Source: a virus | Virus record (IMG/VR): IMGVR_UViG_3300008113_000128 | Coordinates: 1 to 40,167 of that record | Length of the DNA stretch: 40,167 nt | Direction: 5' to 3' (one strand) | Part shown: piece by piece, positions 1-40,167 of the stretch | Position numbering within the stretch: the stretch's first letter is position 1 | How the letters are laid out: each line of letters begins with the position of its first letter | Position numbers and translations under genes: made by a program | The notes under the pieces: generated by a model | What the model was told of the DNA's origin: nothing | What the model saw: the letters and a program-made list of their open reading frames with translations, nothing else | Database searches by the model: none

Positions 1-141
1 TTTACGTTAGACGACACATTTACTTCTCAGATAACTGCACAAAGCGGTTACATGGATATTAAACGAGTAACTGGTGGGGAACCTGTTCCGGTTTTTGATA
101 AGCCGTTGGAGGTTGTGTTTAGAGGAACCGTTACACAATGA
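1..141 (+). CDS. Tail fibre or baseplate protein, C-terminal end (partial)
   Basis: An open frame enters from the left edge and ends at the TGA at 139-141, giving 46 residues that finish VVFRGTVTQ. The beta-rich ending resembles the end of the N-terminal module of phage baseplate or fibre proteins (BppU-like), but so little is visible that this is only suggestive. Its stop overlaps the ATG of the next fibre gene (ATGA at 138-141), so the two are translationally coupled. The position beside two fibre genes supports a structural role in host recognition. Confidence 0.55.
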   Translation, partial: FTLDDTFTSQITAQSGYMDIKRVTGGEPVPVFDKPLEVVFRGTVTQ

Positions 142-653
142 GCGATATTAATGTTATCTCAAGAATGCAAAAAATTATTGTTGACGCGGCTTCCAATTCG
201 GTCAGTGTAATAAATATTGGACCGCAAGGTCCGGGATTCTGGCAGAACGGTGTTTTATACACAGTTGGCGGAGGAACAACCGGAACTCAACCAACATTTT
301 CGGGCACTCCATTATTTACCGGTTATTACATCCAACAAGGACAATTGATTTATTTTCAAATTAATGTTTTGTTTACAAATATTACATCTTTTGGGACAGG
401 TCAATATTACTTAACACTGCCATTCAATACTGCTTTTGGATTTATGACACGAAATGGATGTTTACACGATTCGTCTACGTCGAAACAGTACTCTATAGGT
501 GGGCACGCAAATGCGGGCTCGAATACTATGTATTTATCATACGTCGGGTCAAACGGACATGACGAAGAGTTTGATCATAACTCACCAGTTTCGTTACAGA
601 CAGTGGATAGTTTTCATATTAGCGGAACATATTTAAAACAAATTAACAACTAG
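138..653 (+). CDS. Short tail fibre / receptor-binding candidate
   Basis: The product has 171 residues. Residues 1-35 ([16 protein letters not shown], then a GPQGPGF turn) resemble the start of the next gene's product ([18 protein letters not shown]), so both probably share an N-terminal virion-attachment module. The rest is rich in Gly, Thr, Tyr and Phe and predicted beta, as in a compact fibre head domain. There is no enzyme motif. It overlaps the upstream fibre gene by ATGA, and the next gene follows after a GGAGGA site. I recognise the type rather than a named family; an exchangeable receptor-binding tip is the likeliest role. Confidence 0.6.
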
Positions 654-667
654 TTAGGAGGAACCAA

Positions 668-2512
668 ATGACACAGCAAGCAAATATTGTTGCCGGAATG
701 CAAAAAGTTATTGTGGTTCCAAATACACAAAAAGTTCAAATTATTGGTGTTGGTCAAGGACCAGCGGGACCAGAAGGAGATCCGGGTCCCATTGGACCTA
801 CTGGACCGCAAGGACCAATCGGATTAACTGGGGCCACAGGACCGCAAGGCCCGCAAGGAATTCAGGGACTTACTGGCGCAACCGGTCCACAAGGGCTGCA
901 AGGAGATCCTGGTCCCATTGGACCTACTGGACCACAAGGTCCTATTGGTTTAACTGGCGCTACTGGGGCGCAAGGACCTATTGGGTTGACCGGAGATCCA
1001 GGTCCTATTGGGCCAACTGGACCACAAGGGCCTATCGGATTAACTGGTGCTACTGGACCGCAAGGACCAATCGGATTAACTGGTGATATTGGACCAATTG
1101 GGCCTACTGGACCTCAGGGCCTTCAAGGTATTCAAGGTGATCCAGGGCCAATAGGTGCAACTGGTGCTACTGGACCAACGGGGCCTCAGGGCCCTCAAGG
1201 TATTCAAGGTGATCCCGGCCCAACAGGTGCTACCGGAGCAACCGGAGCAACCGGAGCGGGTGTACCAATTGGAGGAACGGCAAACCAATTATTAGCTAAA
1301 ATTAACGCCACAGACTATAATACGCAATGGGTTACTGGTATATCTTTAGCTGGAAATAATCTTTTTACCGGTTTAAATCAGTTTCAAAATCTTGGCGGAA
1401 TACAAACTTGGTACTCTGCGTCGACTCAAGATGGTATCAACATTATAGGACGAAACGGCGGAACCGGATCTTGGCGAGTTACAATAAGTCCTAACACTTT
1501 AACGGCAAATAGAAATTTGACTCTTCCCGACGCCACAGGCACAGTTATAACAACCGGTAACTTATCAAGCATTACAAGCGTTGGAACACTAACAAGTTTA
1601 TCAATAAACGGTTCAAACGCAAATAGTCCATTGGTTACTATTGGTGACTGGAACCAAAATGGTGATTTTACAGCAATAAGATCCGCTTATGGGTATTTAT
1701 TGTTGGGTTCAGCAAACGCTAACTCAAACATATATTTAAGAACAGAAACAGCATCCGGTCAAGTCATTATTGGTGGCGGAGCAAATACTAATACTATTAC
1801 TGTTGCTACTAGTACGGTAAGCGTTACTGGAACACTTATGGTTTCGGTTGACATTGCAACAGAAGCAAGTCCAATTAGCACTATTTACGCATCAAACTGG
1901 TATAGATCAACTGGTGGAAGCGGTTGGTACAACCAAACTTACGGCGGTGGTATATGGATGAACGACACCACATGGGTTCAGGTTTACGGTTCAAAACGCT
2001 TTCTTGCAGGATCTGGATTAAATGTCGGCGGAACAACTAACAACGCCAACTTAAATGTTATTGGAGGAACTGCGTGGTTCAGCGCAATGAGCGCCGGTGG
2101 TGGATCATATGTTGTTAATAACTTTGGATTTTTACAGTATATATCTTCTCGTAGAGAGTTAAAAGATAATATTGTAAGCGTGGATTCAACGTCTGCAATC
2201 GAAAGAATTTTAGCCTTACGACCTGTTGAGTTCACAATGAAGCCAGAGTTTGTTCAATCGGCTAATGATTTAACATCATTGGATAAAAAACGTGGATTTA
2301 TTGCGCAAGAAGTTGCTGAAGTTGATCATTGGTACGGTCAGTGGGGATGGGTTAATGACGAACAAATGATGGTGACTCAAGCCGCAATTGATGGCGAAGT
2401 TGATTTAAATGAAGCTACACCAATATACTGGAATCACGATGCTGTAATTGCCGATTTAGTTGGTAGTATTCAGTTTTTAAATAGCAAAATTATAGAATTG
2501 GAAAATAAATGA
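668..2512 (+). CDS. Collagen-like tail fibre with C-terminal S74 intramolecular chaperone
   Basis: The product has 614 residues. Residues 1-30 form the shared MQKVIV attachment module. Residues 31-198 are Gly-X-Y triplets that would fold as a collagen-like trimeric stalk. The middle is a beta-rich shaft and head, including a segment typical of phage fibres ([17 protein letters not shown]). From about residue 492 the end matches the peptidase S74 domain: [10 protein letters not shown] carries the expected Ser and Lys, followed by LRPVEF and [11 protein letters not shown]74 domains trimerise the fibre and then cleave themselves off. SD AGGAGGAA precedes the ATG. This is probably a main adsorption fibre. 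Confidence 0.9.
758..1260 (+). repeat. Collagen-like Gly-X-Y coding repeat
   Basis: About 500 bases encode unbroken Gly-X-Y triplets. A recurrent unit [10 protein letters not shown] is followed by either AT or DP. Near-identical DNA units (ggaccgcaaggaccaat and variants) recur, so the tract can expand or contract by slippage or recombination. In the fibre it forms the trimeric stalk. Confidence 0.9.
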
Positions 2513-2652
2513 ACGAACAGCAAATAGATGCAAATAAAATAATTGAGTCGTTAATACGCCAAGTTGCGGATTACGCTCAAAAAGTTGCTATGTTAGAAGC
2601 TTATATTTCTTCATTATCCGAAGTACAAGCTAACGAAAAACATTCCAATTGA
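2509..2652 (+). CDS. 47-residue protein after the fibre; coiled-coil candidate
   Basis: The ATG overlaps the stop of the S74 fibre (ATGA at 2509-2512), and the frame runs to a TGA at 2650. The product is 47 residues, mostly helical and amphipathic ([21 protein letters not shown]), like a short coiled coil. Small coupled genes straight after an S74 fibre often encode accessory or assembly factors, but no family is recognisable. It is reported because the overlap and frame look genuine. Confidence 0.55.
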
Positions 2653-2689
2653 GATATTTTTTAGTAAACCAAGTTAGAAAGGAGATTAT

Positions 2690-3019
2690 ATGGCATCTAG
2701 TAAAAGAAAGCGTCGACCGGCGACAACCGTAGAAGCTAGAGAAAACCAGTTAATCTCTTCGGCTATTGATCTTGCAGAAAAGCAAATTCTAGAAGGAACT
2801 GCTTCCTCACAAGTCATTACGCATTATTTAAAACTTGGTTCTACTAGAGAACGTTTAGAACAAGAACGCCTCGAAGCTGAAAACGCGGTGCTTAAAGCAC
2901 GAGTTGAATCTATGGCTTCTGGTAAAAGAATTGAAGAGCTTTATGAAGCTGCGCTTAATGCAATGCGTAATTATTCAGGCCAACAAACCGATGACGAAGA
3001 TTTTGATTTCGATGATTAG
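2690..3019 (+). CDS. Small DNA-binding protein; terminase small subunit candidate
   Basis: The product has 109 residues. The start is basic (MASSKRKRRPATT). A helical central part contains ENQLISSAIDLAEKQI and SQVITHYLKLGSTRE, then a Glu/Arg-rich coiled coil and a very acidic tail (DDEDFDFDD). I recognise this as a conserved phage family usually found next to HNH nucleases and upstream of large terminases, which suggests the small packaging subunit. That function is inferred from position and charge layout, not from a motif. SD AGAAAGGAG precedes the ATG. The 3' end overlaps the HNH gene. Confidence 0.6.
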   Translation: MASSKRKRRPATTVEARENQLISSAIDLAEKQILEGTASSQVITHYLKLGSTRERLEQERLEAENAVLKARVESMASGKRIEELYEAALNAMRNYSGQQTDDEDFDFDD

Positions 3020-3419
3020 AACTTATTCAGATTTGCGTAGTATAAAAACTTTTGAAGAAAGATATGCATATTTAAAACTAAATGGCGCTGTTGGGCAAGA
3101 AACTTTTGGTTTTGATCGCTATATCAACCAAAGTTTTTATCAATCCATGGAGTGGAAAAGAGCAAGAAGATCCGTTATTATACGCGACAACTCGTGCGAT
3201 TTAGGCATTGAAGGACACGAAATACATTCTGGTTTGATAGTTCACCACATGAATCCAATGACTTCAGATGATATTATTCATAGTGAATCTTGGATTATAG
3301 ATCCTGAATTTTTAATCTGTGTAACAGAAAGAACTCACAACGCAATTCATTTTGGAGACGAAAGTCTTTTAAGAATTCGTTTTAACGAACGACGACCAAA
3401 GGATACAAAGTTATGGTAA
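3012..3419 (+). CDS. HNH endonuclease
   Basis: The product has 135 residues. I chose the ATG at 3012, which overlaps the end of the upstream gene, over an in-frame ATG at 2904 lying deep inside that gene. The HNH signature is visible: LIVHHMNP at residues 75-82 supplies the two histidines, and THNAIHFG at 108-115 supplies the Asn and last His of the beta-beta-alpha metal fold. HNH proteins beside terminases are needed for terminase cutting in several phages such as HK97 (established knowledge), so a packaging role is likely. A free-standing homing enzyme is the alternative. Confidence 0.85.
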   Translation: MIRTYSDLRSIKTFEERYAYLKLNGAVGQETFGFDRYINQSFYQSMEWKRARRSVIIRDNSCDLGIEGHEIHSGLIVHHMNPMTSDDIIHSESWIIDPEFLICVTERTHNAIHFGDESLLRIRFNERRPKDTKLW

Positions 3420-3736
3420 AAGACTTTTCAAGCTTTTTTCAAAATTATAGAGCTGATTTAAATAAAATAAAATTGGCGCCAGCAGAAGCAGAGTATGCTT
3501 TTGCCATGGAAAATATTGCTCGCACTTATGGTAAACTTTCCGATAACGACAACAACGGAATTTGGGTCGGCTACGTTCCGCCTGAAAAAAACGATAATAA
3601 AAAAATCGGAGTTGTTTGTGGAAACTGTCATTTTTATGAAGGTAATAATGTTTGTCGTATAATTAGTAACACCGTTGAACCGCAAGGTTATTGCCGTTTA
3701 GCAGCCATATACCCTAATTTGGTGTCAAAATCTTAA
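3413..3736 (+). CDS. Conserved small four-cysteine phage protein
   Basis: The product has 107 residues and starts inside the end of the HNH gene. Its C-terminal half has four ordered cysteines: CGNCHF, then VCRI, then GYCRL. This spacing recurs in phage virion-morphogenesis proteins and suggests a zinc or iron-sulphur cluster site. The N-terminal part is helical and resembles a structural or adaptor segment. The position between HNH and connector genes fits head assembly. No catalytic residues are visible, and the exact role is unknown. Confidence 0.6.
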   Translation: MVKDFSSFFQNYRADLNKIKLAPAEAEYAFAMENIARTYGKLSDNDNNGIWVGYVPPEKNDNKKIGVVCGNCHFYEGNNVCRIISNTVEPQGYCRLAAIYPNLVSKS

Positions 3737-3753
3737 ATTGAAAGGAGCGCATC

Positions 3754-4095
3754 ATGGAACAAAGCATTTTAAAAAGTACTAAAAAAATGTTAGGTTTAGA
3801 TGCTAGTTATACCGCATTTGATTTAGATGTACTAACAAACATTAACGTTAGTTTTTCTACTTTAACACAAATTGGAGTATTACCGGATGCTGGTTTTTCA
3901 ATAGTCGATAATACCACAAACTGGAGTAGTTTAAATTTGTCGACACCACTTTTAAGTATGGTTAAAAGTTATGTGTACTTAAAAGTCCGAATGTTGTTTG
4001 ATCCGCCAACAACTTCATTTTTAATTAAAGCATATGAAGATCAAATAAAAGAATATGAATGGCGATTAAAAACTTTAAAAGAATACGAAAGTTGA
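3754..4095 (+). CDS. Head-tail connector, gp6-like
   Basis: The product has 113 residues, all helical, starting MEQSILKSTKKMLGLDASYTAF. This is the pattern of the phage DNA-packaging / gp6-like connector family: a first helix ending MLGLD.SYTAFD, then TLTQIGVLPDAGF, then MVKSYVYLKVRMLFDPP, then a last helix IKEYEWRL. Such proteins form a 12-subunit ring under the portal that gates DNA release. SD AAAGGAG precedes the ATG. Its place before the terminase, rather than after the capsid gene, is unusual. Confidence 0.8.
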   Translation: MEQSILKSTKKMLGLDASYTAFDLDVLTNINVSFSTLTQIGVLPDAGFSIVDNTTNWSSLNLSTPLLSMVKSYVYLKVRMLFDPPTTSFLIKAYEDQIKEYEWRLKTLKEYES

Positions 4096-4104
4096 GATTC
4101 TTTT

Positions 4105-4797
4105 ATGTCTCAAGAAAAAGAAATATCTTTTAGAAGTAGTAAGTGGGAACGATTTGATCCCGATTTTGCCGAAATGATTCGGACTAAGCACCCTGATATT
4201 TGGCGACTTGGTGGAAACATTAAAGGTAATGATCAGTATCGAAAGCTTTATCCAATAACAAAACGCGATGGTGTTCCTAATTCTGAAATGGAAGTTAATG
4301 CTTTAAAACTTAGGGAAGCTTGGGCGGCAAGGCATTACAAAGACTTTAGAATTGCGGGAGTCATTGCGCAAATTAAATGGCTAGCTGTAGGAAGTCGAGG
4401 TGAGCAATATATGAAAAATTTAGTAAAAGAAGAAATTTTAAAACGATCTGAAGTTAAACAGTCTGACGATATGAGCATAGAAAAAGCTCTTGCTCATGCC
4501 GGAGTTAAAGGTATGCGCTGGGGTGTTCGTAAATCTGCTAAAAAACAAGCTGCGCAGCGAACGTCTTATAAAAAAGGACCTAAGTCGCTTTCTGAAGCGG
4601 AATTACGTCGTCGAGTAAATCGAATGGAAACAGAAAAGCGATATGTTGATTTAAACCCAACTACAGCTAGAAGTCGAGCTGGTAAAACGTTTGTTAGTAA
4701 GGCGTTAAATCAAAGCGGTTCGATGGTAATTGCTGCAACTGTTGGTGGTGCAACTGCTTTGGTTGGAAAAGCAATCAAAAATAGAATATCGGGTTAA
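4105..4797 (+). CDS. Virion-associated protein with HAGVKGMRWGV motif
   Basis: The product has 230 residues. Residues 1-115 form a conserved helical domain (FDPDFAEMIRTKHPDIWRLG, later LREAWAARHYKDFRIAG and IKWLAVGSRGE). Residues 129-143 carry LAHAGVKGMRWGVRK, a motif that recurs across actinobacterial phage proteins without a known function. A Lys/Arg-rich segment follows, then a hydrophobic end (AATVGGATALVGKAI). The shorter protein encoded at 6576 repeats the motif and the hydrophobic tail. The context is the packaging/portal block. A role in capsid assembly or an internal virion protein is plausible but not shown. Confidence 0.65.
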   Translation: MSQEKEISFRSSKWERFDPDFAEMIRTKHPDIWRLGGNIKGNDQYRKLYPITKRDGVPNSEMEVNALKLREAWAARHYKDFRIAGVIAQIKWLAVGSRGEQYMKNLVKEEILKRSEVKQSDDMSIEKALAHAGVKGMRWGVRKSAKKQAAQRTSYKKGPKSLSEAELRRRVNRMETEKRYVDLNPTTARSRAGKTFVSKALNQSGSMVIAATVGGATALVGKAIKNRISG

Positions 4798-4821
4798 AAT
4801 TAAATTTGAAAGGAGAAAGTT

Positions 4822-6567
4822 TTGGCATTATCAAACACTGCTGTACCAAAGTACTACTCCGAGTTTAGAGATTCCGTTATATCTGGTAAAATTATAGTAA
4901 ATAAAGAAATTTCTATGGAAATGAATCGAATTGATGATTTAATTCGAGATCCTAATATTTACTATGATGATTGCGCAGTTGATGGTTTTATAAAATATTG
5001 TGAAAACGAACTTACTTTAACCGACGGAACAGATTTACATTTATTGGATACTTTTAAATTATGGGCCGAACAAATTTTTGGTTGGTATTATTTCGTTGAT
5101 AGAAATGTTTATGATCCACAAGCTTTTGGCGGAAAAGGTGGATTTGTTTTAAAGACTGTTAAAAAACGTTTAACCACTAAACAATATTTAATTATTGCAC
5201 GTGGTGCTGCAAAGTCCATGTATGCTTCCTGTATACAATCATATTTCTTAAACGTTGATACACAAACAACCCATCAAATAACAACTTCGCCAACAATGAA
5301 GCAAGCCGAAGAAGTTATGTCTCCAATTCGCACTGCAATAACTCGATCTAGAGGACCTTTGTTTAAATTTTTAACCGAAGGATCTTTACAGAATACAACT
5401 GGTTCTAGGGCACAAAGAGTTAAATTAGCGTCTACTAAAAAAGGAATCGAAAATTTTCTTACTGGATCTCTTTTAGAAATTAGACCGATGTCTATCAATA
5501 AACTACAAGGTTTAAGACCTAAAGTTTCAACAGTAGACGAATGGCTTTCTGGCGATATTCGAGAAGATGTTGTCGGCGCAATTGAGCAGGGTGCATCTAA
5601 ATTAGATGATTATTTAATTTTAGCTATTAGTTCTGAAGGAACCGTTCGAAATGGTTCTGGAGATACTATTAAAATGGAATTAAACAAAATTCTAAAAGGT
5701 GAATATCAAGCGCCACATGTTTCCATTTGGTATTATAAGCTAGATGCTATAGAAGAAGTCGGCGACCCGGCAATGTGGATTAAAGCCAATCCAAATCTTG
5801 GCAGGACTGTAACTTATGATGTATATCATTTAGATGTGGAACGAGCTGAAAAAGCACCAGCAGCTAGAAATGATATTTTAGCCAAACGTTTCGGTATTCC
5901 AATGGAAGGTTATACATATTTCTTTACATATGAAGAAACTTTGACGCATCAACCAAGAGATTTTTGGCAAATGCCGTGTTCGCTTGGTGTGGACCTTTCT
6001 CAAGGCGATGACTTTTGTGCTTTTACATTTTTGTTTCCATTTTCAAACTATTCTTTTGGTATTAAAACCTTAAGTTACATAACTTCTTTAACATTAATGA
6101 AACTTCCAGGAGCAATGCGACACAAATATGAGCAGTTTATTAGCGAAGGAAGTTTGCACGTTCTCGAGGGAACTGTTTTGGACATGATGGAAGTTTATGA
6201 TGATTTAGACCAAGTAATTATGGCCAACGGATACGATGTTCGCTGTTTAGGATATGACCCATACAACGCAAAAGAGTTTATAACTAGATGGGAATCTGAA
6301 AATGGCCCTTATGGGATTCAAAAAGTAATTCAAGGCGCAAAAACAGAATCAGTTCCATTGGGCGAAATTAAAATTCTTTCAGAAGAAAGAAAACTTATAT
6401 TTGATCAAGAGTTAATGTCGTTTGCTATGGGTAATGCCGTAACTCTTGAAGACACAAATGGTAATCGTAAACTTTTGAAAAAACGAAGTGAAGAAAAAAT
6501 TGACAACGTGGCAGCTTTACTAGATGCATATGTTGCGTATAAACTTCATAAAGAAGCATTTGAATAG
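4822..6567 (+). CDS. terL: Terminase large subunit (ATPase and nuclease)
   Basis: The product has 581 residues from a TTG start at 4822 behind GAAAGGAGAAAG. The N-terminal ATPase has a P-loop variant IIARGAAKS (124-132), as in phage terminases with a degenerate Walker A, and Walker B STVDEW (236-241). The nuclease domain begins with GVDLSQGDDF (389-398), whose Asp residues fit the RNase H-like active site; later acidic positions are in LGYDPYNA and in EKIDNVAAL. It pumps DNA into the procapsid through the portal and cuts the concatemer. Length and domain order are normal for the family. Confidence 0.95.
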   Translation: MALSNTAVPKYYSEFRDSVISGKIIVNKEISMEMNRIDDLIRDPNIYYDDCAVDGFIKYCENELTLTDGTDLHLLDTFKLWAEQIFGWYYFVDRNVYDPQAFGGKGGFVLKTVKKRLTTKQYLIIARGAAKSMYASCIQSYFLNVDTQTTHQITTSPTMKQAEEVMSPIRTAITRSRGPLFKFLTEGSLQNTTGSRAQRVKLASTKKGIENFLTGSLLEIRPMSINKLQGLRPKVSTVDEWLSGDIREDVVGAIEQGASKLDDYLILAISSEGTVRNGSGDTIKMELNKILKGEYQAPHVSIWYYKLDAIEEVGDPAMWIKANPNLGRTVTYDVYHLDVERAEKAPAARNDILAKRFGIPMEGYTYFFTYEETLTHQPRDFWQMPCSLGVDLSQGDDFCAFTFLFPFSNYSFGIKTLSYITSLTLMKLPGAMRHKYEQFISEGSLHVLEGTVLDMMEVYDDLDQVIMANGYDVRCLGYDPYNAKEFITRWESENGPYGIQKVIQGAKTESVPLGEIKILSEERKLIFDQELMSFAMGNAVTLEDTNGNRKLLKKRSEEKIDNVAALLDAYVAYKLHKEAFE

Positions 6568-6575
6568 GAGTTAAA

Positions 6576-6887
6576 ATGGAAAACGAAAAAGATATTTTAA
6601 TAGCATTAGATTACTTAAAGCATGCTGGTGTTCCCGGAATGAAGTGGGGTAAACGCAAAGCAGCTGCTTCTGGTGGCGGGCAAACAAGCGGATCAAAAAA
6701 AACCGCTAAAGTAAATGCATCGGCCCAAAAAGGTAAAGATAGCGCCGGTAAAGCATTGGCAAAAAATAAAGATAAAAAAGCAAGTTCTACAAAATCTACT
6801 AAACAATATTCAACAGGAAAGTTAGTCGCAGCCACGCTTCTTGCTGGTCCAGTTGGTTTTGTGGCGGTTAAAAAGCAGTGGATATAA
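6576..6887 (+). CDS. Small HAGVPGMKWGKR-motif protein
   Basis: The product has 103 residues. LKHAGVPGMKWGKRK lies at residues 15-29. It is followed by a low-complexity Lys/Ala/Ser/Gly stretch and a hydrophobic end (KLVAATLLAGPVGFVAVKK) that could insert in a membrane. It is a reduced version of the protein encoded at 4105: same motif, same kind of tail. SD TAGGAG precedes the ATG. It lies between terminase and portal, so a virion or assembly role is likely, but the function is unknown. Confidence 0.6.
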   Translation: MENEKDILIALDYLKHAGVPGMKWGKRKAAASGGGQTSGSKKTAKVNASAQKGKDSAGKALAKNKDKKASSTKSTKQYSTGKLVAATLLAGPVGFVAVKKQWI

Positions 6888-6930
6888 AATAAAAAACTTG
6901 AACAATAAAAATTGAAGGAGGTGACGATAT

Positions 6931-8160
6931 TTGGCTATTTTAGATAGAATCAAAAAAGCATTTAATGCTTTTAGTACTTATGAAAAAGAAGAATTTGATT
7001 ATAATATCGGGCCAGTAAGCACATATCGTCCGGATCGAGTTCGTCATTTATTTTATAACGACAGATCAATTATAACTGCTATATATGCTCGAATTGCTAT
7101 TGACGTTTCAAATATTAAAATTAAACACGTTTATGTCGACGAAATTGGTCGTTATTCTAAAGATGTTAATAGTTCTTTAAATGATTGTCTTACTTTAGAA
7201 GCAAATATTGATCAAGCTCCTCGCGCTTTTCGCCAAGATCTAATAATGACTTTATTTGATAAAGGTGTGGCCGCTATTGTTCCCGTTGATACTGGGGCAA
7301 ATCCACAAACCAATCAAAACTTTGATATTTATACAATTAGAGTCGGCGAAATAACACAATGGTATCCGAAACATATTAGGGTTAGTGTTTATAACGAAGC
7401 TAAAGGTATGCGCGAAGAAATAACACTCCCTAAAAGAAACGTTGCAATAATTGAAAATCCTTTGTATTCAGTAATGAATGAACCTAATTCAACACTACAA
7501 AGACTTCTACGTAAACTAACTCTTTTGGATGCTGTTGACGAACAATCTGGATCTGGAAAATTAGATTTAATTATTCAATTACCATATACTATTAAAACAG
7601 AAGCTCGAAAACAACAAGCTGAAGCTCGTCGTGCAGATATTGAATTCCAACTAAAAGGCAGTCAATACGGAATAGCTTATACCGATGGTACTGAAAAAAT
7701 AACACAACTTAATCGCCCAGCAGAAAATAATTTACTTAAGCAAGTAGAATATTTAACTCAAATGCTTTATGGTCAATTAGGAATTACAGAAGCAATTATG
7801 AATGGTACTGCTGACGAAAAAGCAATGTTAAATTACTTTAACAGAACAATATATCCAATTATTGAATCTGTAGTTGAGGCAATGCAAAGAGCATTTATTG
7901 TTTCTGTTAATTCCGATAAACCAGAAAAAATAAAGTACTTTAGAGACCCATTCCAATTAGTACCACTTATTGATATTGCAAGTGTTGCTGATATATTCTC
8001 ACGAAATGAAATATTAACTGCAAATGAAATTCGTGGTTATATGGGAATTCCACCCGCATCAGATCCAAAAGCCGATGAGTTAATAAATAGTAATATGCCT
8101 CAACAACCAGGTTTATCGGAACCAGAAACCGAAAATGATCAAGGGACGTTATATATATGA
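6931..8160 (+). CDS. Portal protein
   Basis: The product has 409 residues from a TTG start with a very strong SD (GAAGGAGGTGA). The opening MAILDRIKKAFNAF, then RVRHLFYNDRSIITAIYARI and DVSNIKIKHV, is typical of siphovirus portals, as is the later clip/stem part with QLGITEAIMNGTADE and MLNYFNRTIYPIIE. The portal dodecamer is the DNA entry vertex and docks the terminase and connectors. The gene directly follows the terminase region and precedes the capsid operon, the usual arrangement. The length is normal to short for portals. Confidence 0.9.
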   Translation: MAILDRIKKAFNAFSTYEKEEFDYNIGPVSTYRPDRVRHLFYNDRSIITAIYARIAIDVSNIKIKHVYVDEIGRYSKDVNSSLNDCLTLEANIDQAPRAFRQDLIMTLFDKGVAAIVPVDTGANPQTNQNFDIYTIRVGEITQWYPKHIRVSVYNEAKGMREEITLPKRNVAIIENPLYSVMNEPNSTLQRLLRKLTLLDAVDEQSGSGKLDLIIQLPYTIKTEARKQQAEARRADIEFQLKGSQYGIAYTDGTEKITQLNRPAENNLLKQVEYLTQMLYGQLGITEAIMNGTADEKAMLNYFNRTIYPIIESVVEAMQRAFIVSVNSDKPEKIKYFRDPFQLVPLIDIASVADIFSRNEILTANEIRGYMGIPPASDPKADELINSNMPQQPGLSEPETENDQGTLYI

Positions 8161-8462
8161 AACCCGTTTTAGTTATTTGGCATGATGCTCATGCGGGAAC
8201 AGATGGATGGGCGCATTTAGAAGATTTAGATGTTAATGATTATTGTGTTGTATATTCACTTGGATATTTAATCGAATCTAAACAATACGCTAAAAAAAAT
8301 CATATAACAATAACACAGTCTTTAATACAAGAAGAATTTGTAGATCACGTTCTTCATATCCCGAAAAAAATGGTCGATAAAATAATAAACCTTGTCGAAG
8401 AAAAATCGATTATTAAAGAAAAAATAATCTTAAACTTAACAGAAAGGAATAAACATGGTTGA
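8157..8462 (+). CDS. Unknown 101-residue protein coupled to portal and capsid genes
   Basis: The ATG overlaps the portal stop (ATGA), and the 3' end overlaps the protease-capsid start. The product begins MKPVLVIWHDAHAGTDGWAHLEDLDVNDYCVVYSLGYL-like strands and continues into basic helices. The N-terminal half (short strand, WHDAH, EDLD, then a strand) recalls small phage proteins of unknown function found beside portal genes. There are no metal or catalytic clusters beyond the His/Asp pair. Tight coupling to two head genes argues for a role in head assembly; the function is not assigned. Confidence 0.6.
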   Translation: MKPVLVIWHDAHAGTDGWAHLEDLDVNDYCVVYSLGYLIESKQYAKKNHITITQSLIQEEFVDHVLHIPKKMVDKIINLVEEKSIIKEKIILNLTERNKHG

Positions 8463-10467
8463 GCATGATTTTAGTGGTTATGCCACTAAAGCGGGCTTAC
8501 GTTGCACCGATGGACGTACTATTATGCCTGGCGCTTTCAAGCACCAAGATCAGGCAAAAGTTCCGTTGGTTTGGCAACATGGTCATAACGATCCCGAAAA
8601 TGTTCTTGGGCATGCCATTCTCGAAAATCGAGAAGATGGCGTTTATGCTTATGGATATTTTAATAGTTCGGCCAAAGCCGCGCACGCAAAAAGCCTTTTA
8701 GAGCATGGCGATATTAACATGCTTTCTATTTGGGCAAACGAGTTGATTGAAAAAGCTGGTCGCGTTCTTCATGGAGCTATCCGCGAAGTCAGTCTCGTTT
8801 TATCTGGAGCAAATCCTGGCGCCGTTATTGAAAGCGTGACTCTTCGTCACTCTGACGGTTTCACGACTGAACTGGATGATGAAGCGATTATTTACACCGG
8901 CTTAGAGCTGGAGCACTCGCTTATTAAAGATAATTCGGATATTTTACACGCAGTAGCAAAGGTTGATGAAAAAATGGCTGAAGATAAAGAAATGACGGTT
9001 CAGGATATTTATGACTCTATGACCGAAGAGCAAAAGAATGTAGTTAACTTCTTAATCGGTGAAGCGCTGGCTTCTGCCGAAGGAGAGATGGCCCAGAGTA
9101 ACTTAGATGATAATGCCACGGCCCAGGAAGTTTATGACTCTTTAAATGATCAGCAGAAAGAGCTTGTTGATGCTCTTTTTGAGGAAGCAAAACAAATTAA
9201 TCACTCAAACATGAAAGGTGAAGATGAAATGACCCGCAATATTTTCGAAAACAACGAGAAGAAGAATGTAATTTCCCACGAGGACCTTCGTGGAATTGTT
9301 GCCGATGCCACCAAGAACGGGTCGTTAAAAGACGCCGTTGAGTCGTACGCTCTTGCGCACGGAATTACCGACATCGAGCAGTTGTTCCCCGAGGCTACTG
9401 CTATCGACAACGTTCCCGAGTGGCTGAAGCGCCGCACTGAGTGGGTTTCGAAGTTGCTTGGCGATGCCCGCAAGAGCCCGTTCAGCCGCATTAAGACCCT
9501 CCACGCCGACATCACGCTTGACGAGGCCCGCGCCAAGGGTTACGTGACTGGTGCTTTGAAGAAAGAAGAGTTCTTCGGAGTTTCGAAGCGTATCACGACT
9601 CCCACGACCATCTACAAAAAGCAGAAGCTTGACCGTGATGACATGATTGACATCACCGACTTCGATGTTGTGTCCTGGCTCAAGTCTGAGATGCGTTTGA
9701 TGCTCGACGAGGAAATTGCTCGCGCCGTGCTGATTGGCGACGGTCGTGACGTTTCGCACGAGGATAAGATCAACGAGGGTAACATTCGTCCGATCGCTAA
9801 GGATCACGAGCTTTACACCACGACGGTCAACGTCAACCTCGGAAACGCCGGCTCTTCTGCTCAGGAGATCGTCGACGCTATTGTCAGCAACCGCAAGCAC
9901 TACAAGGGAACCGGAACCCCGACGATGTACACGACTGAGACGTACATTGCGCAGTTCTTACTTCTCAAGGACACGCTTGGCCGTCGAATCTACAAGGATT
10001 TGTCGGAGCTTGCTGCCGAACTTCGCGTTGCTGAGATCGTTCCGGTCGAAGTGATGGAGGAAGAGGCCGATCTGGTTGCCGTTGTTGTTAACCCGCAGGA
10101 CTATGTTCTCGGTGCTGACAAGGGTGGGGCTATTTCGATGTTCGACGATTTCGACATCGATTACAACCAGCACAAGTACCTCATTGAGACCCGTCTGTGC
10201 GGAGCTCTCGTTAAGATGAAGTCGGCTCTGGTTGTGAAGAAGGTTGCTTCGACTGACGTTCTTGTTGCTCCTGAGGCTCCTTCGTTCGATGGCGTCGATG
10301 AGATCACCATCCCGACTCAGACTGGTGTTCGTTACCTGAAGAATGGCGTTGTCGTGACCGGCACCGTTGTTATCACGGCTACCACCACCATTTACGCTGA
10401 GCCGACCTCTGGCTACTACTTCGCGACCAGCGAGGATGATAGCTGGACGTTTAGCCCCGCTGACTGA
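8455..10467 (+). CDS. Prohead protease / scaffold / major capsid protein fusion
   Basis: The product has 670 residues. Residues 1-130 match the HK97-type prohead protease: WQHGH (His42 candidate) and REVSLVLSGANPGA (Ser113 candidate). Residues 180-250 are a scaffold-like linker with two repeats, QDIYDSMTEEQKNVV and QEVYDSLNDQQKELV. From Met259 the HK97-fold capsid protein follows (ITTPTTIYKKQKLDRDDMIDI, CGALVKMKSALVV). Residues 603-670 are an Ig-like decoration also found in the major tail protein. Codons become clearly richer in G and C from about 9280. Fusion of protease, scaffold and shell suggests autocatalytic maturation. SD AGAAAGGA precedes the ATG. Confidence 0.9.
   Translation: MVEHDFSGYATKAGLRCTDGRTIMPGAFKHQDQAKVPLVWQHGHNDPENVLGHAILENREDGVYAYGYFNSSAKAAHAKSLLEHGDINMLSIWANELIEKAGRVLHGAIREVSLVLSGANPGAVIESVTLRHSDGFTTELDDEAIIYTGLELEHSLIKDNSDILHAVAKVDEKMAEDKEMTVQDIYDSMTEEQKNVVNFLIGEALASAEGEMAQSNLDDNATAQEVYDSLNDQQKELVDALFEEAKQINHSNMKGEDEMTRNIFENNEKKNVISHEDLRGIVADATKNGSLKDAVESYALAHGITDIEQLFPEATAIDNVPEWLKRRTEWVSKLLGDARKSPFSRIKTLHADITLDEARAKGYVTGALKKEEFFGVSKRITTPTTIYKKQKLDRDDMIDITDFDVVSWLKSEMRLMLDEEIARAVLIGDGRDVSHEDKINEGNIRPIAKDHELYTTTVNVNLGNAGSSAQEIVDAIVSNRKHYKGTGTPTMYTTETYIAQFLLLKDTLGRRIYKDLSELAAELRVAEIVPVEVMEEEADLVAVVVNPQDYVLGADKGGAISMFDDFDIDYNQHKYLIETRLCGALVKMKSALVVKKVASTDVLVAPEAPSFDGVDEITIPTQTGVRYLKNGVVVTGTVVITATTTIYAEPTSGYYFATSEDDSWTFSPAD
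9214..9231 (+). promoter_or_regulatory. Internal ribosome-binding site and start for free capsid protein (candidate)
   Basis: Inside the fusion gene, AAAGGTG at 9214-9220 lies 8 bases before an in-frame ATG at 9229 (MTRNIFENN). This would release a 412-residue capsid protein without the protease and linker. The shift to GC-rich codons begins just downstream, as expected if the shell is made in large excess over the protease. The SD match and the codon shift are seen directly; use of the start is inferred. Confidence 0.5.
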
Positions 10468-10484
10468 TTTTAAAGGAAAAACCG

Positions 10485-10814
10485 ATGGCTAAATTCTACG
10501 GAGAAGTTGGCTATGGAAATACCATTGAAGACCCTGTCAATTCTGGCGTTTGGAAAGATACCATTACCGAATTTTCTTATTTTGGTGATGTTATACGAAA
10601 TACGGCACGATTTGAAAAATCAGAGTATTTAAATAATGATATTTCTGTTGGCAACTCTATAAGTATTATTGCGGATCAGCATGCCATCGAGCATTTCTTT
10701 AAGATTAAATACGTAAGATGGGCGGGGGTTTTATGGACTGTTACAAGTGTAGAAGTTCAGAGCCCCCGCCTAATCTTATCTTTAGGAAGTGTATACAATG
10801 GCCCCACGACTTGA
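10485..10814 (+). CDS. Head closure / head-tail connector protein
   Basis: The product has 109 residues, starting MAKFYGEVGYGNTIEDPVNS, then FSYFGDVIRN, SVGNSISIIADQHA, and RWAGVLWTVTSVEVQSPRLILSLGSVYNG. This beta-barrel pattern is a common siphovirus head-closure family next to the capsid gene. It would sit between the connector ring and the tail. SD AAAGGAAAA precedes the ATG. The 3' end overlaps the next gene. Confidence 0.75.
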   Translation: MAKFYGEVGYGNTIEDPVNSGVWKDTITEFSYFGDVIRNTARFEKSEYLNNDISVGNSISIIADQHAIEHFFKIKYVRWAGVLWTVTSVEVQSPRLILSLGSVYNGPTT

Positions 10815-11103
10815 GTTACACGCAATACTAGTTAATATTTTGGGATCTAATAATGTATATTTTCAACCACCCGCATCAATTCAGTTACAGTACCCTTGTA
10901 TAGTTTATAAAAGGGATAATGCTGTAACATTACACGCAGATGATAAACCATACATGATGAGTACTAGATATCAAGTAACTGTCATTGACAGAAATCCTGA
11001 TAGCGAAATCCCATCGGCAATTGCAGCACTTCCTATGTGCATATTTGATCGGTTTTATACAGCTGATAATTTAAATCACGACGTTTACAAACTATTCTTC
11101 TAA
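10798..11103 (+). CDS. Tail terminator / tail-completion protein
   Basis: The product has 101 residues from the ATG at 10798, chosen over an ATG nine bases upstream because AGGAAG at 10784-10789 is spaced 8 bases from it. The sequence MAPRLELHAILVNILGSNNVYFQPP, then QLQYPCIVYKRD, YQVTVIDRNPDSEIPSAIAAL and FDRFYTADNLNHDVY, is a family I recognise at the head-tail joint of siphoviruses. It overlaps the head-closure gene and precedes the major tail protein, the normal position for the ring that ends tail polymerisation. Confidence 0.75.
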   Translation: MAPRLELHAILVNILGSNNVYFQPPASIQLQYPCIVYKRDNAVTLHADDKPYMMSTRYQVTVIDRNPDSEIPSAIAALPMCIFDRFYTADNLNHDVYKLFF

Positions 11104-11115
11104 AAGGAGATCACT

Positions 11116-11982
11116 ATGGCTATTCTTTATTGGGACCAGTCGGGAGAACGTTTCTTCGAAACGGGAGTCGACAAGGGTGTCCTTTACTTACCCAATAGTT
11201 CTGGAGTTTACACGAATGGTGTTGCTTGGAACGGACTTACTAGCGTTACCGAGTCTCCTACTGGAGCCGAGCCTAATGCTATGTATGCTGACAATATTAA
11301 GTACCTCAATATGTACTCGGCTGAGGAGTTTGGTGCAACGATTGAGGCCTATACCTATCCGGATGAGTTTGCTCAGTTTGACGGTTTAGCTACGCCGTAC
11401 AACGGTGTTACTGTTGGACAGCAGTCTCGTCGTCGCTTTGGACTTTCGTATCGTACCCGTTTGGGTAACGATATTGATGGTGACGATCTGGGCTACAAGT
11501 TGCATCTTATTTACGGATGCCAGGCTAGTCCTTCGGAGAAGGCGTACAACACGGTTAACGACTCGCCCGAGGCGATTACCTTTAGTTGGGAAATTGCAAC
11601 GACTCCGGTTCAGGTTACTGGATACAAGCCTACTTCTATCCTTACTGTCGATTCGACTAAGGTTAGCCCGACGGCTTTGACGACGCTTGAAAACTTCCTG
11701 TATGGAACCGCTGGAACCAACCCCAGCCTTCCGTTGCCGGATGCCGTGCTCGCGTTGTTCTCTGGTACTGCTACCAGCGTCACCCCGGCTACGCCCAGCT
11801 TTAACGGCACTAATACCATAACCATTCCGTCGGTTACTGGCGTTACCTACTATGATGGAGAGACCGCGCTTGAGGCCGGTGCCTATGTCATTACTGAGAA
11901 CACCATCATTACCGCTCGCCCCAACACCGGATACTACTTCCCGGCTGGCGTTGATGACGACTGGTTGTACATTTACGACTGA
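11116..11982 (+). CDS. Major tail protein (tail tube) with C-terminal Ig-like domain
   Basis: The product has 288 residues. The tube domain has typical segments: WDQSGERFFETGVDKGVLY, GVAWNGLTSVTESPTG, TYPDEFAQFDG and RRRFGLSYRTRLG. Residues 225-288 are a small beta domain (SFNGTNTITIPSVTGV, NTGYYF, DDDWLYIYD) closely like the capsid C-terminus. Codons are GC-rich compared with neighbours, as in the capsid part of the fusion, which points to very high expression. SD AAAGGAGATC precedes the ATG. It polymerises around the tape measure to form the tail tube. Confidence 0.92.
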   Translation: MAILYWDQSGERFFETGVDKGVLYLPNSSGVYTNGVAWNGLTSVTESPTGAEPNAMYADNIKYLNMYSAEEFGATIEAYTYPDEFAQFDGLATPYNGVTVGQQSRRRFGLSYRTRLGNDIDGDDLGYKLHLIYGCQASPSEKAYNTVNDSPEAITFSWEIATTPVQVTGYKPTSILTVDSTKVSPTALTTLENFLYGTAGTNPSLPLPDAVLALFSGTATSVTPATPSFNGTNTITIPSVTGVTYYDGETALEAGAYVITENTIITARPNTGYYFPAGVDDDWLYIYD

Positions 11983-12008
11983 TTAATTTAGACAGAGGAG
12001 ATCAGAGA

Positions 12009-12548
12009 ATGCTTACAATAATTATCAAAGGAGATGAATTCTTCAATGAACAAACTGAAGAGTTTGAAGTTCAAGAAGAAGTTGTTTTAAAGTTAGAGCA
12101 TTCTCTGATCTCACTGTCAAAATGGGAGTCAGAATTTGAAAAACCTTTTTTGACCGATGCAAAAAAAACACCGGAAGAAATATATGGTTATATAAAAGCT
12201 ATGATAATAGGTGATTATCCAAATGATATATTGCTTAAACTATCTAATAGTAACATACAAGAAATAAACTCGTACATAGATTCAAAAAGATCCGCAACTA
12301 CTTTTGGTATTATGCCAGAAAAACGCGGAAAAAGTGAAACAATAACTTCAGAGTTAATTTATTTTTGGATGATTACTTTTAATATACCATTTGAATGCGA
12401 AAGCTGGCATTTAAATAGATTATTTGCTTTGATTAGAATTTGTAACTTAAAGAATTCAAAACCAAAGAAAATGTCTAAAAACGAAATAGCAATGCGAAAC
12501 AGAGAATTAAACGCAAAGCGAAAAGAAGAATTAAAAACACGCGGATAA
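12009..12548 (+). CDS. Tail assembly chaperone
   Basis: The product has 179 residues. The order is an N-terminal beta part (LTIIIKGDEFFNEQTEEFEVQ), helices with LEHSLISLSKWESEFEKPFL and TPEEIYGYIKAMI, and a basic tail MSKNEIAMRNRELNAKRKEEL. This is the normal pattern for chaperones that coat the tape measure. No second frame-shifted ORF follows: the next gene is a tail-tube paralogue. A programmed frameshift, common in this class, therefore seems absent. SD AGAGGAGATCAGAG precedes the ATG. Confidence 0.8.
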   Translation: MLTIIIKGDEFFNEQTEEFEVQEEVVLKLEHSLISLSKWESEFEKPFLTDAKKTPEEIYGYIKAMIIGDYPNDILLKLSNSNIQEINSYIDSKRSATTFGIMPEKRGKSETITSELIYFWMITFNIPFECESWHLNRLFALIRICNLKNSKPKKMSKNEIAMRNRELNAKRKEELKTRG

Positions 12549-12563
12549 AAGAAAGGATGTCTT

Positions 12564-13376
12564 ATGACTGCTATCGTTTGGCATGAAGCTGGTTCTAAAG
12601 TTTATGAAGCTGGCTTAGATCGAGCCGTTCTTTACGTCGAAGATGAAACTGGCGTCCCGTGGAACGGTTTGATTAGTGTATCTGAAAAGAGCGACACTAA
12701 AGTAGAACCTATCTATTTTAACGCAACAAAATTTAATGATATAGTGACTTTGGGGGATTATTCTGGTAGTATATCGGCGTATACATATCCAGATGAATTT
12801 TTAGAATGTGAAGGTATTGTCGAGGATCAAGTAGGTTTATATTTAACCGATCAACCAATAAAAAGATTTCACATTTGTTATAGAACGCTAGTCGGCGAAG
12901 ATGATAATAATTTTAATAGTGGATACAAAATTCATATACTTTATAATTTAACAGCTACGCCTGCTGATAAAGTAAGAAAAACTTTATCTTTAAACAGTGT
13001 CCCTGATGAATTTTCTTGGGACGTCACAAGTATTCCGGAAATAATTGAAGGACACAGACCGTCCTCTCATTTAATAATTGATAGTAGAAAAATAGACCCG
13101 TGGCTTTTGTTGGATATAGAAGATATTCTTTATGGAACCGACGATCGCGAACCGACTTTACCATCAATGAAATCGTTAACCACATTTATTCGTAAATGGG
13201 ATAGACTTATTATTGTCGATAACGGTGATGGAACATGGTCTGCGATTTCGGCTAGAGAAGGTATTATTAATGAGATCACACCAACTGAATATACTATTGA
13301 ATCTGACGATATTGTTTACTTAAATGCAACAACTTATACAATTAGTAGTTCCAATAAGAACGAGGAGGATATTTAA
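12564..13376 (+). CDS. Second tail-tube-like protein (major tail protein paralogue)
   Basis: The product has 270 residues and aligns with the major tail protein throughout: WHEAGSKVYEAGLDRAVLYV, VPWNGLISVSE, AYTYPDEFLECEG, KRFHICYRTLVGED, GYKIHILYNLTATPADK, then DEFSW and YGTDDREPTLP. The C-terminal domain differs (LIIVDNGDGTWSAI) but is again Ig-like. Unlike the major tail protein it uses AT-rich codons, so it is probably made in lower amounts. A minor tail ring, tail-tip adaptor or tail decoration is likely. SD AAAGGATG precedes the ATG. Confidence 0.8.
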   Translation: MTAIVWHEAGSKVYEAGLDRAVLYVEDETGVPWNGLISVSEKSDTKVEPIYFNATKFNDIVTLGDYSGSISAYTYPDEFLECEGIVEDQVGLYLTDQPIKRFHICYRTLVGEDDNNFNSGYKIHILYNLTATPADKVRKTLSLNSVPDEFSWDVTSIPEIIEGHRPSSHLIIDSRKIDPWLLLDIEDILYGTDDREPTLPSMKSLTTFIRKWDRLIIVDNGDGTWSAISAREGIINEITPTEYTIESDDIVYLNATTYTISSSNKNEEDI

Positions 13377-13843
13377 TGGCTACAGTTACCGTGTTTACAG
13401 CTGCTCGTATGGCAGCTATTGAAGCTGCGTCAATCGTTAGCGGCGAAGTTGATGTTAATGGCGATTTAATATTAACAAAACATGATAATACAACTATTAA
13501 TGCTGGTAGTGTAATTGGACCCGTTGGTCCTGTTGGTCCTGTTGGCGAAGTCACTCAAGCCGAACTAGAAGCTGCAATTGCTGCCGCGCATGCTGCTGGC
13601 GCAATAACTGAAACTCAGTTGGCTAATGGTTCAGTAACCGCACTTAAAATAGGAACTGGTGCAGTAACAGAAATAAAAATTGCAAGTGGTGCCGTAACAA
13701 ATGATAAAATTGCAAGCGGGGTTTCAGCCAGTAAAATAGCTGGTGTTTATTATCGAAACGGATCAACATCTCAGCATCAAATAATAATATCAACTTCAGC
13801 TCCAAGTGGCGGAAGTAACGGAGATGTTTGGTTGAGGTATTAA
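13376..13843 (+). CDS. Minor tail fibre with short collagen-like and repeat segments
   Basis: The product has 155 residues. The start MATVTVFTAARMAAIEAASI followed by SGEVDVNGDLILTKHDNTTINAG is a fibre attachment domain common in actinobacterial phages. A short Gly-Pro-Val repeat comes next, then a regular series (GSVTALKIGTGAVTEIKI, SGAVTNDKI) that suggests a beta-helical shaft, and a small end ending GGSNGDVWLRY. It overlaps the preceding stop by one base. It probably tethers or contributes to a side fibre together with the next gene. Confidence 0.7.
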   Translation: MATVTVFTAARMAAIEAASIVSGEVDVNGDLILTKHDNTTINAGSVIGPVGPVGPVGEVTQAELEAAIAAAHAAGAITETQLANGSVTALKIGTGAVTEIKIASGAVTNDKIASGVSASKIAGVYYRNGSTSQHQIIISTSAPSGGSNGDVWLRY

Positions 13844-13844
13844 T

Positions 13845-14816
13845 ATGCCCATATATGTTAATGTAAATGGAACTTGGCAAGAACTTGCTGGAGCAGACAG
13901 ACCGTTTGCAAATGTTAATGGTGTATGGCAAGGAATTTCTACAGTCCACGCAAATGTTAATGGAACTTGGCAACAAGTTTATCAGTATGATATAGCTGGT
14001 CCGACTGTACCAACTCCAGTTGTAACTTCATATGGTTCGTATGATAGTATTTCTTGGTCAACTATAACTGATAGTGGTAGTGGTGTTTCTTCAGCAACGT
14101 TGTATCAAGCGTTTCATAATGTTACCGATAACCTTTACGAAAATATGTATAGTTCAATGCCAATTAATATTAATGGGAGTTCGACAACATTTGCTATACC
14201 ATCGGCAAGGCGAAATAGCCCATCGGGTAAACACTATCAAGTTTACTATTGGATTGCGGCAACGGATAATGCCGGAAATACAACATATGGGGATCAAATC
14301 GGCGCGGTTTCTCCGTTCGTTAACACGAAACCACTCGGGACCTACTTCTTTGCCCCAGCAGCAGCGGATTCAAGAAACATCGGGAATACGGCTTGGCTCG
14401 ACGCCACTGTGGAAGGTGTTGTTGGATACTCCGGTAGTCGAGCATATGGTTGTTGGTTTTATGGAACTGACGTGTTTCAAAATGCCTGTAAAGGCTGGAA
14501 TGCTAACTCTGGTACCATATTCATTAAAAGAGCCGCGTCAACAGATTCTAACCGAGGCAACACAGGAACGTTTTATTTACAAACGCATAACCTAGGATCA
14601 AAAGGAAGTTTTGCCGCAACATTTGGTGGAACACTTATAGAGCAATATCTTTCTGGAAACAGTGCTTCGGCGTACGTAAACTTATCTTATGATATGCTAA
14701 CACGACTGCAGGATGGAAGTGGTCAAGGTTTTGGATTAGTCTATCATAGTAATGCCCCAGGTTTCTTGCTTGGAATGAGAGACTTTTCAGGTCTTATAAC
14801 TTTAAACTATTCGTAA
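13845..14816 (+). CDS. Tail fibre / receptor-binding protein with three W-repeats
   Basis: The product has 323 residues. The first 45 contain three short repeats, VNVNGTWQELAG, ANVNGVWQGIS and ANVNGTWQQVY. Next is a fibronectin-III-like domain (PTVPTPVVTSYGS, then YYWIAATDNAGN). The rest is a Gly/Ser/Tyr-rich beta domain with no enzyme motif, probably the receptor-binding head. The gene is adjacent to the small fibre at 13376. Its position between tail chaperone and tape measure is unusual for a fibre. Confidence 0.65.
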   Translation: MPIYVNVNGTWQELAGADRPFANVNGVWQGISTVHANVNGTWQQVYQYDIAGPTVPTPVVTSYGSYDSISWSTITDSGSGVSSATLYQAFHNVTDNLYENMYSSMPININGSSTTFAIPSARRNSPSGKHYQVYYWIAATDNAGNTTYGDQIGAVSPFVNTKPLGTYFFAPAAADSRNIGNTAWLDATVEGVVGYSGSRAYGCWFYGTDVFQNACKGWNANSGTIFIKRAASTDSNRGNTGTFYLQTHNLGSKGSFAATFGGTLIEQYLSGNSASAYVNLSYDMLTRLQDGSGQGFGLVYHSNAPGFLLGMRDFSGLITLNYS

Positions 14817-14861
14817 CTAGTCAAAATGGCAGTAAAACATTTCAAATTTTAGGAGGTTCAA

Positions 14862-15437
14862 ATGACAAAGTATCCGGTGCTACCAATTATTTTACCAGCG
14901 GATTTAAAAAACGCAAAAAATGGTGAATTAAACCAAGACATACTTAGAGAAATAAAATCTCCTAAAGGAAAAATGCACCGCTTAGCGGCGACAGCTTGGA
15001 ATGCTATGCAACTCGATGCGTACTTTAACGGTATCGAGCTAAAACAAGTTGGCGATTATAGAAGTTTAGCGCGACAGGAAGAAATGTTTAAAGATCGTTA
15101 TCAGTTGACACCAACCGATAGACGCCCGCAAGTCACAAGAAGGTATCAAAACAAAACGTGGTATCTTAAAAAAGGAAAAGCACCATCGGCAAGTCCTGGA
15201 ACTTCTAATCATGGTCTGGGACTTGCCGTTGATGTGGCCGATGCCTCGGGGAAAAGACTTGAATGGCTTTTGGGTGATGGGTTTTTAACGAGTAATGCAT
15301 TAAAGTATGGATTTTCTTGGGAAGTTCGAGAAGGACCAAATGCTGAAGCTTGGCATATACGTTATGTCTGCGGAGATAATTTACCGAAAAGTGTTTTAGA
15401 TGCAATTAATGCTTTTCCGTCTTTAGATGTTCGGTAA
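14862..15437 (+). CDS. M15-family peptidase, endolysin or virion lysin
   Basis: The product has 191 residues. The zinc site of VanY/DD-carboxypeptidase-type M15 enzymes is visible: SNHGLGLAVDV provides His117 and Asp124, AEAWH provides Glu162 and His165, and DYRS provides Arg67. It would cut peptide crosslinks of the host wall. There is no signal peptide or wall-binding domain. SD TAGGAGGT precedes the ATG. It lies between fibre and tape-measure genes and not next to the holin at 22.9 kb, so it may act in the virion during entry as well as, or instead of, in lysis. Confidence 0.85.
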   Translation: MTKYPVLPIILPADLKNAKNGELNQDILREIKSPKGKMHRLAATAWNAMQLDAYFNGIELKQVGDYRSLARQEEMFKDRYQLTPTDRRPQVTRRYQNKTWYLKKGKAPSASPGTSNHGLGLAVDVADASGKRLEWLLGDGFLTSNALKYGFSWEVREGPNAEAWHIRYVCGDNLPKSVLDAINAFPSLDVR

Positions 15438-15442
15438 CTTTT

Positions 15443-15826
15443 ATGATTAAAGTTACACAAAAAGGTGATTTTTCCTATTTAATGAATTTTTTAAAAAGAG
15501 TTCAAAACAGAGATAGTGAAATTTATGCTCAGTTAAAACCATATGCCCAAGAAGGTGTTAGAGCTTTAGAACAAGCAACACCAATAGATAGTGGAGAAAC
15601 ATCTAAGTCTTGGTCGTATAGAATTATATTAAATAAAAAAACTACAACCATTATTTGGGAAAACGACAACGTTGAAGATGGAAATAACGTTGCAATTTTA
15701 CTTCAATATGGGCACGCAACTGGAACCGGTGGATATGTTGCTGGATACGATTATATAAATCCAGCAATTCAACCCATATTCGATAAGATTGAATCAAATG
15801 TATGGCAAAATATAACTAGACAGTGA
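15443..15826 (+). CDS. HK97 gp10-like head-tail / tail protein
   Basis: The product has 127 residues: helix, then ATPIDSGETSKSWSYRI, TTIIWENDNVEDGNNVAILLQYGHATGTGGYV and DYINPAIQPIFDKI. This is a clear match to the HK97 gp10-like family, whose members lie at the head-tail interface. In most genomes this gene lies between head closure and tail terminator. Here it is about 4.6 kb further on, just upstream of the tape measure. The ATG at 15443 follows the lysin stop by a few bases. Confidence 0.8.
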   Translation: MIKVTQKGDFSYLMNFLKRVQNRDSEIYAQLKPYAQEGVRALEQATPIDSGETSKSWSYRIILNKKTTTIIWENDNVEDGNNVAILLQYGHATGTGGYVAGYDYINPAIQPIFDKIESNVWQNITRQ

Positions 15827-15839
15827 AAGAAGGTGATTT

Positions 15840-18800
15840 ATGGCTAGTATAGATAATAGAGTTGTTGAAATGAAGTTCGATAATGCTGCATTTCAAACGA
15901 AAGTGGACTCCACTATAAAAAGTATTGAACGTCTTGATGCTAGCCTTAAATTATCCGAAGGCACTCAAGGTTTAAAAAATGTTGATGCCGCAGCAAAAGA
16001 AATGAATTTTGCTGGTATAAGTTCTTCATTGGACAGTATAACTAGCAAGTTTAATATATTTTCATTAGTTGGTGTTACCGCTTTAGTAAATGTTGCTAAT
16101 AAAGCTGTTGATGCGGGTATTGCACTTGGTAAGTCGCTAAGCTTAGAACAAGTAATAACTGGTTTCCGCGAATACGAAACCAACATGCGTTCTATTCAAA
16201 CTATTATGGCTAACACTCGTTCTGAAGGCGCAACTCTTCAGCAAGTTAATGATGCATTAGACATATTAAACGAGTACTCTGATCAAACCATTTATAACTT
16301 TAGCGAAATGACTAAAAATATTGGTACCTTCACAGCAGCTGGTGTTAAACTTGATACGGCTGTCGGATCAATTAAAGGTATTGCAAACTTAGCGGCTGTT
16401 TCCGGTTCAAGTTCGGAACAAGCATCTAATGCGATGTATCAGTTGTCGCAAGCAATATCTACTGGTTCTCTAAAGTTGATGGACTGGAACTCAGTTGTTA
16501 ATGCTGGTATGGGCGGTAAAGTTTTCCAAGAAGCTTTGTTTGAAACCGGTAAAACTTTAGGAACAATTAGTAATGTCCCGATAGATCAAACATTTGATGA
16601 GTGGACAAAAGCTGGAAATACTTTCCGAGGGTCGTTAGAGCAAGGATGGATTACGTCTGATGTACTAACGCAAACTTTAAGAAACTTTACCGGTGAACTT
16701 TCCAAAGAACAATTATTAGCAATTGGATATACTGAAAAACAAGCAGACCAGATTGTTGAAATGGGCGGGGTTGCTGTCGAAGCAGCCACAAAAGTTAGAA
16801 CATTTACTCAATTAATTGACGTTGCCCGAGAGTCTGTTGCATCTGGATGGTCACAATCTTTTCGTATTATTCTTGGTGACTTTGAACAAGCAACCGAATT
16901 ATTTAGTAGCGTTAGCGCAGCATTCAGTAATATTGTCGGAAAGTCGGCAGATTCTAGAAACGCAATACTTAAACAATGGGCCGATTCATCTGGACGCCAA
17001 GAAGTTATTGATGGTTTAACATTTGCTGCAAAAGCTTTAGGCGATGTTATAAATGCAGTTAAAGCTGCTTTTGCGGATATATTTCCGCCTATAACTGCTG
17101 TCACTCTTGTTAAATTATCTCGTGGTTTTAGGGAATTTACTGAAAGTTTGGTTCCCACAAAAGTACAAATAGTTACAATTAAAACTATATTTAGAGGCGT
17201 ATTTGCTGCTTTTGAAATTGGCGTAACAATTGTAAAAGAAATAGCATCATCATTTAAAACTTTATTTAGCGCATTGGCGGGTTCCGAAGGAACTTCTGAT
17301 TTTCTGCGATTTGTAAAAGATTTATCTAAAGATATAGTTAAATTAAATGAAGTCTTAGTTGATGGCGAAATAATTGCAAAAGTATTTGAAACTTTGACTA
17401 ATTTTATAATAAGGTTTGCTAAGGACCCCATTGGTGAGTTAGAAAAGTTAAAAGATATAATTGTTGAAGTATTTAATATATTTACAACTGGAAGTGAAAG
17501 TCTCGGTAATTTACCGAGTGGAGCGGTTGACTTTTTACTTAAAGTCCGCGATGCAATACTTAATCTTGGGGATGTAACGCCATTCTTTGCAATATTAACA
17601 AAAGGTTTTACACACTTAAAAGATAGTATAACTTCTATATCTGAAGGGTTAGCCCCAGTTATAGATATGTTAGAAAAGTTTACAGACTATGTTGTTAACT
17701 GGTTTAAAGAATTGGCCAATAAGATGGGCGCGGCTGCTGAACCTGGAGACTTTAGTAAGGTTCTGGACGCTGTAAACTTAGGCATAGTTGCCGGAATTGG
17801 CGGATTACTAGCATATTTGGCCAAGGGTGTTAACTTTGATTTTGGCGGTATATTTGAGCGTGTAACTTTAGCTTTAGACGAAGTAACTGGTACGTTACGA
17901 GCAATGCAAACCGATTTAAAGGCTAATGCATTACTGAAGATTGCTGCTGCAATTGGTATTCTAGCTCTTGCTGTTTTATTATTAGCAAGTGTTGACTCCG
18001 TTGCACTAACCAAAGCAATGACTGCTGTTGCCGTTGGCCTCGGTCAATTAATGGTTTCATTCTCACTTTTGTCAAAAATATCAGGACCAAAATCTGCGGC
18101 TACATTTACAATAGCAAGCAGTGGTTTAATTGCTTTGTCCGGTGCTGTCTTATTAATGGCTTTAGCCGTAAAAACATTATCGAGTTTAAGTGTTGCTGAT
18201 CTTGCTAAAGGCTTGATAGCTATAACTCTTATAACAGAAACACTTGTCTTTGTGGCAAAACAGCTTTCAGGAAATACAAGTGGTCTTATTCGAGCGGGTA
18301 TTGGATTAATTGGTGTTGGTATTGCTTTAAATATTTTAGCCTCTGCAGTTATGCTATTTTCGCTTATGGATCTTGGACAGATGTCCAAGGGTTTAATAGG
18401 TGTTACAATAGGTTTGACTGTTATAACTGGCGCGTTAAGACTGATGCCTTCGGATATGATGAGCAAAGGTGCTGGTTTAATTCTTATAGCTGGAGCTTTA
18501 AATATATTAGCGATTGCTGTTACTATATTTAGCCGAATGTCTTGGAACGAAATGGCTAAGGGATTTGGGGCTGTTGCTGTTGGTCTTACTATTATAGCAT
18601 TGGCTATGCATATGATGCCCACAAATATGCTCATCACTGGCGCTGGATTATTAGTTGTTAGTGCGGCTCTTGTGGTTATAGGATATGCGTTAAATGAAAT
18701 AGCAAAACTTTCATGGAACGATTTAGCTAAGGGATTAGTTGCAATCGCTGGTGCTTTACTATTTTTGACAGTAGCCGCGCATGCAATGTCTGGTGCTTTA

Positions 18801-20630
18801 CCTGGTGCGATAGCAATGGGTGTTATGGCTGGCGCATTAGTTTTAATTACTGATGCTTTAAGTACTGTCGGTAAATTAAGTTGGGGCGAAATAATTAAAG
18901 GCCTTGTCGGTATAGCAGCAACTTTTGCTGTTATTGCGATATCTGCAACTTTAATACAACCAGCAATTGGAGCAATACTTTCTCTTGGCGCAGCTTTATT
19001 CTTGATCGGTGTTGCCGTGGCAGCTTTTGGTTTGGGTATTAACGCTTTGGCTAGAGGAATTAAAGTTTTAGTAAGTATAGGTACGGAAGGTATCGACTGG
19101 TTTGTTGCATTATTAGACAAACTAATAGAGAGAATACCCATATTAGCTAAGGGTTTAGCTATTGCGCTTTTGGAAATCGTCGACATTATATTAGACGCGT
19201 TACCCGTAATAATAGTACAACTTGGTGTTATAATCGGTCATCTTATCGATTCACTAATCGAGTTAATGCCTAAGTTTAAAGATTTAATCATAGCTCTGAT
19301 CGAAACAATTATACAAATAATTGACGAAAAGGGTGTTGATGTTTTAATGGCTGGTTATCGTCTGTTAACTAACTTTATTAGTGGTTTAGCCGACAATGTT
19401 GAAGATTTGGTAAAAGCTGTTGGTGATTTGATAGTCTCATTCTTAACGGCATTAGCAACCAAACTTCCGGAAATTGTCGCTGCTGGTCTAAAATTATTAA
19501 AAGAATTCATTCGCGGAATAGTTGAAAACATTCACGAGTTGGTATCTGGTGTCGGGCAAGTAGTAGGAGCGTTTATAACAGCTGTTGCTAATATGGCCGA
19601 AGATATTGCTAAAGCTGGAACACAATTACTAATTGACTTCTTAATAGGAATAACTAATAATCTTATTAAGATTACCGAAACTGTGGCTACACTTATTACG
19701 ACTTTTCTGGACGAGTTGTCTAAGAACCTACAGAAAGTTATCGATGCAGGCTTTGATTTCTTAACTAAATTCATTGAGGGTATAACTAATAAAATTCCAG
19801 AACTTAGCGAAGCCGTTTATAAATTAGTAACAGCATTTATAACTGAAGTCGGTAAGAACATTCAGCGAATTATTGATCGTGGTATAGATCTTGCCATAGC
19901 ATTTATTAATGGTATAGCTTCCGGATCGCTTAGATTTGCCGATGAAGCAATGCAAATAATAGTCCAATTTATTGACGACCTTGCTGACGCTATCGATCGC
20001 AACGCTGAGGGTTTTAGAGACGCCGGGTTTAAAATGGCTGGCGCAATTATTAATGGTATGACCTTTGGATTAGCTGGAAAAGCTAAAGATGGTGCTAAAG
20101 CTATGTGGGACGCCGGAACAAGTATTGTTAAAGCTGGTTTGGGTGTCTTTAAAATCTGGTCTCCATCTCGAGTGTTTAGAGAAATGGGTGAAAATCTCAT
20201 TGCAGGATTAGTTGTTGGATTAAATGACACACGACCTGCTGAAGAAAGTTCTAAACATTTAGCTAATAGAACCATTAGTAGTATGCAAAGTACTTTAACT
20301 AGATTGACTGATAGTTTAGCTGTTACAACGGAGTTTAATCCTACAATTACGCCAGTACTTGATCTGACGAACGTCAAAATGGGAGCAAAAACTATAAGTG
20401 ATTTAGTTAATGTTTCAGACGGTATAGGTTCAACTATAACTTTTAGACAAGCACAGACAATTGCTAATACAGAAGCACCAGTTGAAGATGCTGTTTCTAC
20501 AGCAGTAGCAACAACTGATGTTAAGTTTGAGCAAAACATTTATTCACCGTCGCAATTGACGACGTCTGATATTTATAGACAAACACGAAATCAAATAACT
20601 TTAGCTAAGGAGGAGTTGAGTATCTTATGA
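15840..20630 (+). CDS. Tape measure protein
   Basis: The product has 1596 residues, the longest in the window. The N-terminal domain (about 1-330) has the tape-measure core: YETNMRSIQTIMANTRSEG, TIYNFSEMTKNIGTFTAAGV, ASNAMYQLSQAISTG and SVVNAGMGG. The centre holds many hydrophobic helices between residues 700 and 1100 (repeats of the kind SWNDLAKGLVAIAGALLFL), then amphipathic repeats around GVDVLMAGYRLLTNFI. No lysozyme or peptidase domain is visible. At about 0.15 nm per residue (general rule) the tail would be near 240 nm. SD GAAGGTGA precedes the ATG. Confidence 0.95.
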   Translation: MASIDNRVVEMKFDNAAFQTKVDSTIKSIERLDASLKLSEGTQGLKNVDAAAKEMNFAGISSSLDSITSKFNIFSLVGVTALVNVANKAVDAGIALGKSLSLEQVITGFREYETNMRSIQTIMANTRSEGATLQQVNDALDILNEYSDQTIYNFSEMTKNIGTFTAAGVKLDTAVGSIKGIANLAAVSGSSSEQASNAMYQLSQAISTGSLKLMDWNSVVNAGMGGKVFQEALFETGKTLGTISNVPIDQTFDEWTKAGNTFRGSLEQGWITSDVLTQTLRNFTGELSKEQLLAIGYTEKQADQIVEMGGVAVEAATKVRTFTQLIDVARESVASGWSQSFRIILGDFEQATELFSSVSAAFSNIVGKSADSRNAILKQWADSSGRQEVIDGLTFAAKALGDVINAVKAAFADIFPPITAVTLVKLSRGFREFTESLVPTKVQIVTIKTIFRGVFAAFEIGVTIVKEIASSFKTLFSALAGSEGTSDFLRFVKDLSKDIVKLNEVLVDGEIIAKVFETLTNFIIRFAKDPIGELEKLKDIIVEVFNIFTTGSESLGNLPSGAVDFLLKVRDAILNLGDVTPFFAILTKGFTHLKDSITSISEGLAPVIDMLEKFTDYVVNWFKELANKMGAAAEPGDFSKVLDAVNLGIVAGIGGLLAYLAKGVNFDFGGIFERVTLALDEVTGTLRAMQTDLKANALLKIAAAIGILALAVLLLASVDSVALTKAMTAVAVGLGQLMVSFSLLSKISGPKSAATFTIASSGLIALSGAVLLMALAVKTLSSLSVADLAKGLIAITLITETLVFVAKQLSGNTSGLIRAGIGLIGVGIALNILASAVMLFSLMDLGQMSKGLIGVTIGLTVITGALRLMPSDMMSKGAGLILIAGALNILAIAVTIFSRMSWNEMAKGFGAVAVGLTIIALAMHMMPTNMLITGAGLLVVSAALVVIGYALNEIAKLSWNDLAKGLVAIAGALLFLTVAAHAMSGALPGAIAMGVMAGALVLITDALSTVGKLSWGEIIKGLVGIAATFAVIAISATLIQPAIGAILSLGAALFLIGVAVAAFGLGINALARGIKVLVSIGTEGIDWFVALLDKLIERIPILAKGLAIALLEIVDIILDALPVIIVQLGVIIGHLIDSLIELMPKFKDLIIALIETIIQIIDEKGVDVLMAGYRLLTNFISGLADNVEDLVKAVGDLIVSFLTALATKLPEIVAAGLKLLKEFIRGIVENIHELVSGVGQVVGAFITAVANMAEDIAKAGTQLLIDFLIGITNNLIKITETVATLITTFLDELSKNLQKVIDAGFDFLTKFIEGITNKIPELSEAVYKLVTAFITEVGKNIQRIIDRGIDLAIAFINGIASGSLRFADEAMQIIVQFIDDLADAIDRNAEGFRDAGFKMAGAIINGMTFGLAGKAKDGAKAMWDAGTSIVKAGLGVFKIWSPSRVFREMGENLIAGLVVGLNDTRPAEESSKHLANRTISSMQSTLTRLTDSLAVTTEFNPTITPVLDLTNVKMGAKTISDLVNVSDGIGSTITFRQAQTIANTEAPVEDAVSTAVATTDVKFEQNIYSPSQLTTSDIYRQTRNQITLAKEELSIL

Positions 20631-21472
20631 AAGTTACAGGAGTAGAAATCTCTTCTGACAATGCAAATATTATTAACTTTGGTATGAGCGATGTCTCTTC
20701 CAGCGACAAGTATTTGGTTAAGTCAATTTTTGGATTGGACGCGGACGAAGTAATTCGTAAATTCTATTCGTTCGCATCTAATTCAACTGCAAAATTTTAT
20801 AACTTTAGTATGAAAAAGCGAGAAATAGTTTTTCGAATTGTATTAAATCCGAATTACTCTATTAACGAAGACTTTTCAGAAATAAGAGATGAAATTTATA
20901 GGAGTATATCGTCGAGCCGTACCGGACTTATTAATATTTTATTCAGGTCCGGCGGCGCGGCGGTTGCTCAAATTTCTGGTTATTTTACAAAGTTTGAAGT
21001 TCCTTACTTTTCAAAAACGCCAGAACTACAGATTACAATTAACTGCGACGACTTCATGCTTAGGGGATTTAACCCTGTTGAAATCGAAGCCAATGTGTTA
21101 GGCAATACCAATCACATTTATGTATCGGATAGTATTTCAACAGCCCCACACGGAATGATGTTTAGCGTTGAATATACAGCAGCATCTAGTTATTTTGAAA
21201 TTACAGACGACCTCTCAAATAAATCTTGGTATTTTAAAGTTACGCCAATTGGTGGATTTTTATCTGGAGATATTTTAGAAATTTCCAGTGAATATAATAA
21301 TAGAATTGCTAGAATTATTCGAGGCAGTTCTGTTATTCCGATCATGGATGCTATATCTACAGACTCGTCTTGGCCTTTAGTATTTCCAGGTTCAAATGAG
21401 TTTGAAGCCTATGATAAAACCAAGTTTGATTGGTTATTTGTTTCGTATTATCCGGCTTATTGGGGATTATAA
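20627..21472 (+). CDS. Distal tail protein (Dit)
   Basis: The product has 281 residues. It overlaps the tape measure by ATGA, the classical position of Dit. The N-terminal half has the Dit-like beta pattern (MKVTGVEISSDNANIINFGM, then KKREIVFRIVLNPNYSINEDF and EIRDEIYRSISSSRTGLINILF). The C-terminal half is a galectin-like beta domain. Dit forms the hexameric hub at the tail tip. Confidence 0.85.
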   Translation: MKVTGVEISSDNANIINFGMSDVSSSDKYLVKSIFGLDADEVIRKFYSFASNSTAKFYNFSMKKREIVFRIVLNPNYSINEDFSEIRDEIYRSISSSRTGLINILFRSGGAAVAQISGYFTKFEVPYFSKTPELQITINCDDFMLRGFNPVEIEANVLGNTNHIYVSDSISTAPHGMMFSVEYTAASSYFEITDDLSNKSWYFKVTPIGGFLSGDILEISSEYNNRIARIIRGSSVIPIMDAISTDSSWPLVFPGSNEFEAYDKTKFDWLFVSYYPAYWGL

Positions 21473-21473
21473 T

Positions 21474-22571
21474 ATGGATTTATTCAAATTCACAGACGAA
21501 TCACAGACTTCTTTAAGTAAAGGTTCTGCTATACTAAATTACGATAGTATTATGTGGATAGAACGGTATAGATCGCCGGGAGAGTTTACTTTAACAGCAA
21601 AACTCAGTAGCGGTTTACAGACTTTTCTGCCTTTAGGTTCTATAATATCCCATACAAAAACGTACGAAGCTTGTGTTGTAGAAAACCACGAAATTCAAGA
21701 AGATTCTGAATCCGATCCGACTATAAAAATTACTGGGCGTAGTTTAGATAGTTATTTAGAAAATAGAATAGTTGGTTTGGCTATAGCAGAGCTTAACCCA
21801 ACACTTCCATTTACGCAATATGAGTTGGCGGCAGACGACTTAGGGGCACAAATTTCAGAATTGATAAATGACAATATTCTTTTACTTAATTTGATTGCCG
21901 ATAATGTTGAAAACGTATCCATCATAAATGAAGCTAGAGTTATAAAACGTCAAAGCTTGCTTCAAGCGGTAAATGATTTATTATCTTTAGATGATCTTGG
22001 AATTAGAGTCTTTAGAAAAAATCCGTATAACGTGCCAAACTATCTTTCACCTTTATATACTACATTATGGGTACATAAAGGTGTGGATCACAGTAATGAT
22101 GTTATATTTTCATGGGCGCTGGGGGAACTAGAAAATGCTAGCTATTTATTTAGTTTAAAACCTTTTAAAAATGCAGCTTTAGTTCAAAGTACGTATTTAG
22201 AAACCACGGTTTATGAAAATGAACCAACTGATTTATATGACATACGATACATGTTAGTCGATGCATCAGATATTGATAAATCATATACTGAACTTCCTGA
22301 TGTTACCACCGAAGTTCCAGGTATATTGAATAGTATGGCTACTAGAGGTTACGAAGCGTTATCCGCGCAAAAAGAAATAAATATTAGTAGCGTTAACATA
22401 TCAAAATCGACATCTTACGAATACCGTAAAGATTATGATATTGGAGACATTGTTTCTATATCTGGTAATTATGGTGTTATAGAAAAACGTCGTGTTGTCG
22501 AATACGTAGAAATTGAGGATGAAAACGGAGAAGTTGGATATCCTACTTTATCAAAGATTGAAGGAGAATAA
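21474..22571 (+). CDS. Tail tip protein, Gp37-like (tail-associated)
   Basis: The product has 365 residues from the ATG at 21474. An earlier in-frame start lies inside the Dit gene and is less likely. The pattern SIMWIERYRSPGEFTLTAKL, then LPLGSIISHTKTYEACVVE, KITGRSLDSYLENRIV and YDIGDIVSISGNYGVIEKRRVVE is that of Siphovirus ReqiPepy6 Gp37-like proteins, related to the baseplate hub of long-tailed phages. It caps the tail tube beneath Dit. No peptidase domain is seen. Confidence 0.85.
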   Translation: MDLFKFTDESQTSLSKGSAILNYDSIMWIERYRSPGEFTLTAKLSSGLQTFLPLGSIISHTKTYEACVVENHEIQEDSESDPTIKITGRSLDSYLENRIVGLAIAELNPTLPFTQYELAADDLGAQISELINDNILLLNLIADNVENVSIINEARVIKRQSLLQAVNDLLSLDDLGIRVFRKNPYNVPNYLSPLYTTLWVHKGVDHSNDVIFSWALGELENASYLFSLKPFKNAALVQSTYLETTVYENEPTDLYDIRYMLVDASDIDKSYTELPDVTTEVPGILNSMATRGYEALSAQKEINISSVNISKSTSYEYRKDYDIGDIVSISGNYGVIEKRRVVEYVEIEDENGEVGYPTLSKIEGE

Positions 22572-22572
22572 T

Positions 22573-22896
22573 ATGTCTGCATTTCAAGCAGCTCTTTTTG
22601 GAGTTATAACAACTTTTGCAGCTTCTTCGGGTTTCTGGACGTATTTACTTGCGCGTAAAGATAAAACTAGCTCGTCATCAAAACTATTATTAGGTTTGGC
22701 CCACGATCGTATAATTCATCTTGGATTGCGATACATTGACGAAGGTGGTATATCTCGTGAAGCCTATGAAGACTTACATAAGTTTCTGTACGCTCCATAT
22801 AAAAAAATGGGCGGAAATGGAACTGTTGATAGAATTATGGAAGAAGTTGAAAAATTACCGATTCTTACCAATCGATACGTTTCTGGAGAAAAATGA
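22573..22896 (+). CDS. Small membrane protein upstream of holin
   Basis: The product has 107 residues from the ATG at 22573, behind GAAGGAGAA. One N-terminal membrane helix (FQAALFGVITTFAASSGFWTYLL) is followed by a charged conserved part: LLLGLAHDRIIHLGLRYID, then EAYEDLHKFLYAPYKKMGGNGT and RIMEEVEKLPI. I recognise this family as preceding holins in many Gram-positive phages. It may regulate or assist the holin. It overlaps the holin gene by four bases. Confidence 0.75.
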   Translation: MSAFQAALFGVITTFAASSGFWTYLLARKDKTSSSSKLLLGLAHDRIIHLGLRYIDEGGISREAYEDLHKFLYAPYKKMGGNGTVDRIMEEVEKLPILTNRYVSGEK

Positions 22897-23234
22897 ACAA
22901 TACAATACCTAGCTCACTACTTTCTGACAAAACATATAATTTATTAAAATGGTGTGTTCAAATAGTTATGCCAGCTTTTAGTTCTTTATATTTTGGCCTA
23001 ACACAAACGTTTGATTTTTTACCATCAGCAGAAGTAGTAATTGGAACTATTGCGTTACTTACGACTTTTTTTGGTGTAATTCTTGGGATAAGTACAAAAT
23101 CATATAACGCATCTAGTGACGGTGAATTAGTGGTTTCTCAAAAAGAAGATGGCGGAAAATTATTTACTTTAGAATTACACACTGATCCTAATGAATTATT
23201 AAATAAGTCGAATGTTGTATTTAAAGTTAAATAA
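22893..23234 (+). CDS. Holin, phage r1t type
   Basis: The product has 113 residues with two membrane helices (about 18-36, VQIVMPAFSSLYFGL; and about 47-68, VVIGTIALLTTFFGVILGI) and a charged tail SDGELVVSQKEDGG. The arrangement YNLLKWCVQIVMPAFSSLYFGLT and VVIGTIALLTTFFGVILG matches the r1t holin family. It forms the membrane lesion that ends the infection. It is the last gene of the structural/lysis block and is followed by the first copy of the repeated promoter. Confidence 0.88.
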   Translation: MNNTIPSSLLSDKTYNLLKWCVQIVMPAFSSLYFGLTQTFDFLPSAEVVIGTIALLTTFFGVILGISTKSYNASSDGELVVSQKEDGGKLFTLELHTDPNELLNKSNVVFKVK

Positions 23235-23240
23235 TATTTA

Positions 23241-23266
23241 ATCGCATTTTATACAACGCCTATAGT
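23241..23266 (+). promoter_or_regulatory. Repeated promoter motif, copy 1
   Basis: ATCGCA at 23241-23246, exactly 14 bases, then TATAGT at 23261-23266, with TACAACGCC directly upstream of the second box. It lies just after the holin and 25 bases before the start of the 92-residue membrane protein. Confidence 0.65.
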
Positions 23267-23290
23267 AGGAAACTACTGAAAGAGGTCAAA

Positions 23291-23569
23291 GTGTTCAAGA
23301 AGAAGAAAAGCAAACTTGACGTGGCTATGGATGCGGTGTTTGCGGAGATGGAAATTTCCGGCCCGGATTCCGAAGAGTATCCGAAAATGATCGAATATAT
23401 GGAGAGGTTGTCGCGCGTTAAAGCAGAAAACAAAATGCGCGTTAGCCCCGATACGTATGCGATTGTTATCGGTAACTTGCTCGGAATTCTGGTCGTGATT
23501 GCATACGAGCAAAAGCACATCTTTACCACAAAAGCGTTTAGCTTCACATTGAAGCCGAAGGGTAATTGA
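23291..23569 (+). CDS. 92-residue membrane protein
   Basis: A GTG start at 23291 follows AGAGGT. Residues 1-55 are charged (MFKKKKSKLDVAMDAVF, then a Glu-rich helix). RVSPDTYAIVIGNLLGILVVIAYE forms one membrane segment near residues 50-74, followed by TTKAFSFTLKPKGN. I recognise it as a conserved small protein of actinobacterial phages; its role is unknown. It has its own promoter (copy 1) and a strong terminator, and its codons are more GC-rich than the genes upstream, consistent with good expression. Confidence 0.8.
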   Translation: MFKKKKSKLDVAMDAVFAEMEISGPDSEEYPKMIEYMERLSRVKAENKMRVSPDTYAIVIGNLLGILVVIAYEQKHIFTTKAFSFTLKPKGN

Positions 23570-23583
23570 GGTAGAAAGAAAGT

Positions 23584-23632
23584 AGGGGTTGTACGAGACT
23601 GTATTAGTCTTTTACAACCCCTATTTTTTTTT
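23584..23632 (+). terminator. Rho-independent terminator
   Basis: Perfect 9-bp arms AGGGGTTGT (23584-23592) and ACAACCCCT (23614-23622) enclose an inner AGACT/AGTCT stem. A run of Ts follows at 23624-23632. It closes the 92-residue gene unit. Confidence 0.92.
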
Positions 23633-23656
23633 CGCACATATTACAACGCGTATTAT
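23631..23656 (+). promoter_or_regulatory. Repeated promoter motif, copy 2
   Basis: TTCGCA at 23631-23636, 14 bases, TATTAT at 23651-23656, with TTACAACGC just upstream. It abuts the T-run of the preceding terminator, making a compact terminator-promoter boundary. Confidence 0.7.
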
Positions 23657-23687
23657 AGGAAGCTACTAGTGATAAGGAGATAGTGAA

Positions 23688-23765
23688 ATGAAGAAAATTA
23701 AAAAAGTAATTGTCAACATAATCAAAGAAGCAAACAAAACTGGCATTGGGCCGGTTAGCTGGTAA
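23688..23765 (+). CDS. 25-residue microprotein
   Basis: The ATG at 23688 follows ATAAGGAGATA, and the frame ends at a TAA at 23763. The peptide is MKKIKKVIVNIIKEANK followed by a Gly/Pro end. The N-terminal helix is basic and amphipathic, as in membrane-active or nucleic-acid-binding peptides. It has its own promoter (copy 2), ribosome-binding site and terminator. That makes real expression likely despite the tiny size. The function is unknown. Confidence 0.6.
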   Translation: MKKIKKVIVNIIKEANKTGIGPVSW

Positions 23766-23776
23766 AGCTAAAAGAG

Positions 23777-23806
23777 AAACTGTATGAAAATACGGTTTTT
23801 CTTTCT
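23777..23806 (+). terminator. Rho-independent terminator of the microprotein unit
   Basis: AAACTGTAT and ATACGGTTT pair through one G-T wobble around a GAAA tetraloop, followed by TTTTTC. It begins 12 bases after the 25-residue ORF. Confidence 0.75.
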
Positions 23807-24008
23807 ACAACGGTTATTTTTTTTTGTTTTTAAAAAAAACTATGCTTTAAAATGCCCTGTAATCGATTTAAAATTTAAAAATGTATGGATATGGCCTAAA
23901 ATAAAGATCGTCGCTTAAAACGCAAAATAAAGCCCTTTCCGGCAAAATAGCACTTTTTAACCTAAAAAAATGGCCCGGGGGGCTTTTTTAGGTAGTGTTT
24001 TTGATATA
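23807..24008. other. AT-rich intergenic stretch without a gene
   Basis: About 200 bases lie between the microprotein terminator and the next promoter. There is no start with a ribosome-binding site. The stretch is very AT-rich with a T-run near 23820 and carries only the symmetric terminator at 23960-23993. I see no repeat family or RNA gene here. Confidence 0.6.
23960..23993. terminator. Bidirectional terminator
   Basis: The outer arms ACCTAAAAAA and TTTTTTAGGT flank an inner GCCC/GGGC stem. Read in either direction, a GC stem is followed by a run of T, so it can stop transcription from both sides. Confidence 0.8.
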
Positions 24009-24034
24009 TTCGCATAATTTACAACTACTATAAT
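24009..24034 (+). promoter_or_regulatory. Repeated promoter motif, copy 3
   Basis: TTCGCA at 24009-24014, 14 bases, TATAAT at 24029-24034, with TTACAAC upstream of the second box. It drives the 43-residue gene. Confidence 0.72.
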
Positions 24035-24065
24035 GAAGGTGTCAATCACAACAAAGGAGAATGTA

Positions 24066-24197
24066 ATGGAGAACGAAAACCAGAATGAAAGTTCGACCAA
24101 GATTGTGGCTGCCGTACTTGCCGCTGCTGCGGTGGGCGGAGTCATTGTCATGCGAGACAAGATTCGTGGGTTTTTCAGCCGGAACAAGACCGTCTGA
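24066..24197 (+). CDS. 43-residue single-span membrane protein
   Basis: The ATG at 24066 follows AAAGGAGAATG. The N-terminus is hydrophilic (MENENQNESSTK). It is followed by one hydrophobic helix (IVAAVLAAAAVGGVIVM) and a basic tail (RDKIRGFFSRNK). The charge pattern predicts N-out/C-in. Codons are markedly GC-rich. It has its own promoter and terminator. The size and layout are those of small inner-membrane effector proteins of phages. No known family. Confidence 0.7.
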   Translation: MENENQNESSTKIVAAVLAAAAVGGVIVMRDKIRGFFSRNKTV

Positions 24198-24212
24198 GGA
24201 CACATAAGGATT

Positions 24213-24244
24213 GAGCCCCTTAAACAAGGGCTCTTTTCTTTTTT
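24213..24244 (+). terminator. Rho-independent terminator
   Basis: GAGCCC at 24213-24218 and GGGCTC at 24228-24233 pair with TT/AA inside, followed by TTTTCTTTTTT. It closes the 43-residue gene unit. Confidence 0.9.
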
Positions 24245-24256
24245 CGAAAGGAAAAA

Positions 24257-24541
24257 ATGAATTACGATTTTAGAGATCCGGCTTATATTTTTAAAAATGA
24301 AAATGGAAAACTTTCTTCTAGTATTCCAGAAAAAACAATTGAAAATATTTGTATCGAATGCGGTAAAAAAAATAAAATTTTAATAAATCAAAAAGATTAT
24401 GATGACTGGGTTGGTAATTCTGGCGGACCTAAAAAAATGGTTCAAAATGTTTTTAAATGGCTTGGTCCAACCCAAGTTGAACTTTTAATAACAGGTATCC
24501 ACCCAGAATGTTGGGATGAAATTTTTAAAAGAACTCGCTAA
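24257..24541 (+). CDS. Conserved 94-residue phage protein, possible metal site
   Basis: The ATG at 24257 follows GAAAGGAAA. The product contains CIECGKKNKI (a CxxC pair at residues 32-35), then DYDDWVGNSGG, and later GIHPECWDEIF with a further Cys and His, suggesting a zinc site. I recognise WLGPTQVELLITGIHPECW as a small family spread among phages of Gram-positive bacteria, without known function. It has no promoter of its own here, so it is expressed by read-through of the terminator just upstream or from a weak undetected promoter. Confidence 0.65.
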   Translation: MNYDFRDPAYIFKNENGKLSSSIPEKTIENICIECGKKNKILINQKDYDDWVGNSGGPKKMVQNVFKWLGPTQVELLITGIHPECWDEIFKRTR

Positions 24542-24559
24542 ATTTACAACGCCTATGGT
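24534..24559 (+). promoter_or_regulatory. Repeated promoter motif, copy 4
   Basis: CTCGCT at 24534-24539 overlaps the end of the 94-residue gene. After 14 bases (with TTACAACGCC) TATGGT follows at 24554-24559. The second box is the weakest of the set. Confidence 0.55.
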
Positions 24560-24599
24560 AGAAAGGGATAAAATCTAATTTAACTATTAGAAATTGTCT

Positions 24600-24627
24600 A
24601 TGGCGTTAAGCCAGTCTTTCTTTTTTT
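24600..24627 (+). terminator. Weak leader hairpin with T-run
   Basis: TGGC and GCCA pair around GTTAA, and a T-rich run follows at 24616-24627. It lies between promoter copy 4 and the 38-residue gene, so it could attenuate that transcript. The stem is short, hence low confidence. Confidence 0.35.
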
Positions 24628-24644
24628 ATATTTTAAGGAGAAAA

Positions 24645-24761
24645 ATGACTAAAAAGACAAAATACACATTTTTTAATTTTATCTTTGATATTTTTATGGT
24701 AGCGTGTACCGCAGGTCTTTGGCTGATCTGGATATTTTGCCGCGAACTTCGAAACAGGTAG
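24645..24761 (+). CDS. 38-residue membrane protein
   Basis: The ATG at 24645 follows TTAAGGAGAAAA. The start is basic (MTKKTKYTFFNF). A single hydrophobic span follows (IFDIFMVACTAGLWLIWIF) and then a basic end (CRELRNR). The GLWLIWIF pattern recurs in small phage membrane proteins. It is preceded by promoter copy 4 and followed 15 bases later by the first DUF6353-type gene. The function is unknown. Confidence 0.65.
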   Translation: MTKKTKYTFFNFIFDIFMVACTAGLWLIWIFCRELRNR

Positions 24762-24776
24762 TGTCTAAGGAGACAA

Positions 24777-25520
24777 ATGAACTTAAGTAAAGTAATTGTA
24801 AAAACGCAAGATGTTTTACATAAAAATTCTCAAACGATTTTAACATCATTTGCTATTAGTGGTGTTGTAACAACAACTTATCTTGGCGCAAAAGCATCAT
24901 TTAAATCCTGCCGAGATATTGACTATCATCACGCAATATATCCAGATGATGACTTGGAATTACGAGATGCAATAAATATTGTCTGGCGAAACTATATACC
25001 AGCTGCTTTGTCTGGAGCGGCAACTATTGGTTGTATTTTAGGTTCTCATAAAATTAGTAGTAGAAAAACAGCTGCGGCGCAAGCAGCTTTTGCTTTGTCA
25101 GAGCGTATATTCAACGAGTATAAAGATAAAGTCGTTGAGCAAATTGGTCCTAAAAAAGAACAAGATATACGCGACAAAATGGCACAAGAAAAAGTAAATA
25201 AAAATGATCCTAGCTCCACGCAAGTATTTATCACCGGAAACGGTAATGTTTTATGCTGCGAAGGATACACTGGACGTTATTTCCATAGTGATATGGAAAG
25301 TCTTAGGCGAGTAGAAAATAAAATTAATGCTAAATTAAATGCTCACGATCACGCTTCGCTTAGTGACTTGTATTATTTATTAAATATACCAGAAACTAAA
25401 GTTTCTGATGACTTGGGCTGGGATTCTGGACGTCTTTTAGAGTTAGAGTTTTCATCGACAATAACCCCAGATGGAAGACCATGTTTAGTTTTTAATTATA
25501 ATTATATTAGATCTATATAA
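24777..25520 (+). CDS. DUF6353-type membrane-associated phage protein A
   Basis: The product has 247 residues. Two hydrophobic segments are present (about 22-40, ILTSFAISGVVTTTYLGA; and 74-92, PAALSGAATIGCILGSH). Between and after them is a conserved helical part (AAFALSERIFNEYKDKVVEQIG). The C-terminal domain is soluble (HASLSDLYYLLNIPET, then DLGWDS). The protein encoded at 26820 is a paralogue with the same order. DUF6353 proteins are common in phages of Actinobacteria and Firmicutes; their role is unknown. SD AAGGAGACAA precedes the ATG. Confidence 0.7.
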   Translation: MNLSKVIVKTQDVLHKNSQTILTSFAISGVVTTTYLGAKASFKSCRDIDYHHAIYPDDDLELRDAINIVWRNYIPAALSGAATIGCILGSHKISSRKTAAAQAAFALSERIFNEYKDKVVEQIGPKKEQDIRDKMAQEKVNKNDPSSTQVFITGNGNVLCCEGYTGRYFHSDMESLRRVENKINAKLNAHDHASLSDLYYLLNIPETKVSDDLGWDSGRLLELEFSSTITPDGRPCLVFNYNYIRSI

Positions 25521-25522
25521 TT

Positions 25523-25548
25523 TTCGTATAAAAAACAACGTCTATAAT
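25523..25548 (+). promoter_or_regulatory. Repeated promoter motif, copy 5
   Basis: TTCGTA at 25523-25528, 14 bases (with AACAACGTC), TATAAT at 25543-25548. It drives the 45-residue gene and possibly the operon beyond it. Confidence 0.72.
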
Positions 25549-25577
25549 AGAGTGTTAAAAACAAAAGGAGAAACAAA

Positions 25578-25715
25578 ATGGAGAAAGTTATTGACTTGTC
25601 GTCTGTTCAGCATAAGCTGCAGCGTGGCGTTCTAGTGCTTGTCGCACAGATCCTCACGGAGCAGATTGTTACGAAGACGTACAACAAGCTTGCCCCCAAG
25701 TACTTCAAGAAGTAA
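25578..25715 (+). CDS. 45-residue basic helical protein
   Basis: The ATG at 25578 follows AAAGGAGAAAC. The peptide is MEKVIDLSSVQHKLQRGVLV, then a hydrophobic stretch (LVAQILTEQIV) and a basic end (KLAPKYFKK). The helix is too polar for a clear membrane span, so an amphipathic or peripheral membrane peptide is likelier. Codons are GC-rich, as in the capsid gene. It has its own promoter and terminator. I recognise no family. Confidence 0.68.
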   Translation: MEKVIDLSSVQHKLQRGVLVLVAQILTEQIVTKTYNKLAPKYFKK

Positions 25716-25723
25716 CACATAAA

Positions 25724-25760
25724 GGTAAAATCTTAGGAAACTAGGGTTTTATCTTTTTTT
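25724..25760 (+). terminator. Rho-independent terminator
   Basis: GGTAAAATC at 25724-25732 pairs with GGTTTTATC at 25745-25753 using two G-T wobbles that work only in plus-strand RNA. Seven Ts follow. Confidence 0.75.
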
Positions 25761-25778
25761 CAAACACAAAGGATAAAA

Positions 25779-26174
25779 ATGTTAAAACGAGATATTACTT
25801 ATGAAAACTTTAATGGCGATTTAGTTACCGAGACATATTACTTCAACTTAAGTAAGAGCGAAATTCTTAGCTTAGATGCAAGTTACGAAAATGGTCTTAA
25901 TGATGCCATTCAGAAGATTATTGATAAGAAAGATACAAAAGCATTAATTCACGAGTTCCAAAAGCTTATTTTGCTTGCGTATGGTATTAAGAGTGAAGAC
26001 GGTAAGCGATTTATTAAGAACGACACACTTCGAGAAGAGTTTGTTCAGTCTGCTGCTTACGATTTGCTTTTTATGGAACTAGCAACAAACGATGCTTTAG
26101 CCGCAGAATTTATGCTTGGAATTATGCCAAAGGATATGGCTCAAGCCGCACAAAAAGAGCTTAAAGGACAGTGA
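25779..26174 (+). CDS. Tail-assembly-chaperone-like protein (second copy in genome)
   Basis: The product has 131 residues: MLKRDITYENFNGDLVTETY, then FNLSKSEILSLDASYENGL, KLILLAYGIKSEDGKRFIKND, YDLLFMELATNDALAAEFM and GIMPKDMA. I recognise this order (strand pair, helices, then the KSxDGxxFIK and GIMP segments) from phage proteins usually annotated as tail assembly chaperones. Another chaperone lies at 12009. Its place in a non-structural operon makes the function uncertain. SD AAAGGATAAA precedes the ATG; the end overlaps the next gene. Confidence 0.55.
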   Translation: MLKRDITYENFNGDLVTETYYFNLSKSEILSLDASYENGLNDAIQKIIDKKDTKALIHEFQKLILLAYGIKSEDGKRFIKNDTLREEFVQSAAYDLLFMELATNDALAAEFMLGIMPKDMAQAAQKELKGQ

Positions 26175-26176
26175 CA

Positions 26177-26818
26177 ATGGAATATCCCAGTAACAGTAAT
26201 AAGAAAGATATCGAAAAAAAGCAATTGCCGGAAAAGAAGATTGAGAAGGTTGTTACTGGTCAAGTTTTGACTAAAAAGAAGTCAACTGGTAGCAAATTTA
26301 AATCTGTATTTTTTGGCGGGGAATTTAAAGGCGCTTTTCGTTATATACTAGCCGATGTTCTATTACCAGCAGCTAGAAATCTTTTAGTTGATGCTACAAC
26401 TAAGGGTATCGAAACTATTGTTTACGGAGAATCTAGACGAACACAAACACGTCGAGTTCCGGAATATTCAAATAGAATTCAGTATAATCGGCCTGTTAAT
26501 CGTGGTGTAGACCCGCACGAACGAGATAGGCCGTTTATGCCTGGCCAGCGTACGAATAGAACATTTAGGCCCGAAACAAGACAGCAATCTTCGGACATTA
26601 TTCTATCAACGCGAGAAGAAGCAGAAATTGTTTTAGAGCGATTAATTGATATTGTCGATATGTACGACGTTGTTTCTCTAGCCGATTTGTATGATTTAGT
26701 TGGTTTACCTTCTAATCACACGGATAATAAATGGGGCTGGACGTTCTTGAATAACGGTCTTGTTACTCAAGTTCGAGAGGGTTTCTTATTGCAACTACCA
26801 CCTATGGAAGCGATTTAA
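26177..26818 (+). CDS. Conserved phage protein with C-terminal DLYDLVG module
   Basis: The product has 213 residues from the ATG at 26177, preferred over a GTG at 26171 because AGGA is spaced 8 bases from the ATG. The start MEYPSNSNKK, then KKIEKVVTGQVLTKKK, FKSVFFGGEFKGAFRYIL and DVLLPAARNLLVDATTKGIE, is a family I recognise from actinobacterial phages. A disordered Arg/Pro-rich middle follows. The C-terminus (REEAEIVLERLIDIVDMY, VSLADLYDLVGLPSNHTDN, KWGW) resembles the ends of the DUF6353 proteins. The function is unknown; the basic middle could bind nucleic acid or polyanions. Confidence 0.65.
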   Translation: MEYPSNSNKKDIEKKQLPEKKIEKVVTGQVLTKKKSTGSKFKSVFFGGEFKGAFRYILADVLLPAARNLLVDATTKGIETIVYGESRRTQTRRVPEYSNRIQYNRPVNRGVDPHERDRPFMPGQRTNRTFRPETRQQSSDIILSTREEAEIVLERLIDIVDMYDVVSLADLYDLVGLPSNHTDNKWGWTFLNNGLVTQVREGFLLQLPPMEAI

Positions 26819-26819
26819 C

Positions 26820-27683
26820 ATGAAATTTATGGAAAAAGTAAACAATAATTTAAGCACAAAACTTCATCGTCAGATCCTAATTGTTAAGAAAAACTCGCCG
26901 CACATTAGTTTTGGCGTTGGCGTAGTTGGTGTTATTGCCGGTACAGCTTTAGCCTGCAAAGCAACGCTTAAACTTACTGGTAATTATTCTCAGTTTAAAG
27001 ATGAAATCATCGACGTGGAGACGTATAGTCCGGACGAAGATCGTAATCGAGATCTCGCGCATGTCTATGCAAAAAATGCAGTTACGCTTGCTAAAGCATA
27101 CGGACCATCAGCAATAGTTATGGGTTTGTCTATTGCAGCATTAACTGGATCACATGTGACCATGACAAAGCGAAACAAGGCGCTTACCGCTGCGTATGTA
27201 ACTCTTCAAAAAGCTTATGACGAATATCGAATTCGTGTTCGAGAAAAGTACGGCGAAGAAGAAGAGCTGAATATTTATCACGCCATTCAAGAAGAAAATA
27301 AGAAGACCAAAGAAGTTATAAAATTAGCAGATCCGAATAAGTTTTCGCCATATGCTCGTTTCTTCGATGAAGCTTCAACCGAGTGGACAAAAGATCCAGA
27401 AATGAATCGTTTGTTTGTTACTTGCCAGCAGAATTACCTCAACCATGTTCTTCAAGTTCGTGGACATGTATTTCTAAACGAAGCATATGATGCTCTCGGT
27501 TTAGAGCGTTCAACGGCTGGCGCTGTTGTTGGCTGGGTAATGGGCGATAATGGTGATAACTATATTGACTTTGGTATTTTCGAAGCTCAAAACGCAAGAT
27601 TTGTAAATGGTAGTGAACGTAGTATTCTGTTGGATTTTAACGTAGACGGTGTCATTTACGATAAGATTGGTAGGAAAAAATAA
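26820..27683 (+). CDS. DUF6353-type membrane-associated phage protein B
   Basis: The product has 287 residues from the ATG at 26820, one base after the preceding stop. It is a paralogue of the 24777 product: first span ISFGVGVVGVIAGTALACK, then second span SAIVMGLSIAALTGSH followed by KRNKALTAAYVTLQKAYDEYR. The C-terminus (HVFLNEAYDALGLERS, then GWVMGD and YIDFGIF) is the same kind of module as in its neighbours. Tight spacing shows one operon. Its membrane position suggests an envelope or replication-anchor role; no function is known. Confidence 0.7.
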   Translation: MKFMEKVNNNLSTKLHRQILIVKKNSPHISFGVGVVGVIAGTALACKATLKLTGNYSQFKDEIIDVETYSPDEDRNRDLAHVYAKNAVTLAKAYGPSAIVMGLSIAALTGSHVTMTKRNKALTAAYVTLQKAYDEYRIRVREKYGEEEELNIYHAIQEENKKTKEVIKLADPNKFSPYARFFDEASTEWTKDPEMNRLFVTCQQNYLNHVLQVRGHVFLNEAYDALGLERSTAGAVVGWVMGDNGDNYIDFGIFEAQNARFVNGSERSILLDFNVDGVIYDKIGRKK

Positions 27684-28417
27684 TGGATAGCATTTATTAT
27701 AACGAAAAAAAGTATTCGGCTTCAGTCCTGCTAATTAGCGGGGCTGCGGCCTATGCTTTGGGGTTTGCGACTAATTATTTTTGGAATAAAAAGAAGCTAA
27801 ACGATTGTTTTATAGAGCTTGAAGGCGACGATCATTACAGCAAAGCTGATTTTGAAGCCACTTTAGTTGACCCCGATCAGCTTCAATTTGACTTTGACTT
27901 TAAGCATGCTGAGTATGATACAACTGCTGTTTTAGTCGATAATAATCCTTATAGCATTGAAGCTACCCCAAATGATCCAAACGATATAGTTGTTGATAAA
28001 CAACCAAATCCTGTTAGTATTTTTAGAGGTGATGCAAATATGGATTGGGACTTTGAGGCAGAATTGGCAAAGCGTTCTCCTGATAAACCATATATTATAC
28101 ACGAAACCGAATACTTTGCTCATGAGACAGACTATTCGCAGTCAACATTAACATATTATGCTGGCGACGATATTCTTGTTGACGAACGTGAAGTTCCAAT
28201 TTATAATTACAAATCCGTAACCGGAGAATTACTGTTTGGTCATGGTAGTGAAGATCAAAATGTTGTTTATGTTAGAAATGATCGACTTTCGGGGGAGTAT
28301 GAAATTCTTAGAGACTCTGGATCTTATGAGATTGAGGTCTTGGGAAATCAGTATGAAAAAACCCTTCGTGATATCGATTTAAAAAGCGGTAACGTATTAA
28401 AGTTTAGGCCCGAGTAA
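27683..28417 (+). CDS. Membrane-anchored phage protein of unknown function
   Basis: The product has 244 residues. It overlaps the previous gene by one base. One N-terminal hydrophobic segment (residues 13-32, SVLLISGAAAYALGFATNYF) is followed by a basic stop (WNKKK) and an acidic soluble domain with many Asp and Tyr (EYDTTAVLVDNNPYSI, ETEYFAHETDYSQSTLTYY). It has no known motif. It always seems to travel with the DUF6353-type genes in phages I recall. It may form a membrane complex with them. Confidence 0.6.
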   Translation: MDSIYYNEKKYSASVLLISGAAAYALGFATNYFWNKKKLNDCFIELEGDDHYSKADFEATLVDPDQLQFDFDFKHAEYDTTAVLVDNNPYSIEATPNDPNDIVVDKQPNPVSIFRGDANMDWDFEAELAKRSPDKPYIIHETEYFAHETDYSQSTLTYYAGDDILVDEREVPIYNYKSVTGELLFGHGSEDQNVVYVRNDRLSGEYEILRDSGSYEIEVLGNQYEKTLRDIDLKSGNVLKFRPE

Positions 28418-28962
28418 TGATTAGCGAGCCTATTGAAAACTTATATTTCAACTGGCTCTGCGAAAAAGTTCAAAAAGTGTTGGTGCCAACTCCATCTTTA
28501 ACGTATTATTATCTTTTAAAACAATTACATCAAACTGAATATGTTTGGTTAGTTGTTGGAGATGATAATCGCGTTGAAGATGGGGTTGCACTACGCCTAT
28601 CTTTTTTGTCCGAAGCCAACTTGATACCAGAAGCAGATTGGCTTTATTCTGGATGTTCAGTTTTAGAAATGCTAATTGCATTTTCTGAACGCGCCGAATT
28701 TAATACAGAATTAACTTCATATTTTTGGTTTTGGCATTTTATAAGAAACTTAAACTTAATGGAATATAATGACGCAAGTGATTATAACTATTTGGAAATA
28801 GATGATATTTTAACAACATTTGTAAATAGAGATTATGAACCAGAAGGCCATGGCGGACTTTTTCCGTTGTGCAGAGCAAAAAAAGATCAAACAAAAGTTG
28901 AAATATGGTACCAGTTTTTTGAGTATTTAAACGACGAACATTTTAACGAAAACTATATGTAA
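28417..28962 (+). CDS. Conserved phage protein, helical, unknown function
   Basis: The product has 181 residues, starting MISEPIENLYFNWLCEKV, then SLTYYYLLKQLHQTEYVWLV, and later the acidic stretch NYLEIDDILTTFVNRDYEP, then GGLFPLCRA and EIWYQFFEYLNDEH. It is rich in aromatics. The pattern is familiar from operons with DUF6353-type proteins, but no function is recorded in memory. Its ATG overlaps the previous stop, and it ends 12 bases before the large replication gene. Confidence 0.6.
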   Translation: MISEPIENLYFNWLCEKVQKVLVPTPSLTYYYLLKQLHQTEYVWLVVGDDNRVEDGVALRLSFLSEANLIPEADWLYSGCSVLEMLIAFSERAEFNTELTSYFWFWHFIRNLNLMEYNDASDYNYLEIDDILTTFVNRDYEPEGHGGLFPLCRAKKDQTKVEIWYQFFEYLNDEHFNENYM

Positions 28963-28974
28963 AGGAGGATATAT

Positions 28975-31900
28975 TTGGACTTTTATAAGATTTTAATGAA
29001 AGTTAAAAAAGACGGAACTGTTCAAGTGTATCCGGATTGGCAAGTTGATAGTTCTAAAGATTTAATGGTTCAAGGCAAATCGTTTTATGCATTTTGGGAC
29101 GAAAATAACTCTATTTGGTCTCGAGATGAATTTAGACTTCGGCAATTAATAGACGCTGATCTTTTTCGCTATGCTAAAGAAAATATCGATGATAATGTTC
29201 CGTATGAAATTTTAACGGTTCAAAGTTTTAGTACTAGAATGTGGGAAACATTAAATAAATTTATTAAAAACTTTCCCGATAATTATCATCAATTAGACAC
29301 AGATTTAACTTTTATAAATACTAAAGTAACAAAAAATGATTATGTTAGTAAAAAACTAAACTATGCATTAGAGCCTGGAAATACAAACGCTTGGGATGAG
29401 CTTTTACAAACGTTATATTCAGAAAGCGAACGCGAAAAAATAGAATGGGCTATAGGCGCAATTGTTTCTGGCGATTCCAAAAATATTCAAAAGTTTTTGG
29501 TTTTTTATGGTCCTCCAGCTAGTGGAAAATCTACAATATTAAATATTATTGAAAAATTATTTGCTGGATACACCACAACTTTTGATGCTCGTGCTTTAGC
29601 GAGTACAGGATCTAGTTTTTCTACCGACGTCTTTAAAGGAAATCCTTTAGTTGCTATTCAACACGATGGAGATCTTTCTCGTATTGAAGATAATGCTAAA
29701 TTAAACTCGATTACTTCGCACGAAGATATGACCATGAACGAAAAATATAAACCTAGTTATACCGCTAGGGTTAACGCATTTTTGTTTATGGGTACTAATA
29801 AGCCGGTTCAAATTACAGATGCTAAAGCTGGTACTATTCGTCGTTTGATTGACGTGCACCCGACCGGTGTTAAAATATCCCCAGAACGTTATCATATTTT
29901 GATGGAGCAAATTGATTTTGAACTTGGTCATATTGCCCATAAATGTTTGCAAAAGTACAAGCGAATGGGTAAATATTACTACAACGGATACAAACCAGTT
30001 CAAATGATGTATCAAACAGACGAGTTTTATAATTTTATTTCGGCTCATTATGATATTTTTAAGTCGGAAGATGGTGTAACATTAAAGCGCGCATGGATGA
30101 TGTATAAGGAATATTGTTCCGAAATAAATATAACTAAATTGATGAAGTATTCGGCATTTCGAGAAGAATTGACAATGTATTTTAGACATTTCGAAGATCG
30201 CATAAAGGTTGGTGATGATTGGGTGAGAAGTTACTATTTTGGTTTTGAAGGAATCCCAAAGTCCACCCCCTTTATCCCCGATAAATCGTATGTTATTGAA
30301 CTTAGGGATATTTACGACTCAAATGAAATGTCGGCTTTCGATCATAAATACAAAGATCAACCAGCTCAACTTGCTAGTTCCTCCGGTAAGCCAAAACAAA
30401 AATGGATAGACGTAACGACAACTCTTAGCGATATCGATACTACTGCGCTTCACTTTGTAAAAGTTCCGGAAAATCATATTGTAATCGACTTTGATTTGGT
30501 AAACGAAGACGGCGAAAAAGATGTAAATCTTAATTTAGAAGCTGCTTCTAAATGGCCTCCTACTTATACCGAATTAAGTAAGAGCGGACAAGGAGTTCAT
30601 TTGCATTACGAATATAACGGTAATGTCCATGAACTTGCGTCGATTTATGATGTCGGAATCGAAGTAAAAACACTTCTTGGTGATAGTTCTTTACGAAGAA
30701 GGTTGTCAAAAGCAAATAGTTTGGATATTACAACGATTAGTAGCGGACTACCCAAAAAGGAAAAGCGAATGATAGATAATAAAAGTATTCAAAGCGAAAA
30801 AAGTTTACGCGATCTTATCGAACGCAACCTTAAAAAAGAAATTCACCCTGGAACAAAACCATCTATTGACTTTATTCATAAAATATTAGAAGACGCTTAT
30901 AATAACGATCTTAGTTATAATATTTTAGACCTAAAACCAAGGATATTTTCTTTTGCGGCTAAAAGTAGTAATCAATCTACAGCCTGTATAAAAATAGTAC
31001 AAACTATGCATTTTACTGGTAAGAATGATATGCCTGCGCCGACTAATCTGGACGATAAGCCGATTGTATTCTTTGACGTTGAAGTTTATCCAAACTTATT
31101 CATTGTTTGCTGGAAATATAAAGACAGCGAAAATGTTGTTCGTATGATAAACCCTACGCCGAATGAAATTGAAGCTTTATTTTCTCTAAAGCTTGTTGGT
31201 TTTAACAATCGCAGATACGATAATCATATTTTATATGCTCGTTCTTTAGGGTATACGAATCTTCAACTATATGATCTTTCGCAGAAAATAATTACTGATA
31301 ATAATTACAATGCCGCATTTGGAGAAGCTTATAATCTTTCATATGCTGATATTTATGACTTTAGTTCTAAAAAGCAGGGTCTAAAAAAGTTTATGATTGA
31401 ACTCGGAATAAATCATATGGAAATGGATATTCCGTGGGATTCGCCTGTTCCAGAAGAACTTTGGTCTAAGGTTGAAGATTATTGTGTTAATGACGTTTTA
31501 GGAACCGAAGCTGTTTTTAATGCGCGAAAAGAAGATTTTAAAGCACGTGAAATTTTAGCGGAGCTCTCCGGCTTAACGATAAATCATACAACACAAAACC
31601 ACACTGCTAAAATTATATTTGGTGAAGATAAGCGTCCAAAAGACCAATTTGTTTATACTGATCTTTCTACTATATTTAAGGGGTACGCATTTGATGGGAA
31701 AGAAAGTTTATACAGAGGAGAAATTGTTGGTGAGGGTGGCTATGTCTACGCCGAACCTGGTTTCTACGAACACGTCACTGTTTTGGACGTGGCGTCTATG
31801 CATCCGACGAGTATCGAGCAACTTAATTTATTTGGGAAATACACAAAAAACTTTTCTGCCCTTAAAGAAGCACGGTTGGCAATTAAGCATAAAGAATACG

Positions 31901-32721
31901 ATCGAGCCCGTAGTTTGCTTGACGGCAAGCTCGCTAAGTTTTTGGACGGTGCTGAAAGTAATCCCAAGAGTAGTGAGGATTTATCGTACGCTCTTAAGAT
32001 CGTCATCAACATCGTCTATGGCCTCACTAGTGCCACATTTGATAGCATATTTAGAGACAACCGGAATAAAGATAATATCGTAGCGAAGCGTGGAGCTTTG
32101 TTTATGATAAATCTTAAAAATGAAGTTCAATCACGTGGATTTAATGTTATACACATTAAGACCGACTCAATTAAAATACCAAACGCTACACCAGAAATAA
32201 TTGATTTTGTATCGAGTTATGGTAAAGAGTTTGGTTATGAGTTTGAGCTTGAGGCGCAGTATAGTAAGTTTTGTCTTGTAAACGATGCTGTATACATTGC
32301 TAGAGAAAATGATAAATGGACGGCTGTTGGAGCACAATTTCAACATCCATATGTAATGAAAACTTTATTTTCAAAAGAGCCCATTGAGTTTTCTGATTTC
32401 TGTGAAGTTAGAAATGTTACGCAAGGCGCAATGTATTTAGACACGTTAGACTCTGATAATATTGAAGATATGACGCATGTTGGTAGAACTGGAAGTTTTG
32501 TTCCGGTTCTAGACAATGGCGGAAGTCTTTGGCGGGTGAAAGACGGAAAGAAATATGCTGTAACCGGAACAAAAGGCTACAAATGGGTTGAACGTGAAAT
32601 AGCGTATAGCAGAAAGTTATCTAATTCCTTAAATATTGATATGCAGTATTTTGGGAGTTTGGTGCAAGAAGCTATGGAAACAATTAACAAATTCTACGAT
32701 TTTGAAGATTTTGTTTCTTAG
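28975..32721 (+). CDS. Replication polyprotein: SF3 helicase, primase, exonuclease and family B DNA polymerase
   Basis: The product has 1248 residues from a TTG behind AAAGGAGGATATA. The SF3/D5-type helicase has Walker A GPPASGKST (179-187), VAIQHDGD near Walker B (226-233) and sensor FMGTNKP (271-277). A primase-polymerase-like domain has VIDFD (503-507) and SGQGVHLHY (537-545). The 3'-5' exonuclease has FFDVEVYP (699-706), GFNNRRYDNHIL (742-753) and YCVNDV (836-841). PolB has motif A LDVASMHPTS (937-946), motif B KIVINIVYG (1008-1016) and motif C IKTDSI (1061-1066). One chain therefore carries unwinding, priming, proofreading and synthesis. Phages with separate genes are the norm. Confidence 0.9.
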   Translation: MDFYKILMKVKKDGTVQVYPDWQVDSSKDLMVQGKSFYAFWDENNSIWSRDEFRLRQLIDADLFRYAKENIDDNVPYEILTVQSFSTRMWETLNKFIKNFPDNYHQLDTDLTFINTKVTKNDYVSKKLNYALEPGNTNAWDELLQTLYSESEREKIEWAIGAIVSGDSKNIQKFLVFYGPPASGKSTILNIIEKLFAGYTTTFDARALASTGSSFSTDVFKGNPLVAIQHDGDLSRIEDNAKLNSITSHEDMTMNEKYKPSYTARVNAFLFMGTNKPVQITDAKAGTIRRLIDVHPTGVKISPERYHILMEQIDFELGHIAHKCLQKYKRMGKYYYNGYKPVQMMYQTDEFYNFISAHYDIFKSEDGVTLKRAWMMYKEYCSEINITKLMKYSAFREELTMYFRHFEDRIKVGDDWVRSYYFGFEGIPKSTPFIPDKSYVIELRDIYDSNEMSAFDHKYKDQPAQLASSSGKPKQKWIDVTTTLSDIDTTALHFVKVPENHIVIDFDLVNEDGEKDVNLNLEAASKWPPTYTELSKSGQGVHLHYEYNGNVHELASIYDVGIEVKTLLGDSSLRRRLSKANSLDITTISSGLPKKEKRMIDNKSIQSEKSLRDLIERNLKKEIHPGTKPSIDFIHKILEDAYNNDLSYNILDLKPRIFSFAAKSSNQSTACIKIVQTMHFTGKNDMPAPTNLDDKPIVFFDVEVYPNLFIVCWKYKDSENVVRMINPTPNEIEALFSLKLVGFNNRRYDNHILYARSLGYTNLQLYDLSQKIITDNNYNAAFGEAYNLSYADIYDFSSKKQGLKKFMIELGINHMEMDIPWDSPVPEELWSKVEDYCVNDVLGTEAVFNARKEDFKAREILAELSGLTINHTTQNHTAKIIFGEDKRPKDQFVYTDLSTIFKGYAFDGKESLYRGEIVGEGGYVYAEPGFYEHVTVLDVASMHPTSIEQLNLFGKYTKNFSALKEARLAIKHKEYDRARSLLDGKLAKFLDGAESNPKSSEDLSYALKIVINIVYGLTSATFDSIFRDNRNKDNIVAKRGALFMINLKNEVQSRGFNVIHIKTDSIKIPNATPEIIDFVSSYGKEFGYEFELEAQYSKFCLVNDAVYIARENDKWTAVGAQFQHPYVMKTLFSKEPIEFSDFCEVRNVTQGAMYLDTLDSDNIEDMTHVGRTGSFVPVLDNGGSLWRVKDGKKYAVTGTKGYKWVEREIAYSRKLSNSLNIDMQYFGSLVQEAMETINKFYDFEDFVS

Positions 32722-32746
32722 TCGCAAATTTTACAACTCCTATAAT
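32721..32746 (+). promoter_or_regulatory. Repeated promoter motif, copy 6
   Basis: GTCGCA at 32721-32726, 14 bases (with TTACAACTCC), TATAAT at 32741-32746. It begins at the stop of the polymerase gene and drives the small genes beyond. Confidence 0.72.
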
Positions 32747-32760
32747 GAGAGAATAGGAGT

Positions 32761-32846
32761 GCAAGGAATATAGGAAGAGTGCTGGGGATTAAGCTATTAT
32801 AAAATGAAAAAAATAGTAAATTCCCAGTACTTCCTATATTTTTTGC
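32761..32846 (+). promoter_or_regulatory. Long leader hairpin with T-run (attenuator candidate)
   Basis: Just after promoter copy 6, a long imperfect inverted repeat includes ATATAGGAAG pairing with CTTCCTATAT and CTGGG pairing with CCCAG, with a CTATT/AATAG stem inside the loop. The 3' arm runs into TTTTTT. As RNA it would be an 85-nt hairpin ending in U residues, between the promoter and its first gene. It could be an attenuator, a small RNA terminator or a mRNA-stabilising 5' structure. Confidence 0.65.
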
Positions 32847-32863
32847 TTTTAAATAGGAGAACA

Positions 32864-33106
32864 ATGAGCGTTTTAAATTTAGAAAGTTATAACATGCCAG
32901 TTGTTATATTTATCACAGATGCAACATATTCTATGGTTTGCACTCTTTCGGGTAAGGAATTACCGAGAGAGATTGTTGACGAATATATGCGTTTTGTTTG
33001 GTGGAGTCCTAGAAAATTTGAAATTTTAACCGACGAAGAATATGAAAAAAAGTTTCCTTTTTCAGCCGATGCCGGTTATGTTATTTTTATACCACATGGA
33101 GGATGA
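32864..33106 (+). CDS. 80-residue protein of unknown function
   Basis: The ATG at 32864 follows TAGGAGAACA. It is chosen over an in-frame ATG at 32804 that lies within the leader hairpin. The product MSVLNLESYNMPVVIFITDATYSMVC, then ELPREIVDEYMRFVWW, FEILTDEEYEKKFPFS and GYVIFIPHGG, has a mixed alpha/beta layout. No motif. It is translated with the next gene, whose ribosome-binding site overlaps its stop. Confidence 0.55.
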   Translation: MSVLNLESYNMPVVIFITDATYSMVCTLSGKELPREIVDEYMRFVWWSPRKFEILTDEEYEKKFPFSADAGYVIFIPHGG

Positions 33107-33108
33107 TT

Positions 33109-33390
33109 ATGCAATATTTTATGTTTGATCCAAAACGAAACAAATACTTCAAAGGATATGAATCATATCCTGCTGATGACGAATCAGATTATGTAAGCAC
33201 TAGACTGGGATTTTGTGACCATGTAATAGAAGCAATGCGTTTTCCGTCTGAGCAAGAGGCTTTGTATTACCTTTATAAAGAATATGGAATGGACTATACG
33301 CAATCCACATTTTGTGTTATTGCTATTCCAGAAAAATTATATAGCAAAATAGAAAAAACTTATATTGAAGAAAGAGAAAGATATGCCTGA
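33109..33390 (+). CDS. 93-residue protein of unknown function
   Basis: The ATG at 33109 is favoured over 33103 because GGAGG at 33099-33103 is spaced 5 bases from it. The product starts MQYFMFDPKRNKYFKGYE and includes LGFCDHVIEAMRFPSEQEAL and ends in a charged helix (EKTYIEERERYA). The middle (FPSEQEALYYLYKEYG) resembles small phage proteins with a two-strand, one-helix fold. No catalytic motif. The 3' end overlaps the next gene by eight bases. Confidence 0.55.
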   Translation: MQYFMFDPKRNKYFKGYESYPADDESDYVSTRLGFCDHVIEAMRFPSEQEALYYLYKEYGMDYTQSTFCVIAIPEKLYSKIEKTYIEERERYA

Positions 33391-33847
33391 GCCGAAGACA
33401 TTTATGGTAGAGGACGCCCAGCTTATATTTAAAAACTTTGCTGGTAAGGAAGATAAATATAATCGCGCTGGCGATCGAAACTTTAGTGTTATTTTATCCT
33501 CTGAAGTTGCTGTCCAAATGGAAAAAGATGGTTGGAATGTTAAGTGGTTGAAGCCTCGAGAGGAAGACGACGAGCCTACCCCTTACATTGCTGTTGCTGT
33601 AAACTTTAAAAACCGACCGCCTCGTATTGTAATGTTAACTTCCACTTCGCGTACACCTGTTAGTGAAGATATGGTTGAAGCATTGGATTATGCGGATATT
33701 GCCATGGTTGATCTCATTGCCCGTGGTTACGAGTGGGATGTAAATGGTAAACGAGGCATTAAAGCATATTTGCAGTCAATGTTTATCACAATTGAAGAAG
33801 ACGCATTAGAGCAAAAGTACTCGTCTGTTCTAGACGATGATGAATAA
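33383..33847 (+). CDS. Single-stranded-DNA-binding-like phage protein (candidate)
   Basis: The product has 154 residues from the ATG at 33383, within the end of the preceding gene. The sequence TFMVEDAQLIFKNFAGKEDKYN, then GDRNFSVILSSEVAVQMEKDGW, NVKWLKPREEDDE, PYIAVAVNFKNRPPRIVML and GYEWDVNGKRGIKAYLQSMF ends with an acidic tail (SVLDDDE). I recognise it as widespread in phages near replication genes. The beta-rich core plus acidic C-terminus resembles single-strand binding proteins, but this is inference. It is close to the polymerase gene. Confidence 0.55.
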   Translation: MPEPKTFMVEDAQLIFKNFAGKEDKYNRAGDRNFSVILSSEVAVQMEKDGWNVKWLKPREEDDEPTPYIAVAVNFKNRPPRIVMLTSTSRTPVSEDMVEALDYADIAMVDLIARGYEWDVNGKRGIKAYLQSMFITIEEDALEQKYSSVLDDDE

Positions 33848-33858
33848 AGGAGAATAAA

Positions 33859-34188
33859 ATGACCATTGAATACAATTCATATGTCCGAAAGCCTTTCCGG
33901 GTTGAGGCAATTGAAATTACTGAGGATAATATTGCAGAAGTTGCTCCTCTCATTGGAGAGTTGCGCGAAAAAGATGACAACAGCAAGACAAAGTTTATTT
34001 ATGTTGATCGTCGTCTTGTTCCCAACATCTGGCGAGTTTACCCTGGGTTTTTCATGACCAAGATGGGTGATAACATTCGTTGTTATTCGCGTCGTGTTTT
34101 CCTTGAGCAGTTTGTTCTTGCTGACGAAAACATTAATCAGTGGTGCGATTATATCGATGGTGTTTCGAATAACGAGACCTCGCGATAA
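33859..34188 (+). CDS. Conserved small phage protein
   Basis: The product has 109 residues. The ATG at 33859 follows AAAGGAGAATA. VRKPFRVEAIEITEDNIAEVAPLI, then FIYVDRRLVPNIWRVYPGFFMTKMGDNIRCYSRRVFLEQF, is a family common in Gram-positive phages with no known biochemical role. The segment YPGFFMTKMGDNIRCYS resembles the PGDYI-like fold of some small phage proteins. Codons are somewhat GC-richer than adjacent genes. Its end overlaps promoter copy 7. Confidence 0.65.
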   Translation: MTIEYNSYVRKPFRVEAIEITEDNIAEVAPLIGELREKDDNSKTKFIYVDRRLVPNIWRVYPGFFMTKMGDNIRCYSRRVFLEQFVLADENINQWCDYIDGVSNNETSR

Positions 34189-34204
34189 AAACAACGCCTA
34201 TAAT
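34179..34204 (+). promoter_or_regulatory. Repeated promoter motif, copy 7
   Basis: CTCGCG at 34179-34184, overlapping the end of the upstream gene, 14 bases (with ACAACGCC), TATAAT at 34199-34204. Its transcript would begin near 34211 and run into the structured region. Confidence 0.72.
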
Positions 34205-34206
34205 AG

Positions 34207-34545
34207 AAGGATAACAGAATAACAAAATTTTGTAGAACAATAGTTCGTAATCCTTTTATTTTTGTCGACTAGGCGACTTAAAATAGCTTTTAAGCCTAGT
34301 GCGTCCTGCCTGAAATATAGTAAGGCAGGGGTAAACTGAGAAGCACCTCAGCACGAATATACTCGGACGCTTGTATATTTGGTTAAACAAAAAAGCGCTT
34401 AGTTATGGTAACAATATTTCCCTATGTTACTGCTTAAAGAAACGGGAACTTCTTTAAGCTACCTAAGGACACTCGTAGTGCGACTTTTAGCGCGTACGAG
34501 TTTTAGAGACCTGAGCATGTCTCTATTAAACTGCTCACCCTCGCC
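34207..34545 (+). ncRNA. Structured untranslated RNA region (novel candidate)
   Basis: No believable gene lies between 34189 and 34561, but stable helices follow one another. AAGGAT (34207) pairs with ATCCTT (34250), enclosing two hairpins and followed by a T-rich run. ACTAGGC/GCCTAGT (34268/34294) is extended by TTAAAA/TTTTAA. GCGTCC (34301) pairs with GGACGC (34365), enclosing TGCCT/AGGCA and CTGAG/CTCAG. Then GTAACA/TGTTAC (34408/34425), GCTTAAAGAA/TTCTTTAAGC (34432/34450), ACTCGTA/TACGAGT (34471/34495), and the first pseudoknot. It could be one RNA of about 340 nt or several small ones, read from promoter copy 7. It is not a family I recognise. Confidence 0.6.
34504..34536 (+). ncRNA. H-type pseudoknot, copy 1
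   Basis: Stem 1 is TAGAGAC/GTCTCTA (34504-34510 and 34519-34525). Its loop CTGAGCAT contains GAGCA (34513-34517), which pairs with TGCTC (34532-34536) across the linker TTAAAC. The stem 1 sequence differs from the other copies but still pairs. It lies 25 bases before the 57-residue gene. Confidence 0.7.
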
Positions 34546-34561
34546 AAGTAAGGAGATATTA

Positions 34562-34735
34562 ATGGAATATAAAGACGATCCGGAAAACGGGTTATTTAGA
34601 CATAAATGCGAAGAATTCGGCTGCGAAAGTCATATAATTTATGACGATGAGCCGTATTGTTTTACGCATTCACCGGACGAAGGGTCTTCTGTCCGAGGAT
34701 ATTCGGCTTACGCTAAATTTTTAGCGAGCCAATGA
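34562..34735 (+). CDS. 57-residue small protein, possible zinc site
   Basis: The ATG at 34562 follows AAGGAGATATTA. The product MEYKDDPENGLFRHKCEEF, then GCESHIIYDDEPYCFTHSPDEG, contains three cysteines and three histidines in a short span, compatible with a zinc ribbon. The end is SAYAKFLASQ. An in-frame ATG further upstream lies in the structured RNA and is not credible. The gene is flanked by pseudoknot copies 1 and 2. The function is unknown. Confidence 0.6.
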   Translation: MEYKDDPENGLFRHKCEEFGCESHIIYDDEPYCFTHSPDEGSSVRGYSAYAKFLASQ

Positions 34736-34736
34736 T

Positions 34737-34784
34737 TTCCCTACCCCCCTAAGGGAACGACCTGAGCATGTCGTTAAACTGCTC
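34737..34784 (+). ncRNA. Hairpin plus H-type pseudoknot, copy 2
   Basis: The hairpin TTCCCT/AGGGAA (34737-34757) is followed by the pseudoknot. Stem 1 is CGAC/GTCG (34758-34761 and 34770-34773, extended by AA/TT); loop GAGCA (34764-34768) pairs with TGCTC (34780-34784). It starts two bases after the upstream stop and precedes the 112-residue gene. Confidence 0.72.
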
Positions 34785-34819
34785 CTTTTCTACCCATAAA
34801 AACAAAAAAGGATATCATA

Positions 34820-35158
34820 ATGAAAACAACGACTTTAATTTTTACAGTTTTTAGCGAACAAAATGATTATTTATCCAATCCGCACAGTCCAAATAGAAAA
34901 AAATATATCATTGAACGAAGCACTGAATTTGTGGAAGCGGTTCAAGAATTAACGCAGTGCACTCGAACTGATGCCATTGACATTACAAAAGTCGTTGCTG
35001 AAGAACTAGAGTTTCATTTAAATAATGTTAGAAAATCAAATGATCAAATTTTAGATTTGCTTTGGCGCGAAATCAATAAATTACCGTGTACCGAAGAAAC
35101 GTCGCAGGTTTTAATTGATTTCTTAAATGTAATAGACCGAATGAATGTAAACCGATAA
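34820..35158 (+). CDS. 112-residue protein of unknown function
   Basis: The ATG at 34820 follows AAAAGGATATCAT. The product begins with strands (KTTTLIFTVFSEQNDYLS), then helices (STEFVEAVQELTQCTRTDAIDI, VVAEELEFHLNNVRKSND, LIDFLNVIDRMN). No motif or family is recognised. It lies downstream of pseudoknot copy 2 and upstream of another small gene with its own ribosome-binding site. Confidence 0.55.
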   Translation: MKTTTLIFTVFSEQNDYLSNPHSPNRKKYIIERSTEFVEAVQELTQCTRTDAIDITKVVAEELEFHLNNVRKSNDQILDLLWREINKLPCTEETSQVLIDFLNVIDRMNVNR

Positions 35159-35178
35159 ACAAAAATAGGAGGGGTATT

Positions 35179-35418
35179 ATGATAGAGCCAGTTGTAAAAT
35201 ATTTATGCTTTTTCAACGAATGGTCCATGTTTATGGACGGAATTCTTGAAGTTGGGGACGATTATAGCGAATACGATTTTGTCGATGTAAATCATATTGA
35301 CGATCCTAGCGAAAACGTTTTAGATCCTTTTACAGAGGAAGAAGCCCGAAAGCATTTTGCTAAAAAGGGTTACCCAAATGTTAAATTTATTTATTTGTAT
35401 CCTGGATTAAATTCCTAG
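35179..35418 (+). CDS. 79-residue acidic protein of unknown function
   Basis: The ATG at 35179 follows ATAGGAGGGGTAT, a strong ribosome-binding site. The product is acidic, MIEPVVKYLCFFNEWSMFM, DDYSEYDFVDVNHIDD, then a helix (FTEEEARKHFAKKGY) and a last strand (NVKFIYLYPG). Small acidic proteins of phages often mimic DNA or bind host enzymes, but that is speculation here. It is followed by pseudoknot copy 3. Confidence 0.55.
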   Translation: MIEPVVKYLCFFNEWSMFMDGILEVGDDYSEYDFVDVNHIDDPSENVLDPFTEEEARKHFAKKGYPNVKFIYLYPGLNS

Positions 35419-35428
35419 ATTAAATGAT

Positions 35429-35472
35429 TTCCCACTGCCAGGGAACGTCCCGAGTACGACGCTAAACTGCTT
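35429..35472 (+). ncRNA. Hairpin plus H-type pseudoknot, copy 3
   Basis: The hairpin TTCCC/GGGAA (35429-35445) is followed by stem 1 CGTC/GACG (35446-35449 and 35458-35461), a compensated change from CGAC/GTCG in copy 2. Loop GAGTA (35452-35456) pairs with TGCTT (35468-35472) using wobbles; the linker is CTAAAC. It is immediately followed by the tRNA-like element. Confidence 0.7.
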
Positions 35473-35597
35473 GTGCGCGCATGGATGCCACATTATCTAA
35501 GATGTAGATAACATTAGTTATCATTCGCCGAGGATTTTAAACCGACGCCACATATTCTTGGACTATGTTAGTAGGGGTTCGATTCCTCTAGCGCACG
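35473..35597 (+). ncRNA. tRNA-like element with acceptor stem and T-arm, about 125 nt
   Basis: The 3' part has a canonical T-arm (AGGGG, loop TTCGATT, CCTCT at 35573-35589), then AGCGCAC. That pairs with GTGCGC at 35473-35478 to give an acceptor stem. The interior is too long for a tRNA and shows other hairpins (TTATCTA/TAGATAA and, mutually exclusive, GATAAC/GTTATC; ACATA/TATGT). I could not find a normal D-arm or anticodon arm. A decayed or inserted tRNA, or a tRNA mimic, fits better than a working tRNA. No CCA is encoded in register. Confidence 0.4.
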
Positions 35598-35647
35598 CCC
35601 CATATAATAGACGTTCGAAACAAAAGTAGAATGTCGGAAAGGTAAAA

Positions 35648-35794
35648 ATGGATGACTGCGGACTTAATGGGGTTCGTTGTGTTGAAATTACAGAATGGGA
35701 TAAGATGAGTACAATTGCTGTTGTTATTATCGGCATTTGTTTGATTGTTATTTTTAAACAATTGCGAGATATTCGAAAGCATACTCGTCGATAA
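35648..35794 (+). CDS. 48-residue single-span membrane protein
   Basis: The ATG at 35648 follows GGAAAGGTAAAA. The N-terminus is polar (MDDCGLNGVRCVEITEWDKM). A hydrophobic segment (STIAVVIIGICLIVIF) is followed by a basic end (KQLRDIRKHTRR). This predicts N-out/C-in topology. A TATAAT-like box at 35603 precedes it without the rest of the repeated promoter motif. Possibly it works with the transglycosylase gene downstream. No known family. Confidence 0.6.
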   Translation: MDDCGLNGVRCVEITEWDKMSTIAVVIIGICLIVIFKQLRDIRKHTRR

Positions 35795-35862
35795 AAAAAA
35801 AATTAAGATTGATATGTCGAAATTTATTTGGCCCAAAAAACTGTACTGATGAAGGAGAGTTC

Positions 35863-36438
35863 ATGGACTATTTTAATAAGTTCAATAAATTAGCGCATAA
35901 AAAATCTGGCCTTTTTATTGTTATCTGTTACTTTGTGTTTATTTTAATTATCATTTGGAGTGTTAGCGCTGCAATGGGCGATTCTAATGAAGATCAAAAA
36001 CCTTCTTTGCCGCCGATTGAAGTGAAAAATATGACTTTTGCTAACGTAACCACAAGTACAACAAGCACGACTACTACAACTACCACCACAATCCCAGATC
36101 TTTCGGGTATTGACTGGACGGAGTTGGCTCGAGCGACTTACGGCAAATGCGGTGAATATCACGATATTGCAATTGCTGTCGGTTGGCCCGAAGAAGAATG
36201 GAAGCATTTACAACAGGTTATTTGGCGGGAGTCAAGATGTCAACCTGACGCGTGGAATGGGGCAGATGCCGGTCTCACTCAAATAAATAAAGTCCATTCA
36301 AAGTGGTTGGCTGATATGGGGTGGTCTCATCCCAACGATATGTTTTCCGCCCAAAATAATCTCACTTTTGCTTTGCGTTTGTGGGAAACTTCTGGGTGGA
36401 AACCATGGCGTTTTTCAGGAACCACTTGGGGCGACTGA
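35863..36438 (+). CDS. Membrane-anchored lytic transglycosylase-like protein
   Basis: The product has 191 residues from the ATG at 35863 behind GAAGGAGAG; an upstream in-frame ATG lacks a good site. Residues 16-36 are a signal anchor (GLFIVICYFVFILIIIWSV). Residues 63-77 are a Thr-rich linker. The rest is a lysozyme-like (SLT) domain with IWRESRC, where Glu123 is the likely acid, NGADAGLTQIN, then ALRLWETSGWKPW. It would act outside the membrane on peptidoglycan. It could help lysis, act in superinfection exclusion, or be a host-derived resuscitation-type factor. The linker style is actinobacterial. Confidence 0.8.
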   Translation: MDYFNKFNKLAHKKSGLFIVICYFVFILIIIWSVSAAMGDSNEDQKPSLPPIEVKNMTFANVTTSTTSTTTTTTTTIPDLSGIDWTELARATYGKCGEYHDIAIAVGWPEEEWKHLQQVIWRESRCQPDAWNGADAGLTQINKVHSKWLADMGWSHPNDMFSAQNNLTFALRLWETSGWKPWRFSGTTWGD

Positions 36439-36443
36439 TATTT

Positions 36444-36471
36444 ACGACCTGAGTATGTCGTTAAACTACTC
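36444..36471 (+). ncRNA. H-type pseudoknot, copy 4
   Basis: Stem 1 is ACGAC/GTCGT (36444-36448 and 36457-36461). Loop GAGTA (36451-36455) pairs perfectly with TACTC (36467-36471), a compensated change from GAGCA/TGCTC. Linker TTAAAC. It ends four bases before tRNA-Leu and starts just after the transglycosylase stop. Confidence 0.75.
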
Positions 36472-36475
36472 TCAC

Positions 36476-36548
36476 GCCTGTGTAGCCCAGTGGCAGAGGC
36501 AGAGGACTTAAAATCCTTCAAGCGTGGGTTCGAATCCCACCACAGGTA
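36476..36548 (+). tRNA. tRNA-Leu(UAA), short variable loop
   Basis: A 73-nt cloverleaf: acceptor GCCTGTG/CACAGGT, anticodon arm GAGGA, loop CTTAAAA, TCCTT with anticodon TAA; T-arm GTGGG, TTCGAAT, CCCAC. Discriminator A; CCA not encoded. The variable loop is only CAAGC, whereas bacterial tRNA-Leu normally has a long arm, so the amino-acid identity should be checked. Confidence 0.88.
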
Positions 36549-36559
36549 CTAAATATAAA

Positions 36560-36585
36560 CATACATAAAATACAACGCATATAAT
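36560..36585 (+). promoter_or_regulatory. Repeated promoter motif, copy 8 (divergent first box)
   Basis: TATAAT at 36580-36585 with TACAACGCA upstream; the first box reads CATACA rather than TTCGCA at the 14-base spacing. It lies between tRNA-Leu and the 98-residue gene. Confidence 0.55.
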
Positions 36586-36607
36586 AGAGACTCTATGAGG
36601 AGGGTTT

Positions 36608-36904
36608 ATGGATGATTTAAGATCTATAAAAGGCTTTAATAGTTTTGCGATAGGTGTTTTTGTCGGATCGGCAGTAACAGCTATTTTTTCTTTTAAAAAC
36701 ATAAAAAAGAGACTTCTTTCTTTTGCCGATTTAATTGTAACATACGATACAAATCTTAGTATTATTTCCACAAGAGAAGATGCTTTAATCGATTTAATTA
36801 CGCCTGTTATTCCTTATTTAACAGAAGAGGCAATAACTAAGTATAACAATACTATTGAGTTTTTAGAATTAGTTCATTTCAACGATATTCAGGCGCATGG
36901 GTAA
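36608..36904 (+). CDS. 98-residue membrane protein
   Basis: The ATG at 36608 follows GAGGAGGGTTT. MDDLRSIKGFNSFAIGVFVG begins one membrane helix (FAIGVFVGSAVTAIFSF, about residues 14-30). It is followed by basic residues and a soluble helical domain (IVTYDTNLSIISTREDALI, YLTEEAITKYNNTIEFLEL). This predicts a cytosolic C-terminus. It is read from promoter copy 8. No known family. Confidence 0.62.
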   Translation: MDDLRSIKGFNSFAIGVFVGSAVTAIFSFKNIKKRLLSFADLIVTYDTNLSIISTREDALIDLITPVIPYLTEEAITKYNNTIEFLELVHFNDIQAHG

Positions 36905-36906
36905 AC

Positions 36907-36932
36907 TTCGCAAAATATACAAGGACTATAAT
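36907..36932 (+). promoter_or_regulatory. Repeated promoter motif, copy 9
   Basis: TTCGCA at 36907-36912, 14 bases (with TACAAGGAC), TATAAT at 36927-36932, and a start with SD TTGGAGGAA 20 bases on. Confidence 0.72.
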
Positions 36933-36956
36933 AGGAAATAACTAATTGGAGGAATA

Positions 36957-37169
36957 ATGATATATACGAAAGAAACTCGAAAAATCGTGGAAGATTTTCT
37001 TGGTGAAATTGATTTGGAAATCAAGCGGATTAAAGATGTTATTCTGTATGCTGATGTAAAAGATGTCAACTATACAGAAAGGTTGAATATGCTTGATGAT
37101 CGAAGAGAGTTGATCAGGCTTGACCATGATTTGAAGATGCTTTTATTCAATACCAGAACTCACCAATAG
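36957..37169 (+). CDS. 70-residue helical protein of unknown function
   Basis: The ATG at 36957 follows GGAGGAATA. The product MIYTKETRKIVEDFLGEIDLE, then IKRIKDVILYADVKDVN, MLDDRRELIRLDHDLKMLLF, is almost fully helical with heptad-like hydrophobics, so a small coiled-coil dimer is likely. It forms a private unit with promoter copy 9 and the terminator at 37184. No family is recognised. Confidence 0.65.
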   Translation: MIYTKETRKIVEDFLGEIDLEIKRIKDVILYADVKDVNYTERLNMLDDRRELIRLDHDLKMLLFNTRTHQ

Positions 37170-37178
37170 TTCTAAAAA

Positions 37179-37227
37179 GATTTCCCGTGCGTAAAACCAC
37201 GGGTTTTCTTTTTTACTTTTATACTTT
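37179..37227 (+). repeat. Terminator-bearing direct repeat, copy A
   Basis: About 49 bases containing a terminator and the following CTTTTATACTTT are nearly identical to 38061-38110. The two copies differ by a few bases in the loop and after the T-run. Between them lie three tRNAs and two genes, so homologous recombination could delete or amplify this cassette. Confidence 0.85.
37184..37214 (+). terminator. Rho-independent terminator
   Basis: CCCGTG at 37184-37189 pairs with CACGGG at 37198-37203, followed by TTTTCTTTTTT. It closes the 70-residue gene unit and precedes the tRNA-Lys. Confidence 0.9.
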
Positions 37228-37229
37228 TT

Positions 37230-37302
37230 GCTCCTTTAGCTCAGTCGGTAGAGCAGCGGACTTTTAATCCGTTGGTCCAGGGTTCGAGCCCCTGAGGGAG
37301 CA
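37230..37302 (+). tRNA. tRNA-Lys(UUU)
   Basis: Acceptor GCTCCTT/AGGGAGC, D-arm GCTCAGTCGGTAGAGC, anticodon loop CTTTTAA with TTT, T-arm CAGGG, TTCGAGC, CCCTG. Discriminator A, no encoded CCA. All arms are canonical. It decodes AAA, a very common codon in this genome. Confidence 0.95.
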
Positions 37303-37406
37303 CGCTTAAGTAGGGGTTTGGATGTGGCCTCCATGCAGTAGCTAAACGTCAAGCGAAGTGACTTAAAGAAGGCGTGACAGTCGGAGAGACGACATTAATG
37401 TTATTT
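37303..37406 (+). other. Structured spacer between tRNAs, unassigned
   Basis: No gene is seen in these 104 bases. There are several short helices: CGCTT pairs with AAGCG, GTCA with TGAC, and GTGG with CCAT. A GTAGCTAAACG stretch recalls, but does not match, the pseudoknot linker. It may be a tRNA remnant, a processing spacer, or a further small RNA. Confidence 0.3.
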
Positions 37407-37480
37407 GAGCCAGTAACTCAGTTGGTTAGAGTAGCATTCTTATAAAATGCAAGTCGCGGGTTCAATTCCCGTCTGGCTCA
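37407..37480 (+). tRNA. tRNA-Ile(UAU)
   Basis: Acceptor GAGCCAG/CTGGCTC, anticodon arm GCATT, loop CTTATAA, AATGC with anticodon TAT. T-arm GCGGG, TTCAATT, CCCGT. Reads AUA codons directly, without lysidine modification, which suits an AT-rich phage in a host where AUA is likely rare. Confidence 0.92.
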
Positions 37481-37488
37481 CAAGTATG

Positions 37489-37562
37489 GGGACGATAGCT
37501 CAGTCGGTTAGAGCAGGGCACTCATAATGCCTCGGTCGCGGGTTCAATTCCTGCTCGTCCCA
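37489..37562 (+). tRNA. tRNA with CAU anticodon (elongator Met or lysidine-modified Ile)
   Basis: Acceptor GGGACGA/TCGTCCC, anticodon loop CTCATAA with CAT, T-arm GCGGG, TTCAATT, CCTGC. The paired G1-C72 argues against initiator tRNA. Distinguishing Met from Ile2 needs comparison of acceptor and anticodon-stem identity bases. Confidence 0.92.
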
Positions 37563-37581
37563 CTAAACAGAAAGGTTTAAT

Positions 37582-37740
37582 ATGAATAAGAAAACTAAGA
37601 AAATAACCATAGATATTGAGGGTGAAAATAAAGTCTTTTATATCACAACAAGTCCGCTTGGCGATGAGTGGCCAGCTGGGGACCCAATACCGAATGACAA
37701 AGAAACTTTAGGATTTATTGATAGGAGTAAAAGTGAATAG
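37582..37740 (+). CDS. 52-residue protein of unknown function
   Basis: The ATG at 37582 follows AGAAAGGTTTAAT. The product MNKKTKKITIDIEGENKVFY, then ITTSPLGDEWPAGDPIPN and TLGFIDRSKSE, is mostly beta strands with a proline-rich loop. It overlaps the next gene's start, so they are coupled. No family. Confidence 0.55.
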   Translation: MNKKTKKITIDIEGENKVFYITTSPLGDEWPAGDPIPNDKETLGFIDRSKSE

Positions 37741-38041
37741 TGAAGAATTTAAAAAAACATTTGAAACGCGTGTGGCATTATGTCGAGACGTTCTAACCAA
37801 AAAGAGCGCAGAATATTCAACAGAATATGATAAGTTACATAATTTTAAAGTTGCTGCCGCAGTTCAAGGGTGTTCTCCAGAACGAGCGTTGGGTGGTTTT
37901 TTAGCAAAGCATATTGTTTCAATTTTTGATATGATAAACTCTGGCGGAGATATCAAACAAGAAGTATGGGATGAAAAAATAGGTGATGCTTTAAATTATT
38001 TGTTTCTTCTCGACGCGATCATTCTAGAGTCTCGCGAATAA
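37733..38041 (+). CDS. MazG-like / nucleotide-metabolism-like small protein (candidate)
   Basis: The product has 102 residues from a GTG at 37733, chosen because ATAGGAG is spaced 5 bases from it; a TTG at 37718 is an alternative. The sequence KSAEYSTEYDKLHNFKVAAAV, then CSPERALGGFLAKHIVSIFDMI, EVWDEKIGDALNYLFLLDAII is an all-helical phage family. The patterned Glu, Asp and His residues (EYS, HNFK, KHIVSI, DEKIGD) resemble the metal-binding helices of MazG-type or nucleotide-modification-associated proteins. That assignment is inferred. The gene ends inside promoter copy 10. Confidence 0.5.
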   Translation: MNSEEFKKTFETRVALCRDVLTKKSAEYSTEYDKLHNFKVAAAVQGCSPERALGGFLAKHIVSIFDMINSGGDIKQEVWDEKIGDALNYLFLLDAIILESRE

Positions 38042-38056
38042 TACAACGTATATTAT
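38031..38056 (+). promoter_or_regulatory. Repeated promoter motif, copy 10
   Basis: CTCGCG at 38031-38036, 14 bases (with ATACAACGTA), TATTAT at 38051-38056. Its expected start point near 38063 falls at the foot of the next terminator. Confidence 0.7.
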
Positions 38057-38060
38057 AGGA

Positions 38061-38110
38061 GATTTCCCGTGCATAAAACCACGGGTTTTCTTTTTTCACC
38101 TTTATACTTT
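38061..38110 (+). repeat. Terminator-bearing direct repeat, copy B
   Basis: Near-identical to 37179-37227 over the whole length (hairpin CCCGTG/CACGGG, T-run, then TTTATACTTT). Copy A has no promoter directly upstream, whereas copy B sits directly after one. Confidence 0.85.
38066..38096 (+). terminator. Rho-independent terminator directly after a promoter
   Basis: CCCGTG at 38066 pairs with CACGGG at 38080-38085, followed by TTTTCTTTTTT. Being about three bases past the expected transcription start, it either ends the upstream transcript or attenuates the promoter's own transcript into a RNA of some 33 nt. Confidence 0.88.
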
Positions 38111-38121
38111 ATAGGAGATTT

Positions 38122-38289
38122 ATGTCTGACGAAAAGAATAAAAACTTAAAACAGTATTACAAGCTTTGGTGTGGTCATATTCAACTATCCAAAGTTGAAG
38201 GTAAGGTTCATGGAGAATCACGAATATATTGTGTGCAATGTAAAGATCACTCGACCGTTATAAAACAAAGTCCGAGTAGATGGGATTAA
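38122..38289 (+). CDS. 55-residue protein with Cys/His pairs
   Basis: The ATG at 38122 follows ATAGGAGATTT. The product MSDEKNKNLKQYYKLWCGHI, then HGESRIYCVQCKDHSTVIKQ, contains CGH and CVQC with a following His, the pattern of a small zinc ribbon. It ends one base before the helicase start, so the pair is probably co-translated and may act together. The function is unknown. Confidence 0.6.
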   Translation: MSDEKNKNLKQYYKLWCGHIQLSKVEGKVHGESRIYCVQCKDHSTVIKQSPSRWD

Positions 38290-38290
38290 T

Positions 38291-39469
38291 ATGGAACTTA
38301 TGCCTCATCAGAAAAAAGCGGTAGAAAATCTACGCAATGGTAAAATTTTGTATGGTGGTGTTGGTACTGGTAAATCACTAACAGCTTTAGCATATTACAT
38401 GAAAGCCGAAGCGCCAAAAGACATTTATATTATCACAACAGCGAAAAAGCGTGATAGTTTAGAATGGGAGAGAGAAGCTGCTAAACTTGGTATTGGTCCT
38501 CGAGTGGGCGCGACCGTTGCTGGACGTTTGATTGTTGACTCATGGAATAATATTAAAAAGTATATCAAAATGGAAGATGCTTTCTTCATATTTGACGAGC
38601 AGCGATTGGTTGGTAGTGGTGCATGGGTTAAAACATTTCTCAAAATAACAGCAAATAACGAATGGATATTACTAACGGCTACTCCTGGAGATACATGGTT
38701 GGATTATATTCCAGTATTTATCGCTAATGGTTTTTACCGTAATGCGACAGAGTTTAAACGCGAACATGTTATTTATGCACCATATACAAACTTCCCAAAA
38801 GTTCAAAGATATGTTGGTGAAGGTACGCTAGAGAAGTACCGCAACATGCTTCTTGTAGAAATGCCTTATCTAAAGCATACCACAAGACATGTCAACCATG
38901 TGATGGTTGAGTATGATAAAGAAAAATACACCAAACTTGTTAAGGAGCGTTGGAACATATTTGAAGATGAGCCGATTAAAGATGTCGGTGAGTTATTTCG
39001 ACTAATGCGAAAACTTGTAAATACTGATCAATCGCGTGTGCAGGCTCTGGACGAGCTTGTTCATAAACACCGTAAAGTTATTGTATTCTATAATTTTGAC
39101 TATGAGTTAGAGATATTAAGGACTTTTCACTGGGTTGCTAAAGTTGCAGAGTGGAACGGACATAAAAAAGAACCAATACCAGATCATGATTCATGGATAT
39201 ATTTAGTTCAATACACAGCAGGTGCTGAGGGTTGGAACTGTATAGAAACTGATTGTATGGTATTTTGGAGTCTTTCATACTCTTGGAAGAACGTTGAGCA
39301 AGCGCAAGGACGTATCGATCGGCTAAATACACCATTTAAAGATTTATATTATTACATGTTTATGTCAAATTCTTCTATAGATCAGGCCGTGAAAAAAGCG
39401 CTAGCCAACAAGCAAATCTTCAATGAGATGCAATATTACAAAGAAAACATGGAGCTTGTCAAAGTATGA
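38291..39469 (+). CDS. Superfamily 2 DNA helicase (SNF2/DEAD-like)
   Basis: The product has 392 residues. The Q-like start is MPHQKKAVENL. Walker A is GGVGTGKS (22-29). Motif II is DEQR (102-105) in place of DEAH. Motif III is LTATP (128-132). Motif VI is QAQGRIDR (337-344). The SAT-like segment and the arginine finger place it in SF2, close to the SNF2-like helicases often found in phage replication modules. It likely helps replication or recombination. The SF3 helicase within the polymerase fusion would do the fork unwinding. Confidence 0.88.
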   Translation: MELMPHQKKAVENLRNGKILYGGVGTGKSLTALAYYMKAEAPKDIYIITTAKKRDSLEWEREAAKLGIGPRVGATVAGRLIVDSWNNIKKYIKMEDAFFIFDEQRLVGSGAWVKTFLKITANNEWILLTATPGDTWLDYIPVFIANGFYRNATEFKREHVIYAPYTNFPKVQRYVGEGTLEKYRNMLLVEMPYLKHTTRHVNHVMVEYDKEKYTKLVKERWNIFEDEPIKDVGELFRLMRKLVNTDQSRVQALDELVHKHRKVIVFYNFDYELEILRTFHWVAKVAEWNGHKKEPIPDHDSWIYLVQYTAGAEGWNCIETDCMVFWSLSYSWKNVEQAQGRIDRLNTPFKDLYYYMFMSNSSIDQAVKKALANKQIFNEMQYYKENMELVKV

Positions 39470-39473
39470 CAAA

Positions 39474-39550
39474 TAGTTTGGCAAGGTCAAAAAGTGTAGG
39501 TACGCTGGGGTTATGGTGTATTTTATAACTTATTTGGCCTTGTCAAACTA
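39474..39550 (+). promoter_or_regulatory. Long inverted repeat after the helicase gene
   Basis: Arms of 18 bases, TAGTTTGGCAAGGTCAAA (39474-39491) and TTTGGCCTTGTCAAACTA (39533-39550), pair fully, with two G-U pairs. Inside, GTTAT pairs with ATAAC. The two deviations pair only in plus-strand RNA, so selection on a transcript is likely. A poly-T stretch lies about 20 bases beyond, so it could be a terminator-like 3' structure, or an origin/recognition site. Confidence 0.6.
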
Positions 39551-39594
39551 TCTTCAACAAATCTTTTTTATGTCATTAACATTATACTTACTAT

Positions 39595-39628
39595 ATACGC
39601 GGATGAGAAATAAGTATAATAGTATAAT
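39595..39628 (+). promoter_or_regulatory. Tandem TATAAT promoter candidate
   Basis: Two TATAAT boxes (39615-39620 and 39623-39628) precede the last full gene. ATACGC lies 14 bases upstream of the first, a weak echo of the repeated motif, but there is no ACAAC. A TTGACA at 39658 is downstream and not useful as a -35 box for them. Confidence 0.4.
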
Positions 39629-39684
39629 ATATAAAAAGTTTTTTTAAGTGTATTTTTTTGACAAATGACAAGAAAGGTATTTTT

Positions 39685-40125
39685 ATGCAAACTTTTGTGC
39701 CAGAAGGTCAAGATATTGTACTTGGCTTTAAACATCTAGATTATCGTCGACTAGGTAAACAAAGAGTAGAAGCTTGGCAAATCTTAAATAGTATTAGAGG
39801 TATTGATAATCACGGTAATGCACTATTGACTCGTGGGTGGATTTCACATCCGGCAACAAAAATGTGGTCAGAATATCCAAGAGCACTAGCCTACTACGGA
39901 ATACTTTGCTGCGAAGAATGGTTAAATAGAGGATATCGCGACTCTTTATTGGAGCGTTTCGGAGATGTTTATGAAATGCTAAAATTTGAAGATCCGTCTA
40001 TGCCACCCTTTCTAGATGATATTATGGAATCACACAGATCAAATTTAATTAGAAAATATCCAGAATACTACATTCCAATTTGGCCAAACACCCCAAATAA
40101 TTTGCCATATGTGTGGCCGATATAA
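39685..40125 (+). CDS. MSMEG_6728-like / pyrimidine-dimer-glycosylase-related protein
   Basis: The product has 146 residues from the ATG at 39685 behind GAAAGGTATT. The key stretch LDYRRLGKQRVEAWQIL, then GWISHPATKMWSEYPRALAYYGILCCEEW, matches a protein family shared by actinobacteria and their phages and related to pyrimidine dimer DNA glycosylases. RRLGKQRVE and HPATKMW hold the conserved basic and aromatic residues. A DNA-repair or DNA-binding function is likely but not proven. Its presence supports an actinobacterial host. Confidence 0.7.
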   Translation: MQTFVPEGQDIVLGFKHLDYRRLGKQRVEAWQILNSIRGIDNHGNALLTRGWISHPATKMWSEYPRALAYYGILCCEEWLNRGYRDSLLERFGDVYEMLKFEDPSMPPFLDDIMESHRSNLIRKYPEYYIPIWPNTPNNLPYVWPI

Positions 40126-40135
40126 AAGGAGAAAA

Positions 40136-40167
40136 ATGTTTAACGTTTACACCCCTAAAAAAAGAGA
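40136..40167 (+). CDS. Start of a further gene (partial)
   Basis: The ATG at 40136 follows AAAAGGAGAAAA, and the frame is open to the right edge (MFNVYTPKKR). Ten residues are too few to classify. It shows that the operon continues. Confidence 0.5.
   Translation, partial: MFNVYTPKKR

Follow-up and report, generated by a model that had tools for sequence, protein, structure and literature searches.

The locus examined here raises the question of whether a single viral gene can encode the helicase, primase, proofreading exonuclease, and DNA polymerase of a replication system in one chain and, if so, whether such a protein is unusual. It lies in a 40,167-base IMG/VR record, the whole of which was analyzed and is referred to as the window. 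The record carries terminase, portal, tail, and tape-measure genes and in all likelihood represents part of the genome of a tailed phage; its terminase is ∼81% identical to those of Streptomyces phages.

A single open reading frame of 1,248 codons

The first-pass annotation placed one 1,248-residue protein at positions 28975 to 32721, a call that withstood closer inspection. The plus-strand frame opens with a TTG codon and contains zero internal stops (Table 1). When the whole window was shuffled 200 times, no plus-strand open run exceeded 205 codons; thus, a frame of 1,248 codons is no accident, and a chance ORF was rejected. The reverse strand of the same interval is full of stops, and a gene there was likewise rejected, as none was found. 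A strong ribosome-binding site (AAAGGAGG) ends 6 bases ahead of the TTG, and related genes start at the equal position, but with an ATG or GTG codon. PHROG 4210 (DNA polymerase) matched the product over residues 1 to 1247 with 1,852.6 bits.

Table 1. Predicted features of the replicase gene and its single-stranded DNA-binding neighbor, in window coordinates.
Feature	Residues	Coordinates	Strand	Basis
HelPrimPolB-type four-activity DNA replicase (predicted)	1248 aa	28975..32721	+	Single open frame; PHROG 4210; GP55 identity
Ribosome-binding site AAAGGAGG		28961..28968	+	Read directly from sequence
N-terminal region ahead of ATPase core	1-108	28975..29298	+	VIA-align ranges from model residues 5-20
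SF3 (D5/P4-type) helicase ATPase core	109-330	29299..29964	+	DUF5906; structure matches
Walker A, GPPASGKST	179-187 (K185 = GP55 K189)	29509..29535	+	Alignment
Post-ATPase region	340-425	29992..30249	+	Aligned with C-terminal part of NrS-1 and AsfvPrimPol helicases
PrimPol/AEP catalytic domain	445-597	30307..30765	+	Structure match to NrS-1 PrimPol
AEP motif I, D505-x-D507	within VIDFD 503-507	30487..30495	+	Invariant in 24 proteins
AEP motif II, SKSGQGVHLHY	includes SGQGVHLHY 537-545	30577..30609	+	Alignment
AEP motif III candidate, E563-V-K565	563-565	30661..30669	+	E and K invariant (24 proteins)
Helical domain, GP55 aHD counterpart	∼598-690	30766..31044	+	Alignment; model helices
DEDD 3'-5' exonuclease domain	∼697-880	31063..31614	+	D701/E703 = GP55 D712/E714
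Family B polymerase domain	∼881-1248	31615..32718	+	Structure matches
Polymerase motif A, DVASMHP	938-944 (D938 = GP55 D949)	31786..31806	+	Alignment
Polymerase motif B, KIVINIVYG	1008-1016	31996..32022	+	Alignment
Polymerase motif C, KTDS	1062-1065	32158..32169	+	Invariant in 24 proteins
ssDNA-binding protein		33365..33847	+	Pfam Phage_ssDNA_bind, E value 1.6e-63; 37% identity to phage 1706 gp66

Relationship to HelPrimPolB and GP55

The architecture is already known. In their 2020 description of the group, Kazlauskas and colleagues gave the name HelPrimPolB to family B polymerases (PolBs) with SF3 helicase and PrimPol domains fused at the N terminus, credited the fusion to an earlier paper, placed the group within the EpsilonN-like clade of PolBs, and called its polymerase motif C deviant (PMC7544198). 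A relative, GP55 of Lactococcus phage 1706 (YP_001828703/ABV91262), was purified and characterized in 2025 by Zhang and colleagues as a “four-in-one replicase” with helicase, RNA primase, DNA polymerase, and 3'-5' exonuclease activities in one chain (PMC12205980). The GP55 helicase is UTP/dTTP dependent; the enzyme displaces strands, copies single-stranded M13 DNA completely without an added primer, extends primers in cis and in trans, and forms a dimer. A new helical domain (aHD) that follows the primase domain is essential for priming, as are residues D509, Y655, and F667, and more than 1,000 homologues were reported (PMC12205980). The novelty of the fusion that the first-pass annotation implied therefore does not hold, given the group description in PMC7544198 and the at least 252 phage records that match the window protein across at least 80% of its length.

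We estimate with a probability of roughly 0.93 that the phage makes its own replicase from this gene and that the protein belongs to the HelPrimPolB/GP55 family, a reading that draws on sequence, structural models, and analogy to GP55. Both the SF3 helicase domain, which occupies the N-terminal side of the chain, and the PrimPol domain precede a polymerase in the same chain, and no difference from the HelPrimPolB group was found. The domain order is that of GP55, to which the window protein, 69 residues shorter, is 39.4% identical across 1,217 aa. All of the GP55 residues that were mutated (K189, D509, Y655, F667, D712, E714, and D949) are kept, as K185, D507, Y648, F660, D701, E703, and D938, respectively.

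Domain composition from sequence profiles and predicted folds

Folds were predicted from an alignment of 15 sequences as two overlapping halves, residues 1 to 700 (mean pLDDT, 76) and 436 to 1248 (mean pLDDT, 86); the mutual placement of the domains is not given by these models. In the helicase part, the Pfam helicase core family DUF5906 passed its cutoff (E value, 5.1e-12), while the P4-family primase C-terminal model of NCBIfam (TIGR01613) reached 9.6e-16, yet stayed under its curated cutoff; several primase-helicase families in PHROGs also matched this part. Model residues 5 to 336 superimposed on the SaPI5 primase-helicase (PDB entry 7ola; Z, 14.6; RMSD, 4.6; 278 residues), with further matches to poxvirus D5/E5 and AsfvPrimPol (Z, 12 to 14) and to papillomavirus E1 (1tue; Z, 8.4). 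Confidence in the helicase-core model is low at about residues 210 to 290. Ahead of the core, the chain aligns structurally with the pre-ATPase region of the D5, SaPI5, and AsfvPrimPol structures; beyond it, the alignment with the NrS-1 CTR extends to model residue 424, and a Pfam Pox_D5 match in the post-ATPase region was weak and not significant.

When the helicase-primase half was compared with solved structures by sequence alone, no hit was significant (best E value, 0.041); thus, the primase call required fold comparison. Residues 447 to 597 of the model matched NrS-1 PrimPol N300 (7rr3; Z, 9.3; RMSD, 3.5; 141 residues), which bears out the primase fold proposed earlier for residues 450 to 600. 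D507 of AEP motif I aligns with GP55 D509, and E563-V-K565 may represent AEP motif III, as judged from its conservation. The segment that follows is a predicted counterpart of the GP55 aHD: its key residues Y648 and F660 align with GP55 Y655 and F667, and the model places four helices at residues 608 to 676, between primase and exonuclease. A faint match of this segment to lactococcin-A immunity proteins (E value, 0.12 to 0.29) was treated as chance.

Fold similarity does not prove activity, and a single family member has been tested; the middle segment might accordingly be a PrimPol-fold relic that no longer primes, in which case host primers would be used and the protein would be a helicase-polymerase only. 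We regard such a loss as very unlikely, since D505/D507, motif II, E563, and F660 never vary across 24 proteins, Y648 gives way solely to F, in 2 of them, and GP55 priming depends on the residues that correspond to D507, Y648, and F660 (PMC12205980). In addition, the subset of window ORFs scanned against PHROGs gave no match to a separate primase gene, the record being a fragment. A priming-competent primase within a four-activity replicase thus remains the preferred reading.

Exonuclease motifs were located at FFDVEVYP (699 to 706, with D701 and E703), N744 to N750 (Exo II), and Y836 to D840 (Exo III, within YCVNDV 836 to 841). The model of about residues 678 to 1245, which spans exonuclease and polymerase, matched Pol alpha (8g9l; Z, 16.9; RMSD, 5.9; 467 residues), Escherichia coli Pol II (Z, 14.7), and KOD polymerase, and Foldseek gave a match to 9N polymerase (E value, 2.9e-15). 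Matches to the Pfam family B polymerase and NCBIfam DNA polymerase II models were subthreshold. Motif C reads KTDS in the window protein, GP55, and all 24 aligned proteins; the usual PolB motif C is DTDS, with most PolBs carrying D where KTDS has K.

The motifs named in the first-pass annotation (GPPASGKST, VIDFD, SGQGVHLHY, FFDVEVYP, YCVNDV, and polymerase motifs A, B, and C) are all present and can be aligned in 24 proteins. Its domain identities and their order (helicase, primase, exonuclease, and polymerase) are correct according to structure matches and alignment, while its domain list missed the helical domain, whose GP55 counterpart is essential for priming. The helicase fold is common to D5/P4-type primase-helicases, NrS-1 PrimPol, the SaPI5 primase-helicase, and AsfvPrimPol, and the primase-domain fold of NrS-1 PrimPol also matches. 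In these proteins, the primase domain, where present, precedes the helicase, and the chain has no PolB; in the window protein, the primase (residues 445 to 597) instead follows the helicase (residues 109 to 330).

Distribution and phylogeny of the fused form

Carriers of the replicase include phages of Gordonia, Rhodococcus, Arthrobacter, Streptomyces, Curtobacterium, Microbacterium, Lactococcus, and Faecalibacterium, among others, and among the matches listed the label is mostly “DNA primase/polymerase.” Proteins so labeled (PHROG 4210) from Gordonia, Rhodococcus, Arthrobacter, Streptomyces, Curtobacterium, and Faecalibacterium phages are full-length homologues with ∼50 to 60% identity, from which the window protein differs by ordinary sequence divergence. 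The record of Rhodococcus phage ReqiPoco6 (GU580942) annotates primase and PolB domains in one protein and also cites likeness to a Lactococcus phage protein. A scan of IMG/VR yielded 22 further loci, the closest full-length one being 90% identical.

All relatives examined in full (23/23) are encoded by one uninterrupted frame; the fused, one-chain form is normal for this lineage and not an oddity of the window genome. Large phage proteins are at times cleaved, but with no split relative among these 23, it is hardly credible that the frame yields a polyprotein or that its parts are made separately through cleavage, internal starts, or frameshifting. GP55, moreover, was purified and is active as one 1,317-residue chain, and loss of its polymerase domain cripples its helicase (PMC12205980). 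Streptomyces phage Rainydai, which has two “DNA primase/polymerase” genes, was considered as a case of a split replicase and rejected: gene 57 is complete, and the other, gene 53, encodes a small additional helicase-like piece. Gene 53 (positions 2974 to 3471 of the Rainydai stretch examined), upstream of the complete gene, encodes 165 residues that resemble the SF3 helicase part alone and constitutes a partial, diverged extra copy.

In the tree, the window protein groups with IMG/VR sequences inside a large branch to which the actinobacteriophage proteins also belong, while GP55 and P092, both from Lactococcus phages, form a separate long branch with full support. Walker A reads GPPASGKST in the window protein versus GAKGTGKGT in GP55, and the Walker B region reads IQHDGDLS versus IDADSDIS. 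These surroundings (29509 to 29535 and 29650 to 29680) differ between the GP55 branch (phage 1706 orf55, 13583 to 17536) and the larger branch, and, as far as sequence can suggest, the differences may bear on the unusual UTP/dTTP dependence of GP55. Because of the long separate branch and these differences, details of GP55 such as its nucleotide preference may not carry over to the window protein.

Proposed function

By analogy to GP55, we infer that the window protein has the same activities and replicates the genome of its phage. The primase domain and the following helical domain would lay a short RNA primer on a single-stranded template, the family B domain would elongate it, and the DEDD exonuclease would proofread. 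The SF3 domain would aid in binding and unwinding the duplex, such that synthesis displaces the downstream strand, and the single-stranded DNA-binding protein encoded a short distance downstream probably coats single strands. Joint action of the modules in one chain, as first suggested from the motifs, is supported by homology because GP55, with the same domain order, performs all four reactions (PMC12205980). One-chain helicase-primase-polymerases are useful as minimal-replisome models and might be developed into tools for amplifying DNA without primers; the window sequence adds a member to the larger branch of the family and no new principle.

Genes surrounding the replicase

The single-stranded DNA-binding protein is the counterpart of phage 1706 GP66 and a likely partner of the replicase, and a second helicase gene (38291 to 39469) corresponds to GP67 of that phage. 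Because neighboring genes, including these two, are common to phage 1706 and other carriers, the replicase belongs to a conserved replication module. Genes just upstream of the replicase are common to the Gordonia, Rhodococcus, and Streptomyces carriers.

Directly upstream, positions 28417 to 28962 encode a 181-residue protein that belongs to PHROG 4678 and to no Pfam family. Its homologues adjoin the replicase upstream in the compared Gordonia, Rhodococcus, and Streptomyces phages and lie one small gene away in a Faecalibacterium phage; the product is a candidate partner protein. Since the two branches diverge in the residues surrounding Walker A and B, we advance a doubtful, composite proposal: that the larger branch couples its helicase to a nucleotide other than that used by GP55 (e.g., ATP rather than UTP/dTTP) and that the 28417-28962 product is a dedicated replicase partner.

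Farther upstream are two diverged DUF6353/PHROG 2152 copies (24777 to 25520 and 26760 to 27683; 23% identity), a family that accompanies the replicase in several phages and includes gp51 of phage 1706. Four tRNA genes (Leu-TAA, Lys-TTT, Ile-TAT, and Met-CAT) occupy positions 36476 to 37563. The GC content of the window is low (37.6%), although its terminase and replicase are similar to the ones encoded by actinobacteriophages, the hosts of which usually have high GC contents. Near the replication region, positions 39658 to 40125 hold a pyrimidine dimer DNA glycosylase-like gene (Pfam Pyr_excise; E value, 3e-16), a predicted DNA-repair gene.

Follow-up and report, generated by a model that had tools for sequence, protein, structure and literature searches.

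A compact H-type pseudoknot occurs four times, always on the plus strand, in the 40,167-nt viral sequence analysed here (the window), and comparison with other records assigns these copies to a phage RNA family that spans phages of many kinds of bacteria. The element is 27–33 nt long, and compensatory change upholds both of its helices. On balance, it probably acts as a compact 3′-end cap that would shield the upstream phage message from 3′–5′ exonucleases; of this proposal, the sequence itself shows the fold, the placement in 3′ UTRs and the location with respect to cut sites.

Four copies and a covarying fold

A first-pass annotation of the window had claimed four pseudoknot copies, and all of them are found in the sequence. 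They share one layout: a stem 1 of 4–7 bp closed by C-G, a two-base loop, GAGYA, one base, the return strand of stem 1, a linker ending in TAAAC, and the 3′ strand of stem 2. Copy 1 (34504..34536, TAGAGACCTGAGCATGTCTCTATTAAACTGCTC) has a 7 bp stem 1 (34504–34510/34519–34525), the loop (L1) CT, a stem 2 made of GAGCA (34513–34517) and TGCTC (34532–34536), and the linker TTAAAC. Copy 2 (34757..34784, ACGACCTGAGCATGTCGTTAAACTGCTC) combines a 5 bp stem 1 (34757–34761/34770–34774) with L1 CT, stem 2 strands GAGCA (34764–34768) and TGCTC (34780–34784), and the linker TAAAC. The 5 bp stem 1 of copy 4 (36444..36471, ACGACCTGAGTATGTCGTTAAACTACTC) is formed by 36444–36448 and 36457–36461; it too has L1 CT and the linker TAAAC, and its stem 2 pairs GAGTA (36451–36455) with TACTC (36467–36471). 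Copy 3 (35446..35472, CGTCCCGAGTACGACGCTAAACTGCTT) has a 4 bp stem 1 (35446–35449/35458–35461) and the linker CTAAAC, and it is the one place where the layout and stem 2 pairing of the first-pass annotation, which otherwise stand, need amending: its L1 is CC rather than CT, and its GAGTA (35452–35456) pairs with TGCTT (35468–35472) by way of two G-U wobbles. The pattern GAGYANGN{3,9}TAAACTRCT picks out exactly these four copies in the record, on the plus strand, and has 0 matches to the record read backwards.

The surroundings of the copies differ, and all the features named here lie on the plus strand. Copy 1 is the terminus of a structured noncoding stretch whose 5′ boundary is a Pistol ribozyme (RF02679, 60.2 bits, 34263..34336); it does not directly follow a gene. 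Short hairpins of the form TTCCC...GGGAA, recognised in the sequence, stand beside stem 1 of copy 2 (34739..34756) and, in a like version, beside stem 1 of copy 3 (35429..35445). Two copies had been described as directly preceding a tRNA or tRNA-like element, which holds for copies 3 and 4. Copy 3 abuts a tRNA-like fold (35473..35604) with a GTGCGC/GCGCAC acceptor-like helix and a T-arm-like hairpin (GGGGTTCGATTCCTC), an element for which neither ARAGORN nor Rfam makes a call. Copy 4 shows the full arrangement: the stop codon of an ORF (35809..36438, with 0 PHROGs matches at E ≤ 0.001) is followed by 5 nt, the pseudoknot, 4 nt, and tRNA-Leu(taa) at 36476..36549.

Covariation was tested by scanning whole collections with stem positions left open, together with shuffle and slide controls. 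Reversing the sequence makes a poor control, since a reversed pseudoknot keeps its topology, and block shuffles and slides were used instead. The family consensus, about 27 nt long, is NNNC-CU-GRGYA-U-GNNN-NUAAAC-URCYC. With stem 1 open, the pattern CTGAGYATGN{3,9}TAAACTRCTC occurs at no fewer than 120 loci in IMG/VR, and among the matches listed for it the gap is exactly 4 in 108 of 127 copies and stem 1 reaches at least 4 bp in 115 of 127. Pairs 2 and 3 of stem 1 are Watson-Crick or G-U in every one of the 106 listed copies with a 4-nt gap, the Watson-Crick expectation for independent columns being about 49 for pair 2 and about 44 for pair 3. Across five scan sets with these positions open, stem 1 has its first three pairs intact in 641 of 645 copies; all 645 have a C just before the loop, a position that the patterns left unspecified. 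For stem 2, one pair at a time was forced to change while the partner position was left open: alteration of pair 2 was compensated in 103/103 cases, always by G-C, and alteration of pair 3 in 105/105, by three pair types. The outermost pair frays, being Watson-Crick in 86 of 111.

The two helices interleave and both carry compensatory changes, as befits an H-type pseudoknot. Taken over the whole fold in 62 sequences, 98.7% of cells are paired compared with 80.7% after shuffling and at most 43% after sliding, and the covariation score is 0.469 against 0.137 ± 0.014 in shuffles, a value that none of 500 shuffles reaches. A relaxed definition finds 926 instances in about 6.1 Mb of loci that were fetched for carrying the element, and 0 once the same sequence is shuffled in 20-nt blocks, which excludes a chance origin. 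A selected fold with covariation in both helices, the central proposal of the first-pass annotation, is thus upheld, and covarying copies recur in phages of diverse hosts.

Distribution and relation to known families

Carriers confirmed by sequence include Roseobacter phage SIO1, Lentibacter ICBM1, Mycobacterium Labelle, Arthrobacter Molivia, Corynebacterium phi673, Nostoc NMeng1, Cylindrospermopsis CrV-01T, Synechococcus S-H35, Lactobacillus Lj771, the thermophilic phage D6E, Moorella MTATph1, one crAss-like phage (cr7_1) and one microvirus (UA08Rod_4626). The host groups of named carriers accordingly take in Lactobacillus, Roseobacter, Mycobacterium, Arthrobacter, cyanobacteria and Moorella, and S. 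aureus Phietavirus has a variant form in which stem 2 is shorter. A completed scan for a single, fully specified stem 1 type, CGAC/GTCG, gave 54 loci; this type accounts for a few percent of all copies, and by extrapolation from it the family therefore probably numbers thousands of copies in IMG/VR. In GTDB genomes, 44 stretches match a stricter pattern. One 32-nt BLAST query returned 133 phage records and 1 plasmid record, imperfect matches included, which points to an element that is mainly phage-borne. Copies are mostly single and dispersed (one copy only in 440 of 609 loci), and where a locus has several they all lie on the same strand in 166 of 169 cases.

The family is apparently undescribed. 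The first-pass annotation had recognised no known family, in keeping with Rfam 15: a search of the whole window at the gathering threshold gave no match over any copy. When 34100–36700 was searched up to E = 5, only Mu-gpT-DE (17.2 bits) and SNORA53 (14.2 bits) fell over the copies. The former scores far under its gathering score of 49 and owes its resemblance mainly to a ribosome-binding site, and the latter is a chance match. On thirteen relative loci, Rfam matched only two tRNAs, and its preQ1-I riboswitch model has no match in the window. A full-text literature search, whose scope left out preprints and most subscription papers, returned no description of the element. Two functional classes were also considered and rejected. 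A type III antitoxin (ToxI-like) would consist of tandem head-to-tail repeats before a ToxN-like toxin, whereas the copies are mostly single and their neighbours are Hsp20, DUF932, structural and unknown proteins. As for an intrinsic terminator, T runs come after some copies, but the position profile is that of a pyrimidine-rich, G-poor and mostly A-first tail, not of a T tract.

Stop codons, tRNAs and ribozymes around the element

The distance to the preceding stop codon was measured for the 518 copies that have the end of an ORF of 240 nt or more close upstream. The commonest start is exactly 5 nt past the stop (96/518); 320 of the 518 start 4–12 nt past it, compared with 10 of 652 control points, and a single copy starts at 0–3 nt. 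Judging by the spacers of frameshift pseudoknots, a floor of about 5 nt is expected if the pseudoknot must stay folded during termination. A sample of 110 upstream genes includes 17 Hsp20 and 12 DUF932, whereas 110 sampled downstream genes are diverse, the commonest family having 4 members. Within the fetched loci, the element lies no more than 80 nt after the stop of 55 of 62 Hsp20 ORFs and 82 of 105 DUF932 ORFs, and just before none of either; since these loci were chosen for carrying the element, the figures are not general rates, but locus selection does not explain the asymmetry between after and before. Convergent genes that match families come next after the element in two loci (L161 and L287), so a same-strand downstream gene is not required. 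Where the first gene caller had reported divergent upstream genes, the listed cases viewed by eye were mostly a miscalled same-strand gene. Judging by gene order, the element travels with the upstream gene rather than with the downstream one.

On its downstream side, the element often meets a tRNA. Over all loci, ARAGORN finds 63 same-strand tRNAs beginning 3–14 nt after the element where 0.35 would be expected by chance, and it finds no opposite-strand tRNA at that distance and no tRNA ending within 15 nt before the element. The tail to the tRNA is 3–6 nt in 46 of these cases and 7–14 nt in 17. Most of the 63 are tRNA-Asp(gtc), and in 56 an ORF stop lies just upstream too. The Arthrobacter phage Molivia, for example, has the order annotated SSB, element, 3 nt, tRNA-Gly. 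Self-cleaving ribozymes also adjoin some copies: two hammerheads (locus L248) have their predicted cleavage 6 nt past stem 2, a Pistol ribozyme is directly 3′ of the element in another locus (L157), and in a third (L693) a 20-nt gap separates a hammerhead from the element. In three phages (the window, L067 and L165), a Pistol ribozyme instead lies about 90–290 nt upstream, and the pair would yield a noncoding RNA whose 5′ end is made by the ribozyme and whose 3′ end is the pseudoknot. In 50 records that carry the element, Twister-P1 and hammerhead-III searches each produced a single weak match, which makes ribozymes a minority partner, and most copies have no recognisable cut site adjoining them.

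A cut by RNase P or a hammerhead on the far side of the element would make it the last structure of the upstream RNA; in the window, RNase P cleavage at tRNA-Leu would end that RNA 4 nt beyond copy 4. The element keeps a fixed spacing from stop codons, goes with recurrent upstream families and lies just ahead of RNase P and hammerhead sites; together these observations point to a role at the 3′ terminus of the message before it. The evidence favours this over the roles suggested earlier (a block to 5′–3′ degradation by RNase J, control of translation or a signal for processing), although a 5′ role may apply to a minority of copies.

A proposed 3′-end cap, its rivals and its nearest relatives

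Protection by such a cap would involve three features. First, the pseudoknot sits just past the stop, and about 5 nt is probably the nearest spot that a terminating ribosome would leave folded. Second, either a downstream cut (made by RNase P where a tRNA or tRNA-like element adjoins, or by a self-cleaving ribozyme) or the trimming of longer RNA by exonucleases would reduce what follows the pseudoknot to a very short tail. Third, the compact fold and short tail would deny footing to RNase R, RNase II and PNPase, and the message of the upstream ORF would survive while the remaining polycistronic transcript decays. RNase R requires a 3′ overhang of at least 5 nt, and RNase II stalls 5–7 nt short of a duplex (PMC10240344). 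The predicted tail of about 3–6 nt lies around both of these limits, whereas the tails of 7–14 nt and the 20-nt gap of L693 exceed the RNase R minimum and count against a cap. A broader and more tentative proposal, which we regard as possible but would not bet on, is that phages at large use a module for 3′-end formation consisting of a stop, about 5 nt, the pseudoknot cap, about 4 nt, and a cut by RNase P (at a tRNA or tRNA-like element) or by a self-cleaving ribozyme; certain phage tRNAs, tRNA-Asp above all, would then mark the cleavage points by which individual genes acquire protected 3′ ends of their own, with no need for transcription to terminate.

The spacing behind stop codons could also reflect control of translation in the termination zone, where a pseudoknot at the mRNA entrance, with the stop in the A site, would slow termination or recycling. 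Frameshift pseudoknots have a short spacer comparable to 5–6 nt, and the mode of 5–6 nt past the stop resembles it. There is precedent in REP hairpins within 15 nt of the stop, as REPs less than 16 nt from a stop codon stall ribosomes (PMC12306157). Such control is nevertheless unlikely to be the main role, because it leaves unexplained why tRNA and hammerhead cut sites follow at a fixed 3–6 nt, and about 38% of copies lie outside 4–12 nt past the stop.

Some copies are placed as if they belonged to the RNA that follows. In five Weissella contigs, the element lies in an integrase leader that no same-strand gene precedes, and in phages of S. aureus (Phietavirus) and Lactobacillus (Lj771) and in D6E it precedes scaffold and capsid genes, although there it also follows a portal or minor head gene. 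These copies, along with the upstream Pistol ribozymes of the window, L067 and L165, speak for 5′-end protection or a downstream-gene leader, in which an upstream cut would expose the pseudoknot and the pseudoknot would block RNase J. The Weissella integrase leaders and the pre-scaffold copies of Staphylococcus and Lactobacillus may fit a 5′ role in those places, as a minority. As an account of the family it is rather improbable: downstream genes are diverse and sometimes convergent, the element never directly precedes Hsp20 or DUF932 genes, and RNase P or a hammerhead would split it from the downstream RNA.

The strongly fixed letters of loops and linker (L1 CT, linker end AAAC, L2 mostly T) would suit a site bound by some protein, of the host or of the phage, whose task is to process, localise or regulate phage RNA. 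Loop-stem triples in compact pseudoknots demand fixed loop letters as well, and would require the same ones here; with a wide host range that argues against one specific partner, a protein site has only a small probability. A pseudoknot that stimulates programmed recoding, as stop readthrough or frameshifting, is disfavoured to the point of being very improbable: the H-type fold and a 5–7 nt spacer behind the stop would suit it, but there is no slippery or leaky sequence at the stops, 311 of 485 stops are TAA, no frame is preferred among the three in use, and the extensions are short (medians of 27, 29 and 16 nt).

A tiny, strongly conserved element that recurs across phages of Bacillota, Actinomycetota, Pseudomonadota and Cyanobacteriota, as well as in one crAss-like phage and one microvirus, and that is absent from Rfam 15, suggests a general phage way to set the stability of single messages inside long transcripts. 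As a 3′-end cap it would offer a possible reason for the positions of some phage tRNAs and ribozymes, and the part of about 27 nt is a candidate RNA stabiliser. It is present in well-studied phages, including S. aureus Phietavirus (in the variant form) and Roseobacter SIO1.

Several known systems share parts of this description. Phage Pistol and hammerhead ribozymes (RF02679, RF00008) adjoin some copies and would make RNA ends, but the element has no ribozyme core and matches neither family. Luteovirus frameshift sites and the T2/T4 gene 32 leader are compact H-type pseudoknots with the same topology, a short L1 over stem 2 and an A-rich linker over stem 1; unlike them, the element has no recoding signal and is placed after stops. 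The xrRNAs of flaviviruses and plant viruses are likewise compact pseudoknotted viral RNAs that act against an exonuclease, as is proposed here. They block 5′–3′ exonucleases via ring-like folds, whereas the placement of the element indicates the 3′–5′ direction and its fold is a plain two-stem H-type. In its proposed function, the element comes closest to the REP hairpin found in E. coli 3′ UTRs. REP/BIME hairpins of enterobacteria are short structured 3′-UTR RNAs, often near the stop, that stabilise upstream mRNA against exonucleases, as shown for REP in the 3′ UTRs of E. coli mRNA (PMC12306157), and the same role is proposed for the element, which shares their position soon after stops, between genes or at operon ends. 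REP/BIME elements are imperfect palindromic hairpins of bacterial chromosomes (PMC12306157); the phage element is a covarying H-type pseudoknot rather than a palindromic hairpin, is carried mainly by phages, and is tied to tRNA and ribozyme cut sites.

Neighbouring tRNAs, a tRNA-like element and flanking hairpins

The tRNAs that follow the element, an H-type pseudoknot of ~27-33 nt, are mostly tRNA-Asp(gtc): in the fetched loci (~6.1 Mb, chosen for carrying the element, with tRNAs called by ARAGORN), tRNA-Asp(gtc) accounts for 46 of the 63 tRNAs lying 3-14 nt after an element on the same strand, compared with 66 of all 388 tRNAs. Copy 3 (35446-35472) is abutted on its 3′ side by a tRNA-like element (35473-35604, + strand), which has an acceptor-like helix that matches, a T-arm-like hairpin and a large insert. 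Neither ARAGORN nor Rfam made a call there, and the tRNA-like element is possibly an RNase P signal and not a working tRNA. Stem 1 of copy 3 is adjoined by a + strand hairpin, TTCCC...GGGAA (35429-35445); the same hairpin (34739-34756, + strand) adjoins stem 1 of copy 2, and similar hairpins lie upstream of the element in three fetched loci (L022, L042, L071).

Ribozymes and tandem copies

A Pistol ribozyme (34263-34336, + strand; 60.2 bits) is followed on its 3′ side by ~170 nt of structured noncoding sequence (34327-34503) with copy 1 at its end. This stretch may be a noncoding RNA whose 5′ end is made by the ribozyme. A comparable order, Pistol ribozyme first and pseudoknot after, occurs in loci L067 and L165; these two and L353 also carry two tandem pseudoknots within ~50 nt. 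L248, a Polynucleobacter MAG contig (SSFP01000090.1), has two successive pseudoknots, and a type III hammerhead ribozyme comes after each of them.

Position relative to genes

The element usually lies shortly after the stop of a same-strand gene. The copies in Weissella loci L252, L253, L265, L277 and L283 are an apparent exception to this 3′-UTR rule: they precede an integrase gene and have no upstream same-strand gene. Promoter-like sequence stands immediately 3′ of the element in L133, L152, L171, L198, L063 and others, in several of them as a TATAAT box a few bases upstream of the next start codon. This arrangement is consistent with the element forming the end of the preceding transcript.
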